The translations under genes and the position numbers were made by a program. The notes beneath the pieces were generated by a model that saw nothing but the letters and a program-made list of their open reading frames with translations, was not told where the DNA came from and ran no database searches. Shown in pieces: positions 1-64,000 of a stretch of DNA of 64,000 nt (positions within the stretch are counted from its first letter, which is position 1; every line of letters begins with the position of its first letter). Source of the DNA: an uncultured Schlesneria sp. (GTDB lineage: Bacteria; Planctomycetota; Planctomycetia; Planctomycetales; Planctomycetaceae); NCBI GenBank assembly GCA_903871875.1, contig CAIQIR010000079.1, forward strand, positions 124,001 to 188,000, read 5' to 3'.

Positions 1-278
1 ATTGCGACCCCTCTCGGAACAGGTTGCGATACAGAATCGACATCGCCCGAATCAGCATTTGACTGCTGGTTCATTTGCCACATCGTCTACTCGTCCGTCC
101 TGTCGAATCCCTTCTGACTTGCCTTGTGACACGTTTTCCCGTCGACCTGTGCATCCGTTTCCAGTTACAATCTTCCGCGGTACAATTGGGGTTCTCGCGA
201 ACTCCCCCCCGCGACAGTTCTGTAACTGAAGTCATCGTGGCACCTTGGTCTGCTCTTCTCTTTTCGGAAGGAACTGCG

Positions 279-1223
279 TTGCATCTTTGGCAAATCCGGC
301 ATATTCCGAATCTTCGACAAACTTTGCTTAAATTCACGTTTGTTACGGCTGCCTGCGTGGCGGCGGCCATAACGCTATTGCCAACAACACGTTTCGTTGC
401 GGGGCAAACTGCAGAGGCCACAAAAGAGCCGGCAATTGGCGGCACAAAGGCCGCGCAGGCGTCGGAATTCTTTGAGAAGGTTCGGCAGGAACTACCGAAG
501 CATCAATCCATTAAGGCGGAATTGACCCAGTTGGTGTCGATTGGTGACCAGCAGTTCAAAATCGGCGGAGAGTATCTCTCGTCTGGGGCAAAATTGCTGC
601 TCAACTATTCGATGACCCCAGATCAAGGGGCCAAATGCGAGATGGTGGAAGTCTGCGACGGTAAAGAGCTGTGGACACTGTTATCGCTGCCTGATTCGAA
701 ACGGGTCACGCATCGTAACGTTCAACAGATTCTGGCCGCGGCAGTCGTCGCGAACAAAAACAAAGTTCCGGAAGCCACCGTGAATCTGGAACTGGGAATG
801 GGAGGCCTCGTCGCCCTGCTCGCTTCGCTCGAACGCACGATGGTTTTTGAGGGGATGAAAGAAGAAGGGTCTGGCGGGCATTCTCGAATGATCATTCAAG
901 GCCGCTGGAAGCCTGAGTTTGCCCAGAGGTTTCCCAAAGATAAGGGCGATGCGTTGCCCGCGTATATTCCCGATCTGGTACGAATCTTTGTTAATACACA
1001 GACACTTTTTCCGGAGAAGATTCTGTACGTCAAGAAACAGCCGCAGAAAAAGCAGTTTCGAGCGCTCGTGAGTCTTGAATTTCGCAATGTCGAATTCGAT
1101 CTTCCCGTCGACGAAAAAGCATTTGTGTTTGTGATTCCTGAAGGAACCGTTCCTGAGGATGTGACAAAGTTCTATCTCGATCGATTGGCTGTTCCCGAAT
1201 CGCAGCCGCCAGCGGCGAACTAG
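279..1223 (+). CDS. Secreted protein of unknown function (LolA/DUF2092-like)
   Basis: About 314 residues from a TTG at 279, which has GGAAGGA six to seven bases upstream; an in-frame open stretch continues back to 75 but looks non-coding. The N-terminus has a basic stretch and a hydrophobic segment (roughly residues 17-40, ending near VAGQ) that reads as a signal peptide or anchor. The mature part contains alternating hydrophobic strands (for example KAELTQLV, AKLLLNYSM, ELWTLLSL), the pattern of outer-membrane-lipoprotein carrier-like beta folds that are common in planctomycete secreted proteins of this size. No catalytic motif is visible. It lies 52 bases before hemH on the same strand. The family name is an inference from pattern only; treat it as a hypothetical exported protein. 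Confidence 0.6.
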   Translation: MHLWQIRHIPNLRQTLLKFTFVTAACVAAAITLLPTTRFVAGQTAEATKEPAIGGTKAAQASEFFEKVRQELPKHQSIKAELTQLVSIGDQQFKIGGEYLSSGAKLLLNYSMTPDQGAKCEMVEVCDGKELWTLLSLPDSKRVTHRNVQQILAAAVVANKNKVPEATVNLELGMGGLVALLASLERTMVFEGMKEEGSGGHSRMIIQGRWKPEFAQRFPKDKGDALPAYIPDLVRIFVNTQTLFPEKILYVKKQPQKKQFRALVSLEFRNVEFDLPVDEKAFVFVIPEGTVPEDVTKFYLDRLAVPESQPPAAN

Positions 1224-1275
1224 TTTCTTCTGATGTGTTACCGGCCGGTCCGTCGTTTGATCTCAGGAATTCTTT

Positions 1276-2322
1276 GTGCCTGTCGCTGACAATCTCCGCT
1301 ATGATGCCGTGTTGATCGTTTCATTCGGAGGGCCTGAAAAGCGAGAGGACGTGATTCCGTTTCTGGAAAATGTCTTGCGTGGCAAGCCGGTTCCCCGATC
1401 ACGCCTGCTCGAGGTGGCCGAACACTATTACCATTTTGATGGTATCAGCCCGATCAATGATCAAGTTCGCGAGTTGATCGCGGCACTGCGAGGTGAACTC
1501 GATCGATCGCAGATTTCGCTGCCGATCTATTGGGGCAATCGCAACTGGAATCCCATGTTGGCAGACACGCTGCGCCAAATGGAACGCGATGGAATTCGCC
1601 GTGCATTGGCTTTCATGACGTCGGCCTTCAGTTCTTATTCCGGCTGCCGACAATATCGCGAGAATGTCGATCAGGCCCGGCAGGAAGTGGGCGCGGGTGC
1701 TCCGCAAATCGATAAGCTAAGGATGTTTTACAACCATCCCGGTTTTATCGCGGCGAATGTGGACCGAATTCGCGCGGCTTTCGAACAGCTTTCGCCGGAG
1801 GCCCGGCCGGCCGCGCGGATCGCCTTTACGGCTCATAGCATTCCGCTGTCGATGTCGACAAATTGCCGCTATGTTCAGCAACTGGAGGAATGTTGTCGAC
1901 TGGTCGCAGAGACGCTGCAAATCTCCGCCGATCGCTGGCAATTGGTTTATCAGAGTCGAAGTGGTCGTCCAGGCGATCCCTGGTTGGAACCCGACATTAG
2001 CGACCACCTGCGAGAAATTCACGCGGCGGGAACTAAGTCGGTGGTAATCGCGCCGATCGGCTTTATTTCGGATCATATGGAAGTCAAATTCGATCTGGAT
2101 GAAGAGGCTCGGGAAATTTGTGACGAGCTGGGGATGGCAATGTCGCGTGCCGCCACCGTGGGCTCCCATCCCGTCTTCGTCGAGTGCATTCGCGAACTGA
2201 TCGAAGAACGGCAGGGTCTGCGTGACGAACGTCGTGCCATCGGGCGATTCGGTCCCAATCATGATGTCTGCCCGGCTGATTGTTGCCTGTACTCTATCCC
2301 ACAACGCCCCACTGCTCCGTAG
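1276..2322 (+). CDS. hemH: Ferrochelatase (HemH/CpfC family)
   Basis: 348 residues, GTG start with AGGA eight bases upstream. The protein inserts Fe2+ into the porphyrin ring at the end of haem synthesis. Visible family motifs: VLIVSFGGPE at the N-terminus, GISPIND near residue 57-62, TAHSIP with the conserved His187, YQSRSG and WLEPD, and the FISDHMEVKFDLD block with the conserved Glu269. The length fits bacterial ferrochelatases. Whether it uses protoporphyrin IX or coproporphyrin III cannot be told by eye. The C-terminus carries CPADCC, a cysteine cluster of the sort that binds [2Fe-2S] in some bacterial ferrochelatases; a cluster here is only a guess. The glycosyltransferase gene follows after 115 bases. 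Confidence 0.95.
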   Translation: MPVADNLRYDAVLIVSFGGPEKREDVIPFLENVLRGKPVPRSRLLEVAEHYYHFDGISPINDQVRELIAALRGELDRSQISLPIYWGNRNWNPMLADTLRQMERDGIRRALAFMTSAFSSYSGCRQYRENVDQARQEVGAGAPQIDKLRMFYNHPGFIAANVDRIRAAFEQLSPEARPAARIAFTAHSIPLSMSTNCRYVQQLEECCRLVAETLQISADRWQLVYQSRSGRPGDPWLEPDISDHLREIHAAGTKSVVIAPIGFISDHMEVKFDLDEEAREICDELGMAMSRAATVGSHPVFVECIRELIEERQGLRDERRAIGRFGPNHDVCPADCCLYSIPQRPTAP

Positions 2323-2437
2323 GCCGATCGGGACGAATGGGTGGAAAGGAGACCGGTTTGACAATCGTCAGTGCGATTTTTTCCCAGTCGACTGCTGTTG
2401 AACTCGCTGCTTCTTGTTGCCTTGGGGAGCTGTATTA

Positions 2438-3556
2438 ATGGGTTCAGGTGTGCCAATTCGCCTGGTCTTTTGTATCACCGAACTGGATCCCGGTGGTGCG
2501 GAACGAGCGTTGACACAACTGGTGTTGAATTTGAATCGCGCCGAGTGGGAACCGCATGTCATTTGCCTGGGGCCGCGCGGTCACTTTGCGGAAGTCTTGG
2601 AAGTCGCTCAAGTACCCGTCGTCTGTATGAACGCCCAGGGAATCCTCAGCCTGCCGCGAGTGTTCTATCAGTTAACTCGCGAGCTTCGTCGATTGCGACC
2701 AGCACTGATCCAGACGTTTCTGTTCCACGCCAATCTTCTTGGCCGATTTGCGGCTCGATTGGCCGGTGTGACTCCGGTGGTGTCAGGATTGCGCGTGGCC
2801 GAGCATCGCAGTCGCTGGTACGGACGGATCGATCGTTGGACGAATTTTCTGGTGGACATGAACGTCTGTGTCAGTCAGGGCGTGGCCGATTTTTCAGAGC
2901 GGATTGTTGGGCTCGAACATGACAAATTGGTAGTGATTCCCAACTCGGTGGATGTCGAACGATTTGCTCAAGCGCATCCTGCCGATTTGACATCGTTCGG
3001 GATTCCATCAGGTAGCCGCGTCTTGATCTCTATTGGTCGCCTGGAACGGCAAAAGGGATTCGACGTGCTGATCGACGCGGCGGCACGACTCAATCCGTTT
3101 CCTGATGACGTTCATTTCTTGATCGTCGGAGATGGCCCCGATAGAGACCTGTTGCGGGCTCGGGCCGAAGAGAAGATGCTGAACAAACGGATCCATTTTG
3201 TGGGCCGCCGTGATGATGTTCCAGAGCTTCTGGCGGCCTCGACAATGTTAGTTCTGTCCTCGCGCTGGGAGGGGATGCCCAACGTGGTTTTGGAAGCGAT
3301 GGCGGCGGGGCTGCCGGTCGTGGCAACACAGGTTGAGGGGATCGCCGAGCTGGTTCGTAATCGGATCACTGGGCTGACCGTATCACCTGAGCAACCAGCG
3401 GAACTGGCGACAGCAATACAGTCGCTATTGAGTGATCCTGATTTCTCTCGTTCCGCTAGTTACGAGTCGCAATCTATTGTGGGTAAGTGCTTTGCGTCGA
3501 GTGTAATGGCCGATTCCTATGCCCATCTCTATCGCCGATTGCTGCGTCTGGCGTGA
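2438..3556 (+). CDS. Glycosyltransferase family 4 (GT-B fold)
   Basis: 372 residues from ATG 2438, preceded by TTGGGGAGC; a TTG 24 bases upstream is less likely. Retaining GT-B glycosyltransferase of the GT4 type. The N-terminal domain has the acceptor-side loop LDPGGAER near residues 15-23; the C-terminal domain has IPNSVD, IGRLERQKG and the nucleotide-sugar binding EX7E motif in SRWEGMPNVVLEAM. Length is normal for the family. Neither donor sugar nor acceptor is indicated. It is cytoplasmic or peripheral, with no membrane helix. The neighbours (hemH, mraZ) are unrelated, so it may serve cell-surface polysaccharide or glycolipid synthesis; that is inference. Confidence 0.88.
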   Translation: MGSGVPIRLVFCITELDPGGAERALTQLVLNLNRAEWEPHVICLGPRGHFAEVLEVAQVPVVCMNAQGILSLPRVFYQLTRELRRLRPALIQTFLFHANLLGRFAARLAGVTPVVSGLRVAEHRSRWYGRIDRWTNFLVDMNVCVSQGVADFSERIVGLEHDKLVVIPNSVDVERFAQAHPADLTSFGIPSGSRVLISIGRLERQKGFDVLIDAAARLNPFPDDVHFLIVGDGPDRDLLRARAEEKMLNKRIHFVGRRDDVPELLAASTMLVLSSRWEGMPNVVLEAMAAGLPVVATQVEGIAELVRNRITGLTVSPEQPAELATAIQSLLSDPDFSRSASYESQSIVGKCFASSVMADSYAHLYRRLLRLA

Positions 3557-3743
3557 ATCTCAAGACGGATTTCGTTGAACGGCGCGCTCGCGATTTCGTT
3601 CCCACCAGCCAATTCATTTGGGCTTCATTTTTTTCACAAAATCGTAAGTCCATTAGCAGCTAGGGAGCTAGGACGGAGTCTTGGCTTGGAATGCGCTTCT
3701 CGACATCTTTCACGCTTGAACAACCGGCCAGCCTTGATACATT

Positions 3744-3787
3744 TGGGCCGCCGTGGGGGGAAGTGGGGGAGAGTGGTGGTAAATGGC
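3744..3787 (+). promoter_or_regulatory. Likely MraZ operator: 10-bp-spaced TGGG boxes over the mraZ RBS
   Basis: TGGG occurs at 3744, 3754 and 3764, TGGT at 3774 and TGGC at 3784, that is five boxes at an exact 10-base period, of which three are perfect. GTGGG at 3753 and 3763 extends two of them. Direct TGGG-type repeats spaced by 10 bases upstream of mraZ are the known binding sites of the MraZ protein (established for E. coli and Mycoplasma). The array covers the purine-rich ribosome binding site and runs into the start codon, so bound MraZ would block both promoter-proximal DNA and, in the DNA sense, the RBS region. Confidence 0.75.
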
Positions 3788-4208
3788 ACTGACGGGGACA
3801 TACCTCAGAACGTTGGACGACAAGCGTCGTTTGGCGGTGCCGAAGCGAGTCAAGGATGATTTCGCGGAAGACCATCTCGAAAGCCTCATGATCGCCCCAG
3901 GGACCGAGAAATCGTTGGTGGTGTATTCGCCGAAGGGTTTCGATCAATTCGCAGCCCGGTTATCGAGTGCGCCAGAACACCAGCGTTATTTGAGGTTGTT
4001 TTACGCGTCGGCCGAACGAGTGGAATTCGACAGTCAAAGCCGAGTTCGCATTCCCGACCGACTGGCCGACTATGCAGGTTTGAAACGCGACGTCTACCTT
4101 TTAGGGGTCCAGGATCACGCCGAACTTTGGGACAAGGAAGCGTGGGACGCATTTACTGCGACCCACACCCCGGAGTTCGACCAGCTGGCTCTTAAAGCGA
4201 TGTCATGA
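3783..4208 (+). CDS. mraZ: MraZ transcriptional regulator
   Basis: 141 residues, the normal MraZ length. MraZ forms ring-shaped oligomers of AbrB-type swapped-hairpin domains and represses its own promoter and, in many bacteria, the division/cell-wall gene cluster. The two tandem signature motifs are present: DDKRRLAVPKR near residues 12-22 and DSQSRVRIPDR in the second half. The ATG at 3783 follows a GGGGGAGAG purine tract. The usual partner rsmH (mraW) does not follow; instead about 640 non-coding bases lead to a DUF1501 gene, so this copy is separated from any division cluster, in line with the lack of FtsZ in planctomycetes (known of the phylum). Confidence 0.95.
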   Translation: MALTGTYLRTLDDKRRLAVPKRVKDDFAEDHLESLMIAPGTEKSLVVYSPKGFDQFAARLSSAPEHQRYLRLFYASAERVEFDSQSRVRIPDRLADYAGLKRDVYLLGVQDHAELWDKEAWDAFTATHTPEFDQLALKAMS

Positions 4209-4844
4209 GTTGAGGAGTCAAGAGCGATTCCGCTGGCAACCGGGCTACGCGGAACGGTCGGAAACGATGCCGACTATGGAAGGATGTGATGGAACTCGCG
4301 GCAGCGTATCATCACAGGTCATTCGCCCACCCCTGGCGCAGCCGCCGGGCGGAAAGGACGCCGCCCGCGGCGAATGGCTACTGTTCTTAAACATTCCCAC
4401 TCTCGACAGCGGATCTGCTGTATCGCGGAATGTTACTCTGGGAGGTGATGATGTCTTCGAAATGACGTCGTCTTGCCCCGTACCTAATTCGCTCTTCACC
4501 AGCTACCCAATTTTCGCGGCAATCTGAGTGTTACCTTCGGCGCATTTGCGATCACGAATCCGGAGTTCACGCCAACCACATATCGTCAATCCTGTGTTTG
4601 CGTCGCAGTTTGCGAGGATTGGAGTCTGACGTTGACCGGGGCAATGCGTTGAACTCACGCAGAGCGACTTGCCGAAATGGCGATTTTTTGGGGACCATTT
4701 TGTCGGTTGCGTGGAATTTCCCTGGCAGCGGAATTTCCACCCGTCGTGTCAGTTGCTTTGATAGACTGACGGCCGGTGAATTGGGGCCAGGAATTGTCGA
4801 TGGGAGTCGTCGACAGCGTCGAGGTTCAATAGAGCGAGATCGCG
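4209..4844. other. Long intergenic stretch with no supported gene
   Basis: About 636 bases between mraZ and the DUF1501 gene. Open frames here (for example 4210-4527) lack a ribosome binding site, conserved motifs and the codon pattern of the neighbours. I looked for the start of rsmH, which normally follows mraZ, and did not find it or a recognisable remnant. A short GC-rich imperfect inverted repeat lies near 4341-4372 (GCCGCCGGGCGG and CGCCGCCCGCGGCG). Nothing else is visible. Confidence 0.5.
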
Positions 4845-6251
4845 ATGTTCGGGAAGCATTTGATCAGACGACGCGATGTCTTGCGTGCCGGGGCAGTCAG
4901 TCTGTTGGGGCTGGATCTGCCGCAATGGTTTCAAATGAATCAGTTGGCTCGTGCCCAGGCGGCGGGCGAGGCGCTCGGACGTCCGCGGGCCAAAGCCTGC
5001 ATCTTTCTGTTCATGTGGGGTGGACCGGCTCATCAAGATACCTGGGACATGAAACCGACGGCGCCAGTGGAGTACCGCGGCGAGTTTCAGCCAATCGATA
5101 CCAAGGTTCCCGGTCTGCAAATCTGCGAACACCTGCCGCTGCTCGCGCAACGGGCGGACCGATTGGCTGTGATCCGTTCGATGACTCACGACGATGTTGA
5201 CCACACTTCGGCGACGCACTATCCGCTAACCGGTCGGGCGACACCACGGCGGGGTGGAACACTGGCGGAAGATTGGCCCAGCATTGGCTCGGTGATCTCA
5301 AAGTTGGGGCGAGGTCGGGGGCCCTTGCCTCCGTTCATTTCGATGATGCCGGTCGTTCCGGATGGTGGGCCGCGGTTTGTGGAATCATCGCATGGTCAGG
5401 GCGCTGGTTGGCTGGGGCCGACTCACGACCCGATGCGCATTGATGCTGACGGAAGCCAGCCGAATTACAGCGTTGGTGACTTCGCACTCCATGCCGATGT
5501 TCCAGAGTCACGGTCGAATGGACGTCGCGATTTGCTGGGTTCGATTGATCAGCAGTTGTGGCATCTGGAAGATGATCTTCGTGTCGTCGCTCGACGCAGC
5601 CATTACGAGCGAGCCTTTTCGCTGTTGTCGTCGCGGGGAGCCGTCGAAGCGTTTGATCTGAATCGCGAACCGCGAGCCGTGCGCGAGCGGTATGGGATGA
5701 ACATCCACGGTCAATCAGTCCTGCAGGCGCGTCGGCTGGTTGAAGCGGGGGTGCCCTTTGTCACAGTCTTTTGGCCGAATGACGGAATTACAAATGTCAG
5801 CGTGTACTGGGATACCCACAATCGAAATTTCATCGATTTGAAGACACGGTTGTGTCCGGTCACGGATCAGGCTTTCAGCGCGTTGCTCGATGATCTGGCC
5901 GAGCGAGGGATGTTAGACGAGACCCTCATTGTGTGGACCGGTGAGATGGGGCGTACGCCACGCGTGGGGCAAGGGGTCGTCGGTGGAGCGGGCGCTGGCC
6001 GCGATGGTCGCGATCATTGGGCCAGTTGTTTCACGTCGGTGCTGGCCGGCGGAGGAATTCAAGGAGGAGTCGTACACGGTTCCAGTGACCGATTCGCTGC
6101 CTATCCTGCGTCGTCGCCGACGTCCCCTCAGGATCTTGCTGCAACGATCTATCACTGTCTGGGGGTCAGCCCTGACTTGCAATTGCGGGACAATCTTGGC
6201 CGACCGTTGACGATTTGCGACGGCACACCCATCCAGCCGATTCTGGCTTAA
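4845..6251 (+). CDS. DUF1501 family protein with Tat-type leader
   Basis: 468 residues. DUF1501 proteins share the alkaline-phosphatase/sulfatase fold and are abundant in planctomycetes, where their substrates are unknown. The N-terminus has a twin-arginine-like leader (IRRRDVLRAGAV followed by a hydrophobic stretch). Family motifs: FLFMWGGPAHQDTWDMKP near residue 55, MTHDDVDHTSATHYPLTG near 112, WTGEMGRTPR near 365 and GRDHW about 20 residues later, all candidate metal or phosphate-type ligand positions. This copy is an orphan: the usual DUF1549/DUF1553 partner is not next to it, unlike the pair at 41.9-45.9 kb. The ribosome binding site is weak (GAGCGAGA). Confidence 0.88.
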   Translation: MFGKHLIRRRDVLRAGAVSLLGLDLPQWFQMNQLARAQAAGEALGRPRAKACIFLFMWGGPAHQDTWDMKPTAPVEYRGEFQPIDTKVPGLQICEHLPLLAQRADRLAVIRSMTHDDVDHTSATHYPLTGRATPRRGGTLAEDWPSIGSVISKLGRGRGPLPPFISMMPVVPDGGPRFVESSHGQGAGWLGPTHDPMRIDADGSQPNYSVGDFALHADVPESRSNGRRDLLGSIDQQLWHLEDDLRVVARRSHYERAFSLLSSRGAVEAFDLNREPRAVRERYGMNIHGQSVLQARRLVEAGVPFVTVFWPNDGITNVSVYWDTHNRNFIDLKTRLCPVTDQAFSALLDDLAERGMLDETLIVWTGEMGRTPRVGQGVVGGAGAGRDGRDHWASCFTSVLAGGGIQGGVVHGSSDRFAAYPASSPTSPQDLAATIYHCLGVSPDLQLRDNLGRPLTICDGTPIQPILA

Positions 6252-6258
6252 TCGGCCA

Positions 6259-6693
6259 TTACCGAGACATCATTTTCTGAGACGACGGTAATAGTCGCAG
6301 GCATTGGGCCATTTTGGCTTGCAGATCCCCCAACATTTCCTCGACACTCACAAGCGGGTCGGTGCGGCAAAGGTTCTCGATGTCATCTGCCGCTCGGCGA
6401 ATCGATTCCGCGCCCAACTCGCCTATCCGGCTTTTCATCACCTGAGCAATATTTGCCGTTTCTGAACGACCGCCAGGTGTCGTTGGTTCAGAAGCGTCGT
6501 CACCAGCGTGCTGAAACGTGCCTTCCAGATCGGTGAGCAATGAGTCCATGAACATCAAATCACCGCGACAGCGCTCAAGCAAATTGGTCAATTCGGTGGG
6601 GGGCGTCGAATGTGTTCCGTTTTGTCTCACTGACAATGCAAAATCGCTTCCTTTGAGCGGCTGTAGCGAGATCGAAGCGGTCTCAGAGTCCAT
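6259..6693 (-). CDS. Hpt-like protein with Gln at the phosphoacceptor position
   Basis: 144 residues, ATG preceded by GAAGG eight bases upstream. Residues about 34-110 align by eye with histidine phosphotransfer (Hpt) domains: LLERCRGD is the first-helix signature, and IAQVMKSRIGELGAE matches the active helix AHSLKGSAGNLGAE of true Hpt domains position for position. Q84 sits where the phosphorylated His should be, while the following Lys (K87), Gly and the LGAE turn are kept. It should therefore bind partners without taking part in phosphotransfer, or be a non-Hpt four-helix protein. It converges on the DUF1501 gene (8-base gap) and has no sensor kinase next to it. Function is inferred only. 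Confidence 0.6.
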   Translation of the reverse strand: MDSETASISLQPLKGSDFALSVRQNGTHSTPPTELTNLLERCRGDLMFMDSLLTDLEGTFQHAGDDASEPTTPGGRSETANIAQVMKSRIGELGAESIRRAADDIENLCRTDPLVSVEEMLGDLQAKMAQCLRLLPSSQKMMSR

Positions 6694-6988
6694 AGATCGG
6701 CCTTCAACTCAATACTGACGAAATTTCTTTCGAGATCATGTCACAGGGAACATCGGAATTCCTGAGGCTCGCTCAAGATCAGGAAAAACCCTAGACAGTC
6801 GATCGTTAGCCCTTATTTGGCTATGCTTTTGATGCACTGAATCGACAGGGTTGTCGCCAAGACAGGCTGACTATTTTTCGCCGCCGTCGCGATGCATTTG
6901 CATTCATGCCAAACCGGTTTGATCGCATTAGTAAGACGGCCCAAATGAACTTGCTCGGCCAGAATTTTGAATTGCGGGAGAGATCAGA

Positions 6989-7408
6989 ATGACTGACCCA
7001 ACGCCTTGGTATCACGAAGGGTTACGCTTCAACTGTACCCAGTGTGGAAACTGTTGTACGGGAGGACCTGGCGTCGTCTGGGTCACCGAAGAGGAAATCA
7101 AGGCCATCGCCGAATTTCGGGGGCTGTCCTTGGGTGAAATGAGGATCAATCACACCAGGCTGGTCGCGGGGCGGGTGTCGTTACGTGAATTCGCTAACGG
7201 AGACTGCACGTTTTTGGACGGACGTACCCGCAGATGTACTATTTACCCCGTTCGGCCGGTTCAATGCCGCACGTGGCCATTTTGGAATTCCAACTTGGAA
7301 ACCCCGACGACCTGGCAACGAGCTCGGGCGATTTGCCCTGGGATGGATCAAGGTGATTTGGTTCAGTTGGAGGTGATCCAGCAGCAAGCGGCCATTATCG
7401 ACATTTGA
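6989..7408 (+). CDS. YkgJ-family cysteine cluster protein
   Basis: 139 residues, ATG preceded by GGGAGAGA. The CxxCxxCC signature occurs as CTQCGNCC (Cys16, 19, 22, 23), followed by a second half with GDCTFLDG, RRCTIYPVRPVQCRTWPFW and a final Cys in AICPG. This is the UPF0153/YkgJ type, thought to bind zinc or an iron-sulfur cluster; no reaction is established for the family. It is cytoplasmic, a single gene between two minus-strand genes. Length is at the short, normal end of the family. Confidence 0.85.
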   Translation: MTDPTPWYHEGLRFNCTQCGNCCTGGPGVVWVTEEEIKAIAEFRGLSLGEMRINHTRLVAGRVSLREFANGDCTFLDGRTRRCTIYPVRPVQCRTWPFWNSNLETPTTWQRARAICPGMDQGDLVQLEVIQQQAAIIDI

Positions 7409-7479
7409 ACAAGCCAACCTGCCTCGTCAGCGAGCCGCGAGATTTGCGGGCGATATTCGGCGAGCGTCCCACAAAAGAA

Positions 7480-7737
7480 TTAACCCCGGTGGCGAGTCGA
7501 ATTTCCGACGACGACTTCCAGTTCATTCATGATTCGTCGGACGCCGCTGATGTTTCGCAGTGACTCTTGGGCCATCTGCTTTTGATAATACGTTCTTACC
7601 GAGCCCTTCAAGACGACGTCCTGGTCCACAATCTCACAGCGAACGTCTCGTTTTCCCAGATACGGATTACGAGAAAGGACGAAGTGGACGCGATGTTCCA
7701 GGTCATGAGCTTCGTGGAATTGGTATTTGACTGACAT
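7480..7737 (-). CDS. Small BON-domain protein
   Basis: 85 residues. The BON signature is visible: VHFVLSRNPYLGKRDVRCEIVDQDVVLKGSV with two strands, then QKQMAQESLRNISGVRRIMNELEV, the helix-strand second half. BON domains bind phospholipid or other envelope ligands. There is no signal peptide, so it is either cytoplasmic or attached to a partner. The ribosome binding site is weak. It is the last gene of the minus-strand run dioxygenase, EF-hand, csrA, FtsK-like. A second, exported BON protein is at 29.2 kb. Confidence 0.8.
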   Translation of the reverse strand: MSVKYQFHEAHDLEHRVHFVLSRNPYLGKRDVRCEIVDQDVVLKGSVRTYYQKQMAQESLRNISGVRRIMNELEVVVGNSTRHRG

Positions 7738-7920
7738 GATGCGGAATCATTTCTGTCCTGAAAAAACGTCCGCGCGTCCAACCTGAAATTCGGTGGCGAC
7801 CGCACAGGTTGGTTCATCGTCGTCAAGCGGAGAGTGGCTGTAACCGGAAGCGTAAATGGGGACAGATCGGCGAAAACTGCGACCAGTCTTCTCGGTTTCT
7901 CCGAAAATGCGGAGAAGTCG

Positions 7921-10900
7921 CTACTGGACATTCAGATCATTGATGTTGGGCAATTCATCAGACGGATCTGCTGTCGGAGTGTCCACGTCTTGGACCGGAA
8001 TCGTGGATAACGCCGGTTCAGCCTGTGGTGAATACGGTCCGCGGTCGGATGTCGGTGGAGCGACCGCAGTCTGCTTTAATGGGCTTGAGAGTTGTCCGAG
8101 CCAATCCGCGGGAGGCGGCGAATAAGGTCGGAATTTCTCGAGTGTGCCCGTGTCACCGCGATAAAGAAGAGCCCGGTTTTCACCGAGTCGCCCTGCCAAG
8201 GGACTATCCACCAGACTGGACGAGTCGTTGACGTTCATGGCGAACAAGATGCGCTGTTCGAAACGGTTCATCTGATCGCGAGCCAGCCAGCGTTGAGCCG
8301 ATTGATAACTTTCGACCCAGACAAAAGTGAAGATTCCGACCCCAGGCCCGTCCCGCAGAATCTCGCTGAACGACTGTGCCGGGTTCACCGATTTCTCGCC
8401 ACCGCCGAATCCACTGCTGTAACTGAAGTCATCTTCGGCTTTTCGCAGATCACGGAAGCGAGCTAAATCGAACACGAATAAAAACATCGGCGGTCCCGGT
8501 TCGTCCGCGCGACGATGCAACTCAGCCAGAACTTCGCTGATCACGTTGGCGGTTTCGCGAGGTGAATCCGCCTTCAGAATGGAGGCCTGATTTTGCTCGC
8601 CTTCCACCGACGTGGATCGGGATCGGGTCCAGACAGACTGCAGTTGTCGCCATGTTTGGGCCGAAGGGCTGTTGGGCAGGCTTCCATCCAGGACATGAAC
8701 GGTCACCGAATCTTTTCCGCAGGCTGTCGCCTGGGCGCAGAATGATAGCGAGCAGGCCGCCATGATTCCCAAGGCCGCTTGGTCGTCGCGGCCAACGATC
8801 AATAAGTTGCCCCCTTCGCGCAGGCCGAAGTTCAGTTCGATCGGTCCACCCAGTGAGACCGAATCACCCAGCCAACATGTCCAGGGTGAATCGAATACGA
8901 CTGGTGGCGAGCTCGTTGCACCGGACATGGCTGCTTGGCTATTGGCCAGGACGCCTCGCAATCGATGACTTGTGGTCGGATCGGCGGGAATATTTCCTTC
9001 GAATACCAGCGGCGGAATCTGCGCCAGTGACCGAATGGCGTTGGTCGTTTTGCCATGACTGCCCGACCCCTCGGCTTCTTCGCGAACCAGTGTCAGGTAG
9101 CCTTCGCGATCGGCTTCCTCTAGCCAGACGATCTGAAACGGGTGGTTCCCCTCGACCAGTCCATTCGCATCGTTGTAGATCGCCTCTCCCGGCCGTGTCA
9201 GCAGTCGTGCGGCGGTGTTCTCTTCGCTTAAAATCAAATGGGCATCGGTGTCGCTACATTGCAGCGCGATTCGCACGGCGATTTGACCCAGCGTGCTGCG
9301 CGCGAGCGAATACGCACCGGCCAGGGTCTGCGAGCCCAACAGGATGTGGACTCCGAACGCGCGTCCCTGTCGAATCAATCGATCGAGCAGCAGTGCCGCC
9401 TGTTGCGAGATGGCGTCATCTTCGATGAAGAATTCTTGAAATTCATCCACCAGCAAGAGCGTACGGGGCATCACCGCATCGGGCCGCGCGTTGCGAAAGC
9501 CCGCGATGTCTTGTACGCCTGTCTCACGAAACAGCTCCCCACGATCGCGCAATAACGAATCCAGACGCTCGAGAACGCTGACGCCAAATTCGCGATCGCT
9601 CTCGATGGCGATGACCCGCGCATGCGGCAGACGCTGTTCAGCGTAAACCTTGAATTCAACCCCCTTCTTGAAGTCGATCAGATAGAATTCGACTTCGGTC
9701 GGACTGTAATACAGTGCCAGGTTTGTGATCAGGGCATGCAGCAATGTCGACTTGCCCGAACCGGTCTTGCCCGCCACCAGCACGTGTTGTGACGTTCCTT
9801 TACCAAGTCGCAGATGCTGTAGCTTCGTGGCCCCGGCGCGCCCGATCGGCACGTCAATTCCCGTCCGACTATCGCTGGTCCAAAATCGGTCCTCTGCTGG
9901 AGCGACCCGTTCGAACGGGACTTCGACGCGGCGAACGTCACGTGAATGTTGACCCGCCAGACGCACGATCTGCCCGAACTCTTCCGGGGGCGGTGGTTGA
10001 TCGAGTCGTAGCGGCCAGGCGGCCAGTTCTCGGTCTGACGATCGAAATCCTCCGTCGGTCCACTGCAGCACCGTCGCATGTTTTTCGAGATCGGCGGCAT
10101 GAAAGCCCCGCGGAAGCTCCTGCGATTTATCGAAACTCAGCAGCAGATATACGCCGCAGCGGCTACCGCCTTCCGCAATGCTGACCAGCCTGCGTAAAGC
10201 GACCTCCGTGAAATTGACGGGAAAATTGGCGACGACCAGCACTCGATAAGGCTCGGCGACTTCTCCCGCGAACTCGTTGTATTCGTCGATCGTCGAGAAT
10301 TCGTTCCGCAGGTAGGTTTGCAGAACCGTTTCCATGTGTTCGGTGAGATCGGCCAACCGTTTTTCAATGTGAGATGGTTCGGTCCAGATCCGGCTCGTGA
10401 CCAGCAGTTCGTCGAAATCGGCGAGATGCATGAAGGCCGAGAAATTGGCTCCCAGTCCCACCGGGTCGAAGATGGTAAAACGCACTTTACCCGGTGGCAG
10501 CGACGTCAAAAAACGCAGCATGGTCGATTGCAGGGTTTTGACGGCGGCATCCCGTCCAGCGCCGGTGGCTTGGAGAATTAGCGATGGCTGTTCGTGCAGC
10601 GGCAGCAGGACCGGCAAGTCGAAGTGATTCCGGTCTGTCTTCAGGCGTGGATTGGGCGAGATTCCACTTTCGATCTGACTCAGATCCACGTCAACCCGTC
10701 CGAGATTCAGGATCGGTGGCGAGATCTTCGGAAACTCTGTGTCTTCATGAGCGACCGTTTTCCAGGCGGGGCAGATCTCATTGGCTGCGGCGCACAGTGC
10801 GTCGCTAAGTCCACCCAGGCGTGCGATGTCGGCTTGCCAAGTGTGGATGAGCTCGATCCACGACTGCTGGTAGCGACGACGGCTATCACTGATTCGTGTA

Positions 10901-12129
10901 TCGAATTCCGATTGCAACATGCGAAAATCAGTCTCGCGTCGAAAAATCAAATCCTGTGAATCGGTTTGAAATGTCTGTTCGATCTGATCGCGTTCGTCGG
11001 CACGCCGGGTCTCGAGGTAATTCAATTGAGCGGGGTAGGTCGTATTGGCGTACTGCAAATTGGTCGAATGGATCTGCTCATTTTCGCTGAGTCGATTGGC
11101 AAGTTTCGTTTCCGCGCCGCCAATTGCCGATTCTCGTCGCTTCACACGCAGGGCCTGCAAGTGCGAACATTCGGCTTCCAGCATATTCAGTTCGGTCTTA
11201 GAAGTTCGTTCCCAGATCGAATAGGCGAAGCGGGCATCAATTCGCTGTTGCAGTAGTTCTTCGTAGTCTGGCCAGACTCGACGGCCGGCGATCAGGTGGA
11301 GAAAAAAAGCCGGCAAGAGCCCCAGCGCCGCCGAGATCCCCGCAGCGATAAAGACCCAATCGCGATCTTTGGCGGTTAGCTTCAGTTGCAGTACCGCGGG
11401 GTCGAAAAGTCCCCAGATCAGCCCAAATAAAACGGCGGCAATTGCCAGAAACAATACCAACGGAGTGAACCCGGCGAATAAAACTGGCAGCAGGCGGTTG
11501 AGGATTCGTTGCCGCAAGGGTTCACTGGAGTTGATCGCCGCGAGGCAAACCGATTTCAACGTTTCGACGTCGGACAGGACAATCGTCGGTTCTGGATCGA
11601 CAGGTTCGCTCCAGAGGTGGCTGCGCTGGAGAAAAGCAACAACCTGATCGTATCCGGCATCGAGGCTGTCCATGCCGGTTTTCAGTTCAATCTGTGCGGC
11701 TTCCAGCGACAACTGAGTTTGCTGCAAGCGTTGTAACGGACTACCTTCGGTATCATCATCGAGCAATGACGAAACCAGCCACACCGCTTCGTCATGTTCC
11801 TTCGTGGCTGCTTCATACTCTTGGTTGAAGCGGTCTTCCGTCTGACTCAGGACTCCTTGGTATTCGGCCTGGACTGCTGCGGATTCGATCCGACAGCGAT
11901 TGTCGCTTTCCGCAAGTTGCGCCTGGCGGGTTTGTTCGAGATGTAGGCTATCGGCCTCGTACTTTTCCGTCAGCAGTTGGAACACCGTCTGGTACTGTTG
12001 TTGTTCGGCCGATACCTCGGCGGCGTGCCGCGATTCAATCTCTTGTTCCGTGGCGGCTCGATGGCCGACCCGTTCGAGCAGCGTGCGCAGCAATTGCCGT
12101 TCGTTCGCCAGAGTCAATTCGTCAGACAA
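7921..12129 (-). CDS. Giant FtsK/SpoIIIE-type membrane ATPase with coiled coils
   Basis: 1402 residues from a TTG; no better start is seen and the ribosome binding site is poor. Order: N-terminal Glu/Gln-rich coiled coil (about 1-190); two membrane helices (about 214-240 and 258-283); a second coiled coil (about 290-450); then three FtsK-like modules. The middle one is complete, with Walker A GKTGSGKS (Lys793) and Walker B LLLVDEF (Asp895) plus an RQGRAFGVHILLGSQ segment typical of FtsK/EccC. The first (ATGAGRDAAVK, near 530) and third (IVGRDDQAALG, near 1120) have decayed P-loops. Two helices followed by tandem FtsK domains recall EccC of type VII secretion, but no WXG100 or other secretion gene is present. 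The C-terminal 70 residues are Pro/Ser-rich. Role unknown: translocation of DNA or protein is a family-based guess. Confidence 0.8.
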   Translation of the reverse strand: MSDELTLANERQLLRTLLERVGHRAATEQEIESRHAAEVSAEQQQYQTVFQLLTEKYEADSLHLEQTRQAQLAESDNRCRIESAAVQAEYQGVLSQTEDRFNQEYEAATKEHDEAVWLVSSLLDDDTEGSPLQRLQQTQLSLEAAQIELKTGMDSLDAGYDQVVAFLQRSHLWSEPVDPEPTIVLSDVETLKSVCLAAINSSEPLRQRILNRLLPVLFAGFTPLVLFLAIAAVLFGLIWGLFDPAVLQLKLTAKDRDWVFIAAGISAALGLLPAFFLHLIAGRRVWPDYEELLQQRIDARFAYSIWERTSKTELNMLEAECSHLQALRVKRRESAIGGAETKLANRLSENEQIHSTNLQYANTTYPAQLNYLETRRADERDQIEQTFQTDSQDLIFRRETDFRMLQSEFDTRISDSRRRYQQSWIELIHTWQADIARLGGLSDALCAAANEICPAWKTVAHEDTEFPKISPPILNLGRVDVDLSQIESGISPNPRLKTDRNHFDLPVLLPLHEQPSLILQATGAGRDAAVKTLQSTMLRFLTSLPPGKVRFTIFDPVGLGANFSAFMHLADFDELLVTSRIWTEPSHIEKRLADLTEHMETVLQTYLRNEFSTIDEYNEFAGEVAEPYRVLVVANFPVNFTEVALRRLVSIAEGGSRCGVYLLLSFDKSQELPRGFHAADLEKHATVLQWTDGGFRSSDRELAAWPLRLDQPPPPEEFGQIVRLAGQHSRDVRRVEVPFERVAPAEDRFWTSDSRTGIDVPIGRAGATKLQHLRLGKGTSQHVLVAGKTGSGKSTLLHALITNLALYYSPTEVEFYLIDFKKGVEFKVYAEQRLPHARVIAIESDREFGVSVLERLDSLLRDRGELFRETGVQDIAGFRNARPDAVMPRTLLLVDEFQEFFIEDDAISQQAALLLDRLIRQGRAFGVHILLGSQTLAGAYSLARSTLGQIAVRIALQCSDTDAHLILSEENTAARLLTRPGEAIYNDANGLVEGNHPFQIVWLEEADREGYLTLVREEAEGSGSHGKTTNAIRSLAQIPPLVFEGNIPADPTTSHRLRGVLANSQAAMSGATSSPPVVFDSPWTCWLGDSVSLGGPIELNFGLREGGNLLIVGRDDQAALGIMAACSLSFCAQATACGKDSVTVHVLDGSLPNSPSAQTWRQLQSVWTRSRSTSVEGEQNQASILKADSPRETANVISEVLAELHRRADEPGPPMFLFVFDLARFRDLRKAEDDFSYSSGFGGGEKSVNPAQSFSEILRDGPGVGIFTFVWVESYQSAQRWLARDQMNRFEQRILFAMNVNDSSSLVDSPLAGRLGENRALLYRGDTGTLEKFRPYSPPPADWLGQLSSPLKQTAVAPPTSDRGPYSPQAEPALSTIPVQDVDTPTADPSDELPNINDLNVQ

Positions 12130-12294
12130 AATGTTAGACCCGAATATCGATCTGCAGGTGAGACCCGGTAAATGACCACGCTGATCACTCCACCGTATCC
12201 CAATCAGTATCGCTTTTCTTCGATCAAATTGTCAGCTTAACGAAAAGACGGGGGAATGTGTTTCGTCAGCCGCCGCTCAAGGAGATAAAATTGG

Positions 12295-12483
12295 CTAAGG
12301 TGTCTGGCTGGATGTTGCCAGGAGATCATTTTCTCCACCCAATTCGCTGCGGCGAATCACGATATTGTTGGGCGCCTCGATCCCCAGACGGACACGACCG
12401 CTCTTCACTTCCAGAATCGTGACGGTCACTTTCCGAGTGCCGATTTCAATCTTCTGCCTCACCCCACGGGTTAGCACCAGCAT
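12295..12483 (-). CDS. csrA: CsrA post-transcriptional regulator
   Basis: 62 residues starting MLVLTRGVRQKIEIG, the canonical CsrA N-terminus. I prefer the second of two adjacent ATG codons: the first, at 12486, is only one base from the SD, the second has about five. CsrA is a dimeric beta-barrel RNA-binding protein that blocks or stabilises mRNAs at A(N)GGA sites; GRVRLGIEAPNNIVIRRSEL holds the conserved RNA-contact region. The C-terminus (ENDLLATSSQTP) is variable as usual. fliW and flagellar genes are not adjacent. It sits 165 bases upstream of the FtsK-like gene in the same direction, so the two may share a transcript. Confidence 0.95.
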   Translation of the reverse strand: MLVLTRGVRQKIEIGTRKVTVTILEVKSGRVRLGIEAPNNIVIRRSELGGENDLLATSSQTP

Positions 12484-12486
12484 CAT

Positions 12487-12495
12487 TCCCTCCCT
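12487..12495 (-). promoter_or_regulatory. csrA ribosome binding site containing two overlapping ANGGA boxes
   Basis: Read on the minus strand the leader is AGGGAGGGA directly before ATGATG. It contains AGGGA twice (12495-12491 and 12491-12487), each fitting the ANGGA core recognised by CsrA. Such a site over the SD is how csrA represses its own translation in other bacteria. It also decides the start codon, because the SD is too close to the first ATG. Confidence 0.45.
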
Positions 12496-12577
12496 GAGTT
12501 GTCCAGAATTTTGAGAATCCCCGGATTGCGATCAGTTCGTCCTCCTGAACGGAATTGGCCAGGGGGCGTCGAATGGG

Positions 12578-13303
12578 TTATTCGGGTGGACGCTGCGGAT
12601 GTTCATTTTCAGCCGGTGGGTTCCCCCGATCGCCTCCGGTGCCACCCTGCCCTCCTCCTCTGCCTTGATTTCCGTCACCACCAGGTGGCGCGCCGAATCG
12701 GTCGCCGCCTGGGCCACGCCCTCCCTCAGGCCCACCCGGGCCGTGGTCTCGTAATTCTTTCAATTGTTGTTTTTGTTCTTCGGTCAGGATTTGATCGAGC
12801 CGAGTATCGACCATTTTTTGCAGGGCATCAATTTTCTTGCGCTGGGCATTCGATAGTTGGAGCATGCCTTTAACATGAGGTGGCAATACTTCGCCGATGG
12901 GTGGGGGGCCTCCCGGACCTGGGCCGCCTCGACCACCCGGCCCGCCAATTCCACGGCGACCTGGTCCTCCCGGCCCGCCGGACCCTCCGTCAAAGCCACG
13001 TCCGAGACTGGCCGACTCTTTCCCAAATAGAGTTGTCAGTTCCTCTTTCGTGACGATGCCGTCGTTGTTGGCGTCAGCTCGATTGAAGAGAGCTAGAATA
13101 CGCGTATCCGTGATTTCGTCTTTCGCCAATTGTCCATCGTGGTTAGCGTCGAAAGTCAGCATGCGGGCGATGAACGACGTGGCATCCGTTCCGGATCGAT
13201 TCTCTTTTGATCCGTCCGCTGGACGCTCAGGCGGTTGGCCGCCCGCCAGCGAACCCATGGCGACGAAGACGCCCACCACGATCGTTCCGGTCGATATTCG
13301 CAT
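12578..13303 (-). CDS. Exported EF-hand protein with Gly/Pro-rich linker and Spy-like helices
   Basis: 241 residues, ATG with AAGGA eight bases upstream. A signal peptide occupies about residues 1-22. Two EF-hand calcium loops follow, DANHDGQLAKDE and DANNDGIVTKEE. Next is a linker of Gly-Pro-Gly-Gly repeats, then helices with LSNAQRKKIDAL and LTEEQKQQLKEL, which resemble the LTxxQ motifs of Spy/CpxP periplasmic chaperones, and a second Gly-rich tail. It is probably a periplasmic calcium-binding or metal-stress protein. EF-hand plus low-complexity combinations are frequent in planctomycetes. It lies 95 bases upstream of csrA and 64 downstream of the dioxygenase. Confidence 0.8.
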   Translation of the reverse strand: MRISTGTIVVGVFVAMGSLAGGQPPERPADGSKENRSGTDATSFIARMLTFDANHDGQLAKDEITDTRILALFNRADANNDGIVTKEELTTLFGKESASLGRGFDGGSGGPGGPGRRGIGGPGGRGGPGPGGPPPIGEVLPPHVKGMLQLSNAQRKKIDALQKMVDTRLDQILTEEQKQQLKELRDHGPGGPEGGRGPGGDRFGAPPGGDGNQGRGGGQGGTGGDRGNPPAENEHPQRPPE

Positions 13304-13367
13304 TGCACTTTCCTTATTCGAGAGATCTCAGAAGTTGATCTGGTGGTGCCTGTTTGGGAAGTTGATT

Positions 13368-14072
13368 TCAGCGACGGGGTTCACGGCCGGGACGGAACGA
13401 ATTCTCGTCGGGGGTGCGTCCAATGACGATGTCGAAATTCGCCGCGAATTCACCGATTTTGGAATCCTTGATCGGATTGAAATCGGCTTGAAGTAATTCC
13501 CGATCGATCAGGTCTCGGGTCGAATTGAAGATGCCATCTCGCAGATTGCCTTCGTGCCCCCGAACGAACAACTGGGTGGTCAGCAATTCCCGGTCACCTT
13601 GTTTGACTTTCACATGAATGTGCGGAGCCGGACGACCCGGATAGGGAACCGGCTTGATCGTTCGAAAACGGTACTCGCCCGTAGATCCCGTGGTGAACCG
13701 GCCAAACCCTTGAAAGTTGGTGTCTTGCCGCTTCTTTTTCGGATTGCTGTCCGCCGAGTGGAGATAGACGGCATTGGCGTCACACTGCCAGATTTCAATA
13801 GTCAAATCTTGTAAGGGCGAACCATCCGCTGCCAGAATTCGGCCTATCACGTTGGTGACTTCGCCGACGGCGGGTGTAATACTGTCGTTGATGATCAACA
13901 GATCGTTATCGATATCGAGTGGTAGTTTGTCCGGGTAGAACGGGCCTTCTGTCATCGCTGGCGTTTTGAACAATTGCTCGGCAAACAGGCCGGGGGTTGT
14001 CAGCAGCGCCGAACCGAAAGCGATCTGTTGCAAGAATTGTCGTCTGGGCAGCTCAGATGACGGAACTTTCAT
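13368..14072 (-). CDS. Exported intradiol ring-cleavage dioxygenase-like protein
   Basis: 234 residues; ATG with AAGGG seven bases upstream. A Tat-like leader (PRRQFLQQIAFGSALL) precedes a protocatechuate 3,4-dioxygenase-type domain: TEGPFYPDKLP, VIGRILAADGSPL, IEIWQCDANAVYLHS with a candidate Fe-ligand Tyr, then YRFRTIKPVPYP and PHIHVKV carrying the second Tyr and the two His ligands. All four expected Fe(III) ligands appear present, so an aromatic-diol cleaving activity is plausible. Export by Tat is unusual for catabolic dioxygenases but common for planctomycete members. No aromatic catabolism genes lie nearby, so the substrate is open. It is divergent from the sigma factor gene. Confidence 0.85.
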   Translation of the reverse strand: MKVPSSELPRRQFLQQIAFGSALLTTPGLFAEQLFKTPAMTEGPFYPDKLPLDIDNDLLIINDSITPAVGEVTNVIGRILAADGSPLQDLTIEIWQCDANAVYLHSADSNPKKKRQDTNFQGFGRFTTGSTGEYRFRTIKPVPYPGRPAPHIHVKVKQGDRELLTTQLFVRGHEGNLRDGIFNSTRDLIDRELLQADFNPIKDSKIGEFAANFDIVIGRTPDENSFRPGREPRR

Positions 14073-14204
14073 GGCAAACCCTTAAAGAGCGGGATGAGGT
14101 GGCATAGTGGAAATACCGCAGTTGCCGCGTGAGAATCCACTTGCGTTTTGGACAATTCTTAAAAATTCAGAAGAAACGACGATGTTCTCTGCAGGTGTCC
14201 CGCG

Positions 14205-14810
14205 ATGAACCACGAGATCCAGCGCCTGAACAGTGGCGGCGAAAATGCCCTCGCCGGGCTCTTTTCAGACTATCGGGATCGACTTGAGCGGCTGGTCGAA
14301 TTTCGGCTGGATCCCCGCTTGAGAAGCCGCGTGGACTCGGCCGATGTGCTGCAGGAGGCGTACATTGAAATGGCACGGCGCCATCATCAATACTTAATTT
14401 CTCCTGAAGTTTCATTTTATGTCTGGGCGAGGCAAATTACGCTGCAAACATTGATTGATGTGCAGCGTCGTCGCTTTGGTCAAAAACGTAGCCCCCAACA
14501 TGAAATCCGCTTTGTACGGACTCCCACCGAAGGAACCAGCGACTCGATTGCTCAATTTCTTTGTGCCCAACTCGCGTCGCCCAGCAGTGCGGCGATCCGT
14601 GCCGAGGAGACCCAACAGTTGCAGCAAGCCCTGGCTTCGATGGATGAGATTGATCGCGAAGTGCTCGCCTTGCGTCATTTTGAACACATGGGAAATGCAG
14701 AGGTCGCCGAGGCGCTCGGCTTAAGTACGACCGCGGCGAGTAATCGCTACATTCGGGCGATGACGCGTTTGGGAGAAATCATGCAACCGTTCACTAAGGA
14801 ACTCGAATGA
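14205..14810 (+). CDS. ECF-type RNA polymerase sigma factor
   Basis: 201 residues, ATG with AGGTG eight bases upstream. Region 2 shows LFSDYRDRLERLVEFRLDPRLRSRVDSADVLQE and a following VWARQITLQTLID; region 4 shows ALASMDEIDREVLALRHFEHMGNAEVAEALGLS, the helix-turn-helix that contacts the -35 element. The form with RLDPRLRSRVDSADVLQE is typical of planctomycete extracytoplasmic-function sigma factors that are paired with Ser/Thr kinases. The receptor kinase gene starts 114 bases downstream on the same strand, so the kinase is the probable regulator in place of an anti-sigma factor. No anti-sigma gene is seen. Confidence 0.92.
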   Translation: MNHEIQRLNSGGENALAGLFSDYRDRLERLVEFRLDPRLRSRVDSADVLQEAYIEMARRHHQYLISPEVSFYVWARQITLQTLIDVQRRRFGQKRSPQHEIRFVRTPTEGTSDSIAQFLCAQLASPSSAAIRAEETQQLQQALASMDEIDREVLALRHFEHMGNAEVAEALGLSTTAASNRYIRAMTRLGEIMQPFTKELE

Positions 14811-14924
14811 AGCTGTTATTTCCTGTTCTGCCGTCGTTTTTCGGTGGAATTCGCCGGGACGATTACGGTGCCATCGTGAGACAATCGGTGACGGGGCGAA
14901 CGGGCCGCCGAAAGAATCGATCAA

Positions 14925-17900
14925 ATGACTGAAACGATACCGGCAACTGAAATGCCAAACTCGCCCGTCGATCCTTCAGACGGTTCCTCAGGTCAAATTG
15001 CGGTCAGCCAGATTGCCATCGGGCCGTTGGTACCGAGCGTCGCGACTTTCGAGCAAATCTTCGAAGAACCGTCCGACAATCGGCATCCGGTGGAAGTACT
15101 GGCCGATGAGTTTTCCGCCAGATGGCGTGCGGGAGAAACGCCATCGATTGATGAATATCTCTTGCGCTTGCCCGAGCATCGCGAGATGATTCGATCGTTG
15201 TTTACGACGATCTCGCTGATCGAACGGATGAGTCGTCGCGAGTATTCGGACCGTCAGCGACATCACCGCCCGATCGCCGATCAGAAGGTGCTGGGTGATT
15301 TCCAGATTATTCGCGAAATCGGCCGTGGCGGTATGGGGGTTGTTTACGAGGCTATTCAATGCTCGTTGGCGCGACGCGTGGCACTCAAAGTACTGAGTTC
15401 AGGGATTTCCAACTCGCCGCAGCAGCTTCAGCGTTTCCGCCGTGAAGCCGAATCGGCGGCGCGATTGCACCACACGAATATCGTGCCTGTCTTTGGTATC
15501 GGCGAAGAAGACGGCACCCATTTTTATGCCATGCAGTTCATTGACGGGGTTCCCTTGGCCGATGCGATAAAAACAGTACGCCATCGATCATCGGTGACCC
15601 GCGAGTCGATTTACGGTAAAGGATTGCAGCCCAGTGGCCCGACTGGCGTTTTGCCAGATTCCAATCGTGGCCCTGTTTCAGGTGGTTCGGATCATTCCGC
15701 CAACTCGGCGATCGATGATCCGACAATTCTGATGGCAGTTACTCCCGATCCGGAATCGGCGGCTCAGGTGGGCGATGCGTCAGCCGTTCATCCAAACTCC
15801 GACTCCGTATGCCCCTCGGCGGGCCACACAAACGCTCCATCGCTCGACCGGTCTCACAGTCAATCCTCTGATTCCATACAGTCCGAGTCGCTCAGTTCGA
15901 CAGAAGAATCTGTCGATGCCTGCTTTGGAGTCTTTGCCGACAATGGTTCCATGGAGTATTGCTTGCGGATCGCTAATCTTGTTGCGCAAGTTGCCGATGG
16001 CCTGGACTACGCCCACCAGCACGGTGTATTGCACCGCGATATCAAACCCTCAAATCTGATGCTGGACCGTCGCGGCGACGTTTGGATTATGGATTTCGGG
16101 CTGGTCAAAATTATCGAACAGAAGGATCTGACGATTGCCGGTGAGATCGTGGGAACCCTGCGATACATGGCTCCGGAACAACTCGAAGGTCGGGCTGACG
16201 TTACCACGGACATTTATGCCTTGGGTCTGACCTTATATGAGCTACTCACGCTGAAGCCGGCGTTTGATGGTGACGAGGCTGTCACATTGGCGCAGCGGTT
16301 GCGACAAAGCAGTTTTCCGCGGCCGCGCTCGATCAATCCGACGATCCCGAAAGATCTCGAAACGATCATTCTCAAAGCGACGGCGAACGAACCGTTTTCT
16401 CGCTACCCCACAGCAGCGATGCTGGCTGAAGATCTGCGTCGATTCAGTGAGGACAGACCAATCCTGGCGCGACGAACGACCTATCCCGAGCGTCTTTGGC
16501 GATGGAGTCGTCGTAATCCTGCCCTCGCCGCGGCGACAGGCTCGACCATTTTGCTGCTGGGCTTGATCGCCATTGTGGCGACGGCGGGTTGGTTAACGGT
16601 GAAATCGGCGCTGCTCGATGCACAAATTGCCCAAAAACATGACGAGATGAATCTCGATGCGGCGATGACCGCATTTGATAGCATTCTCGAGAATGTTAGT
16701 TCGCGGGGGCTGCCCCGTTCCTTCGCTTACGACATTCCTGAATCAGAAATCGGCATTGCCCCATCGGCTCTATCCGACGCCGACGTTCAGTTGCTTGACC
16801 GGTTACTGCATTTCTACGGGACATTCGCCAGTCAAAACGCCAACAATACTCGCTTGCGGGCGAGAACCGCCGAGGCCCATCGTCGGGCCGGCGCAATTCT
16901 CCTCAGGTTGGGCCGATTGACCGAAGCGGAAGGAGATTTTCGATCGGCCATTGATCTGTTAACCCGAATCCCCGCTTCGGATCCCCATCACGCCGAAATC
17001 GTCGTCAACACCGCTTCGCTCTACAACGATCTGGGTGAACTGCTGCTGCGGCGCGGTGAGTTCCATCCGACATTCAAAGCACACCTCGAAGCGATCGCAT
17101 TGCTTCAAGAGCAGCCTGATTCGGTCAAATCGTTACCGGCCGTGCGCTTTGAACTTGCCCGTGCGACCGATTTGTTCGCATCGATTGATATCCGGAGCGG
17201 CACCGACTCCGGCCCTCGTTTGCCGCCGTCAAATCGCCCGAACGGCCCGCGACCACCGTTTGATCGCGGGCATCCGCCCTCGGCTCACGGTCCGAATTCT
17301 GATCAGGGGCGGCCCGGTCCTGATGGCGAACCGCCCGATTATCTGGATCAACGGTTGAAGAATGCGCGACCGACAGCGTTGTTTTCCGGGGGGCCGTCCG
17401 CCGACGGGCTGGCCCAGATCCTACTCGATGCCAGCAACCAGTTTCGTGCGCTCACGAGAGAATTCCCGAATAACACCGAGTATCAATTTCGGTTGGCCCA
17501 ATGTCTGAGGCATCGATTGGTGCACGCCGCCAGTAACGGTAAGTCAAATATTGCGCAGGAAACCTTTCTCGAAGCCACGCAGATTTTGGGTGGGCTGCAA
17601 GCCAATTTTTCCGACGATCCCCAATACCAATTCGAATTGGCGGACACGTTGACACAGGCCTCACGCGCTCAATCGGATCTCGATGCGGAACAATCGCTCT
17701 ACCGCTCGGTGTCGTTGGCGCGGCAGTTGACGAAACGTTTTCCCAGGTCGACTGAATACCAGTTACTGCTGGGGACGGCCCTGGCGCGACGGGCTGCGAA
17801 TCAGGCTGCGGTGGGTGTACCCGCTGATGCGGAAGAGAGCCTGCAAGAATCGATGTCGACTCTTGAGCCGCTGGCCGATCGTTTTCCAGATCAAGGCACC

Positions 17901-18218
17901 ATTCAGATCCCGCTGGCGAAAACGTGCCAACAGTTGGGTGACTTGTTGCGTATGACGGCCGGTAATGGCGATCTTGCCGAAACGAAAATGGAACGGTCGC
18001 GAAACGTGTTGCAGTCGGCCATCGAGCGGTTTGAGGGGTATTTGTCGGCATCACAAGGCAAGGGCGCGTTCAATCGTCAGACGATTTCGTCACTTTATTT
18101 CAGCCTGGCGGAGACGTTGACTCGACAAAATTGCGTCGAACAGGCGGAAGAAGCCCGTAAGAAAGCGGTCGCCGCGGGAGGGCCCGGGCCGCCGCCAAAA
18201 CCACCGACCTATGAATAA
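14925..18218 (+). CDS. Membrane Ser/Thr protein kinase with TPR-like extracytoplasmic part
   Basis: 1097 residues. A short N-terminal region is followed by a Hanks-type kinase domain: glycine loop IGRGGMGVVYEA (about 135), ALKVL with the ATP Lys, HRDIKPSN (about 370), DFGLVKI (about 390), MAPEQLEG (about 415). Between the N-lobe (about 215) and the HRD region (about 345) is an insertion of about 130 Ser/Asp/Pro-rich residues not found in standard kinases. A single membrane helix spans about 533-558. The remaining 540 residues are helical, TPR-like repeats (AEAHRRAGAILLRLG and similar), with a Pro/Arg-rich low-complexity segment at about 764-804. With the adjacent sigma factor it forms a likely kinase-controlled ECF system. 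The start ATG lacks a strong ribosome binding site. Confidence 0.9.
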   Translation: MTETIPATEMPNSPVDPSDGSSGQIAVSQIAIGPLVPSVATFEQIFEEPSDNRHPVEVLADEFSARWRAGETPSIDEYLLRLPEHREMIRSLFTTISLIERMSRREYSDRQRHHRPIADQKVLGDFQIIREIGRGGMGVVYEAIQCSLARRVALKVLSSGISNSPQQLQRFRREAESAARLHHTNIVPVFGIGEEDGTHFYAMQFIDGVPLADAIKTVRHRSSVTRESIYGKGLQPSGPTGVLPDSNRGPVSGGSDHSANSAIDDPTILMAVTPDPESAAQVGDASAVHPNSDSVCPSAGHTNAPSLDRSHSQSSDSIQSESLSSTEESVDACFGVFADNGSMEYCLRIANLVAQVADGLDYAHQHGVLHRDIKPSNLMLDRRGDVWIMDFGLVKIIEQKDLTIAGEIVGTLRYMAPEQLEGRADVTTDIYALGLTLYELLTLKPAFDGDEAVTLAQRLRQSSFPRPRSINPTIPKDLETIILKATANEPFSRYPTAAMLAEDLRRFSEDRPILARRTTYPERLWRWSRRNPALAAATGSTILLLGLIAIVATAGWLTVKSALLDAQIAQKHDEMNLDAAMTAFDSILENVSSRGLPRSFAYDIPESEIGIAPSALSDADVQLLDRLLHFYGTFASQNANNTRLRARTAEAHRRAGAILLRLGRLTEAEGDFRSAIDLLTRIPASDPHHAEIVVNTASLYNDLGELLLRRGEFHPTFKAHLEAIALLQEQPDSVKSLPAVRFELARATDLFASIDIRSGTDSGPRLPPSNRPNGPRPPFDRGHPPSAHGPNSDQGRPGPDGEPPDYLDQRLKNARPTALFSGGPSADGLAQILLDASNQFRALTREFPNNTEYQFRLAQCLRHRLVHAASNGKSNIAQETFLEATQILGGLQANFSDDPQYQFELADTLTQASRAQSDLDAEQSLYRSVSLARQLTKRFPRSTEYQLLLGTALARRAANQAAVGVPADAEESLQESMSTLEPLADRFPDQGTIQIPLAKTCQQLGDLLRMTAGNGDLAETKMERSRNVLQSAIERFEGYLSASQGKGAFNRQTISSLYFSLAETLTRQNCVEQAEEARKKAVAAGGPGPPPKPPTYE

Positions 18219-18365
18219 CTCCGCGTTCTTTTTCGAAGATTGATCGTCTAAAAATAACGGGCGAAGTGGATGCGTCGCGAACTGGTGATCAGGTGTCTAT
18301 AATTGGCGTTCGACCAACAAATTAAGATATTTTAACATGGACACGCCGGGTGAGGAGTAGTTTGA

Positions 18366-19304
18366 GTGGCCGACGAACATCAGTTGATTGCGAGTCTTGA
18401 GCGGAACATCGCAACGGCCATTCTGGGCAAACCCGAACCGATTCATCTGTCGTTGGTCGCCCTGTTGGCAGGGGGGCATTTGCTGGTAGAAGACGCACCG
18501 GGAGTGGGAAAAACGTCACTCGCCAAAGCGATTGCGAAAAGTCTGTCGTGTGGTTTCAAGCGACTTCAGTTCACTCCCGACATGCTGCCCAGTGATATTC
18601 TGGGATCCAACGTCTTTCTGCCCAATCGAGGCGAGTTCGAATTCCGACCCGGACCGATTTTTACCAACGTATTGTTGGCGGATGAGATCAATCGCACGAC
18701 GCCCCGAACTCAAAGCGCTCTGTTGGAAGCGATGAGTGAAGGGCAAGTGTCGATCGAAGGAACGACCCACACCCTGCCCGCCCCCTTCTTCGTGCTGGCG
18801 ACACAAAATCCCTTTGAATTCGAAGGAACGTATCCTCTGCCCGAGAATCAGCTCGACCGATTCATGGTGTGTATCGAGATTGGGTATCCCGCTCCCGATA
18901 TCGAAAAAAATGTGCTGATCAATCACCGTGAAGGTGAACCGGGTGACAAGTTGCAGTCGGTGATCAACACCGAACAATTGAAGCGGTTGCAAACGTCCGT
19001 TCGCGCCGTGAAGGTCGAAGATTCGCTGAACGATTACATTCTGGAGATCATTCAAGCGACCAGAACACACGAACAATTGCATCTGGGCGTCAGCACCCGT
19101 GGCGCCATCACGCTCTATCGTGCCGTGCAAGGGCTGGCGTTAATCGAAGGACGAAACTACGCGGTGACGGATGATGTTAAGCGTCTGGTCTTGCCCGTTC
19201 TGGCGCATCGGATCATTGTGAAAGGCATCCTGCACGAAGGCCGCCGCGACCGAGCCAAAGCGGTGCTCAAACAAATCCTGAGCAAGATTCCCGTGCCGGC
19301 CTGA
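18366..19304 (+). CDS. MoxR-family AAA+ ATPase
   Basis: 312 residues; GTG start with GGTGAGGAG eight bases upstream. AAA+ core: Walker A DAPGVGKTSLAK (about 43-53), Walker B LLADEINR (about 108), sensor 1 in LATQNPFEFEGTYPLPENQLDRF, and the C-terminal lid. MoxR proteins act as chaperones for assembling metalloenzymes or envelope complexes, usually with a DUF58 protein and von Willebrand domain proteins encoded next door. None of those partners follows here; the next gene is a permease 236 bases away. The partner set is therefore elsewhere or lost. Confidence 0.92.
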   Translation: MADEHQLIASLERNIATAILGKPEPIHLSLVALLAGGHLLVEDAPGVGKTSLAKAIAKSLSCGFKRLQFTPDMLPSDILGSNVFLPNRGEFEFRPGPIFTNVLLADEINRTTPRTQSALLEAMSEGQVSIEGTTHTLPAPFFVLATQNPFEFEGTYPLPENQLDRFMVCIEIGYPAPDIEKNVLINHREGEPGDKLQSVINTEQLKRLQTSVRAVKVEDSLNDYILEIIQATRTHEQLHLGVSTRGAITLYRAVQGLALIEGRNYAVTDDVKRLVLPVLAHRIIVKGILHEGRRDRAKAVLKQILSKIPVPA

Positions 19305-19540
19305 CCAAAGTGGCGGTCTGTCTTCTGATGCGCGTCCGATGGAATTGTCACGGACGCCAATCCGCCGCGACAGTGTACCGACGCTGACCGCGTTTGAATC
19401 GGAATCGGATCGTTGATTTCGCCTCGACGCGGTTCGTAGCTTTGATTTTATTCGCGTTCATTCGCATGATTCGTAACGCCTTCCCCGTTCCCTCAATAAT
19501 ATTCCTGATTTGCGGCGGATTTCCGCACGGAGACGTACCC

Positions 19541-21070
19541 TTGGACCATCAAACTGAGAACTCGACTGGGCTCCAGCCGAAAAAGGTCTGGATCAAATCT
19601 GAAGATTGGCTGGCGGTTCTGCTGGGAAGCATCGTGTTGCTGGTGGTGCTGGGTGCGTCGGCGATGAATCCTGCGCCGGACTTTTCTGACAAGTTGGGCG
19701 CGATTGATCAGGGACGCCAGCATTTGAAAGAACTCGAATCCGCTGCAGCGACGGCGGATGACGAAGAAACTCGAAAGCAGATCAAAACAGAAGAAAAGCA
19801 GTTGAAAGAACTGACCGCGGGTTTGTTTAAAAATCCCGTCAAATCCTGGGTGGCAAAAATGGGATCATGGAAATCAGATCCCTCGGACGCCTTCGTGGTG
19901 AAGAAGGTGAACATCGTTCCCGGCTTGTTCGGCGTTTTCATTGCTTCTCTGGTTTTGTTCACTTTTGGCGTGGCACTCAGAGGAGAACCGGTCATTCCAT
20001 TTGCCGGGGCGTTTGTCGTGCTATTTCTGCTGGCAACCGCGTCTTATGTGCTCGCCGGGCAAGATGTCATTAAATATTACAATCTGGAATACGCGCTGTG
20101 GGCGCTGCTCATCGGAATGGTGATCAGTAATACGATCGGGACCCCGCGATTCCTGTTTCCGGCGATCCGCACTGAATTGTTTATCAAAACGGGCCTGGTG
20201 CTGTTGGGCGCGGAAATCCTCCTCAGTCGCCTGCTGGTGTTGGGATTGCCGGGGATCTTTGTGTCCTGGGTCGTGACACCGATTACTTTGATCAGTACGT
20301 ACTTGTTCGGTCAGTATGTGCTGAAAATACCGTCCAAGTCGCTGAATATGGTGATCTCGGCCGATATGTCGGTTTGCGGTGTTTCGGCCGCCATCGCCAC
20401 GGCCGCCGCCTGTCGGGCCAAGAAAGAAGAGTTATCGCTGGCGATCGGGATTTCGCTGGCCTTCACCGCCATCATGATGATTGTGATGCCGGCGGTGATA
20501 CGTTACGTCCATATGGACCCAGTGCTGGCCGGGGCCTGGCTAGGCGGAACGATTGATTCCACCGGGGCGGTCGCTGCCGCAGGCGGCATGCTGGGAGATA
20601 CCGCCCTGAATGTGGCTGTCACAATCAAAATGATCCAAAATATCTTGATCGGTGTCGTGGCGTTTGGTGTTGCCGTCTACTGGGTCACCTGTGTGGAAGG
20701 CGATCGCCAAGGCCCGCGTCCGAGTTTGATGGAAATCTGGTATCGATTTCCCAAGTTTGTTTTCGGATTCGTCGGCGCTTCCATCGTCTTTTCCGCAATT
20801 TATTCCAGCGGAACCGCCGGCAGTGGCCTGACTGAGGCTGTCACCGGCGTCACGGCTGACGTGCTGCGAGGATGGTTCTTTTGCCTGGCCTTCGTCGCGA
20901 TCGGCCTCGAAACCAACTTCCGGGAATTGTCGAGTTATCTGAGGGATGGCAAAGCGATCACGCTGTATGTCTGCGGACAAACACTCAATCTGGCTCTGAC
21001 GCTATTGATGGCCTGGATCATGTTCGAAAAAGTGTTTCCGCAAGCCGCGAACGCTTTGAAGTCGTCGTGA
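19541..21070 (+). CDS. YeiH/UPF0324-type putative sulfate exporter family protein
   Basis: About 509 residues from TTG 19541, which has ACGGAG about eight bases upstream; an earlier in-frame ATG at 19394 has no ribosome binding site. The C-terminal 350 residues match the UPF0324/YeiH fold: [83 protein letters not shown] and a last helix pair, about ten membrane helices in all. The N-terminal part is unusual: one helix, then a charged, Glu/Lys-rich stretch of about 90 residues (near 37-127) before the transporter core. The substrate of the family is not proven. A small membrane protein gene overlaps the stop codon. Confidence 0.85.
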
Positions 21071-21462
21071 CTTCCGGGCTGCGAAGCGGCGGATTCGCCA
21101 TCGACGTGACGTTTACCGGGGACAGCATTTTGGTCGCGAAATCAACGGCGCAACGATGGATCCGTCTGGCGGTGGCGATGGCGGCAATCGCCATTGTCTG
21201 GCTGATTGTGCTGCCGCTCATCGGCAAGCAACCCATGGTGTCGGAACATATTGCGACCCAGCAACGTCTTCAGATCGATCCAAGTGCTTTGTTTTACAGT
21301 GAACTCGAAATCGCACCGGCCATTGCGCGTCATGTGGAACGCTTGCATGATTCATTCTCGGACTGTTTTTGGTCCGTCTCTCCGTCGAAAGACCGCACGG
21401 ACGCACAACTCGGAACGCCGCATCTCCGTAACGCTCGGCAGCAGGATCGTTCGCAGCGGTAG
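21067..21462 (+). CDS. Small membrane-anchored protein, translationally coupled to the YeiH-type gene
   Basis: About 131 residues. The GTG at 21067 overlaps the TGA of the preceding gene (GTGA), with GAAG six bases upstream, which suggests translational coupling. Features: a basic N-terminus, one membrane helix ([21 protein letters not shown], about 34-54), then [29 protein letters not shown], an amphipathic segment that reads as real coding sequence. I do not recognise a named family, though the arrangement suggests an accessory subunit for the permease. The last 30 residues ([12 protein letters not shown] onward) are polar and could be poorly conserved. It converges on the M50 protease gene. 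Confidence 0.6.
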
Positions 21463-21583
21463 ACGTCGGGAGAAATCTCCAAACCCGTCTTCGCGGGCGG
21501 AGTGAGTCGACCGGAGAAGGAAACCACGCGCCAGCTGGCCGCCCCGCTAAATGTCGGTCAACGGCTGTGCCAGTACGGTACTG

Positions 21584-22252
21584 TCATTTCCGGGATTGCA
21601 AAGATCCAATGTTTTGCAGGCAGAGCATCAACATCAGCATGGCGCCCAATTCTTGATGCAGGTGGTAGTAAAAGTAATAGGCAGCCGCGCCCGAAATGGC
21701 GACGCTGATTTTTGTCGCCGTCCCGATCCCGTCGCGAAGACGAAGCACCTGACAAACCGAAGCACAGATCTGTCCACCGTCCAGTGGCAAAATCGGTAAG
21801 AGGTTTAGCAAGCCCCACCAAAGGTTCATGAATTTCAAAAAGGCGAACGCGTAAAATCGATAATCGTTGATCAGCAGCTGATTGATGTCCAACACCTGCT
21901 CGACAATCATGATCACCACCAGGAACAGAAAACCGGCGCCAGGTCCCATGATCGAAACGGCAATGCTGCGTCCCAGGGAGTTGTTGTGGTACCGAGCCGA
22001 CATCGCCAGCCCACCGCCAAAGTAAAGTAGAATCTGGGTCGGCCAGCCAAACGTTTCCGCTGTCAGTGCGTGCCCCAATTCATGGATCAGGATCGAGAAA
22101 AATCCACACACGACCCAGATGAACATGATCTCGGGATGATCGGGATTCCAACCGAACAGCAGCATTCCCAGCCAGAATGTCGGATGCACGCGAATCGGAA
22201 TGCGAAACGCCACCAAATGGATATCAAACGGCGTAGGGCCGAGTCCGAACAT
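21584..22252 (-). CDS. Site-2-protease-like M50 metallopeptidase
   Basis: 222 residues. Intramembrane zinc protease of the M50 family without a PDZ or CBS domain. The zinc motif HELGH is at residues 57-61 inside a membrane helix, and the third ligand is Asp158 in LLPILPLDGG. Four to five hydrophobic helices are visible, in the order of the compact M50B members found in planctomycetes and actinobacteria. All catalytic residues are present. The substrate is unknown; in the family typical ones are anti-sigma factors or signal peptides. Upstream is epmB on the same strand, 113 bases away. Confidence 0.88.
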   Translation of the reverse strand: MFGLGPTPFDIHLVAFRIPIRVHPTFWLGMLLFGWNPDHPEIMFIWVVCGFFSILIHELGHALTAETFGWPTQILLYFGGGLAMSARYHNNSLGRSIAVSIMGPGAGFLFLVVIMIVEQVLDINQLLINDYRFYAFAFLKFMNLWWGLLNLLPILPLDGGQICASVCQVLRLRDGIGTATKISVAISGAAAYYFYYHLHQELGAMLMLMLCLQNIGSLQSRK

Positions 22253-22365
22253 GCAGTCGATTCACTTCACGGCAAGAGGTTTTCTAAAATCGCGTTGGGC
22301 GGGAGTATATCGCCAGACGAGCCATTCGTCTTGATAAGCATTAAGATTTACAGTGGCAGGTCGTC

Positions 22366-23418
22366 TCATATTGGTGTTTTGTGCTTGGCTCCGGCATCTT
22401 CGCGGACATATCGAGGGACGGCGTATCCAGGCAACTGTTGTCGAAGTTCGGCGATCAAAGCCTTTCCTCGCTGGGCGTCGACTTCGAAATGAGCCGTGCC
22501 CTGCACCTGATCCAACTGGTGCAAATAGTAGGGAATAACCCCCACATCGATCAGTCGTTCGCTGAGTTGAATCAGTGTCGGCAGATCATCGTTGATGCCT
22601 CGCAGCAAGACCGCTTGATTCAACGTGGTAATTCCAGATCGGACGAGCGTTTTCAACGCCTGTTCGCAATCGTCGACCACTTCATGCGGATGATTCGCGT
22701 GAACAACCATGATCGGGGTCAGTCGACTGCGTGTGAGCAGACTGGTCAACGTCCCAGTCACGCGATTGGGCAGCACGATGGGCAAGCGAGAATGAATTCG
22801 TAATCGACGGAGGTGCGGGATCGATGCTAGTCGTTCGATCAAATTGCCCAATCGTCCGTCGGTGAGCATCAATGGATCGCCACCGCTCAGCAAAACTTCA
22901 TGAATCGACGAATCGCTTTCGAGCACTGCTAAGGCCGGTTCCCAATCTTCCAGACGCCGCGGTTCGTCACCATAGGGGTAATGACGACGAAAGCAGTATC
23001 GACAGTGGACTGCGCAGGCGCCGGTTGAAACCAACAGAGCGCGACCCTGATATTTGTGCAATAACCCTGGAGCGCGTCGGCTGTTACTGTCGCCAACCGC
23101 ATCCAGAGTAAAACCGGGGACCTGCCCGAGTTCTGCTCCAATGGGCAAAACCTGTTTCAGGAGTGGATCCTGCGGGTCACCGCAGCGCATCCTCGCGACA
23201 AAACTCAGCGGGACCAGCAATGGAAATTGGCTGGCCGCTTCGCGTGCTGCGTCGATTAAATCCGTCGACAATCCCAGCTTGTGGATCAGCAACTCGGGAT
23301 CGCGGATCGCCTGCGACAGCGATTCGTGCCAGGTCGGCGGCAGAGTGGTGTCGGCAGGCAATGGGGGCTCGACAAGTGTTGGTGACAGACTCACGACATT
23401 CAATTCCAGGCAAAGCAA
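22366..23418 (-). CDS. epmB: EF-P lysine 2,3-aminomutase-type enzyme EpmB (radical SAM)
   Basis: 350 residues from TTG 23418; a GTG at about 23397 is an alternative. Radical SAM/PLP enzyme that makes (R)-beta-lysine for EF-P modification. The CxxxCxxC cluster motif is Cys135, 139, 142 in GACAVHCRYCFRRH, followed by LLSGGDPLML, the GGE-like SAM motif. At the C-terminus AGAKHKTPI keeps the KTP motif whose Lys (Lys347) should form the PLP aldimine, as in the KTP motif of E. coli EpmB and lysine aminomutases. The gene is divergent from efp, which encodes its expected substrate, and this supports EpmB over a free-lysine aminomutase. The ligase EpmA is not in the window. Confidence 0.88.
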   Translation of the reverse strand: MLCLELNVVSLSPTLVEPPLPADTTLPPTWHESLSQAIRDPELLIHKLGLSTDLIDAAREAASQFPLLVPLSFVARMRCGDPQDPLLKQVLPIGAELGQVPGFTLDAVGDSNSRRAPGLLHKYQGRALLVSTGACAVHCRYCFRRHYPYGDEPRRLEDWEPALAVLESDSSIHEVLLSGGDPLMLTDGRLGNLIERLASIPHLRRLRIHSRLPIVLPNRVTGTLTSLLTRSRLTPIMVVHANHPHEVVDDCEQALKTLVRSGITTLNQAVLLRGINDDLPTLIQLSERLIDVGVIPYYLHQLDQVQGTAHFEVDAQRGKALIAELRQQLPGYAVPRYVREDAGAKHKTPI

Positions 23419-23777
23419 AGCGATTTTGCTTGATCAATTGGAGGCAGGGCCAAGGGATTAAATCAGAGTTGGTATGACTTGGCGATAGCCCAGAAAGAAA
23501 TCGCCAAATCCAATTCGATCCCAACTCGCTTCAGCCAATGCCCCTGTTTTTCGGAGTGCGGCCGGCAGGCAAGACGCTGGAGCGGTCATTTCTTGGCTTA
23601 GATCGTCTCCGTGACTGCTGATGTCTTGCTGTTTTAAACCCGTTTTCCACCCCTTCAGATCAGGTTCTGGGGAAAGAAGCGATTCACAGAGTGGCTGGGT
23701 TTTGGTATGCTGCGTTGCTCGAAATCGACCCCGGTCGATGATTTTTCAATCGATGGCAACGGCAAAGAAAAAGATTA
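23419..23777. other. Divergent epmB/efp intergenic region
   Basis: About 359 bases separate the starts of epmB (minus) and efp (plus). The region should hold promoters for both. I see no convincing sigma-70 pair, riboswitch-like structure or long repeat. The short open frames here have no support. Confidence 0.5.
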
Positions 23778-24347
23778 ATGGCACAGCTCAGTACGAGCGA
23801 CTTCCGCAAGGGTTCCAAGGTCATCTTGGACGGTGAACCTTACGACATGATCGAGGTTAACTTCGTCAAGCCGGGGAAGGGGCAAGCTCTGTACAAATGC
23901 CGGTTGAGGAACCTGATCAAGGGGACGTTGCTCGACCGGACCTATAAAAGTGGCGATGGTCTGGAAGCGGCCGAAATCCGTCAGGGGGACGGTCAATTCC
24001 TTTACAAAGATGCGACGGGACTGGTCTTTATGGATCAGGAGTCCTTCGAACAATATACGATTCCACTGGATGTGGCAGGCGATCAGGCGCGGTTTCTTCA
24101 AGATGGGGCGATCTGTGCCATTATGTATTGGGGCGAGCAGCCAATTGGCTTTACCGCACCCGACAAGGCAATCATGAAAGTCACCTATACGGAAGATGTC
24201 GCCCGCGGGAATACGACATCCAATTTGATGAAGCCGGCCACGGTGGAAAATGGGGAAATCGTCCAGGTTCCCGCCTTTGTTAATACGGGTGATCTGTTGA
24301 GGATCAACGCACAGACCGGGGAATATGTCGAGCGAGTAAAAGGTTAA
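23778..24347 (+). CDS. efp: Translation elongation factor P
   Basis: 189 residues, normal length. EF-P binds between the P and E sites and relieves stalling at polyproline stretches. The three domains follow in order: KOW-like N-terminal domain (1-65), and two OB folds ending in VPAFVNTGDLLRINAQTGEYVERV. The modified loop is KPGKGQA with Lys34 at the tip, the residue that is beta-lysylated in E. coli. With epmB directly upstream on the other strand the Lys34 beta-lysylation route is the natural reading. The start ATG has an A-rich leader but no strong ribosome binding site. miaB follows after only 8 bases, so the two are very likely co-transcribed. Confidence 0.97.
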   Translation: MAQLSTSDFRKGSKVILDGEPYDMIEVNFVKPGKGQALYKCRLRNLIKGTLLDRTYKSGDGLEAAEIRQGDGQFLYKDATGLVFMDQESFEQYTIPLDVAGDQARFLQDGAICAIMYWGEQPIGFTAPDKAIMKVTYTEDVARGNTTSNLMKPATVENGEIVQVPAFVNTGDLLRINAQTGEYVERVKG

Positions 24348-24355
24348 ATTTCAGC

Positions 24356-25807
24356 ATGACTGTTCCGCACAACGGAAAACTGTTTATCGAGACCGTGGGC
24401 TGCCAGATGAATATGCTGGACAGCGAACTGGTCGTGGGTGCCTTGCGCAAGGAAGGCTATAGCCTGACGGATAATGTTCAGGAAGCCGATACGGTTCTGT
24501 TCAACACCTGCAGCGTTCGCGAGCATGCCGAACATAAGATTTATTCGGCCTTGGGGCGACTGAAATACAGCAAGCTGTCGCGGCCAAATCAGGTGATCGG
24601 TGTCCTGGGGTGTATGGCCCAGAAGGATCAGGAACTGGTCTTTCAGCGGGCTCCGCATGTGGACATGGTGGTGGGCACGGGACAGTTGGCCGAAGTGCCG
24701 AAATTGATTGACGCCGCTCGTGAACGTCGCGAACGATCGTTGGCCGTCAGCCTTGATCGTAAAGAGGGCTCGCGCGCGGAAGTCAGCGACAGTTTTCAAA
24801 GCTACGATCCCTTGCGCGAACCCGAAATGCGGCCGTCGCCCTATCAGGCGTTTGTCCGGATCATGATTGGTTGCGACAAGTTCTGTACCTACTGCGTCGT
24901 GCCGATGACACGCGGCCCCGAGCAAAGCCGTCCGCCGCGAGACATTCGCCGGGAAGTTCAGATTCTGGCCGATCAAGGCGTCAAAGAAGTGACGCTGCTG
25001 GGGCAGACCGTCAACAGCTACAAGGTCACTCAGGACGGTCGACTTTATCGTTTGTCGGACCTGCTGGAAACGATTCACGATGTTGAAGGGATTCTGCGGC
25101 TGAAGTTCGTAACGAACTTCCCCAAAGACATGACTGACGATCTGTTGCATGCGCTGCGAGATCTGCCAAAGTGTGCCCAATATCTACATGTACCGGCCCA
25201 ATCGGGTTGCAACGACGTGCTGAAACGCATGAAGCGGGGATACACGATCGAGGACTATCGCGAAATGTTCGGCCGGATCCGCAGTACGCTGCCAACCGCG
25301 GCGGTGTCGAGCGACTTTATCGTTGGATTCTGCGGTGAGACGGAAGAAGCCCACCAGAAAAGTTTGGATCTGATCCGCGAATGCCGCTTCAAGAATAGCT
25401 TCATCTTCAAATACAGTCCTCGTCCGGGAACCAAGGCCAACGATCTTTTGATTGACGATATTCCTGAAGATGTGAAGAAGCGTCGAAATCACGAGATGTT
25501 GACGCTACAGAATCAGATTAGCGCGGAAGACAACGCGACATTCATCGGTCGTCAGGTGGAAGTCCTGGTTGAAGGGCCCAGTAAAACCGAAGTCAAACGC
25601 GGTGAAACGTCCTCGACCGGCGGGCCAGTCCAACTGACCGGTCGCACAACCTGCGATCGGATTGTTGTTTTTCAGGGTAACCCTCGATTGGCCGGTTCAC
25701 TCACCTGGGTTGCGGTGGAGGATTGCACTCCCACTACGCTGATCGGCAACATCGTCACGCAACAGATTCAACATGGATCGTCCACGCTCCTGCCAATTTT
25801 GGTGTGA
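24356..25807 (+). CDS. miaB: tRNA-2-methylthio-N6-isopentenyladenosine synthase MiaB
   Basis: 483 residues. Methylthiotransferase that adds a methylthio group to i6A37 of tRNAs reading UNN codons. The N-terminal UPF0004 domain has GCQMNMLDSE, FNTCSVRE and GCMAQ, whose three Cys bind the auxiliary [4Fe-4S] cluster. The radical SAM motif is CDKFCTYCVVP (about residues 174-184), followed by LLGQTVNSY. The C-terminal TRAM domain begins near FIGRQVEVLVEG and contains GRTTCDRIVVFQG. These mark MiaB, not RimO or MtaB. It closely follows efp, giving a translation-quality operon. Confidence 0.95.
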   Translation: MTVPHNGKLFIETVGCQMNMLDSELVVGALRKEGYSLTDNVQEADTVLFNTCSVREHAEHKIYSALGRLKYSKLSRPNQVIGVLGCMAQKDQELVFQRAPHVDMVVGTGQLAEVPKLIDAARERRERSLAVSLDRKEGSRAEVSDSFQSYDPLREPEMRPSPYQAFVRIMIGCDKFCTYCVVPMTRGPEQSRPPRDIRREVQILADQGVKEVTLLGQTVNSYKVTQDGRLYRLSDLLETIHDVEGILRLKFVTNFPKDMTDDLLHALRDLPKCAQYLHVPAQSGCNDVLKRMKRGYTIEDYREMFGRIRSTLPTAAVSSDFIVGFCGETEEAHQKSLDLIRECRFKNSFIFKYSPRPGTKANDLLIDDIPEDVKKRRNHEMLTLQNQISAEDNATFIGRQVEVLVEGPSKTEVKRGETSSTGGPVQLTGRTTCDRIVVFQGNPRLAGSLTWVAVEDCTPTTLIGNIVTQQIQHGSSTLLPILV

Positions 25808-26205
25808 TGGGCCAATCCGAGTCGCGTCCTGCTGATGCGGTTTGTTCGAGGATGGCGGCGATTCGGTATCATGAAGACCAAGGCGTTCTGCGAAAACGCC
25901 GCTGATTCCACTGCGAACCCGCGTGAAATCAGAATTGTCTGAAAGAGTAGGCCACCCTTTGGCCGAAATGTTGTTGTTTGCAGGGCTCGCCAGCTGAAAT
26001 GGGGGATTCACGAGCCCAAATGGCCCTGATCATCGTTTCCTGGCAGAAAAGTGACCATTTTTGGTCACTGACCACGGCAATCCTGCAGCGTATTGATCAA
26101 GCCAATTGCCTATAATGACCAGGACAACCATGTGGCAGGGCGGTCTGCCGCGGAATTGAATCGCGAAGATTGTCGTCCTGGTTTGAATGACTGACAGGAA
26201 ATCAA
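25808..26205. other. Intergenic region upstream of nadA
   Basis: About 398 bases with no supported gene. The only striking element is the perfect inverted repeat at 26051-26068, listed separately. A clear SD (CAGGAAATCAA) lies just before the nadA start. The open frame 25697-26011 on the minus strand lacks any support. Confidence 0.5.
26051..26068. promoter_or_regulatory. Perfect inverted repeat, candidate operator upstream of nadA
   Basis: GTGACCA-TTTT-TGGTCAC is a perfect 7-bp inverted repeat with a 4-base spacer. It continues into CTGACC, so GGTCA-C-TGACC forms a second, overlapping inverted repeat (to about 26073). No T-tract follows, so a terminator is unlikely. It is 138 bases before the nadA start. 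Binding by an NAD-pathway regulator is only a guess. Confidence 0.35.
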
Positions 26206-27201
26206 ATGGAACTTCCCGTAATCAACACGTCCGCTCCGGTCGAGGTCTATGAAGATCCGTTGGAGGTTATGGAAGAAATCGACTACCTGAAGAAGGAACG
26301 GGACGCCACGATTCTGGCTCACTTTTATGTTGACGGTGATCTGCAGGACATTGCCGATTACACCGGTGACAGTCTGAAGTTGGCACGCGACGCAATGCAG
26401 GTGACAACGTCGACAATTGTTTTTTGCGGCGTCCATTTCATGGGCGAATCAGCCAAGATTCTTAATCCCGCCAAGCGAGTTCTCATGCCCGACTTGGAGG
26501 CAGGTTGTTCGTTGGCCGACAGTTGTCCGGCGGACCGATTGGCTGCGTTTCAAGCGGAACTGCGGGCTAAGGGGCACGATTTCCAGACGGTCGCCTACAT
26601 CAACACGACTGCCGCTGTGAAGTCGCTATGCGATTGGATCGTGACCAGTGGTAACGCGCGTGAGATCATCGATCGAGTTCCGACTGACAAGGAAATCCTG
26701 TTCGTTCCCGATCAGCATCTGGGACGATATCTGAGCACGGTCACCGGGCGTCCGATGATTCTCTGGCCGGGATCCTGCATGGTCCACGAAGTCTTCAGTA
26801 TTCAGGATCTGTTGCGAGCGAAACGGAACAATCCCGGTTCGCTGGTGATGGCCCACCCCGAATGTCCGGCCAATATTCTGGAAATCGCTGACGTCATCGG
26901 CGGAACGGAAAAGATGCGAAAATATGTCGCGTCCGTCACCGAACCGAAGACGTTTCTGGTTGCCACCGAAGCCAACATGATTCATCCATTGAAGAAGCTG
27001 GCGCCGCAGCACGAGTATATTCCTGTTCCCGGCATCATGGCCTCCACAGGTGAAACGTGCGCCTGTAATCGCTGCCCGCACATGGCTCGCAATACGCTGC
27101 AGAAAGTGCGAGATTGCTTGAAGTTCTCACGTCCCGAAATCGCCTGGCAACCGTACTTCGCCAAAGCCCAGGACGTGCTGAAACGAAGTCTGCTTGAGTA
27201 G
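26206..27201 (+). CDS. nadA: Quinolinate synthase A
   Basis: 331 residues, ATG with AGGA seven bases upstream. Condenses iminoaspartate with dihydroxyacetone phosphate to quinolinate, the precursor of NAD, using a [4Fe-4S] cluster. Motifs: [38 protein letters not shown] with the first cluster Cys, [24 protein letters not shown] (second ligand), [15 protein letters not shown] and [12 protein letters not shown] with the third ligand. Length fits the family. nadB and nadC are not adjacent. The gene is convergent with the LCAT-like lipoprotein gene. Confidence 0.95.
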
Positions 27202-27228
27202 TTGAACGGATGCCGCGGTCTTGCGCAG

Positions 27229-27248
27229 CGCCACTGATCAGTGTGGCG
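27229..27248. terminator. Palindromic hairpin between convergent nadA and lipoprotein gene
   Basis: CGCCAC and GTGGCG flank TGATCAGT, and the core CACTGATCAGTG is itself a perfect 12-bp palindrome. It lies 28 bases past the nadA stop and overlaps the stop codon of the opposite gene. There is no T-tract on either strand, so it may be a weak two-way terminator or simply a palindrome. Confidence 0.3.
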
Positions 27249-28896
27249 ATTCGAGAAGCAGGAACAGGACGTTGTCGGTGAACCCAGGGTCGCTCGTCAG
27301 ACCCAGGTGATCGGCGAACAGAAAGTTGACGCTGGACCACTTAATCGGTGTGTTCAATCGTGGTGTCCATTTCACGCCAGCGGAATGTCGTTCGTCCATC
27401 AGGGCGCTGGCGCGAGTGACGCGACCATCGCCGGGTTGCATGGTTGTCACGGTCAGCGTGCCGCGGTTGTCGATGCGAAATTGATTGATCGTCGGATGGG
27501 CATCCCCGGCGATCAGGTGAATCGTTGTACCCGACGGAGGGCTGGCTGGAGCGTCGATTGCCGCGTGAAACGATTTCGCGCGGGCCAGGCACTTCGTCAG
27601 ATGTTCATACGCAATTTTCTGCCGCTCGTTCGGATCAGCGACTTCCGGAAGTAATTCGGCCAGGACACTGTATTGTCGGGGATCGAGCAAACCCCAGCGC
27701 AATTGCGCCCAGACGCGCGGGTCAAGCAAATCGATGGCTTGCCGATCCCCCTCCGCAATAACCGGGCTTTGCCGGCTGCGCGGCAGCAATTGATAGAGGG
27801 CGGGCATCGTGCCCAGCAGGGCCGCTTCGTAACGAGGCAAAAATCGCGACAGCGTTTCTCCCTGCACCAGATTCGCCACCGCGTCTAGCGATCCGGCATT
27901 GGGAGTGCCGATCATCACCAGTCGTTCGACATTTTCAGCTCCGGCCCAAGTGACGGGCGGAGCCGATCCGTCGGTCGGTAAATCAGCGTCACCATATTCG
28001 AGATAGTAACGTGCGACCAGACCGCCCATCGAATGGGCCACGATGTCGAAGCGGACCGGTTCAAAGTCGTTTCCGTAGCGTTTGCGACGCTCACTCTCGA
28101 CGTACGCTTTCTTTTCGAGAATAAACTTATGCAACAGACGTGCGTTTTCGACGTTGTCGCGTCGCCAGTCGTAGGCGAACTGAAATGAACTGTAGCTCTG
28201 ATTCCCATAATCGACATCATTCAGGTCGGTTTGAGCATCGCGATATCCGCCGACACCCAGGGCATTCAGCAAGTCGCGGTAAGCGTTGATTTGAAAAACT
28301 CTGCCTAGGAATTCGACGTCGAGTGCGTCAAGTGTCCCCACTGGCTTCACATCATCAGTGAGTGAACTAAGTGGTTGTCCTTGTTGCATGGGCAACGCGA
28401 TCATGCGGGCACCCCACGGCGATAACGGATCGATGCCGTTCCCGCCGAACTGACCCCAGACAACCTGATTGGATCGCTGGTCGACCAGTCGTGATCCCAG
28501 CACTCCAGGAATCACAATGATTGGATTGCGGTCACGATCGTCCGACTGAGCCGTTCGACCGTAGATATGTCCCAAATCGGGGACACTGGGTGAACTACGG
28601 GCGGTATTCGAGATCGTCCGCGTTTCTCCGGCAAAGTTGGATCCAATGATGATCGTGCTGTCGGGAACTGTAGCGGGACTCGAGGAAACGATCACCGGGG
28701 GCGCGCTTGTCACGGCGGGTGAGGCCCAGCCAGGTGTCTCGTACTGGGCGGTCCGAGACGAATAGGTTGGCTCAGGAGGGAGGACCGCACTGGAACCGTA
28801 AGGTTGATAGGGGATGTAAGAAAGGCAGCCAGAAAGACTTGCCGCGCACAATCCCAGTGCGCAGACCAGTCCGATCCGTGTTGCCTTCCGTGGCAT
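27238..28896 (-). CDS. LCAT-like alpha/beta-hydrolase lipoprotein
   Basis: About 552 residues from ATG 28896 (GAGG six bases upstream); ATGs at 28908 and 28917 are alternatives. The leader RIGLVCALGLCAASLSGC is a lipoprotein signal with the lipid-bearing Cys24. The mature part has about 100 Ser/Pro/Thr-rich linker residues, then a lecithin:cholesterol acyltransferase-like hydrolase: NPIIVIPGVLGSRLVD, FAYDWRRDN, and the nucleophile elbow AHSMGGLVARYY with Ser289. IGTPNAGS follows; candidate Asp and His are in GDGRVTR and DERHSAG near the C-terminus. It probably acts on ester lipids in the periplasm or outer membrane. The frame stays open upstream over 600 bases, but only as a Pro-rich antisense of the BON protein. 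Confidence 0.85.
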   Translation of the reverse strand: MPRKATRIGLVCALGLCAASLSGCLSYIPYQPYGSSAVLPPEPTYSSRTAQYETPGWASPAVTSAPPVIVSSSPATVPDSTIIIGSNFAGETRTISNTARSSPSVPDLGHIYGRTAQSDDRDRNPIIVIPGVLGSRLVDQRSNQVVWGQFGGNGIDPLSPWGARMIALPMQQGQPLSSLTDDVKPVGTLDALDVEFLGRVFQINAYRDLLNALGVGGYRDAQTDLNDVDYGNQSYSSFQFAYDWRRDNVENARLLHKFILEKKAYVESERRKRYGNDFEPVRFDIVAHSMGGLVARYYLEYGDADLPTDGSAPPVTWAGAENVERLVMIGTPNAGSLDAVANLVQGETLSRFLPRYEAALLGTMPALYQLLPRSRQSPVIAEGDRQAIDLLDPRVWAQLRWGLLDPRQYSVLAELLPEVADPNERQKIAYEHLTKCLARAKSFHAAIDAPASPPSGTTIHLIAGDAHPTINQFRIDNRGTLTVTTMQPGDGRVTRASALMDERHSAGVKWTPRLNTPIKWSSVNFLFADHLGLTSDPGFTDNVLFLLLESPH

Positions 28897-29179
28897 CTTT
28901 GACCTCATTTCCCCCATCCCTTCGCTCGACTTCTCGCATCCCACGAGAATCGGCAGATTTTGCCATGGCAGGATAGGCAAAGCTGACTCTTGTGCCCAGA
29001 GGAAAACCGTTCCAGCCCTGTCCCGCTTGAATTTCCGGTCGCCCGCGAACCTGAATTCGCGATGGCCGGAAATCGAGTAGTTGACGGCGGAGGAAATGGT
29101 CGAGAAAATCTTATTGCACTGTGTTGATCGCCGTCGACCTCTGTTTTCAACGGCGGGACCTGCCGGAAGGCATCGCATC

Positions 29180-29980
29180 ATGCGACGAATCGCCCTGATG
29201 ATCGCCGTATTGGCCCTTGGCATGGGGAATCCGAGTGTTTCCACGGCCCAGACAGGATTTGGACAAGGGAACGGGAATTCCGGCGGAGGATTCGGTGGCC
29301 AAGGCGGTGGCGGAACTGGTGGAGGCGGCGGAGCCTTTGGCGGAGGTGGCGGCTTCGGAGGCGGTGGAACCGGTGGCGGATCATTTGGCGGCGGTGGCTT
29401 GGGTGGCAGCGGAACCGGTATGACAGGCGGCAACGGAGGCTTCGGACAAAACGGCGCGGGCGGTGCCGCAGGCATGAACGGCCAGCAGCAGGGCCAACAG
29501 GGATTTCTCGGTCGAAACACGAACCAAAACCAATTTCTCGGCCGTAATGTTCAAGGCGGACAAGGTGGTCAGGGCGGCAATCAAAACCAGACGGGAAACA
29601 ATCGTCGTGGTGCCGCGAATCGTAACGGCGGCAATCAGGCCAACAACATGGCCAATATGATGCAGCAACAAAACGGGCAAACGAACGCGCGGGGCGTCGC
29701 CAGTCAATATCCCCCAGTTCGGCCCCGACAAACGGTCGGATTTACCTATTCCAAGCCACAACTCGCGACGGTCTCAGTCAAATTGGAGACACGATTGACG
29801 AAACGGTCGGAGCTGAAAGCCGTCAGCGTCAGTGTCGATCCTTCCGGCGACCTCGTGCTTAAAGGACAAGTGGCTTCGGCAGACGATGCGATGCGTGCAG
29901 AAAACCTGATTCGACTCGAACCGGGTGTTCAGAACATTCGCAACGAATTGACCTATCCTGACGCAGCCACTGAGCCTTAA
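29180..29980 (+). CDS. Exported Gly/Gln/Asn-rich BON-domain protein
   Basis: 266 residues from ATG 29180 with GGAAGG nine bases upstream. The signal peptide covers about residues 1-23 (cleavage after STA). Residues about 25-170 are low complexity: first Gly-rich repeats (GGGFGGGG types), then a Gln/Asn/Gly-rich stretch with a short duplicated block (LGRNTNQNQF and FLGRN). The last 70 residues form a BON domain: KRSELKAVSVSVDPSGDLVLKGQV then DAMRAENLIRLEPGVQNIRNEL. It is probably an envelope or surface protein that binds lipids. It is divergent from the lipoprotein gene, 283 bases apart, and convergent with the amidohydrolase gene. Confidence 0.82.
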   Translation: MRRIALMIAVLALGMGNPSVSTAQTGFGQGNGNSGGGFGGQGGGGTGGGGGAFGGGGGFGGGGTGGGSFGGGGLGGSGTGMTGGNGGFGQNGAGGAAGMNGQQQGQQGFLGRNTNQNQFLGRNVQGGQGGQGGNQNQTGNNRRGAANRNGGNQANNMANMMQQQNGQTNARGVASQYPPVRPRQTVGFTYSKPQLATVSVKLETRLTKRSELKAVSVSVDPSGDLVLKGQVASADDAMRAENLIRLEPGVQNIRNELTYPDAATEP

Positions 29981-29996
29981 TCGCCAGATGAGAGTT

Positions 29997-30022
29997 GCAG
30001 CGGAGAGGTTTCTCTCCGTTGC
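29997..30022. terminator. Hairpin after the BON gene
   Basis: GCAGCGGAGAG and CTCTCCGTTGC pair over 11 positions with one G-T wobble around a GTTT loop, 16 bases after the BON stop codon and between convergent genes. No T-tract follows on the plus strand. A terminator or mRNA 3'-end stabiliser is plausible. Confidence 0.45.
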
Positions 30023-30159
30023 TGTCAGAGGTCAGGGCGTCGATGAGATATCAGAGCGGCCTGGTGGAAGTCGGGGGGCCGGAACGGGTTCAGGATTGCA
30101 GGGCTCGAAGGTTCTGTCGAACGTTCGTCTGGCCGGAAACCCTGTCTTCGTAATGACTT

Positions 30160-31332
30160 CTAGCTCCTGGCCGTCGGTCTTGGTGTGACTTCGAATTGGC
30201 GTCCGGCTCGGAAAACGTGGGTGGGCTCGAGTCGCTGGAAGCCCATCTCGACGCGTCCTTCAGAATCGTTCAGCGGGAATTGTCCCGTCTGAAGTTCCAG
30301 AATCGTGACATCGGCCGTCGTGCCGGGCAGAAGCGTTCCCAGGTCCGCTTCGTGCCCGAGAAACTGGGCCGGTATCTGAGTCACGCGGCGGATAACTTCC
30401 GGAAGTTCCATGCCCAGATGCAGGAACTTGTCCATCGTGGTCACCAAATCGAAGACAGGGCCGTGAACGTTATAGTGATGAATGTCGCTGCTGATGAAAT
30501 TGGGCAGCACTCCGGCTTCGAGCAGGCATCGTGCTACGCGAAAATCAAAACTGGAAAAACCGTGTCCGACGTCCAGCAACAGACCCTCGTTCAGTTTGGT
30601 CTTCACGCCATCGGCGAGGCGCAACTCGTCATCGACCAGTCCGCAATCCTTTCCGTGAAAGCAATGCGTCAGCACATCACCTGGCTTTAGCCGGTCGAGA
30701 ATATGATTGATGCTCAGCGATGAATTGGGGCTATGAACGACCAGGGGAAGGCCGACCAGATCAGCGGCGGCGCGAGCCAGATCCAAAGCCGCAGCTTCAT
30801 TGCGGCCATTTTCGGCCAGATTGGCTGTGCAGCGAATCTTGATTCCCAGAATCACATCGCGATGTTCGTCAACGACGCGTTGAATCAGTTCAAGATCGAG
30901 GTGCCGGAGATCGTGCAACTCGCCAAGACGAGGGGGATCTCCGATGCTATCGATCAATCCCTGTCCGGCAATATTCAATAAGGCGAGTACGCGAGTTTGA
31001 GCCTGATCGATTACGTAGCTGCGAAATCCGGGGAAAATCAAACCGCCAGCGGTACCGAAATCCAGCACCGTCGTCACGCCCCGTGATAAACAGCTCGAAT
31101 CGGGTTCGATTCCGAAATGGCAGACACCGGGAAAGACATGAACATGAAAGTCGATCAAACCCGGTACGACTAATTTCCCGTGCACGTCGATCACTCGTTT
31201 GGCATCGACTTGCGGTGTGGCCGGATCAAGAATCGCAGCGATCTTCTGACCCGTTATCGCGACGTCACGGGGTTCGTTCAGATTCTGAGCCGGGTCCACG
31301 ATGCGACCACCACGAATCAGTAAATCGTACAT
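30160..31332 (-). CDS. Amidohydrolase/deacetylase-family metallohydrolase
   Basis: 390 residues, ATG with GAGG six bases upstream. Binuclear metal hydrolase of the dihydroorotase/D-aminoacylase type, best matching the 'amidohydrolase/deacetylase' group. Motifs: LLIRGGRIVDPAQ, GLIDFHVHVFPG with the HxH pair, GIKIRCT with the Lys that is usually carboxylated, VVHSPN and LTHCFHG with the two bridging His, and SSDIHHYNVHG with the catalytic Asp. All ligands are present, so it is likely active; the substrate cannot be told. No pyrimidine synthesis gene is adjacent. It runs divergently neither from nor with a partner: the beta-propeller gene upstream is on the same strand, 162 bases away. Confidence 0.82.
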   Translation of the reverse strand: MYDLLIRGGRIVDPAQNLNEPRDVAITGQKIAAILDPATPQVDAKRVIDVHGKLVVPGLIDFHVHVFPGVCHFGIEPDSSCLSRGVTTVLDFGTAGGLIFPGFRSYVIDQAQTRVLALLNIAGQGLIDSIGDPPRLGELHDLRHLDLELIQRVVDEHRDVILGIKIRCTANLAENGRNEAAALDLARAAADLVGLPLVVHSPNSSLSINHILDRLKPGDVLTHCFHGKDCGLVDDELRLADGVKTKLNEGLLLDVGHGFSSFDFRVARCLLEAGVLPNFISSDIHHYNVHGPVFDLVTTMDKFLHLGMELPEVIRRVTQIPAQFLGHEADLGTLLPGTTADVTILELQTGQFPLNDSEGRVEMGFQRLEPTHVFRAGRQFEVTPRPTARS

Positions 31333-31494
31333 CCGTAGCCTCGACGTTCTGACGAAGAGAAGGAAATAATGGGGCGGGAATCCCCGACACTGCGGGGTGG
31401 CATCGGCAGCGTGAAGGCGACATTTCGTCCGACGGTCATTCGTCGAGTCGGGGGCTCTCTGTCGGACGCGTGGGGAATCGCAATTGCAATCAGG

Positions 31495-32400
31495 TCATCG
31501 CAGGACTTCCCCTTTTGTGGCGTCTCCTTTGGCATCAAGCGCCTGAATCTGATTGATGGTCTTGAAGTGAGTATGATCGGCGCATTGCCAGACGATCTGC
31601 TTTTCATGAGTCACTTCAAATACCTGAGGCTGCTCGCCGATATGGCCATGTCCTAGGTAGTTGCAAACCAGGGTGTTGCCGTTCGGAAGGCGTTGACAAC
31701 CCGCCACCAACCGAAGCGGGTTACCGGGAAGATCATTTTCATTGATTTCCCAGACGATCTTGTCTGCCAGGTCAACTTCGATCATTTTGTGCCCATCACC
31801 GCAGGTAATCAGCCAGCTCTTGTTCGGTAACAAGACAACTTCGTGCGGGTCGCCAGTAACGGGAACTTCTCGAAACGTTTGTCCGGTCTCGTCCAGTTCG
31901 ACCACTTTCCCCTCGCCTTTGAAACAAACAAGATAATGTCCGGCAGACGTTTTTCTCGCCCCGCGAAACTGATTGTGGACTGCAATTTCTGGTTTCGTCG
32001 TCAGCTTGATTTCTTTGGCGATTTGGCCGTCACGGCCGACTTCCACCAATCGGCTGGTGCCGCATTCGACAACCAGGACTTTTCCATCAGACAGTGGTTG
32101 GCAAGCGTGCACTTCTACTTTTTCGGGCGCACGGTATTCCCAGGCAACCAGCTTGTCGACGGAGACCTCTTTGGCACCGCTTTCGTATGCGAACAAGATA
32201 TTGCCGTTTGGTAACTGCCAGCAGTCTTGAGGGCGTTTGGCTTCGACTTGCCACTCGATCGAGCCATCGGCCGCCACGATCGATACCGTGCCACCGTTGT
32301 GATCGCAGCACAGAAAACGCCGCCCTTCTTGTGCGGTGAGCGGATTCGTGACGATGAAAAATAGTGACGTCAGCAGCAAGGCCAACGATAATTTCTGCAT
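31495..32400 (-). CDS. Exported PQQ-like beta-propeller protein
   Basis: 301 residues from ATG 32400, with AGGAGA six to seven bases upstream; the open frame continues 350 bases further but without coding character. The signal peptide is about residues 1-24 (LALLLTSLFFIVTNPLTAQ). The rest is a chain of short repeats of the type DGSIEWQVEA, LPNGNILFAYESGAKEV, DKIVWEINENDLPGN, LPNGNTLVCNYLGHG, the WD/PQQ-like blades of a beta-propeller. PQQ- or calcium-binding residues are not clear, so catalysis is doubtful; such planctomycete proteins are usually unassigned. It is divergent from the PAS-GAF-receiver gene. Confidence 0.8.
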   Translation of the reverse strand: MQKLSLALLLTSLFFIVTNPLTAQEGRRFLCCDHNGGTVSIVAADGSIEWQVEAKRPQDCWQLPNGNILFAYESGAKEVSVDKLVAWEYRAPEKVEVHACQPLSDGKVLVVECGTSRLVEVGRDGQIAKEIKLTTKPEIAVHNQFRGARKTSAGHYLVCFKGEGKVVELDETGQTFREVPVTGDPHEVVLLPNKSWLITCGDGHKMIEVDLADKIVWEINENDLPGNPLRLVAGCQRLPNGNTLVCNYLGHGHIGEQPQVFEVTHEKQIVWQCADHTHFKTINQIQALDAKGDATKGEVLR

Positions 32401-32649
32401 GAGGTCTCTCCTATCGCCATCGACCGCACCAGATCGATATTCGAACGTAAACATTGACGAACGAATCTCCGTTTGTGGCTGGAACAATACTTCAGAGCAT
32501 TCTTCATTCGCACTGAAGACGAAAATAATCATCCGACAAACAACCTGTGACAAACTATCACCGGGCGCGAAAACGAACAACCATTGTGAAATTTTGATGC
32601 CAAATCGGCCTTCACGCCGAGAGAATCGGCTGTTTGTTGGAGAATGCGG

Positions 32650-34506
32650 ATGACGGAACTCGTTTCCGCAAAAATCTCCGGCGATCAGCTGAGTATTGGT
32701 TTGAGCTTTGCCAAGCATGTTGCTGCCCAGTGTCGTCGTTCCTATAATCAAACCCTGATGTTGTTGAGTAAGCTGGGAGAGTTACGATTCGTGTCCACGA
32801 CTCCTCGGATATTAGTGCTCGGTGCGCAGGAAGAGGCTGGCCGTTTGCTGTGGGAGTCTGTGCGGACACCTGAATCACTGGTGGCTCCCGCTGACGACAC
32901 CGGTTGGTTGGTCAATCCGTCTCTGGATGGGTACGCCGCCGCTCTGCTACTAGGTGAGCCCCTCCAACGTTTGCCGTCACTATTGGCCTTTGAGAGCGTG
33001 GTGAAGCATATTCCGGAAGGCGTCGCCGTCCTGAATACCGAACTCAAAATTCAGTGGTGCAACGATCGATTTACCGAATTGACAGGCCGAACCGCCGTCG
33101 GACTTCCCGCACCCCAGGGACTGACGTTCGATGACGCGTTTGCTTCGCCCCAGATCGTCGGGCCCGATTTTGCTCCGTTCAACACGGCTTTGGGTTCTGG
33201 TTTGACGGCTCGGACGAAGTATCGGACAGGGGAGTCGACCTATATCGATGTCGTCGCCGCACCCGTCTTTGCCGCGGGAAGTGAATTTGCTTCGTTGGTG
33301 GTTGTGACCGTCCGCGATGTCACCGTCGAACATCAGCAGGGTGAGAAACTCACCGCGATCCACGAAGCGGGGCAAGATTTGGGTGATATTGCGCCGGAAG
33401 ACTTGCTGACGATGTCCGTCGAGGCTCGAAAAATCCTGCTGCGTGAAAAGATCATTCTCTACACCAAGGACGTTCTGAAATTCGGAACGATTGAAGTTCG
33501 GCTGCTGAATGAACGCACAAATCGGCTGGAACCACTGTTGAATGTGGGCATGATGCCGGAAGCGGCTGAACGTGAATTGTACGCTGCTCCGACCGGAAAC
33601 GGAGTCACTGGCTATGTGGCGGCAACTGGTAACAGCTACCTATGTCGTGATACCTCGAATGATCCGCTGTACCTGATGGGTGTTGCCGGTGCGAGCAGTT
33701 CATTGACTGTGCCCATCAAGCGGCACGAGCGGGTGTTGGGAACGTTTAACGTCGAAAGCACCTATGCGAATGCATTTTCCGAACAGGATCAACAGTTCCT
33801 CGAATTGTTCTGTCGCGATCTGGCGATTGCGCTGAATACGCTGGAACTGCTGGTCTTCGAACGAGCGACCGTCGCATCGGAAAGCTCGACGGTCCTGCTG
33901 CGTGAGGCCGCTCGCCCGGTCGATGAGATCTTGAACGATATCGCCTGGCTGCAAAACAAATTTGTGGGCTTCGATCCCCAAGCCACTGAGCGATTGCAGC
34001 GAATGTTGAAACAGACGCGGACGATTCGTCAATTGATTCACGGAATCGGCGAAAAAGTCGCACCGCAGGTCTCGACGCCGCTGCCCTCACTTTCACCATC
34101 AAAACCAAAGCTGCGTGGCAAGCGAGTTCTGATTGCGGATGGCGACGAAACCGTGCGAGCGACGGGTCACGAATTACTGGCCCGATTCGGTTGTGAAGTC
34201 GAAACGGCTCACAACGGCGAAGAAGCGATCTTGATGATTCGTAGCTTTCACTATGACGTCGTCCTGTACGATGCCGAAATGACGGACATTCATCTGATTG
34301 AGGCACTGGAAAAAATCCGGGCGATTCATGCCTATATCCCGGTCGTGCTGATGAAGGGATACGGTTATGACGGGGCTCATCGGATGGTGAAAGCCCGCCA
34401 GATGGGTTTCAAACTAGCCCTCTACAAACCCTTCCGTCTTGATCTGCTGCTGACCGAACTGGATAAGGCGATGACGCCGCCGGGCGAAGAATCGCCCAAG
34501 GGATGA
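32650..34506 (+). CDS. PAS-GAF-receiver protein with decayed histidine-kinase core
   Basis: 618 residues from the second ATG (32650), seven bases from GGAGA; the first, at 32644, is too close. Order: N-terminal region of about 115 residues, PAS (VVKHIPEGVAVLNTELKIQWCNDRF), GAF (about 240-400), a helical pair, and a C-terminal receiver. The helical pair looks like a DHp domain with LLREAARPV where LLAHELRNPL would be expected, so Arg418 replaces the phosphorylated His, and no ATPase domain follows. In the receiver the acceptor is Asp541 (VVLYDAEM) and the conserved Lys is 593 (LYKPF), but the Thr/Ser position is Lys569 (VVLMKGYG). It is soluble, and probably a signalling adaptor. The stop overlaps the next start (ATGA). 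Confidence 0.82.
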   Translation: MTELVSAKISGDQLSIGLSFAKHVAAQCRRSYNQTLMLLSKLGELRFVSTTPRILVLGAQEEAGRLLWESVRTPESLVAPADDTGWLVNPSLDGYAAALLLGEPLQRLPSLLAFESVVKHIPEGVAVLNTELKIQWCNDRFTELTGRTAVGLPAPQGLTFDDAFASPQIVGPDFAPFNTALGSGLTARTKYRTGESTYIDVVAAPVFAAGSEFASLVVVTVRDVTVEHQQGEKLTAIHEAGQDLGDIAPEDLLTMSVEARKILLREKIILYTKDVLKFGTIEVRLLNERTNRLEPLLNVGMMPEAAERELYAAPTGNGVTGYVAATGNSYLCRDTSNDPLYLMGVAGASSSLTVPIKRHERVLGTFNVESTYANAFSEQDQQFLELFCRDLAIALNTLELLVFERATVASESSTVLLREAARPVDEILNDIAWLQNKFVGFDPQATERLQRMLKQTRTIRQLIHGIGEKVAPQVSTPLPSLSPSKPKLRGKRVLIADGDETVRATGHELLARFGCEVETAHNGEEAILMIRSFHYDVVLYDAEMTDIHLIEALEKIRAIHAYIPVVLMKGYGYDGAHRMVKARQMGFKLALYKPFRLDLLLTELDKAMTPPGEESPKG

Positions 34507-35597
34507 CGGCCTCGGCTTCCATGATGTCAAACTTCGAACTGCTGCTGAGTGGCGATTTTCTCGATGCCGACGGTCAATCGATCGGCGATCTGGCATTGGA
34601 TCTGCTCGCAGCGAATCCGAGCGTCCATCACACGTTTATCGACAGCCAGCGTCCGCGACAGGATGATCCATCATATCAGGATCGACTTTACAATTTGCAG
34701 ATTCAGCCAGCCGAAGTGGCGGCGGCGGATGCGCTGGTGATTTGTCGGCCCTGGGTGAAGGCGTCCGCGTTTGCGGAGGGGGCGCCGCGACTGGTGGGTA
34801 TCGGTCGAGCGGGCATTGGCTACGACAAGATCGATCTGGCTGCCTGTACGGCCAATGATGTGGTTGTGTTCAATTCGCCTTTTGGGCTGACGCATTCCAC
34901 CGCCTCGGCGGCGTTGATCTTGATGCTCAGCTTGGCCAGGCGACTGAACTTGCAGCAGCATTTGGTCCGAACGCATCGCTGGGACCGGCAGAAAGACGCC
35001 ATCGGCTTGGATCTGATCGGTTGCACGCTGGGGATTGTCGGACTTGGTCGTACGGGAATGGAATTGGCGCGGCTGGTCGCGCCATTCCAGATGCGGTTGA
35101 TCGCGTTTTCACCGCACGCCGATCCTGCGGAGGCCGCTCGTTTGGGGGTGACGCTCGTCGATCGTCTGGACGACGTACTGCGTGAGTCAGACTTTGTCAG
35201 TCTGCACGGTCGGCTGACTCCACAGACGCGTGAAATGATCGGACATCGTGAGTTGGCATTGATGAAACCGACCGCTTATTTCGTCAATGTGGCTCGCGGC
35301 GAAATGGTCGATGAACCGGCGCTGATTGCGGCACTGCGCGAATCCCGAATTGCGGGGGCCGGTTTGGACGTATTCGAGGAAGAGCCGTTGCCGCCGACAA
35401 GTCCCTTGCTGACGCTCGACAATGTGATTCTGACACCGCACTGGTTGTGCAGCACCCGTCAGGCCGGGCGGGCGACGATGGCTGACGTGCTGAAGGGTAT
35501 TTTGAAGATTGCTCGCGGCGAGTTGCCCGACAACATTTTGAACACGGACGTCATTGAGCGGCCTGGCTTCCAGCAAAAGCTGAATCGGTACGCGTAG
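34503..35597 (+). CDS. D-isomer-specific 2-hydroxyacid dehydrogenase
   Basis: 364 residues; its ATG overlaps the TGA of the sensor gene (ATGA), which suggests coupled translation. NAD(P)-dependent reductase of 2-oxo acids or the reverse. The catalytic Arg, Glu and His are in VARGEMVDE, LDVFEEEP and ILTPHWLCST. The Rossmann loop is GIVGLGRTGMELARL, but the residue after strand 2 is Ser/His (IAFSPHAD) where NAD enzymes have Asp, so NADP use is possible. One of three family members here (also 40086 and 51822). The link with a sensory protein is unusual for such an enzyme. Substrate unknown. Confidence 0.88.
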   Translation: MTASASMMSNFELLLSGDFLDADGQSIGDLALDLLAANPSVHHTFIDSQRPRQDDPSYQDRLYNLQIQPAEVAAADALVICRPWVKASAFAEGAPRLVGIGRAGIGYDKIDLAACTANDVVVFNSPFGLTHSTASAALILMLSLARRLNLQQHLVRTHRWDRQKDAIGLDLIGCTLGIVGLGRTGMELARLVAPFQMRLIAFSPHADPAEAARLGVTLVDRLDDVLRESDFVSLHGRLTPQTREMIGHRELALMKPTAYFVNVARGEMVDEPALIAALRESRIAGAGLDVFEEEPLPPTSPLLTLDNVILTPHWLCSTRQAGRATMADVLKGILKIARGELPDNILNTDVIERPGFQQKLNRYA

Positions 35598-35668
35598 CGA
35601 CGCTTCCCAAATTCTTGCGAAGATCGTCATCGACGCGACGATGTTCGAGTGCCGGACAACGAATTTCA

Positions 35669-37021
35669 TCACTCGGTGATCGGAATCTGGCCAAGATCGA
35701 TGTCGATCGGCACATCCACGATTAAGGTGGGGGCTTCGTAGACGAACAGATACTGATCCGACGGAGCGGGGATCTTTTTCCAGCGATAGTCAACCGCGAC
35801 AGCACCATCAGATTGCTGGGTGGTGTCGAAATCAGTGAAGTTGATTCTAAGTTTGGATGCCGTCTCCAAATAGACCGCATTGTGGAACATCCAGGTCCGA
35901 TGCGACTCAAACGCTGGTCCGCCATTGTCGTAGCTGACAGTGATCCCGATTTCCGCATTCAACATGTCTGATTCAGTGGCTTCAAAAGTCGCTTGCCGCA
36001 ATCGGACGGACACGCCGCCACGTCGTCGAATCGTCGGGCGAGCGAGAGATTTTTGATCAAAGACGATTCGTTCCGTCGCGGCTGCGATTTGACAGTGCAG
36101 CGGACCACGAATCGCGACAGTGTTCGCTTTCAGTTCCTTGGGCAAACGAAAGTCCCATTGCAGGCGAACTTCACGACCACCGTCACTGACCGGAAATTCA
36201 TACTTGGCATTCGGATTCCATGGCGTCAGCGAAACTTCTTGATTGACTGTCGCGCTGAGATCCATCGCCGCCATCGAAAGGAACAGCGGGCGTAACCGCG
36301 GCTCGACCGAAATCCGACCGGTGATTCGCAAAATCCGCTGTGCTTCATCGCCCACCAAGGCACGGATTTCTGTATTGTCTATGGTGATCCGAAAGGGGCC
36401 AGTTCGCTGGACCGCCAATTGCTTGAGTCGCGTCTCCTCCGTGCGGAAGAGCCGAATGGCTGCCTCATTTTCCGCAAACTGCCATTGAAGTCGGCTTTGC
36501 TGACAAAGATCCTCAAGACAGTCCCAAAAGGATGATTTATCCCACGTGACTCGAATTCGCTGTTCTGAACCATTGCGGATAGCGTCGGCGAGAAAAACTT
36601 GGTTTTTGGACTGCTGTTGAATCTGATTGAGAAGTTCACGCAGCGTTGATTCGCCGGTGAAAGAAACTCGCGACGCTCCAGACGACTCCCGTGCTGCGCG
36701 GCGTTCGAGTTGTGGCCGAATGCGACGAATCGCTTCCCTAATTGGGACGCTTTCCACCAGATCGGGTGGGGGTAGCAACGGCAGAATCTCGGGACCCAGG
36801 TCGAGAAGCTGCCGTTCGGCTGAGCGTCGTTCCATCAGCGTGTTGGAGTCCAGACGGTGAATCAGGTCTTCGACCTGTTCGCGTGTCGTCGATCTGTCCG
36901 CGGACAAAACTTCCAAGGAGGCCAGTACCAAGATCCCGCAAGACAACAGCCAAACGAAGCCACTTCGTCCGTTAACTCGGTCAGTCCGTCGTTGCAGGGT
37001 TTGTCTGAATGGGGGCCACAT
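35669..37021 (-). CDS. Exported hypothetical protein with secretin-like N-terminal helices
   Basis: 450 residues from ATG 37021, with GAGG eight bases upstream; an upstream ATG at 37060 lacks one. A signal or anchor sequence (GFVWLLSCGILVLASLEVLSA, about residues 20-40) precedes EQVEDLIHRLDSNTLMERRSAERQLLDLGPEILPLL, a HEAT-like or armadillo-like pair. The segment STLRELLNQIQQQSKNQVFL resembles the short N-domains of secretins, and the second half is beta-rich with Arg/Thr-rich strands. I do not recognise a family. It converges on the dehydrogenase gene 71 bases away. Confidence 0.7.
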   Translation of the reverse strand: MWPPFRQTLQRRTDRVNGRSGFVWLLSCGILVLASLEVLSADRSTTREQVEDLIHRLDSNTLMERRSAERQLLDLGPEILPLLPPPDLVESVPIREAIRRIRPQLERRAARESSGASRVSFTGESTLRELLNQIQQQSKNQVFLADAIRNGSEQRIRVTWDKSSFWDCLEDLCQQSRLQWQFAENEAAIRLFRTEETRLKQLAVQRTGPFRITIDNTEIRALVGDEAQRILRITGRISVEPRLRPLFLSMAAMDLSATVNQEVSLTPWNPNAKYEFPVSDGGREVRLQWDFRLPKELKANTVAIRGPLHCQIAAATERIVFDQKSLARPTIRRRGGVSVRLRQATFEATESDMLNAEIGITVSYDNGGPAFESHRTWMFHNAVYLETASKLRINFTDFDTTQQSDGAVAVDYRWKKIPAPSDQYLFVYEAPTLIVDVPIDIDLGQIPITE

Positions 37022-37070
37022 GTCACAACCTCTGGTACACCAGAGAATCCTGAACGTCATCTCGCGGAGA

Positions 37071-37655
37071 CTAATGATCTTGTTTCGGCAGACCCTTCGC
37101 CGCCAACCCCAACATGATCAGTGACCAGCCGTTGAAGAGCATGTCCACGCCGATGAAGAGGCCAATAACCCACAGGCCTGACAGTGGCCAATCCTGGCAG
37201 ATGCTGATCCCGAGCAGCAGATTGATGATACCGTGCAGAATGAGCCAACCCGAATTATGAAATCGAACGGCAATCGCCAGTACAATGCGGAAGATACCGC
37301 TGAAAATCAGCAGCACGGCAATCAACAGCGTCAATGCCAGCGCCGTGGCCGCCGGATGGGCGATAATGAGGAACCCGGCGACGGCATACAGAATTCCGGC
37401 GAGCAGATCGACGAAGAAACCGCCCCATTCTTTGCAGCCGAAGGCATGCGCGGTTTGCAGTAAGCCGCCGATGACCATTAGCCACCCGATAAACACCATC
37501 GAGGCGAGCGTGAACAACACGGAGTAACCGATCGCAGTCGCTCCGAGCACGACCATCACGATTCCCATTGCGACAAACCAACCCCAGCGCTTCTGGAGTT
37601 GTTCGATGCCGACCAGATGAATTCCCGTGAATGAAACCTCACGCGTGTCTGACAT
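37071..37655 (-). CDS. HdeD-family membrane protein
   Basis: 194 residues from ATG 37655, six bases from GGAGAAG; two upstream ATGs (37667, 37685) fit less well. Six membrane helices, in the pattern of HdeD: WGWFVAMGIVMVVLGATAIGYSV-like opening, GWLMVIGGLLQTAHAF and repeats of about 28 residues with WxxLxxGI. HdeD was named for acid resistance in E. coli; in planctomycetes the role is not established. It ends 15 bases after... the upstream hypothetical gene start on the same strand, and the YeaQ-like gene is 54 bases upstream; the three may be co-transcribed as an envelope-stress set. Confidence 0.85.
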   Translation of the reverse strand: MSDTREVSFTGIHLVGIEQLQKRWGWFVAMGIVMVVLGATAIGYSVLFTLASMVFIGWLMVIGGLLQTAHAFGCKEWGGFFVDLLAGILYAVAGFLIIAHPAATALALTLLIAVLLIFSGIFRIVLAIAVRFHNSGWLILHGIINLLLGISICQDWPLSGLWVIGLFIGVDMLFNGWSLIMLGLAAKGLPKQDH

Positions 37656-37709
37656 GATCTTCTCCATGGTGTCGAAAAGTGGCAAACCCTTAACGCTTCG
37701 ATGCTTGAT

Positions 37710-38009
37710 CTATCGGACGGGCTTTCGCCGGTATTTTTTCAAGGCCCACCAGCCGACGATACATAGCAAGGAACCGATGAAGGCGGCGATCAGGTCTTCG
37801 AACGAGATCTTCAAATCGCCCAGTCCGAAGTCGAGGTGGAAGAGATAGAACACAAGGTTGCCGATCATTGCCCCCGCAATGCCGACCAAGAGATTGATCC
37901 AGCGACCGAAACCTTCGCGGGACAACGTCGCGACCCGGCTAGCGAGTGACCCGGCATACGCCCCCACGATGATCAGTACGATGAATTTTCCCAATGTCAG
38001 CCCGAACAA
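37710..38009 (-). CDS. GlsB/YeaQ/YmgE-family membrane protein
   Basis: 99 residues from TTG 38009, with GGAAGGAA nine to ten bases upstream. Three membrane helices with the family pattern: FIVLIIVGAYAGSLASRV, GRWINLLVGIAGAMIGNLVFYLF and FEDLIAAFIGSLLCIVGWWAL. The family, once called transglycosylase-associated, is linked to general stress in E. coli; the molecular role is unknown. It sits 54 bases before the HdeD-like gene on the same strand. Confidence 0.82.
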   Translation of the reverse strand: MFGLTLGKFIVLIIVGAYAGSLASRVATLSREGFGRWINLLVGIAGAMIGNLVFYLFHLDFGLGDLKISFEDLIAAFIGSLLCIVGWWALKKYRRKPVR

Positions 38010-38331
38010 ATTTCACCGTTCCTTCCAAGGGATGTTCCAATCTATCGCTTATCAGCACCGAGCCGACTGGCGGAACCCACATGACCATTGTTTCGATCGG
38101 TTCCTTCCTGGAATACCATTGTCAAAATAACGCCACGCCGTGAAAGACTAAAGGCCCTTAAGAACTTTCTTTTTAAGGCAGTCGGATTAAAGCGAAGGGT
38201 TTCGACGAAAGGCGGCCGGTTCCGTGATCTTTGTTCGATTATCAAAACGGATGTTTTGAATTTGGAGCGAAGAGTGTTAACAATCCAGGGGATGGCGACG
38301 GCTGACGCGAAACACCGACGAGGAGAGATTT
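38010..38331. other. Intergenic region between divergent YeaQ-like and SDR genes
   Basis: About 322 bases. The short open frames (38042-38245 minus, 38088-38426 plus) have no ribosome binding site or family signature. The region must hold both promoters. AT-rich stretches occur at about 38157-38185, but no convincing promoter pair is visible. Confidence 0.5.
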
Positions 38332-39090
38332 TTGTTTACTCGAATTGTTCAGAATTATGCCCAAAGCACGGCCATCGTCATCGGCGCGGGAGGAATTGGC
38401 GGCGCGATCATACAGCTCTTGGCTGAAAGCGGTGTCAAACTGGTTGTCGCGGACCGCGACGAATCGGTACTCAAATCACTTGCGATGACTTGGGGGGGTG
38501 AGAAGCTGTTCACGCGAAAACTGGATGTGCAAAACGCCAGTGCCGTCGCGGAATTCTTCGCCGAAATCCAGCGGGAAGTCGGGACACCTGACTATCTTTT
38601 TTATACGGCGGGGATTCTTAACATCGAGCCGTTTGCCGAGACCAGTAACGAGCTTTGGGAACGTGCCGTCAACGTGAATCTGAACGGTGCCTTCTACTGC
38701 GTCAAAGCCGCCGCAGATCTGATGCGAGTCCGAAAAAAAGGCAGCATTTTGTTACTTGGTTCGATTGCCGGAACAAAGGCGCGATCCGGCTCGCGAGTCA
38801 ATCCGGTTTACAATACGACGAAGGCGGCGCTGGCCGCGCTGGTGAATGCGACGGCCATGCAACTGCGATCTGATGGCGTACGAATCAATTGCATTTCGCC
38901 GGGACCCACAGAGACCACGATGATGGGCCTGCAACCACCACAGGTGCACGCGGCAGTCCATGAAATTACGTTGGACAGACGGATGAATGACCCCGTCGAA
39001 GTGGCTGAAGTGGCGTTATTTGTGGCGGCGCATGGTCGCTTCACAGGAGAGGACATCTGCCTGGGTGGTGGGGCCGGCCTGGGAGGTTGA
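38332..39090 (+). CDS. Short-chain dehydrogenase/reductase (SDR)
   Basis: 252 residues; TTG start with GAGGAG six bases upstream. Classical SDR: cofactor loop IGAGGIGGAI (about residues 17-26), acidic ADRDE after strand 2 (NAD preference), LDVQNAS, NVNLNGAF, catalytic Ser in LLGSIAG and Tyr-Lys in YNTTK, then CISPGPTETTM. The loop is GAGGIGG, a slight departure from the usual TGxxxGxG. All catalytic residues are present. Substrate unknown; the C-terminus LGGGAGLGG is glycine-rich. It is a single gene. Confidence 0.88.
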   Translation: MFTRIVQNYAQSTAIVIGAGGIGGAIIQLLAESGVKLVVADRDESVLKSLAMTWGGEKLFTRKLDVQNASAVAEFFAEIQREVGTPDYLFYTAGILNIEPFAETSNELWERAVNVNLNGAFYCVKAAADLMRVRKKGSILLLGSIAGTKARSGSRVNPVYNTTKAALAALVNATAMQLRSDGVRINCISPGPTETTMMGLQPPQVHAAVHEITLDRRMNDPVEVAEVALFVAAHGRFTGEDICLGGGAGLGG

Positions 39091-39228
39091 CGCAGCGGGC
39101 CATTTCTGGGCATTCCGATATTTTTCAGGCATCGCAGTTTTTTCTGTCGATCTGGCCTGCCTATAATCAACGTTGGAAACGATTGCGGGTGCTGTTCGAC
39201 TGTGAACTTGAACGTCGGGAGAAACACG

Positions 39229-39861
39229 ATGCACGCCCTTTTGATCAGTCTGGCATTGTTGGGCCAAGCCGAAGTGGGGCTGCCCCCTGCTCCGGCCGCC
39301 GATCCGACTTCTCTCCCTGTTCCGGCGGTTGGACCGGCCACCGAACGCATCGAAGATTTGAAGACGTGGCTCCTGGCGCGACTGATTGTGGACATGTCGT
39401 TCGATGCCCAGAAGTCGGCCGAGGTCGGACGGCTGATCGACACGATGAATGAGCAACAACTTCGCGTTTTGATCGCCGCTTACAAAGAGCGAGCGGCCAA
39501 GCTGGAGCAAGCTTCGAAAATTCAACAAGGCTCGGTGCAGCAGCAGGCTCTCGAACAAGCCAAATTAAACCAGCAGCAAGCGGAAGCGTATCGTGATCAT
39601 TTGAAACGGGAATATGACCGCCAGTTGCTGCAGGGATACATGACTCAAAATCTGGTTCAGCAAAATATTGTCAATCAGCAGATGATGTATTCCCAGTATG
39701 GCCCGTTCACCTACGGCGGGTATGGATATAGCCCGTTGGGATTTGGGGGGCTGGGAAATGGCGTCATCAATTATGGCGGGTACGGCTACGGTGTCGCGGG
39801 TAATGGCGGCCCAGCGATGTACGGCAATCCCTACTACGGCAGTGGGATGGGCTTCTATTGA
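39229..39861 (+). CDS. Exported coiled-coil protein with Gly/Tyr-rich tail
   Basis: 210 residues from ATG 39229, about eight bases from GGGAG; an earlier in-frame GTG at 39202 lacks an SD. A short signal peptide (HALLISLALLGQA) leads to a Pro-rich segment, then a Gln/Ala/Glu-rich helix with heptad character (RAAKLEQASKIQQGSVQQQALEQAKLNQQQAEAYRDHL region, about 95-135). The last 50 residues are Gly/Tyr-rich repeats (YGGYGYSP, YGGYGYGV, YYGSGMGFY). It is probably a periplasmic or surface structural protein. I recognise no family. Confidence 0.7.
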   Translation: MHALLISLALLGQAEVGLPPAPAADPTSLPVPAVGPATERIEDLKTWLLARLIVDMSFDAQKSAEVGRLIDTMNEQQLRVLIAAYKERAAKLEQASKIQQGSVQQQALEQAKLNQQQAEAYRDHLKREYDRQLLQGYMTQNLVQQNIVNQQMMYSQYGPFTYGGYGYSPLGFGGLGNGVINYGGYGYGVAGNGGPAMYGNPYYGSGMGFY

Positions 39862-40085
39862 TCTGCCCTTTGATGGTCAAGAAGTTCGCACGCCGATTTT
39901 GCTGACAATGGAGGCCGATGGGAACTACCGGTGCCTGTTGCGCTGAGGCGGTTGGTTCTCTTTTTCGTGAGCTCCACCGGTTTCCGTGCCTCAACATGGC
40001 ACTGCGACCAAAGCGGCATTCGAATTGCACCTCAGGCCGTTTGACAATTCTTTCATTCAGGTCTGTGAGTAAAATAGGGACGACA

Positions 40086-41048
40086 ATGGCGAATCGGTTG
40101 CGCGTGTTAATGACGGATCGTGCCTGGCCGGACACGGAAATTGAGTGCGCGATTCTTCGAAAAGCGAACGCGGACCTGATCGAGGCCCCGGCGACCGACG
40201 AAGCGACATTGGTCGGTTTGGCGAGCGATGTTGATGCCATCGTGACCAACTGGGCTCGCGTGACCGACCGAGTGATTCGAGCTTGTCCCAGGTGCCGTAT
40301 CGTGGCCCGCATGGGTATCGGGATCGACAACATCGCTGTCGGAACGGCCACGGAGCTTGGAATTCCCGTGACCAATTGCCCCGACTATTGCGTGTCGGAG
40401 GTGTCCGATCATGCGTTGGGACTGCTTTTGGCGTGTGCTCGCCGGATTGGATTCTTTCATTTGCGGACCAAACAAGGAGAATACAATCTGGGCGCGGCGA
40501 CGACCATGCGCCGCTTGTCGGAACAAACTGCGGGTGTCGTTGGCTTGGGGCACACTGCGCGGGAACTGGTGCCAAAATTGCGAGCACTGGGACTGACCGT
40601 TCTCGCTCATACTCCGTCTGGCTCTGATCACGGCACGGGATGCCGTATGGTTTCGTTAAACGAACTTTTGCAGCAAAGCGACTTTGTTTCATTGCACGCG
40701 CCGTCCACGCCGGAAACGCGGCATTTGATTAATGCCGACCGACTGAAGCTGATGAAGCCCACGGCCTACTTGATCAATACGTCGCGCGGCGGACTGATTG
40801 ATCCGGCCGCCTTGTGGACGGCCTTGCAGGAAGAACAACTGGCTGGTGCGGCTCTGGATGTGTTCGAGCCCGAACCGCCAGACCTACGCGATCCGCTATA
40901 CCGAGACGAGAGAGTGATCGTGACGCCCCATGCGGCATTTGTTTCCGCTGAATCGCTGAACGAAATGCGATCTCAAGCCCTGAGTCAGGTTGTCCAGGCC
41001 TTGCGTGGCGAACGGCCCAATAATCTGATCAATCCACAATTCGCGTAG
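40086..41048 (+). CDS. D-isomer-specific 2-hydroxyacid dehydrogenase (second copy)
   Basis: 320 residues from ATG 40086 with AGGG about seven bases upstream; the frame opens at 39918 but without coding character. Family residues: Arg in NTSRGGLID, Glu in LDVFEPEPP, His in VTPHAAF. The substrate domain has MGIGIDNIAVGTA and NCPDYCVSEVSDHALGL, the form called CtBP/phosphoglycerate-dehydrogenase-like. The cofactor segment reads GVVGLGHTARELV with LAHTPSGSD after strand 2, lacking the acidic NAD-type residue. Close in type to the copy at 51822. It stands alone, followed by a gene-poor region. Confidence 0.88.
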   Translation: MANRLRVLMTDRAWPDTEIECAILRKANADLIEAPATDEATLVGLASDVDAIVTNWARVTDRVIRACPRCRIVARMGIGIDNIAVGTATELGIPVTNCPDYCVSEVSDHALGLLLACARRIGFFHLRTKQGEYNLGAATTMRRLSEQTAGVVGLGHTARELVPKLRALGLTVLAHTPSGSDHGTGCRMVSLNELLQQSDFVSLHAPSTPETRHLINADRLKLMKPTAYLINTSRGGLIDPAALWTALQEEQLAGAALDVFEPEPPDLRDPLYRDERVIVTPHAAFVSAESLNEMRSQALSQVVQALRGERPNNLINPQFA

Positions 41049-41194
41049 ACGTTGGCCCGAAGTCGCAAACGGATCTCAGAACGTGTTTTGAAATGGTGTG
41101 AATCATAAAAAACGGCGACGGCTCCGTTGCAACGTCTTGGCAATCCAAGGAAGGAGCCGCGGCCGTGTGAGTGTCAGATGCTGTCACCCGACTC

Positions 41195-41230
41195 AAGGGA
41201 CATTCTACCAACGGTAGAATGTCCCTTTTT
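41195..41230 (+). terminator. Strong intrinsic terminator
   Basis: AAGGGACATTCTACC (41195-41209) pairs perfectly with GGTAGAATGTCCCTT (41213-41227) over 15 bp around a 3-base loop AAC, and the stem runs into TTT. This is a textbook Rho-independent terminator, 146 bases after the dehydrogenase stop. Confidence 0.85.
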
Positions 41231-41293
41231 CTTTCCAGATTCGCCAAATTGCCAAAGATCAAGCGTAATTCGTCACGGCAGGAAACGGTTGGA

Positions 41294-41381
41294 CATCTTG
41301 AGCATGTTGAACATCTTCCTATTTCTCAGGCTCGAAATGCAGGTGTCCAAGATGCTCATCTTGAACACCTTGAGCATCTTG
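41294..41381. repeat. Two blocks of a 9-bp repeat (ATCTTGAGC type)
   Basis: Block 1 (41294-41317) reads CATCTTGAGC-ATGTTGAAC-ATCTT; block 2 (41357-41381) reads CATCTTGAAC-ACCTTGAGC-ATCTTG. The period is 9 bases with single-base changes between units. Just before block 2 AAGATG-CT-CATCTT forms an inverted repeat. Because the period is a multiple of three, all frames stay open through it. Confidence 0.7.
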
Positions 41382-41878
41382 TTCTGGCGGAATCCAATCC
41401 CTATCAGGATCGGCCTCGAACAAACGGCTGCCAGCCGGGTATCGACGTGCAATGATCTCCACGGAACGTGGAAAACAGCACGCAAGACTCGCTGCTCGTC
41501 ATCCGACTGAATGCTCACAGATGCCAAAATAGCGAATAGAAAAATTTTCGCAGCGCCAATTTGGCTGTAGTTTCCAAACGTTTGGAAGATCCAATTCGAC
41601 GACCGATGCATGCCGAAATCGGGGTGTCATTCGCCGAGTGGGGCAGATCGCGAAACGGTGACATTTTATTCACGCCGATGCGGTGCGGGCGCTCTCCGTA
41701 AAACTGCGGTGTCAATCAGCCCATGGCCAGCCCCACGATCCCTTCGTCCATTGGCGTGAAGCGTGGATGTCGTCAGACCTTTGCCGGCCGGAACAACACT
41801 CCGCATGACAATCACCTACGGGCGAGACCTTCGGCATTTGGTTGACAATCCTCGCTATCACGTGCGACCATAGCCTTC

Positions 41879-44425
41879 ATGAAAACACGTTTTCTCTCTG
41901 GCTTCGCTGTCTTTCTGGTCGTTCTCGTCGCGATTTGTCGTGCCGAGGAAACCTCGCCGACGGCCGAGCAAACTGCGTTTTTTGAACAGCATGTTCGACC
42001 TCTGCTGATTGAACGCTGCCACAAGTGCCATGCCGAGGCGAAGCAGGTCAAAGGAGGTCTTCGCCTCGATTCCCGTGCGGGATGGCAAAAGGGAGGCGAG
42101 ACCGGACCGGCGGTGATTCCCGGAAAGCCCGATGACAGCCTGCTGATCAAGGCGGTGCGATACGACAATGTGGATCTGCAGATGCCACCGGAAGGCAAGC
42201 TTTCGGATGTCGAGATCGCGCGTTTGGAGGAATGGGTGCGGCTCGGCGCGCCCGACCCACGCCAGGAAGCGTCGCCACCGATGGCCGCTCGCGGCGAGCG
42301 GTTGGCGGCGACGACTCATTGGGCCTATCAACCGTCGCAGTTGCCATCGGTTCCATCCGTCCGCAATGGGGATTGGTCGCTGAACGATATCGACCGTTAT
42401 GTTCTGGCGGTGTTGGAAGAAAAAGGATTGTCGCCCTCGCCCGATGCGGATCGATATCGCTGGCTACGTCGTGTTTCTCTGGATCTAACGGGCTTGCCTC
42501 CGACAGTCGAAGAGATCCAGTCATTCGTTGATGATCGATCTGGTCAAGCGTTTGAGTCTGTCGTGGATCGGTTGCTCGCGTCACCCGCCTTCGGTGAGCG
42601 ATGGGCTCGACCCTGGCTTGATCTCGTGGGGTATGCCGATCAGATTGGATCGGCGAACAACGTTCCTGCCGAGCATGCCTGGCGCTACCGCGATTATGTG
42701 ATCCAGTCGATGAATCTCGATAAGTCCTTCGAGGAATTCGTGCGTGAACAGCTCGCAGGCGATCTTCTCGAGGCCACGAGCATTGAACAGCGACAAGACC
42801 AATTGACCGCCACCGGATTTCTGGTGCTGGGCAACGTGAACATTGTCGAAAGCGATAAGCTCGTGATGGAAATGGATCTGGTGGATCAGCAGATCGAGAA
42901 AGTGGGCAAAACGTTTCTCGGTATGACACTCAATTGCGTGCGTTGTCATGATCACAAATTCGATCCGATTACGCTGAAGGACTACTACGGGCTCGCCGGT
43001 ATTTTCGGCAGCACGGCATCGACTTACCGGGAAGAACGCGGCGTGTGGAGTTCCGTCTCGAAATCGCAGCTTCCCGAAACGCTGGAACAGTTCACACGTC
43101 GGCAGTCCGCCTTACGAGGACACGAACAAAAAGTGGCCGCCTTGCAACAGGAACGGACGGCCGCGGACGCGCGAATCAACGAGCTGGATCAACTGATCAA
43201 AGTGGCAAAAGAGATCCCGACGGAATCACCGTCCCCGCAAGTGGCCGATTGGGAAAAAGAGCGGGCTGAAGTGGTGGCCAAGCGACCTGCGTTTGAGCAA
43301 AAATTATGGCATCTCAACTATCTTCAACCATCGCCTCCGGTGGCCTTCGCTGTTAAAGACGCCGCGGTCACGGCCGATGCTCGGGTGCAGGTTCGCGGCA
43401 ATCCGCATGTTCAGGGCGCCGAAATGCCGCGAGGATTTATTCAGGTCGCCACCCATGGATCGGTCCCCGTCATCGATAAGGACCGGAGCGGTCGGTTGGA
43501 ACTGGCAGAATGGCTCACGCATGCGGCCAGTCCGCTGGTCAGTCGTGTGGCCGTCAACCGATTATGGGAACGAATGTTCGGAAAAGGGCTGGTCGGTTCG
43601 GTTGACTATTTTGGTGTCCGTGGTGAACTTCCCACGCATCCGGAATTGCTCGAATATCTGGCAAGTCGATTTGTCAGTCAGGGCTGGTCGCAGAAGCGGT
43701 TGATTCGTCAGCTGGCACTCAGCCGGACCTATCGACAACGGACCGAAGCGACCGAAACGTCACAGCGTGCCCTTTCGGTGGACCCGGACAATCACCTTTA
43801 TTGGCGGATGAGTCCCCGACGACTCGATGCCGAGATGTTGCGAGATTCGGTCCTGGCGGTCAGTGGGGGATTGGAGCCCAGCTCGGGAGGCCCGGCATTG
43901 GCACCCGAATTCGCCGAAAATGTCGGCGGTCTGAATCCCAAGGATGTGAATCCGATCAGTTTTTCACTTAACCGTTTTCGCGACAATCAGCAGCGACTGC
44001 GGACGATCTATCTGCCGGTGGTCCGCTCGTCCGATCAGCGGGGGCCGGCGGAGGTGTTGAATTTCTTCGATTTTCCACAACCGGCTCGGCTCGCTGGAGA
44101 CCGTCCCACGACGGCGGTGACATCGCAGACGTTGTTCCTTTTAAACGGTCCTTTGTTGAAGGAGGCCTCGCGAAGATTGGCCATCGAGCTTCTCTCGCAA
44201 GCCGCGTTGACGAATGACGTTGATCGGGTTACAGCATTGTATCTGCGGGTGATGAACCGGGCCGCGACATCTGAAGAGACTCAAGCAGCCCAGCTGTTTT
44301 TGGCGGCGTCCGATGATTCGACCGCGACGACGACGAATCAACCCACGGCCGGTGATGCCGCCCTGCCCTGGCAGCGGTTGATCCACGCCTTGATGGCCTC
44401 GAATGAATTCCTGTTCCGACTTTGA
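41879..44425 (+). CDS. Planctomycete DUF1549/DUF1553 cytochrome-c-like protein
   Basis: 848 residues with a signal peptide (about 1-23). Order: N-terminal PSCyt1 cytochrome-c-like domain with CHKCH (haem motif, about 44-48) and KGGLRLDSR, IPGKPDDSLL, MPPEG; DUF1549 (DIDRYVLAVLEEKGL, RRVSLDLTGLPPT, GERWARPWLDLVGYAD) with a second CVRCHDHKFDPI motif; a coiled coil at about 405-450; and DUF1553 (WLTHAASPLVSRVAVNRLWERMFGKGLV, TYRQRT, RRLDAEMLRDSVLAVSG). Covalent haem is likely from CxxCH. The family is exclusive to Planctomycetota-related lineages and of unknown reaction. It is followed after 23 bases by a DUF1501 gene, the standard pair. Confidence 0.95.
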   Translation: MKTRFLSGFAVFLVVLVAICRAEETSPTAEQTAFFEQHVRPLLIERCHKCHAEAKQVKGGLRLDSRAGWQKGGETGPAVIPGKPDDSLLIKAVRYDNVDLQMPPEGKLSDVEIARLEEWVRLGAPDPRQEASPPMAARGERLAATTHWAYQPSQLPSVPSVRNGDWSLNDIDRYVLAVLEEKGLSPSPDADRYRWLRRVSLDLTGLPPTVEEIQSFVDDRSGQAFESVVDRLLASPAFGERWARPWLDLVGYADQIGSANNVPAEHAWRYRDYVIQSMNLDKSFEEFVREQLAGDLLEATSIEQRQDQLTATGFLVLGNVNIVESDKLVMEMDLVDQQIEKVGKTFLGMTLNCVRCHDHKFDPITLKDYYGLAGIFGSTASTYREERGVWSSVSKSQLPETLEQFTRRQSALRGHEQKVAALQQERTAADARINELDQLIKVAKEIPTESPSPQVADWEKERAEVVAKRPAFEQKLWHLNYLQPSPPVAFAVKDAAVTADARVQVRGNPHVQGAEMPRGFIQVATHGSVPVIDKDRSGRLELAEWLTHAASPLVSRVAVNRLWERMFGKGLVGSVDYFGVRGELPTHPELLEYLASRFVSQGWSQKRLIRQLALSRTYRQRTEATETSQRALSVDPDNHLYWRMSPRRLDAEMLRDSVLAVSGGLEPSSGGPALAPEFAENVGGLNPKDVNPISFSLNRFRDNQQRLRTIYLPVVRSSDQRGPAEVLNFFDFPQPARLAGDRPTTAVTSQTLFLLNGPLLKEASRRLAIELLSQAALTNDVDRVTALYLRVMNRAATSEETQAAQLFLAASDDSTATTTNQPTAGDAALPWQRLIHALMASNEFLFRL

Positions 44426-44448
44426 AATTTCTCGATTGAAGGCCTGCC

Positions 44449-45885
44449 ATGCAGACTCATCCGCAGATTGGCAATCGCAACGAACTCAGCCGCCGACGGT
44501 TCCTGGAATGCTCGGCCTGTGGGTTTGGTGCCGTCGCGTTGCGTGCAATGCTGGCGGATGTGGCGTCGGCCATGGAAAGCCCGCTGGCAATTCGGGCTCC
44601 GCATTTTCCCGCCCGTGCGAAACGCGTCATTTTCGTTTTTCTGTCGGGGGGGCCATCGCAACACGATCTGTTCGTTCCCAAGCCACGACTGGAACGCGAT
44701 CACGGCAAACGTGTCGGATTGAACAATCTTCCTCGCGGTATTCCTGTGGGGACCGAACGATTTCTCACGTTGGGGCCAGCGGCCAAATTCGCCCCGCGTG
44801 GCGAATCGGGCGCGATGATTTCGGATCTGCTGCCTCATCTCGCCGGAGTGGCTGATGACTTATGTTTTCTCCATGGCATGCAGGCTGACAATCCGGCGCA
44901 CGACCTGGCAACTCTGCAATTCAACATGGGCGTCATCAACGAAGTTCGTCCATCGATGGGCGCGTGGGTCAGTTACGGACTGGGTTCCGAAAATGCGAAT
45001 CTACCGAGTTACGTCAGTATCTTTGCCGGCAGTGATGTCCGAGCTCATGGTTCGGCATTTCTACCCGCCGCACATCAGGGCACGGTGATTGGAAATATTC
45101 CCAAGGATCCGAAGGAATCCGCGATCCGTTACTTAAATGACCCGCAGACCACTCCGACCGCGCAGCGTCGGCAGATTGATTTCGTTCAGTCGATGAATCG
45201 TCAATTGTTGAATCGCGTCGTCGAAGATCGAGTGATGGAAGGTGTGGTGGATTCATTTGAACTGGCATTTCGGATGCAGGCCGAAACGCCTCGACTGGTG
45301 GACCTTTCGGGTGAATCTGAAGACACCTTGAAGCGGTATGGCGTGGGCGAGAAAGTTACGGACAAGAACGGCCGCGCGTGTCTGCTCGCACGACGGCTGT
45401 GTGAGGCGGGAGTCCGGTTCGTGCAGGTCTCGATCGGCGGATGGGATCACCACGGTAATATTCGCGACGCCATTCCCAAGACCTGTGCCGAGTCGGATCA
45501 GCCGGTGGCCGCGCTGATCGCCGATCTCAAAACACGGGGTCTGCTCGATGAGACGCTTGTGGTTTGTTCCGGCGAGTTTGGTCGCACGCCGTGGAGTCAG
45601 GATCTTTCAGGCACCGCTCCGATTGAGACTCATGGCCGCGATCATCAGCCGGAGAGCTTTACCGCGTTTCTTGCAGGAGGTGGGATCCGGGCGGGATTCA
45701 GTCATGGCGAGACGGATGACTTTGGTTATCAGGTTGTCAAAGGACGAGTCCACATCCACGATCTGCACGCGACCATTCTGCATCAACTTGGCCTCGATCA
45801 TGAACGGCTGACGTATCGTCACGCTGGCCGTGACTACCGGCTGACCGATGTCTATGGCGAAGTGGTCCGCGAAATCCTGGCGTGA
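44449..45885 (+). CDS. DUF1501 family protein with Tat leader, paired with the cytochrome-like gene
   Basis: 478 residues, ATG with GAAGG seven bases upstream. Tat-type leader LSRRRFLECSACGFGAVALR. Motifs shared with the copy at 4845: FLSGGPSQHDLFVPKP, a Tat-leader-plus-sulfatase layout, CSGEFGRTPW and GRDHQPE. Here the first block is FVFLSGGPSQHDL in place of WGGPAHQDTW, so the two DUF1501 proteins are different subgroups. HGMQADNPAHD supplies further His. It is exported in folded form if Tat is right. With the DUF1549/1553 gene upstream it forms a bicistronic unit; the substrate is unknown. Confidence 0.92.
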   Translation: MQTHPQIGNRNELSRRRFLECSACGFGAVALRAMLADVASAMESPLAIRAPHFPARAKRVIFVFLSGGPSQHDLFVPKPRLERDHGKRVGLNNLPRGIPVGTERFLTLGPAAKFAPRGESGAMISDLLPHLAGVADDLCFLHGMQADNPAHDLATLQFNMGVINEVRPSMGAWVSYGLGSENANLPSYVSIFAGSDVRAHGSAFLPAAHQGTVIGNIPKDPKESAIRYLNDPQTTPTAQRRQIDFVQSMNRQLLNRVVEDRVMEGVVDSFELAFRMQAETPRLVDLSGESEDTLKRYGVGEKVTDKNGRACLLARRLCEAGVRFVQVSIGGWDHHGNIRDAIPKTCAESDQPVAALIADLKTRGLLDETLVVCSGEFGRTPWSQDLSGTAPIETHGRDHQPESFTAFLAGGGIRAGFSHGETDDFGYQVVKGRVHIHDLHATILHQLGLDHERLTYRHAGRDYRLTDVYGEVVREILA

Positions 45886-46173
45886 ATAAACTCGCGAGTT
45901 GTGCTGGTGTTCCGCTTTGTTCAGCCATGCGGAAACTCTGTCTCGATCGTTTCGGGAATTACCGCCGAGTGGCTTAGACGCATTCCATTTGCGAGACGAA
46001 GTGCGGGCTGCGGATGGTCTCCAACGGAACTTGGGGAACCATTCTGAGGCTGCGAAATCGCCTGGTCGGCTAAGATTTCGTGTGGCTTGACGATTGGCCC
46101 AAATGCACAAGACAATTCCGTCAAATCTTGAATGCGATTGCCGATCGAACGATCACTCCTCCGGAGACGCAAC

Positions 46174-49100
46174 GTGAATGATGCTGTCAGGGATGATTTC
46201 TCGCTGGGAGTTACGGGATTTACCTTCGCCGATCTGTATGAGCCGCGGCGATTACACGCGCTGCACGACGCGTTTTGGAAATTTGCCTCCGAAATCAATT
46301 CCGAGATCGCGGCACAATTCGCGGCCTTGGATGAACCGTCGATCACGAATCCGCAGAAGTCGGAAGTGCTGATCGAAGTGGCCAGCCTGCTCGGCGAATT
46401 CCTGGGCCAGTTGTTTCACATTCGACCCGAAGTCGATCGCCTGTCGGACGAGACCTTGAATTTGGAGAAGATTTTTTTATTCAAGCAAAACTTCTTGCGA
46501 ACGCGGGTTTTTAAGCATTTCGGCAAACCTCCTGTGGCTGACGCGGAATTTCGGGTACTCGATGAAGAAGTGCAGCGGCTGGTGCAAGGTGTGCCCCCGC
46601 AAGTCGATCCCGAAATTCGCCTGGCCGACACCGTACTGAAGCTGATGCTTTGTCAGCAATCACTCGCGGCGGATGGTGATGGTTCGCAAACGGCCCTGGC
46701 AGAGCTGATCAGCGGACATCGGAACGAAGTCACGTTACTGGAGAAAGTTCAGCAGTCTCTGGTTGTGATCGGAGACTGGTGTGTGCAGGTGAATGCCACG
46801 TCCGATCGCGGTCATCACGTGGAGGGCTGGGTCTCGTTCCTGCGTCCGGAAACTCTAGATTATGAACATCTGGTGCAGATCGAGCGTCCGAGACCGGATC
46901 TGCCCGAATCGATCGTGGGTCCATCAGAGCATCGCCGGCTGCGGGACGGTTTCAAATTGACCGATCTACGAATGAGTCGCAAGGAGTATCTGCGCGAGAT
47001 CGATTATTGCATCATTTGCCATCCTCGCGAAAAGGATTCCTGTTCGCATGGATTCCGAGACAAGACGGGAGGCTGGCAACGTAATCCGCTGGGAATTGCC
47101 TTGGCCGGCTGTCCGCTGGAAGAACGTATTTCAGAAATGCATGCTTTGCGAAAACGTGGTGCGGCCATCGGCGCCCTGGCGATGATCATGCTCGACAATC
47201 CGATGTGTCCAGGCACGGGACATCGGATCTGCAACGACTGCATGAAAGGGTGTATCTTTCAGAAGCAAGATCCCGTCAACATTCCGCAGGCGGAAACGGG
47301 GGTAGTCAGCGACGTGCTGAACCTGCCTATGGGTTTCGAAGTTTACAGTCTGCTAACACGGTTCAATCCACTGAACCGCCTGCGTCCTTTCGCACTGCCG
47401 TATAACGGCGTCGATATTCTGGTCGTGGGATTGGGCCCCGCCGGTTACACGCTGGCTCACTTTCTGGCCAACGAGGGATTCGGTGTGGTCGGCATCGACG
47501 GTTTGAAGTTGGAACCGATTCCCGATTCACTGACGGGTCGCGGCCGGCCCGTGGCCACGCCGATCAAGGATTTCTCGATTCTCAAGCAGGAACTGGATGA
47601 ACGGATCCTGGCCGGATTTGGTGGCGTGTCGGAATATGGAATTACCGTACGCTGGGACAAGACGTTCCTGGCCGTGATGTACCTGACGCTGCTGCGGCGG
47701 CGAAACGTCCGATTCTTCGGTGGTGTGCGGTTTGGTGGAACGCTGACAATTGACGACGCCTGGGAATTGGGATTCCGTCACGTTGCGTTAGCGACGGGTG
47801 CGGGTAAGCCGACCGTTGTTCCAATGAAAAATCATCTCCTGCGCGGGATCCGTACGGCCAGTGATTTTTTGATGGCGCTGCAACTGACGGGGGCGTTCAA
47901 GAAATCGACCCTGGCTAATTTGCAGGTCAGGTTGCCGGGCATCGTGATCGGCGGAGGTCTGACCGCGATCGACACGGCAACCGAAATGCTGGCCTACTAC
48001 CCGGTCCAAGTCGAAAAGTCGCTGGACCAGTTCGAGCGATTGACGGCCGAATTCGGTGAAGAGAGCGTCTGGGGCATGTGCGATCCCGAAGAACAGGAAA
48101 TCTTGCGAACCTTTCTGGAACATGGTCGCGCTGTGCGTCACGAACGACAGTCGGCCCAGCGTGAAAATCGACTGCCGGATTTCGCCGCATTGTGCGACGG
48201 GTGGGGCGGTGTCTCGCTTGCTTATCGCAAGCGAATGGTGGATTCGCCCGCTTATCGGTTGAATCATGAAGAGGTTGCCAAGGCGCTCGAAGAGGGGATT
48301 CGTTTTGTTGAAAATGTGGTGCCGACCGAAGCGGTCGCTGACAGCTTTGGTGCGGTCACGGCACTCAAGTTCAAGCGAGCGGATGGTCGAGAGGTCACGC
48401 TTCCGGCTCGTTCGGTCTGTTATGCCGCGGGAACCACTCCTAACACGGTCTGCGAACGTGAGTCTCCCGGGACTTTTCAGCTCGATGCCGACGGCCGGTT
48501 TTTTCAAAAACACAAATTGGTCGCAGCCGCAGGCGGTTGGAACCTGGAACCTGTCGAGCAGTCTTCTCGGGAAGCCTTTTTCCTGTCGTACGAACGAGAC
48601 GGACGATTCGTTTCGTTTTACGGCGACAACCATCCCGACTTTGCCGGCAATGTCGTTAAGGCGATGGCCTCGGCCAAACACGGCGTGCGTCAAGTTGCTC
48701 GTCTGTTTGCCGAAGAGATCATCCAGGCGGAGACGGATGCGACGCCGCTGGAAAAGTTTGATCAACTGACGCAGCAACTGGATGAGGCATTGATTCCGCG
48801 CGTGGTCGAAGTCAAACGGCTGAATGCCAAGATTGTCGAAGTCATCGTCAAAGCGCCTTACGCCGCTCGACGATTTCAACCTGGCCAGTTCTACCGCCTT
48901 CAGAATTACGAATCACGAGCACCTCTGGTCGATGGCGTACGGCTGACCCTGGAAGGTATTGCCCTGACGGGCGCCTGGGTCGACGTGAAACGCCATCTGC
49001 TGAGTATGGTTGTCTTGGAAATGGGCGTCAGTTCGCGGCTTTGTACCGTCTTGCAGCCGGGCGAACCGGTCGTCGTGATGGGACCCACGGGGACACCCAG

Positions 49101-49755
49101 TGAAACGCCGGCGGGAGAAACAGTGCTGTTGGCGGGCGGAGGGCTGGGCAATGCCGTGCTATTTTCGATCGGCAAGGCGCTCCGCGAGCGTGGTTCGCGG
49201 GTCATCTATTTCGCCGGTTATCGTGATCACGAGCATCTGTTCTTCCAAGAAGCTCTCGAAGAAGCCACGGATCAAGTGGTCTGGTCGGTCGACAAGGGCG
49301 AACCGATTGTCCCGCGTCGTTCCCACGATTTAACATTTGTGGGGAACATCGTTCAGTCGATGCTGGCCTATGCCAAGGGTGAATTTGCCGGTCCCGCATT
49401 GATCTCATTGACGGAAGTCGATCGCGTCATCGCGATTGGGTCTGATCGTATGATGTCTGCCGTCGCTGAAGCCCGTCACACAGTGCTCAAACCTTACCTG
49501 AAGGCAGATCATGTGGGCATCGCTTCGATCAACTCGATGATGCAATGCATGATGAAAGAGGTTTGTGGTCAATGTATTCAGCAGCACGTCGATCCGGTGA
49601 CCAAGACACCGACGGAAGTGGTCTTTTCCTGTTTCAATCAGGACCAGGAGATGGACTGTGTCGATTTCGCCAATCTGCGTCAGCGACTGAAAACGAACAG
49701 CCTCGCCGAGAAGTTGACGAATCGCTATCTCGATTTGCTGATCGCGAAGAAATGA
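46174..49755 (+). CDS. Fused iron-sulfur flavoprotein: GltD/NfnB-like plus PyrK/NfnA-like
   Basis: 1193 residues from GTG 46174 (GGAG eight bases upstream); ATG 46132 is the alternative. Residues 1-270 are a helical region I do not recognise. Next is a GltD-type cluster domain: Cys279, 282, 290 and 313, then CPGTGHRICNDCMKGC (345-360). FAD site VVGLGPAGYTLAHFLANEG follows (about 415), with the second Rossmann loop IGGGLTAIDTATEM (about 590). From about 880 a ferredoxin-reductase-like domain begins: FQPGQFYRLQ, VVMGPTGTP, LLAGGGLGNAVLFS, IGSDRMM. It ends in a PyrK-like [2Fe-2S] motif, MQCMMKEVCGQC with two more Cys. NfnB and NfnA have these same two architectures as separate subunits; the fusion could pass electrons between NAD(P)H and ferredoxin. 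That role is inferred. Confidence 0.8.
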   Translation: MNDAVRDDFSLGVTGFTFADLYEPRRLHALHDAFWKFASEINSEIAAQFAALDEPSITNPQKSEVLIEVASLLGEFLGQLFHIRPEVDRLSDETLNLEKIFLFKQNFLRTRVFKHFGKPPVADAEFRVLDEEVQRLVQGVPPQVDPEIRLADTVLKLMLCQQSLAADGDGSQTALAELISGHRNEVTLLEKVQQSLVVIGDWCVQVNATSDRGHHVEGWVSFLRPETLDYEHLVQIERPRPDLPESIVGPSEHRRLRDGFKLTDLRMSRKEYLREIDYCIICHPREKDSCSHGFRDKTGGWQRNPLGIALAGCPLEERISEMHALRKRGAAIGALAMIMLDNPMCPGTGHRICNDCMKGCIFQKQDPVNIPQAETGVVSDVLNLPMGFEVYSLLTRFNPLNRLRPFALPYNGVDILVVGLGPAGYTLAHFLANEGFGVVGIDGLKLEPIPDSLTGRGRPVATPIKDFSILKQELDERILAGFGGVSEYGITVRWDKTFLAVMYLTLLRRRNVRFFGGVRFGGTLTIDDAWELGFRHVALATGAGKPTVVPMKNHLLRGIRTASDFLMALQLTGAFKKSTLANLQVRLPGIVIGGGLTAIDTATEMLAYYPVQVEKSLDQFERLTAEFGEESVWGMCDPEEQEILRTFLEHGRAVRHERQSAQRENRLPDFAALCDGWGGVSLAYRKRMVDSPAYRLNHEEVAKALEEGIRFVENVVPTEAVADSFGAVTALKFKRADGREVTLPARSVCYAAGTTPNTVCERESPGTFQLDADGRFFQKHKLVAAAGGWNLEPVEQSSREAFFLSYERDGRFVSFYGDNHPDFAGNVVKAMASAKHGVRQVARLFAEEIIQAETDATPLEKFDQLTQQLDEALIPRVVEVKRLNAKIVEVIVKAPYAARRFQPGQFYRLQNYESRAPLVDGVRLTLEGIALTGAWVDVKRHLLSMVVLEMGVSSRLCTVLQPGEPVVVMGPTGTPSETPAGETVLLAGGGLGNAVLFSIGKALRERGSRVIYFAGYRDHEHLFFQEALEEATDQVVWSVDKGEPIVPRRSHDLTFVGNIVQSMLAYAKGEFAGPALISLTEVDRVIAIGSDRMMSAVAEARHTVLKPYLKADHVGIASINSMMQCMMKEVCGQCIQQHVDPVTKTPTEVVFSCFNQDQEMDCVDFANLRQRLKTNSLAEKLTNRYLDLLIAKK

Positions 49756-50022
49756 GTCGGTCCGCCGTGCGCGAGGGCCTCGATTGAGCGATGTTCCTTG
49801 ATTCGTACGGTCGATTTGGTATCGATGTCGACCGGGGTGTTGCTTTCGCAGAGAAAATGCCCGGTCGGGTTGCCGACGACATTGCCCGAGTGATCTGATT
49901 GTTTCCTCGATTGGCAACTCGCTGTCCGCTCTTCGGACGTGATTCCCTGGGCCAACGAATTTCGCTCACAAATTCGGTAAGCTCAACCGTCTCACCCTGT
50001 CGAAACACCAAGGATGTTCTTC

Positions 50023-51711
50023 ATGATGGAATGGGTTCAGGTTTACGATCCGCTCGGTTCGCCGTTCTGGTCGACGCTGTTGGCGACGTTGCCGATCGTG
50101 GTCTTGTTAGGGCTGCTCGCGGCGGGACTGGACGCGGCGAAATCGGCTTTAGCGGGTTTGTTGACCGCTTTGGCCACAGCCATTCTTGGCTTCGGCATGC
50201 CCACCAGCGCCGCGCTGGCTTCGGCCGGATACGGGGCTTGCTTTGGCTTGTTGCCAATCGGCTGGATCGTGGTGGCTGCGGTCTTCTTGTTTCATCTGAC
50301 GGTCAAAAGCGGCCAGTTCGAAGTCGTCAAACGCTCGGTCGCCGCCCTTTCGCCCGACCGGCGGGTGCAGGCGTTGTTGATCGCCTTTTGTTTTGGAACT
50401 TTCATTGAAGGGGCGGCCGGATTTGGGACGCCGGTGGCCATCTGTGCGGCTTTGATGATCGGATTGGGTTTTTCGCCGCTGTATGCTGCCGGGCTGTCAC
50501 TGATTGCCAACACGTCGCCCGTTGCATTTGGCGCGTTGGGGACGCCGATTATCACTTTGGCAAAGGTGTCGGGGTTGGATGAGATGGCCCTGTGTCAGAT
50601 GGCCGGACGGCAGTTGCCCTTCTTTTCGCTGATCGTACCCGCCTGGCTTGTCGCGGTGATGTCGGGTTGGCGGGGAGTCGTCGGGTGCTGGCCAGCGATT
50701 CTGGTCTGTGGTGGAACATTTGCCCTGCTTCAGTTCCTGACCGCCAACTATCATGGTCCGGCGCTGGTCGACGTCGTTGGAGGACTGGGTTCGTTGATCG
50801 TCCTGGCGACGATGTTGCGGTTCTGGCAACCGAAAGAGATCTGGCGATTTCCCGACGAACCGCCCGCGGCCGAGATGCCGACCGAGACGGCCTTGCCAAC
50901 ACGGCGGGTGGTCTACGCCTGGATGCCGTGGGTGTTTTTGTCGGTGCTGGTATTTGTGTGGGGCCAGCCTTCGGTCAAACTGATGTTGAACGGAGGTCCG
51001 GCCGATCACCCGAACGTCTTGGCGGGATCGACAAAATTTGCCTACCCGGTACCGGGACTGCACAACCGTGTTTATCGCACGGCGCCCGTTGCGCCGTTGG
51101 CGGAGGGTAGCGACCGGGCGGCCGAACCGGAAAAGGCTGTGCTTGAGATCCCCTGGCTCTCGACAACCGGTACCGGGATTTTCCTGGCAGCGATGATGAC
51201 CGCCTGCTGGTTACGGATTCCTGTGCGGGAGTTTGTCGCTCAGTTTGGCCAAACGGTTTGGGAAATGCGCTGGGCGTTGTTTACGATTGCCTGCATGCTG
51301 GCATTGGCATTTACGACAAAATACGGCGGCAGCGACGCGACGATGGGGCTGGCCTTTACTCATACAGGGGCGCTGTATCCGTTTTTCGCGCCGCTTTTGG
51401 GTTGGCTGGGCGTCGCACTGACGGGCAGCGACACTTCGTCCAACGCCCTGTTCGGCAGCCTGCAACGAATTACGGCCGAGCAGTTGGGGCTGAATCCCAT
51501 TCTGATTGTCGCGTCTAATAGTACGGGCGGCGTGATGGGCAAGATGATCGATGCTCAAAGCATCGTCGTCGCGGCGGTCGCCACAGGGCAAAAAGGAGGC
51601 GAAGGCCGGATTCTGAGATTTGTCTTTCTGCACAGTGTGGTGCTGGCGGCACTGGTCGGCGTTTTGACGATGATGCAGGCTTACGTCCTGACGTGGATGA
51701 TTCCGAACTAA
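50023..51711 (+). CDS. lctP: L-lactate permease family transporter
   Basis: About 562 residues; ATGs at 50014, 50023 and 50026 are all possible, and 50023 has AAGG nine bases upstream. LctP family: about 13 membrane helices, PLGSPFWSTLLATLPIVVLL opening, FGTFIEGAAGFGTPVAICAALM, NTSPVAFGALGTPI (the hallmark loops), and GSDTSSNALFGSLQ with ASNSTGGVMGKMIDAQSI near the C-terminus. An inserted hydrophilic loop of about 60 residues near 325-385 (GPADHPNVLAG, EGSDRAAEPEKA) is longer than in E. coli LldP. It imports lactate or glycolate-type hydroxy acids with protons. It starts the presumed hydroxy-acid cluster. Confidence 0.92.
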   Translation: MMEWVQVYDPLGSPFWSTLLATLPIVVLLGLLAAGLDAAKSALAGLLTALATAILGFGMPTSAALASAGYGACFGLLPIGWIVVAAVFLFHLTVKSGQFEVVKRSVAALSPDRRVQALLIAFCFGTFIEGAAGFGTPVAICAALMIGLGFSPLYAAGLSLIANTSPVAFGALGTPIITLAKVSGLDEMALCQMAGRQLPFFSLIVPAWLVAVMSGWRGVVGCWPAILVCGGTFALLQFLTANYHGPALVDVVGGLGSLIVLATMLRFWQPKEIWRFPDEPPAAEMPTETALPTRRVVYAWMPWVFLSVLVFVWGQPSVKLMLNGGPADHPNVLAGSTKFAYPVPGLHNRVYRTAPVAPLAEGSDRAAEPEKAVLEIPWLSTTGTGIFLAAMMTACWLRIPVREFVAQFGQTVWEMRWALFTIACMLALAFTTKYGGSDATMGLAFTHTGALYPFFAPLLGWLGVALTGSDTSSNALFGSLQRITAEQLGLNPILIVASNSTGGVMGKMIDAQSIVVAAVATGQKGGEGRILRFVFLHSVVLAALVGVLTMMQAYVLTWMIPN

Positions 51712-51821
51712 TTCGGCAGTCAAATCAGCCGCGGTGAGTTTGATTCCATCGCGTGACTGGGCTACCGTGTCGGCACGATTTCTTTCGTTTCGCATCTCAT
51801 TTCCGCGATCAAGGCGTTGCC

Positions 51822-52784
51822 ATGCAAGTTGCCGTCACTGATTTTTCGTTTCCGTCGCTCGATATCGAAGAGTCATTGTTGAAACCACTTGGGTATCAAG
51901 TTCTGAGTGGCCAGTGCAAGACCTCAGAAACATTGATCCCGCTGGTGCAAGACGCCGACGCGATCATCACACAGTTTGCTCCGATCAAAGCGGACGTGAT
52001 TGCCGCCATGAAGAAGGCACGAGTCATCGTCCGCTATGGAATTGGCGTGGATAATGTCGATCTGGCGGCTGCCCGCGAGCGCGGAATTCCTGTTTGTAAC
52101 GTGCCTGACTATTGCATTGACGAAGTCGCCGATCACACGCTGGCCTTCATTCTTGGGGCGACGCGGCAAGTTGTCGCAAATACCGTGTACGTTCGTGGCG
52201 GTAAGTGGGGATTGCCGACACCACTGGAAGGGATGCGAACGCTGCGAGATTTGACCGTCGGGATCGTCGGATTTGGACGAATTGGTCGCGAAGTGGTCCA
52301 ACGTCTGGCTCCATTCAAATGCCGTCGGCTGGTTCATGACCCTGTCGCAACTGCCGACGCCATTCGCGCGGCCGGTTGTGAACCGGTTGAGTTGAATGCA
52401 TTGATCGAGCAAGCGGATATCCTGACACTGCATTGCCCGTCGACGGCGCAAACGCGGCGGATGCTGAATGCGACTTCGATTGCCCGTATGAAACCCGGTT
52501 CCATTTTGATTAACCTGGCTCGGGGCGATTTGATCGAAACATCGGCCCTGATCGACGCCTTGCAATCGGGGCACATTTCGACTGCCGCCATTGATGTTTG
52601 CGATCCCGAACCGATCCCGCTCGACAGCCCCTTGCGCCGCATGGAAAACGTCATCGTGGCCTCGCACGTGGCGTCCGCCAGCGTCAAAGCCGTGCGAACC
52701 TTGCGCGAAACCGCCGCAAGCATCGCGGCGACCGCGCTACGAGGTGACAAGCTGCCGAACATCGTCAATGGTGTCACGCAGTAG
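51822..52784 (+). CDS. D-2-hydroxyacid dehydrogenase (CtBP-like, third copy)
   Basis: 320 residues from ATG 51822 with AAGG eight bases upstream; the frame opens at GTG 51753. Catalytic Arg (NLARGDLIE), Glu (DVCDPEPIP) and His (VASHVASASV) are present. The cofactor loop GIVGFGRIGREVVQRL and RLVHDPVA with Asp after strand 2 indicate NAD use, unlike the other two copies. Substrate domain: YGIGVDNVDLAAARERG, NVPDYCIDEVADHTL. It lies 110 bases after the permease and 230 before the Ldh-type gene, so it probably oxidises the D-isomer of the imported hydroxy acid. Confidence 0.88.
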   Translation: MQVAVTDFSFPSLDIEESLLKPLGYQVLSGQCKTSETLIPLVQDADAIITQFAPIKADVIAAMKKARVIVRYGIGVDNVDLAAARERGIPVCNVPDYCIDEVADHTLAFILGATRQVVANTVYVRGGKWGLPTPLEGMRTLRDLTVGIVGFGRIGREVVQRLAPFKCRRLVHDPVATADAIRAAGCEPVELNALIEQADILTLHCPSTAQTRRMLNATSIARMKPGSILINLARGDLIETSALIDALQSGHISTAAIDVCDPEPIPLDSPLRRMENVIVASHVASASVKAVRTLRETAASIAATALRGDKLPNIVNGVTQ

Positions 52785-53014
52785 GTTCTTACACAGGCAA
52801 TTAAACTGATTTCTGGACATGATCATTGCTGTAATCAAGAAGAAACTGGATTCCCATACCCGATCCTTCCCCACATATTCGCAGCGAGGGAATCCGACCA
52901 AAACCGACTGAATTTGAATTGGCCGTCGGTCAACCATCGTGCGACAAGTCGCGATGATTGTCCGTCTTCGCGATCCCTTTTGTTATCTTAACTGTTTCGC
53001 ACGGAGTTCTTGCC

Positions 53015-54076
53015 TTGTCGACTCGAGTTTCTGCCAACGAATTGCACGCGTTTTGTATGACGGCGTTAAGAACCGCCGGAGTGAGCGAGGCGCACTCGCA
53101 AATTACTGCGGATGTCCTGGTGATGACAGACACCTGGGGCGTGTTTACTCATGGAACGAAGTTGCTGCGCGACTATGTTAAGCGAGTCAGAGGCGGCGGT
53201 CTGCGGACCGATGTCGAACCGCAGGTCGTGGCGAGCGGCCCGGCGTGGTCTCTGGTCGATGGAGGTTCATGCCTGGGGCATGTGACGTCGGTCTTCGCGA
53301 TGCAGGACGCCATCGAACGAGCCAAGAAATCGGGAATCGCTTACGTCGGTGTGAAGAATTCGTGCCACTTTGGAGCGGCGGGCTACTATGCCTGGTTGGC
53401 TGCCAAGGCAGGGTTGATCGGGATCGCGATGGCGAACGACATCCCCAGTGTGGCCGCGGCAGGGTCTCGAAGGAGCGTCACCGGCAGTAACCCGATCGCT
53501 TATGCCGTGCCGAATGGAAATGGTGATCCCATCCTGCTCGATATGGCAATCAGCACGGTGGCTGGCGGGAAGGTGTACGCTGCTTATCAGCGTGGCGAAC
53601 CAATTCCGGATCACTGGTTGCTCGATTCGGAAGGGCGCCCCACGACCGACAGCAGTCTGTACCCCGCCAACGGGGCATTGACTCCGATGGGGGATTACAA
53701 AGGGTATGGAATCGCGCTGTTAATAGAGTCTCTCAGCGGTCTGCTGACAGGGGCCTCGATCACATGGCAAGTCGGCAGCTGGATTGGCAGTGATCCGGCG
53801 AAGCCCACCGATCATGGGGCGGCTTTTTTGGCAATCGACGTCAACACGATCATGCCCAGTGATCAGTTCGCCCGCCGCGTGAATCATCTTGTCGACGAGA
53901 TTCACCAGGCACCGACGGCCGACGGAGTCGAACGATTGCTGCTGCCCGGTGAACGCGAATGGAATCATCGGCGCAAAGCAATGGCCGGAGGAATTGATCT
54001 TCCTTCGGACGTGGTGGCCAAGCTGGTCGGGCTGGCGGACGATTTGAAATTGAAGGCGAAGTGGCTGGGCGTGTGA
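53015..54076 (+). CDS. Ldh2/malate dehydrogenase-family NAD(P)-dependent oxidoreductase
   Basis: 353 residues from TTG 53015 (GGAG nine bases upstream); the ATG at 52958 would add a non-homologous hydrophobic leader. Members include ureidoglycolate, malate, sulfolactate and 2,3-diketogulonate dehydrogenases. Motifs: TDTWGVFTHGTKLLRDYV with the catalytic His, LVDGGSCLGHVTS, VKNSCHFGAAGYYA, ILLDMAISTVAGGKV with the conserved Lys, and GDYKGYGIALLIESLSGLLTGA. Length is standard. Placed between a D-2-hydroxyacid dehydrogenase and a transporter, it could handle the opposite stereoisomer, a pairing known from sulfolactate metabolism (ComC with SlcC). Substrate inferred only. Confidence 0.88.
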   Translation: MSTRVSANELHAFCMTALRTAGVSEAHSQITADVLVMTDTWGVFTHGTKLLRDYVKRVRGGGLRTDVEPQVVASGPAWSLVDGGSCLGHVTSVFAMQDAIERAKKSGIAYVGVKNSCHFGAAGYYAWLAAKAGLIGIAMANDIPSVAAAGSRRSVTGSNPIAYAVPNGNGDPILLDMAISTVAGGKVYAAYQRGEPIPDHWLLDSEGRPTTDSSLYPANGALTPMGDYKGYGIALLIESLSGLLTGASITWQVGSWIGSDPAKPTDHGAAFLAIDVNTIMPSDQFARRVNHLVDEIHQAPTADGVERLLLPGEREWNHRRKAMAGGIDLPSDVVAKLVGLADDLKLKAKWLGV

Positions 54077-54119
54077 GTGCCGTTTGAAACCTGAACGATG
54101 AAGAGCCGGTAAAGCGCAA

Positions 54120-55721
54120 ATGACCAATTCCTCTTCTCTCCCCGAAACGTGTCTCCCAAGCTGGAGTATCGCGGAATTACCCGAACCCAAGCCGCTGGGC
54201 CTTCGTAATTGGGCCAGCTTCATCGGTCCTGGGATCGTGATGATGGGCATCCAGATCGGAGGCGGCGAGTGGCTGCTCGGTCCGGAAGTGACCGCGCGCT
54301 ACGGCGGCGGATTAATGTGGATAGCCACCGTCGCCATCGTCTTACAGGTTTTTTACAACGTCGAATGCGGTCGCTATGCGCTCTATTGCGGCGAGCCGGT
54401 CATGACGGGATTTTTGCGGAAGCGGCCGGGCCCGATGCTGTGGGTGACGGTCATCATGTTCCTGAGTCTGTCGGCGTTGATTCCGGGGCTTTCGACCAAT
54501 GCCGCGGCGGTGATTGCGGCGATTTGGCTGGACCGACCGCCGGGAGTGGAAGATCGCTGGCTGGTCACGATGCTGGCCTATGCATGCTTGTTGGCCGTCG
54601 CCTTACCGGTGCTGATTGGCGGCAAGGTTTACAACATGTTGCAAGCCGTCATGACGGCGAAGGTCGTGATTGTTCTCGGTTTCTGCCTGACAATTGGCTT
54701 TCTTTTCGTCAGTCCGCTGCATTGGTGGAATGTGATGAGCGGATTTGCCAAGTTTGGAAACGTGCCGATTCGAGTTGATGGTCATGATGAGCTGAGGAAT
54801 GTGTTTCTTCAGTTTTGGCAGGATGGTTCCTGGCCGTTGATTGAACTGGGGAACATCGCCGTTCTGGGAGCGTTTGCCGGGTATGCCGGCGGCGGCGGCT
54901 TGGCCAATTCGACTTATAGCAACTATGTTCGCGACAAAGGTTGGGGCATGGGCCGGCAGGTGGGGGCAATCGCCAGCGCTGTCGGCGGCCGCGACATTAC
55001 GCTCAGCCATCTCGGCAAAGTGTTTTTGATGACGCCCGACAATCTGCGAAAATGGCGGGGTTGGTGGAGATACATTCTGACTGATCAGGTGATTGTGTGG
55101 GCTCCGGGTTGTTTCATGGGGATGGCGTTACCGGCACTGTTGTCGCTTGAGTTCGCGTCCTATTCAGAACTGTACGGCCAAACGAACAAGCTTGATTGGG
55201 CACAGGCCATGATCACGGCCGACGGTATTCGACATGCACCGAATTTTGGGCCGGCCGTAGGCCACCTGTTGTGGCTGGTGACGTTGGGCGTTGGCTTGAC
55301 GGTCTTGCTGCCTAGTCAGATGTCGATTGTCGAGGATTTCAGTCGTCGCTGGACGGATATCATCTGGTCGGCCAGCCGACATGCGCGGGATCGGATGCGC
55401 GACGATCAGGTCAAATATATTTATTACACGCTGCTATTCTCGTACGTCGTCTGGACGATGATTGCGGCATACCTGTTCAGCACGTATGGCACTCCGAAGC
55501 TGATGACGCTGATCATTGCCAATCTGAATAATCTGGCGATTGGCGTGACGGCGTTTCAATTGTTATGGATCAACGTCACACTATTGCCGCCGGAAATTCG
55601 TCCGAAGTGGTACCATCGCGCGGGAATGATCGGCTGTGGAGTGTTTTACTTGGGACTGGCATTTCTGGTGTTTGTGACGAAACAATGGCCAATCTTGCGA
55701 GATTTGTTGTACGGTTTGTGA
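54120..55721 (+). CDS. Nramp-fold transporter lacking metal-binding motifs
   Basis: 533 residues, about 11-12 membrane helices. The fold is that of Nramp proteins: GLRNWASFIGPGIVMMGIQIGGGEW in helix 1 and GAFAGYAGGGGLANSTYSNYVRDKG in helix 6. In true metal transporters helix 1 holds DPGN and helix 6 holds MPH; neither occurs here (GPGI in helix 1, GYAGGG in helix 6). It should not bind divalent metal in the usual way. The helical core beyond is well formed, so it may carry an organic substrate. Its place in a catabolic cluster supports that. Ribosome binding site is weak. Confidence 0.8.
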   Translation: MTNSSSLPETCLPSWSIAELPEPKPLGLRNWASFIGPGIVMMGIQIGGGEWLLGPEVTARYGGGLMWIATVAIVLQVFYNVECGRYALYCGEPVMTGFLRKRPGPMLWVTVIMFLSLSALIPGLSTNAAAVIAAIWLDRPPGVEDRWLVTMLAYACLLAVALPVLIGGKVYNMLQAVMTAKVVIVLGFCLTIGFLFVSPLHWWNVMSGFAKFGNVPIRVDGHDELRNVFLQFWQDGSWPLIELGNIAVLGAFAGYAGGGGLANSTYSNYVRDKGWGMGRQVGAIASAVGGRDITLSHLGKVFLMTPDNLRKWRGWWRYILTDQVIVWAPGCFMGMALPALLSLEFASYSELYGQTNKLDWAQAMITADGIRHAPNFGPAVGHLLWLVTLGVGLTVLLPSQMSIVEDFSRRWTDIIWSASRHARDRMRDDQVKYIYYTLLFSYVVWTMIAAYLFSTYGTPKLMTLIIANLNNLAIGVTAFQLLWINVTLLPPEIRPKWYHRAGMIGCGVFYLGLAFLVFVTKQWPILRDLLYGL

Positions 55722-55755
55722 GCGGTAATCGCGCAATTCCAATGAAGGACTGAAC

Positions 55756-56559
55756 GTGACTTCTCTTTTCGATCTTTCGGGGCGTGTGGCCCTTGTCTCG
55801 GGTGCCGCAAGTGGTATGGGCCGGGCGATGTGTTTGGCGCTCGCGGAGCATGGTGCGAATCTTGTCCTGGCGGATTTGAATCCCGCGGGTCTCGAACAGA
55901 CTGCGGCCGATGTCCGTGCTTTGAAGCGTAAAGCGATTCCGGTCGTGTGCGATGTTTCCCAGCCCGAAGCGATTCGAGCGATGTTTGCCACGCTCGATCG
56001 TGAATTCGGACGGATCGATTTCCTGGCGAATGTCGCCGGCGAAGGGGTTCTGGGACGCCCGGAAGATATTCCGTTGGAAGACGTCGAAAAGACGTGGAGA
56101 AATCTCGTGTTTGGCCGTTTCTGCATGTGCCAGGAAGCGGGACGACGCATGATTCCCGCGGGACGGGGCAGCATCGTCAACATCGGATCGCTGGCAAGCA
56201 TCACCGCTCTTGGACGCAACCATATCGCTTACAGCATGGCGATGGGTGCCGTGGTCCAGATGACGCGTGAACTCAGTACCGAATGGGCCGCGCACGGTGT
56301 ACGAGTCAATGCGATTCTGCCCGCTCAGGTCCTCAATCCCAGTCTCGAAAAGCGCATCGAAGCCGATCCCAAGCTCAAGGATCAATTTCTCAAGGGCATT
56401 CCGGCCGGCCGACTTGGACATCCGAATGACATTCAGGGATTGGCCGTGCTGTTGGCTTCGGATGCATCCAGTTGGATCACCGGCGCGTTGATTCCCATGG
56501 ATGGCGGTAACTTGGCGATGAACGGCGGTGGAACCCGCCGCTACGTGGACCCGGTATAA
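55756..56559 (+). CDS. SDR-family oxidoreductase with Met in place of the catalytic Lys
   Basis: 267 residues; GTG start with AAGG about seven bases upstream. SDR layout: SGAASGMGRA cofactor loop (residues 15-24), LADLNP after strand 2 (NAD type), CDVSQPEA, NVAG, catalytic Ser145 (IGSLAS) and Tyr159 in HIAYSMAMGAV. The fourth residue after Tyr should be Lys and is Met163; the codon ATG at 56242-56244 is clear. The enzyme may be inactive, use another base or act as a partner protein. C-terminus ITGALIPMDGGNLAMNGGG is typical. It follows the transporter by 34 bases and precedes the E1 gene by 137. Confidence 0.82.
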   Translation: MTSLFDLSGRVALVSGAASGMGRAMCLALAEHGANLVLADLNPAGLEQTAADVRALKRKAIPVVCDVSQPEAIRAMFATLDREFGRIDFLANVAGEGVLGRPEDIPLEDVEKTWRNLVFGRFCMCQEAGRRMIPAGRGSIVNIGSLASITALGRNHIAYSMAMGAVVQMTRELSTEWAAHGVRVNAILPAQVLNPSLEKRIEADPKLKDQFLKGIPAGRLGHPNDIQGLAVLLASDASSWITGALIPMDGGNLAMNGGGTRRYVDPV

Positions 56560-56696
56560 ACTCTTCCAGAGGGGGAACCGCCTGCCGCGACACGAAACGG
56601 AGATAAGTTTCCTCGTGGTGGTTTGGTAGAACCCTCGCACTTCAACCAATAAAAGATCCTGATCAATAAATTGGCCTCCCAGAATTCGGAACACCG

Positions 56697-58694
56697 ATGA
56701 CTAGCGTTTCTGCCGCTTCAACATACTTGGGTATTTATCGAACGATGCAGCTCATCCGTCAGACGGAAGAGGAACTGGCTCGTTGTCATCAGCGGGGGCT
56801 CATTCACGGTGCGTGTCACACGTATGTCGGTGAAGAAGCGATCGCCAGCTCGGTCTGTGCCCATCTTCGCAAGGAGGATGTGGTCTTCAGTACGCATCGC
56901 GGGCATGGGCATGCCTTGGCGAAGGGGTTGCCCCCCAGCGAACTGATCGCGGAATTGTTCGGGCGGCAAACAGGGTGCTCGCGAGGCCGTGGCGGCAGCA
57001 TGCATCTGTTCTCGCCAGAAGTCGGCATGATGGGGACCAGCGGCATTGTCGGTCCCTGTGTGCTGCAGGCCTGTGGTGGTGGTTACAGCTTCAAGATGAA
57101 GAAGATTGACAACGTGGCCGTGGCCTTTTTCGGAGATGGAGCCGTCAACAACGGAGCGTTCCACGAAGGGCTGAACATGGCCAGTATCTGGAAGCTGCCC
57201 GTGTTGTTTATCTGCGAGAACAACCAGTTCGCGACCGAGGTCCCCTTCGCCTACGCTGCCGGTAATCCCAGCGTGGGAAGTCGTGGAGTTGCCTATGGTC
57301 TGCCGGGTTTGACGGTCGACGGCAATGACGCGATCGAGCTCAGTCGAGTGGCGAGTGAGGCGGTGGAGCGTGCACGTTCCGGTGGTGGTCCGACCTTGAT
57401 CGAATGCATGACCTACCGCACGCGAGCTCACGCCGAAGGGATGGGTGACTTCGGTTACCGGACGCGAGAAGACGTTGACGGATGGAAGCAGCGCTGTCCG
57501 ATTCAGCGGTTGCGCACGAACTGCGTCGCGGAAAAGCTGATCTCGGCGGCAGACTTCGATGCGGTGGATGCTGAAATCAAGAAGCTGGTGGACGAGGCTC
57601 GGCGGCTCGCTGAAGCCGGTCCATTCCCAGATCCAGCGACGGCCACTCAACATGCTTATTCGGAATCGCCTCGTTCATCGACCACGCCCATTCAGAACGT
57701 GCGACCGGCGGCGACGGTCCGTGAAATCACCATGACACAGGCGACTCACGAAGCGCTATCGGAAGAGATGGCGAAGAATCCCTTGATCTTCGTCATGGGC
57801 GAAGGGATCGGTAAACGAGGTGGTAACTTTATGACGACCGCCGGTCTTTACAACATTTACGGCCCGACGCGTCTGTGTGATACGCCGATCTGCGAACGAG
57901 GATTCGTCGGATTGGCCTGCGGCGCGGGAATGACCGGCACTCGACCGGTGATCGATTTTATGTTCGCCGATTTTGTGCTCGATTCGGTGGGCGAGATCGT
58001 CAACCAGATCGCCAAGATGCAGTACATGAGCAGCGGCCGACTGAAGATGCCGGTGCTGTTGCGAGGCTGCATCGGCATCGGCCACTCGGCCGCGACACAC
58101 CATTCTGGGAATTACTATGCAATGTACGCGCAGATCCCGGGACTAAAAGTCGTGGTACCCTCGTCCGCGTATGACGCAAAGGGGCTATTCAAGCATGCAC
58201 TGAATAGCGACGATCCGGTCTTGTTTCTCGAACATCGGGAAATTCTGTCCATCAAAGGACCGGTGCCTGAAGGCGAATATGAAATCGAATTCGGCCGGGC
58301 GAACGTTGTTCGATCGGGACGCGATGTCACCGTGGTCGCTTTGGCCCGTATGGTTCACCTGACTCTTTCCGTTTGTGACGAACTGGAAAAGTCGGGAATC
58401 TCGGTCGAAGTAATCGATCCTCGGACCGTCTTGCCGCTCGACATCGAAACAATTCTGCAGTCGGTGAAGAAGACCGGACGGTTGCTGGTTGTCGACGAAG
58501 GCTTTGCCCCATGTGGTTTCGCCGTCGATGTCGCGGCGCAAGTAGCGGATCGTGGATTCAATGATCTGGACGCCCCGATTAAGAGGATCAACGGAGCCTT
58601 CACACCAACACCCTATAGCCCACCGCTGGAGAAGGCGGTGGTGCCGCAATCGGATGATATTCTCAAAGCGATTCGTGACCTGATGAACGAATAA
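56697..58694 (+). CDS. 2-oxoacid dehydrogenase E1, fused alpha and beta subunits
   Basis: 665 residues. The alpha half (1-320) has the thiamine diphosphate motif GDGAVNNGAFHEGLNMASIWKLPVLFICENN (about 142-172) and TYRTRAHAEGMGDFGYRTREDVDGW, and the beta half (about 345-665) has MTQATHEALSEEMAKNPLIFVMGEGIGKRGG, RLCDTPICERGFVGLACG, a Glu-containing VLLRGCIGIGHSAATHHS loop and VIDPRTVLPLDIETIL. The linker (about 320-345) is Ser/Pro-rich. Most bacteria encode the halves separately; single-chain E1 is rarer. Best matched by acetoin/pyruvate-type complexes. E2 follows 117 bases later; no E3 is present. Confidence 0.92.
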   Translation: MTSVSAASTYLGIYRTMQLIRQTEEELARCHQRGLIHGACHTYVGEEAIASSVCAHLRKEDVVFSTHRGHGHALAKGLPPSELIAELFGRQTGCSRGRGGSMHLFSPEVGMMGTSGIVGPCVLQACGGGYSFKMKKIDNVAVAFFGDGAVNNGAFHEGLNMASIWKLPVLFICENNQFATEVPFAYAAGNPSVGSRGVAYGLPGLTVDGNDAIELSRVASEAVERARSGGGPTLIECMTYRTRAHAEGMGDFGYRTREDVDGWKQRCPIQRLRTNCVAEKLISAADFDAVDAEIKKLVDEARRLAEAGPFPDPATATQHAYSESPRSSTTPIQNVRPAATVREITMTQATHEALSEEMAKNPLIFVMGEGIGKRGGNFMTTAGLYNIYGPTRLCDTPICERGFVGLACGAGMTGTRPVIDFMFADFVLDSVGEIVNQIAKMQYMSSGRLKMPVLLRGCIGIGHSAATHHSGNYYAMYAQIPGLKVVVPSSAYDAKGLFKHALNSDDPVLFLEHREILSIKGPVPEGEYEIEFGRANVVRSGRDVTVVALARMVHLTLSVCDELEKSGISVEVIDPRTVLPLDIETILQSVKKTGRLLVVDEGFAPCGFAVDVAAQVADRGFNDLDAPIKRINGAFTPTPYSPPLEKAVVPQSDDILKAIRDLMNE

Positions 58695-58811
58695 CCGCGA
58701 CGAAATGGGCGTGCCGACGAAACGAGTCCGATCAATCGACTTTTGTTCTGAGGCCGCGCCGTGACCGTCCGCGATGTCCGTCATCCTTTTTTCATTTCAT
58801 GAGGCGACGAT

Positions 58812-60179
58812 ATGCCGTTCGAGATCACGATTCCCCGACTGGGTTGGTCGATGGAAGAAGGAACGTTTGTTCGTTGGTTGAAAAAGGCCGGCGATTTCAT
58901 CCAGGCGGGCGAGGCGGTCTTTGAGTTAGAGGGGGAAAAAGCGGCTCAGGATATTGAAGCCGTTGACAGTGGCATTCTTCGAATACCCGCGAATGCTCCC
59001 CAACCAGGAACGATCGTCGCTGTGGGAGCGGTGATTGGCTTTCTGGTCGCCGAAGGTGAAGCGACGCCGACGGTCGGTTCATCGAATCCGTCGTCCGCCG
59101 CAGTGAATCAAGCCTCACTACCGAAGCCAATTGCCCTGGAGCCAAAGGTTGTGGAACCCGTTTCCGCTCCAGCCGCGGCTCCTTCGGTGAGACGGCTGGC
59201 CCGCGAAATGGGAATTAAGCTGGCGTCCCTGGAAGGGTCAGGACCAGCAGGACGAATCACGGCCGACGACGTGCGAACACCGATCTCCAAGAGACCCTTA
59301 ACGACCACCGCATCCGCTGCGCCTGCTCACGCGGCCGGCGTTGCGAGCCCGCGAGCACGTCGGGTTGCGGGAGAATTGGGCATTGATTGGCGTCGCCTGC
59401 AGGGAACGGGACGTGATGGTCGCGTGCGTGAACGCGATGTGCGTCAAGCCGCTTCGGGACCTGATTCGGGGACGCCTGCGACGGTGGTTTCTGTCTCATC
59501 CCGTCGCCGCACGATTTCCAATCGGATGATGGCGAGTCGCGACCGCACGGCGCCGGTCACGTTAACGACACGTGTCGACGCGACGAACTTGGTCAGTCTG
59601 CGCAACCAATTCAAACAGGCCGGCAGTGGAGGAACGATCCCCTCCTACACTGATATCGTGGTCAAGCTGACGACCCTCGCTTTGCAGCAACATCCGATGC
59701 TGGCAGTGCGTGACGAGGCCGACAAATGGGTGATCCCGGAAATGCCAGACGGCCTTCATATCGGGCTGGCTGTCGACACGGATGACGGGTTGGTGGTTCC
59801 AGTGGTGCATGGCGCGGGAGCGTTGGGGCTATTTGATCTGGCGAAGCGGACATTGGGCCTCATCGAGAAGTCGCGTACTGGACGGCTGACGGTCGCCGAA
59901 ATGCAGGGCGCCGTGTTCACGATCACGAATCTTGGTGCCTTTGGCATCGATGGGTTTACTCCGATCATTAACGTGCCTGAGACTGCTGTACTGGGGCTGG
60001 GGCGAATTCGCCGTGAACCAGTGGTGATCGACGATCAGATTGTGGCACGAGATCAAATGACGCTTAGTCTCACTTTTGATCACCGCATCGTCGATGGTGC
60101 TCCTGCCGCGCGGTTCTTGCAGACCGTCAGTCAAGCGATTGAAAACCCTTCGGCCTGGTTGCTTCGCGGCGAGGGATGA
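58812..60179 (+). CDS. Dihydrolipoamide acyltransferase E2 with two peripheral-subunit-binding domains
   Basis: 455 residues, ATG with GAGG eight bases upstream. Order: one lipoyl domain (1-78) with the lipoylated Lys43 in LEGEKAAQDIEA; linker; a first E1/E3-binding domain at about 121-155 (VRRLAREMGIKLASLEGSG, GRITADDV); a second at about 180-214 (PRARRVAGELGIDWRRLQGTG, GRVRERDV); and the catalytic domain with SRRRTISNRMMASR and DHRIVDGAPAARFL near the C-terminus, which holds the active-site His and Asp. Two binding domains are uncommon. It transfers the acyl group made by the preceding E1 to CoA. Confidence 0.93.
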   Translation: MPFEITIPRLGWSMEEGTFVRWLKKAGDFIQAGEAVFELEGEKAAQDIEAVDSGILRIPANAPQPGTIVAVGAVIGFLVAEGEATPTVGSSNPSSAAVNQASLPKPIALEPKVVEPVSAPAAAPSVRRLAREMGIKLASLEGSGPAGRITADDVRTPISKRPLTTTASAAPAHAAGVASPRARRVAGELGIDWRRLQGTGRDGRVRERDVRQAASGPDSGTPATVVSVSSRRRTISNRMMASRDRTAPVTLTTRVDATNLVSLRNQFKQAGSGGTIPSYTDIVVKLTTLALQQHPMLAVRDEADKWVIPEMPDGLHIGLAVDTDDGLVVPVVHGAGALGLFDLAKRTLGLIEKSRTGRLTVAEMQGAVFTITNLGAFGIDGFTPIINVPETAVLGLGRIRREPVVIDDQIVARDQMTLSLTFDHRIVDGAPAARFLQTVSQAIENPSAWLLRGEG

Positions 60180-60369
60180 AATTGCGATGATGAGTGATTC
60201 GCCACTTCGTAAAACGGAAGGTCGGCGGATTGCGTTGGGCCACGTATCGGCAAATCGAGTGTCTGCTCGATATCATGCATCCAGCCGATGAGGCTCTGAT
60301 CTCGCAATGCGAGAGAATAGCGTTACATGCCTTCCCATTTCAGGCAATTCGTGATACCGGACGAACAGC

Positions 60370-61473
60370 ATGACGACGACCGATCTTGAGTATCTTCCCC
60401 GGCTTCCTCGCAATAAATCAGTCGGCATCGGGTGTATTGGTGCGGGGTTCATCATGGCCGATTGCCATCTTGTGGCCTATCGGCAGGCGGGGTTTCACCC
60501 CGTGGCAATTGCCGCCAGACGACGCGAGCAGGCGGTTGAGGTCGCGGCACGTCATCAGATTCCTCACGTCTTTACCGACTATCGTGATTTGCTGAATCAG
60601 ACTGACGTTGAGGTGGTTGATGTTGCGGTTCCGCCCGACACGCAGTTCGAAGTGATTCGCGAAATTGTGAAACATGCCGATCACATTCGAGGAGTCCTTG
60701 CGCAAAAGCCGCTTGGGATTAACTACACCCAGGCTCGCGAAATTGTGCGTCTGTGCCGCGAAGCGGGTGTTACTCTGGCCGTCAATCAAAACATGCGATA
60801 CGACCAGTCGGTGCGAGCCTGTCGAACGCTGTTGAGTCGAGGCGACCTGGGCGCACCCGTGCTGGCCACGATTGATATGCGTGCGATTCCCCATTGGATG
60901 CCTTGGCAATCACGACAAGGTTGGGTCACCTTGCGAATCATGAGCATCCATCACCTGGACACCTTCCGTTTTTGGTTCGGCGATCCGGTGCGAGTGTTCG
61001 CCAGCATTCGCCCCGATCCCAGAACGACGTTTGCACATGAGGACGGGATTTGTCTTTATATCCTGGAATATGCCAATGGGCTGCGAGCGATGAGTTGCGA
61101 CGATGTTTGGAGTGGCCCGGCCAAAGAAGGATCGGCGTCGGATATTGGGATCAATTGGCGAATTGAAGGCACGACGGGCATGGCTCGCGGAACAATCGGC
61201 TGGCCTCACTATCCGGAGCGAACACCCAGCACGCTCGATTACACCACGACTGCGTCCAATATCTGGCACCAGCCTCGCTGGCCGGAAGTCTGGTTCCCCG
61301 ATGCATTCGTCGGCCCAATGGCGCAATTACTGTGTGCACTAGAAGACGGTACTCCGCCCGAGATCAGTGGCGAAGACAATTTGAATACGATGGCCCTCGT
61401 CGAAGCCTGTTATACCTCGGCCCGCGAACACCGTGCCGTTGAGCTGAAAGAAATCACGGACCTGAGGGGGTGA
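60370..61473 (+). CDS. Gfo/Idh/MocA-family oxidoreductase
   Basis: 367 residues. N-terminal Rossmann fold with [37 protein letters not shown]; then [16 protein letters not shown] where most members have EKP, so Glu is Gln while the catalytic Lys is kept. C-terminal domain: [26 protein letters not shown] with the conserved His-Asp, and [17 protein letters not shown]. It oxidises or reduces a sugar, inositol or related cyclic substrate in other members. It sits last in the plus-strand cluster, 190 bases after E2, and converges on the aldo/keto reductase. Confidence 0.88.
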
Positions 61474-61517
61474 TTGGGCTGTCGCTGCTGATTGATCCTT
61501 GTCAATGGGTTCACTGA

Positions 61518-62543
61518 TTAACGGCTGCCAACGGTACCTTGAGGCGAGACGGATGTACTGCGGATGGGATCGGGTTGACGCCAAGGCGGCGGACAAATCG
61601 AATCGAGCTTCGACATCTGTTCGCCGGTGATCACGACGTCCGCAGCGGCGATGGCATCCTGAATCTGTTCCAGCTTTTTGACGCCAACGATCAGGGAACT
61701 CATCGCGGGTTGCGCCAATGTCCAGGCCAGCGAGTACTGCGACATTGGCACGCCTGCTTCGCTTGCCAGCTTTTCAATTGCTTCCAGTTGATTGAACAAC
61801 GTGTCGTCCTGCTTCCACACCCACTCGGGCTTTTCCACCGCTCGCGAATCGGCTGGCGGTGCTTGGCCGCGACGGTATTTTCCGGTCAGCAAGCCCCCTT
61901 GCAAGGACTGGTAGGGCGTCACGCCGACGCCATGCTTTTCGCAAAAGGGAAGATCGTTTTGTAATTCTCGTCGCAACAGGCTGAACGGAATTTGCGAACT
62001 GATCACGCGTGGAAGCAGGCTTTTGTCGGCTAACCAAAGCATTTCGCACATTTGCCATGCCGAATGATTCGAAGCGCCGAAGCAACGAATCTTCCCCTGC
62101 TTGACGGCGATGTCGAGTGCCCGCAGTGTCACTTCCAGGGGGACATGCTTGTCCGGCCAATGAATGATGTACAGATCGATGACATCGGTCTGCAGTCGTT
62201 TCAAACTACGATCGAGCTCGCGCAGGATATGCACGGCGGACAAGCCCCTGTCTTGCGGTCCGGGACCTAACGGGGCGGCCACCTTTGTGGCGAGTATGAC
62301 TTTATCGCGACGATCGCGCAGAGCCTTGCCGACAATCTCTTCGGTGATTCCACCCGGACTGCCAATGACGCGGGTGTACCCCTCGTACGCATTGGCCGTA
62401 TCAATGAAGTTGATGCCCAGATCGATGGCGGCATGTGTCAGACGGATCGCGTCTGCCTCACCCACGGGAGTTCCAAAGGTCATCGTGCCGAGGCAAATTG
62501 GTGAAACGAGAAGGCCACTCGAACCTAACGGGCGGTGTTGCAT
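61518..62543 (-). CDS. Aldo/keto reductase
   Basis: 341 residues, ATG with AAGG nine bases upstream. TIM-barrel NADPH-dependent reductase. The tetrad is Asp48, Tyr53, Lys87 and His128 (FIDTANAYEG, ATKVA, IIHWPD), all present. Cofactor-binding end: VGVKKLEQIQDAIAA. An insertion around 58-66 (VIGSPGGITE) follows the catalytic Tyr. It is convergent with the Gfo/Idh/MocA gene and downstream of the ceramidase-like gene on the same strand. Substrate open; sugars or hydroxy-ketones fit the neighbours. Confidence 0.92.
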   Translation of the reverse strand: MQHRPLGSSGLLVSPICLGTMTFGTPVGEADAIRLTHAAIDLGINFIDTANAYEGYTRVIGSPGGITEEIVGKALRDRRDKVILATKVAAPLGPGPQDRGLSAVHILRELDRSLKRLQTDVIDLYIIHWPDKHVPLEVTLRALDIAVKQGKIRCFGASNHSAWQMCEMLWLADKSLLPRVISSQIPFSLLRRELQNDLPFCEKHGVGVTPYQSLQGGLLTGKYRRGQAPPADSRAVEKPEWVWKQDDTLFNQLEAIEKLASEAGVPMSQYSLAWTLAQPAMSSLIVGVKKLEQIQDAIAAADVVITGEQMSKLDSICPPPWRQPDPIRSTSVSPQGTVGSR

Positions 62544-62723
62544 GACTGTTGCCTTGGAAAAACGGGGGCGAGATGTTGATCTGATGGAGATTAAAACCGC
62601 AATTCGGTCAGGTGGCCGAATCCACTTGCTCGATTAGACGACCAATCGACAGAGGTTTCCAGTCGCCAGCAGCGCCACGTACCCCTGGACGAATTCCTTC
62701 ACTCCCTGGCCATGGATGAGAAC

Positions 62724-64000
62724 TCACGGCGCCGATTTGAGCAATCCTTGCATCGTCAGCAGGCGGACGATGGCCATGTCGACCATCGCTTCCCCGGCAC
62801 TGACTTCGACCCGGGCGACGATGCCTTCCGCACCGTAACCGCCTTCCACCGCGGCGCGAATCGTGGGGAAGTAGCCGTGATAGCCGTTCAAATAGCCCGC
62901 GAAATAGGAATTTGCTGCAGGCGCACGATCGCGAAAGTTCAGTCCCAGTTCGACGAATGGTTCACCGGGCATCCCCATGAGCGCAATCTCGCGGTTGATC
63001 AGCATGGTCGTCACGGGACACTCCGTCGGATTCGAGAGCGCTTTCTGATACCGTTCTAGGGCTTCTGGACTCGCTGTCGGGCGAAGCGCCGCCAGCAGCT
63101 TTTCGGTATCGTAGCGAAGTTGAAAACGGCGGGTCTCCACCGAGACCTGAATCTCTGGTGTTTTGGGCGCGGTGGGCGTGATCGTCTTTGTGACACGAAG
63201 CGCTTCGTCGCCCAGAGTTCGACCGGTCTGTCGCATCAACGTTTCTGCACCTGCCTCAAGTCGCATTTTGTCATAGTACGGGTTGATGTCGCCGGGAGCT
63301 CCCTGCAGGAAGAGGCACACACAATCGGCGTCGAACGCTCCTTCCACGACCTCGGCCATGGCGCCCGGGAAATCGGCGGAATACTGCAAGTTGTCGGGAC
63401 CATAAACCACTGGATGGCAGGAATAATTGACCACGACCGCGAGCGGTTTTCCGTTCTGGTTGTCGATTCGAATGATGCCCACGCGGGAATCCAACGGATG
63501 TGTCGGAACCTTTGTGGCATTTCGCCAGAGCATCTTGATCTTGCCATCGGGCTGCATCAGCCGGCGATTATGTCCGATGAACACTTCCCCTTCACCGGTG
63601 CCGATCAATGCGGTTTGAAGTTTTTTCGTAGCCGCCTCGATTGCTGCAGAAATCTTGTCGAGTGCCGTCGTTTCCCAAGCTGGACGCTTGCCGTCGGCAT
63701 AGGATTCGTCGATGACCGGTGCCGAATGAGTATGTGATGCAGAGAACGACACATGGGTGACATTGGCCGACTTGCGCACCCGATCACGTACGACGCTCAT
63801 CGATTCCATACCAAAGGTGCGACCGAGATCCAGTGTGACCAAAGCCATTCTCGTAGTACCGTCGTCCAGAACCAGTATCTTGGCGTACAGCGGATCGTGA
63901 GTTCCCGTCGCTGGGCCGGTGCGATCGGAATAACCCCATAGGTCGACTGAATCACTTGGGGTGATCTCCGTTTTTGCAGAAGCGGCACGAAATTCGGCGG
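62724..64000 (-). CDS. Neutral/alkaline ceramidase-like protein, 5' part beyond the window
   Basis: At least 425 residues; the frame is open to the right edge, so the true start is outside. The visible N-terminal part reads FRAASAKTEITPSDS then DPLYAKILVLDDG, the start of the neutral ceramidase fold. Zinc and active-site motifs follow: SASHTHSAPV, NYSCHPVVYGPDN and FLQGAPGDINPYY. The C-terminal immunoglobulin-like domain of classic ceramidases seems missing: the protein ends soon after MVDMAIVRLLTMQ. In planctomycetes such proteins are numerous and probably act on amides other than ceramide. A signal peptide would be upstream of this window. Confidence 0.85.
   Translation of the reverse strand, partial: AEFRAASAKTEITPSDSVDLWGYSDRTGPATGTHDPLYAKILVLDDGTTRMALVTLDLGRTFGMESMSVVRDRVRKSANVTHVSFSASHTHSAPVIDESYADGKRPAWETTALDKISAAIEAATKKLQTALIGTGEGEVFIGHNRRLMQPDGKIKMLWRNATKVPTHPLDSRVGIIRIDNQNGKPLAVVVNYSCHPVVYGPDNLQYSADFPGAMAEVVEGAFDADCVCLFLQGAPGDINPYYDKMRLEAGAETLMRQTGRTLGDEALRVTKTITPTAPKTPEIQVSVETRRFQLRYDTEKLLAALRPTASPEALERYQKALSNPTECPVTTMLINREIALMGMPGEPFVELGLNFRDRAPAANSYFAGYLNGYHGYFPTIRAAVEGGYGAEGIVARVEVSAGEAMVDMAIVRLLTMQGLLKSAP

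Follow-up and report, generated by a model that had tools for sequence, protein, structure and literature searches.

Among described systems the closest to the protein considered here are the Nfn enzymes (NfnAB), whose sequence signatures provide a framework for comparison. According to Liang et al. (PMC6405883), an N5 arginine is kept across all Nfn, and the +80 mV [2Fe-2S] cluster is tied to an Asp ligand in the motif DGTGMCGxCRx10CV. The ligand assignment of the two NfnB clusters used below, and that of the YRR motif of NfnB to the NADP phosphate, follow the available part of PMC7596348. Fused Nfn chains in which the NfnA-like part comes last have already been published as “pattern C”, from Mobiluncus and from Alpha- and Gammaproteobacteria (PMC6405883). 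Reviews describe bifurcating enzymes as rare in aerobes (Poudel et al.), and a 2019 paper names one species as the only aerobe known with Nfn homologues. In the open-licence PubMed Central literature we recognised no study on the single-chain family described here.

The window, a stretch of 64,000 nucleotides from an uncultured Schlesneria sp., encodes a single chain in which a helical N-terminal domain is followed by an NfnB/GltD-like half and then by an NfnA/PyrK-like half (Table 1). The initial annotation had described this reading frame, with GltD-type cysteine sets, two Rossmann folds, a PyrK-like FAD/NAD module, a terminal [2Fe-2S] cysteine set and an extra N-terminal domain lacking a recognised identity, and all of these are present. 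An in-frame ATG lies 5′ of the annotated start, at 46132; the GTG at 46174 is probably the correct start, as the two Schlesneria homologues L022 and L024, 83% identical to the window protein, can begin with GTG at the same place. The AlphaFold model of the chain has a mean pLDDT of 91.1 and a pTM of 0.90. In the Pfam search Pyr_redox_2 was found at 5.7e-12 and Fer4_20 weakly, under its cut-off (E 0.013). The best NCBIfam match is PRK06567 (1.8e-175), and on its score of 585.6 bits, about half the cut-off of 1072, the protein appears nearest to this uncharacterised model; the fused Nfn model PRK12778 (1.2e-39) also falls under its cut-off, and the GltD model TIGR01317 gives 36.9 bits against a cut-off of 447.7.

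Table 1. Coordinates, within the window, of the gene and of the predicted features of its product
Feature	Position	Strand	Description and basis
Single-chain Nfn-like Fe-S flavoprotein gene	46174..49755	+	1193 aa, GTG start, open ORF
N-terminal all-helical domain	46225..46821	+	about residues 18-216; predicted structures; fold not recognised
Fe-S domain, GltD/NfnB type	46978..47373	+	residues 269-400; ligands conserved, aligned to NfnB
Insertion of about 22 residues between C290 and C313	47044..47109	+	adjoins distal cluster
FAD-binding Rossmann domain	47404..47991	+	residues 411-606; Pfam; carries R493
Mostly helical insertion in NAD(P)H domain	47992..48204	+	about 70 residues (607-677); model and NfnB alignment
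Remainder of NAD(P)H domain	48205..48723	+	Y684-R685-K/R686, counterpart of NfnB YRR
NfnA/PyrK-like FAD and NAD(H) module	48775..49503	+	residues 868-1110; PDB matches, alignment
C-terminal [2Fe-2S] site	49546..49632	+	C1125-x5-C1131-x2-C1134-x18-C1153; alignment to NfnA

The best PDB matches of both halves are of the Nfn type (NfnI and its relative Xfn), ahead of GltD or PyrK. By sequence, the window protein matches the NfnI small subunit at 7.4e-16 and the large subunit at 9.8e-13; by Foldseek, the values are 5.2e-21 for 5vj7_A, 9.5e-20 for 5jfc_L and 8.8e-17 for the small subunit 5jca_S. NfnA is the best match of the C-terminal half in both the PDB and Foldseek comparisons, and a generic ferredoxin-NADP reductase was rejected as its nearest kin. 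Profiles of the two halves were compared with control ORFs, all from genomes that carry the single-chain family and labelled GltD-like or PyrK-like by us from their length and PRK12778 matches. The N-half profile scores NfnB at 66 and 60 bits, as against 10.5–38.9 bits for 12 GltD-like ORFs, and the C-half profile scores NfnA at 73 bits, as against 23–31 for three PyrK-like ORFs. Structure comparison by VIA does not make this separation (NfnB Z 26.2 versus GltD 25.0; NfnA 13.3 versus PyrK 13.6).

Residue conservation was read from an alignment of 83 rows, comprising the window protein and 82 of 85 full-length relatives from nine phyla, as judged by record title; L031, L033 and L034 were left out as near copies, and 13 of the 98 loci were set aside as partial or short-matching. 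By alignment to NfnB, the distal [4Fe-4S] cluster would be ligated by C279, C282, C290 and C360, and the proximal cluster by C313, C353, C356 and E374 (codon 47293–47295). Both sets, the glutamate included, match NfnB positions and are kept in all 83 rows, except for C360, which is kept in 82 and missing in L096. The refuting conditions named in the initial annotation, kinship to a generic ferredoxin-NADP reductase or cysteines off the Nfn positions, do not hold for these two sets. The motif spacing differs from that of NfnB by one insertion and a shorter second motif; where the window family has its insertion between C290 and C313, the matching gap in the NfnB motif is 3 residues (PMC6405883). 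The N5-type arginine, R493 (47650–47652), is invariant (83/83), and its position is occupied by Arg in NfnB (2/2) and by Lys in the GltD-like controls (5/5) as well as in the named GltD 7mfm_I. The aligned GltD-like proteins also have the proximal Glu; neither this residue nor the N5-type arginine proves bifurcation. In the counterpart of the YRR motif, R685 is found in every row and position 686 is Lys in 65 and Arg in 18, a conservative variant in most members.

The C-terminal half departs from Nfn at two places. C1125 stands at the position of the NfnA Asp and is Cys in 83 of 83 rows, resulting in a predicted four-Cys [2Fe-2S] site where Nfn has Asp and three Cys; the PyrK-like controls also have Cys at this position. 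The flavin motif reads EGxALT (E927, A930 and T932 in all 83 rows, G928 in 81) where the a-FAD strand of Nfn has ERxPxT. When all 98 relatives were checked for these motifs, the second Cys set was recovered in 94, and the motifs of R493 and of the [2Fe-2S] site in 95 each. Of those in which the latter was missed, L086 and L011 are truncated, and L020 has two ORFs, the first of which was read. Judged from these residues, the low-potential arm appears intact and the high-potential arm altered. The initial proposal of a fused Nfn-like enzyme is thus upheld as far as the single chain and the kinship of both halves to Nfn rather than GltD or PyrK are concerned; because the [2Fe-2S] Asp is Cys1125 and ERxPxT reads EGxALT, the family is best described, on its sequence, as an Nfn-like sister family and not as canonical Nfn.

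A Pfam survey of the N-terminal domain gave no family in the window protein; across 57 members (a subset of the 83 alignment rows) it gave seven families, none of them in more than a single member. With this domain, a PDB sequence search returned no match, Foldseek gave E 0.96 at best, and structure comparison by VIA, in which mostly residues 11–83 were compared, gave a best Z of 4.4 over 63 residues. The missing Pfam and PDB matches do not show a new fold. The match to PRK06567 begins at profile positions 2–7 in 13 of 18 Pseudomonadota places and at 14, 16, 137, 207 and 438 in the remaining five, and the domain appears to be common to the wider family.

With E 1e-50 as the threshold, the family was found in 19 of the 246 genomes sampled from the window's phylum, in 54 of 117 genomes in the phylum of a Myxococcus genome and in 17 of 398 in the phylum of a Methylomonas genome, far more often than expected by chance. 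Relatives are 50–83% identical to the window protein, and at a loose threshold at least 555 homologous stretches were found, 80 of which were kept. The enzyme is indeed present in a planctomycete, and its spread over nine phyla shows that it is no planctomycete peculiarity. A quick tree contained two very long branches (L106 and L117), and some of its rows do not differ from one another across the region used (L013/L090, L006/L076 and L012/L063). Within the 246-genome sample, the haem-copper oxidase COX1 (PF00115, which takes in nitric-oxide reductases too) is present in 19/19 carriers, as compared with 20/58 genomes with canonical NfnB, 38/58 lacking it; with eight carrier genomes of other phyla added, the count becomes 27/27. 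The 19 carriers span 12 genera, and these co-occurrence tests ignore kinship and include MAGs that may be incomplete. The Schlesneria genome has no POR_N protein and hence no ferredoxin source of that type; POR_N occurs in 16/19 carriers, 212/227 other genomes and 58/58 canonical NfnB genomes. A common role as ferredoxin partner of a 2-oxoacid:ferredoxin oxidoreductase was rejected on the carrier count and the absence here. PntB, likewise missing from this genome, is found in 6/19 carriers versus 115/227 others (Fisher p 0.15), an avoidance that is not significant; strict replacement of PntAB was rejected (carriers 6/19, canonical NfnB genomes 18/58, all 121/246).

We propose, with confidence evenly poised, that in oxygen-respiring bacteria this single chain works as an Nfn-like NAD(P)H oxidoreductase, connecting NADPH and NAD(H) with a one-electron carrier of low potential. 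We infer the cofactors and the direction of flow as follows. NADPH would reduce the FAD in the NfnB-like half, from which one electron would reach the second FAD, and then NAD+, through the [2Fe-2S] cluster at the C-terminus. The other would run through the proximal and then the distal [4Fe-4S] cluster; its acceptor would be ferredoxin or a different small carrier, which may dock close to the helical N-terminal domain and to the insertion adjoining the distal cluster. The opposite direction, confurcation to NADPH, would also be possible. In favor of the proposal are the Nfn-type best matches, the [4Fe-4S] ligands, R493, the YRR-type motif and COX1 in the carriers. Cys1125, EGxALT, the inability of structure to separate NfnB from GltD or NfnA from PyrK, the missing POR_N and L096 count against it, as does the indication, in the available part of PMC8097209, that close Nfn homologues such as P. 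furiosus NfnII may not bifurcate. Bifurcation is the least certain step of the path: with a four-Cys [2Fe-2S] site and EGxALT, it cannot be read from the residues as it can for Nfn.

A non-bifurcating enzyme is a serious contender, although we lean against it. The chain would then pass electrons from NADPH to NAD+ as a transhydrogenase, or from NADPH (or NADH) to an acceptor as an oxidoreductase, with the [4Fe-4S] clusters as a relay to one protein bound by the N-terminal domain, by analogy with GltS, DPD and DsrL. The all-Cys [2Fe-2S] site, the altered flavin motif, the family-specific insertions together with the N-terminal domain, and the absence of both POR and PntB from this genome are consistent with such a role. 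There are precedents as well: GltD-like modules serve GltS and DPD, both non-bifurcating (available part of PMC8097209), and DsrL is an NAD(P)H:acceptor oxidoreductase (available part of PMC7596348). The N5-type arginine and Glu-ligated proximal cluster, retained as in Nfn, argue against this assignment, as does the lack of significant PntB avoidance.

The surroundings of the gene and the name of its best model suggest two further roles, both of which we consider improbable. An L-lactate permease, followed by D-2-hydroxyacid and Ldh_2 dehydrogenases, lies 3′ of the gene on the same strand, and membership in a local hydroxy-acid (lactate-type) catabolic unit, feeding or draining electrons of the adjoining dehydrogenases, would fit this order. 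However, the permease starts 258 bp after the stop codon of the gene, the commonest neighbor cluster occurs in just 7/81 stretches (by a crude calling of longest ORFs, many stretches ending at contig ends), and the genes flanking the two closest homologues (83%) are different ones, a DUF1501 protein being the sole window ORF that recurs there. An operon with the adjoining dehydrogenases was rejected on these neighbors, and the suggestion in the initial annotation that the enzyme feeds them is unsupported, as the neighbors are not conserved and the genome is without a POR-type oxidoreductase. In the same crude gene calling, 13 long ORFs that seem to lie antisense to the family gene formed a further cluster and were called in its stead at those loci. 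Even less probable is a glutamate synthase subunit with 2-polyprenylphenol hydroxylase activity, as in the full name of PRK06567, “putative bifunctional glutamate synthase subunit beta/2-polyprenylphenol hydroxylase”. That model is the best NCBIfam match and the fold is GltD-like, but the score stays far below the cut-off, a distinct GltD-like protein of 495 aa is encoded in this genome, and glutaminase and FMN synthase domains are absent among the Pfam hits of the window protein. With a profile that prefers NfnB above GltD-like ORFs and R493 where GltD has Lys, a GltD/glutamate synthase identity was rejected.

Returning to the Nfn-like oxidoreductase, a broader reading, which we offer tentatively, is that this uncharacterised clade takes flavin-based bifurcation or confurcation into aerobes, where it would choose its low-potential partner by means of a [2Fe-2S] cluster ligated by Cys alone and of a new helical domain. 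The aerobic respirers concerned are myxobacteria, acidobacteria, planctomycetes and methanotrophs. The family keeps the low-potential ligands of Nfn, a haem-copper oxidase accompanies it in every one of the 19 carriers, and nearly half of the Myxococcus-phylum genomes have it. If the enzyme is active like Nfn, low-potential ferredoxin chemistry in aerobes becomes directly testable; if it is not, the family helps to sort which Nfn residues coupling needs. Caution is also due over the inherited name: in the available part of a Neorickettsia genome paper (PMC5481527), the glutamine-to-glutamate step partly rests on a protein labelled glutamate synthase/2-polyprenylphenol hydroxylase, presumably of the same family as the window protein.

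With Nfn (NfnAB), the family shares both halves, both [4Fe-4S] sets including Glu, the N5-type arginine, YR(K/R) and the nucleotide folds. It differs in having the NfnA half at the end of a single chain, three insertions and a helical N-terminal domain, in the Asp-to-Cys and ERxPxT-to-EGxALT changes, and in the consistent presence of COX1 in its carriers. DHODB has all-Cys [2Fe-2S] ligands and is not a bifurcating enzyme; its PyrK resembles the C-terminal half in fold and, in the PyrK-like controls, in the all-Cys site, whereas the window C-half favors NfnA and no dihydroorotate dehydrogenase domain is found among the Pfam hits of the chain. PRK06567 (NF005128) is the best curated model, though uncharacterised and misleadingly named; Pseudomonadota relatives score up to 756 bits and, in complete chains, retain the ligands, but no member found in the three phylum samples exceeds 1072 bits. 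Pattern C fusions are likewise single chains with a C-terminal NfnA-like part (PMC6405883); if PRK12779 (944 positions) is of this type, as it would seem, the window match to it is weak (108 bits versus a cut-off of 1519). AadN of Rhodopseudomonas palustris is also a fused Nfn homologue in a proteobacterium, but, according to the available part of PMC9973337, it follows pattern B, is at least 51% identical to the NfnI subunits and serves anaerobic aromatic degradation.

The gene is an uninterrupted frame of 1193 codons that opens with GTG; an in-frame ATG also lies upstream, at 46132, but a GTG start occupies the identical place in the two closest homologues (83% identity), both from Schlesneria MAGs. 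The top NCBIfam model for the protein is PRK06567 (585.6 bits, E = 1.8e-175, below the cut-off of 1072), followed at far lower scores by fused-Nfn models. In a PDB sequence search, P. furiosus NfnI ranks first for both halves, which together with the open frame bears out the single Nfn-like chain proposed in the initial annotation. A profile of the family places the large subunit of Xfn, a relative of NfnI, first and NfnI second. Among ORFs from carrier genomes (those with a family member at E = 1e-50 or better), the N-half profile gives 66 and 60 bits for NfnB vs 10.5–38.9 bits for 12 GltD-like ORFs, and the C-half profile gives 73 bits for NfnA vs 23–31 bits for three PyrK-like ORFs.

An AlphaFold model built on the 83-row family alignment (the window protein and 82 full-length relatives) has a mean pLDDT of 91.1 and a pTM of 0.90. 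Residues 225–847 superpose on the large subunit of NfnI (5jfc_L; Z 26.2, rmsd 2.4, 433 aligned) and on GltD (2vdc_G; Z 25.0, rmsd 3.1, 420 aligned), and residues 868–1189 superpose on NfnA (4yry_C; Z 13.3, rmsd 2.6, 260 aligned) and on PyrK (5ksw_B; Z 13.6, rmsd 2.7, 253 aligned). The structure thus yields the class but not the subfamily, which is assigned from the sequence profiles. Fused Nfn proteins with the NfnA part last are described as "pattern C" (PMC6405883), and AadN is described as a pattern B fusion (PMC9973337). Searches of open-licence literature by model name, by Nfn with aerobes, and by annotation label returned no recognisable study of the family, which is real, well conserved and, as far as these searches show, uncharacterised. 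Its members are likely to be NAD(P)H oxidoreductases with a low-potential arm.

The N-terminal domain varies faster than the rest of the chain: members share on average 30% of its residues with the window protein, vs 53–69% in the other measured segments. It has no Pfam match in the window protein, no Pfam family recurs there among 57 members, and its profile matched none of the PDB sequences. Folded separately it gives a pLDDT of 89.8, with no convincing structural match (best Foldseek E 0.96, best VIA Z 4.4). Because the PRK06567 match begins at positions 2–7 in 13 of 18 Pseudomonadota places, the domain appears to be a feature of the family.

Coordinates of the family gene, its neighbours (downstream genes in order) and the N-terminal domain
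Feature	Position	Remarks
PSCyt1/DUF1549/DUF1553 protein, then DUF1501 protein	41879–45885	
Family gene	46174–49755 (+)	
N-terminal domain	residues 18–216	all-helical in the AlphaFold model
L-lactate permease		
D-2-hydroxyacid dehydrogenase		
Ldh_2 protein		
533-aa protein	54120–55721	no Pfam match at 1e-8
Short-chain dehydrogenase		
Fused E1 alpha/beta 2-oxoacid dehydrogenase	56697–58694	E1_dh, Transket_pyr and Transketolase_C in one chain

The upstream pair is common in planctomycetes, and the 533-aa protein looks by eye like an Nramp-type membrane protein. The suggestion that the enzyme feeds the neighbouring dehydrogenases found no support: when 80 loci were compared together with the window stretch, the two most frequent neighbour clusters recurred in only 7 and 6 of the stretches, almost all of which carry titles of Acidobacteria or kin, and the closest homologues are flanked differently. 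The family gene looks like a stand-alone unit among these loci, many of which are cut short.

Members occur in 19 of the 246 genomes of the window's phylum, in none of 12 other genomes of the organism's own taxonomic family, in 54/117 genomes of the phylum of a Myxococcus genome and in 17/398 of that of a Methylomonas genome. At a loose threshold at least 555 stretches of a named genome collection were confirmed, 80 of which were kept; their titles include Acidobacteria, Myxococcota, Planctomycetota, Ignavibacteria, Chlorobiota, Nitrospirota, Armatimonadetes, Acidimicrobiia and gammaproteobacterial methanotrophs. In a tree of the family the window protein groups first with Schlesneria proteins (SH-aLRT 100) and then with a MAG labelled Proteobacteria. 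At one locus (L020, genome G081) a frameshift or assembly error divides the gene into two ORFs, covering residues 8–608 and 671–1162.

The haem-copper oxidase marker COX1 is present in 19/19 carriers vs a background of 193/246 (Fisher p = 0.016, kinship not corrected for). Canonical NfnB, scored as TIGR01316 over cut-off, occurs in 58 of the same 246 genomes, 38 of them without COX1 (p = 4e-18 for avoidance). POR_N, marking 2-oxoacid:ferredoxin oxidoreductases, is found in 16/19 carriers, 212/227 others and 58/58 canonical-NfnB genomes, and is missing from 18/246 (E = 1e-10); the transhydrogenase marker PntB is found in 6/19 carriers and 115/227 others. Neither a POR_N-type enzyme nor PntB was found in the window's own genome (assembly rated 99.99% complete). 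The family is not a simple substitute for canonical NfnAB, since two carriers, G146 and G233, have both; in G146 (contig C217, about 16539–22700, L006/L137) canonical nfnB and nfnA adjoin the fused gene divergently on the opposite strand.

In T. maritima NfnB the distal cluster is ligated by Cys39, 42, 47 and 100 and the proximal cluster by Cys51, 90, 96 and Glu117 (PMC7596348). Alignment with planctomycete NfnB places C279, C282, C290 and C360 at the distal and C313, C353, C356 and E374 at the proximal positions, all invariant in 83 rows except C360 in one; the expected match to NfnB, glutamate included, thus held for both [4Fe-4S] sets. A planctomycete member, L096, has Gly at the Cys360 position. 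The arginine contacting N5 of the bifurcating flavin is kept in all Nfn according to section 8 of PMC6405883. R493 aligns with it in 83/83 rows; Lys stands there in 5/5 GltD-like controls and in the named GltD 7mfm_I. From this alignment and its place in the GGVxxYGIPxFR stretch, R493 is presumably the N5-contacting residue. The NADP motif is YRK in 65 rows and YRR in 18.

In NfnA the [2Fe-2S] motif opens with an Asp ligand linked to an unusual potential of +80 mV (PMC6405883; PMC8097209). Here the correspondence with Nfn positions broke down, as the family has Cys1125 in its place in 83/83 rows (Cys spacing x5, x2, x18 in the window protein), and the NfnA strand ERxPxT reads EGxALT. A very divergent 1035-aa member, L106 (from G711, a 1.4 Mb genome), keeps the Fe-S ligands and differs in the EGxALT flavin-motif stretch. 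Relative to planctomycete NfnB there are three insertions: one separates C290 from C313, another lies within the FAD domain (about residues 443–480) and the third within the NADP domain (residues 607–677). Electron bifurcation by the family would be possible, and is not implied, on these sequences. The low-potential arm, as judged from alignment, is thus that of Nfn, whereas the high-potential arm is similar to PyrK in its ligands.
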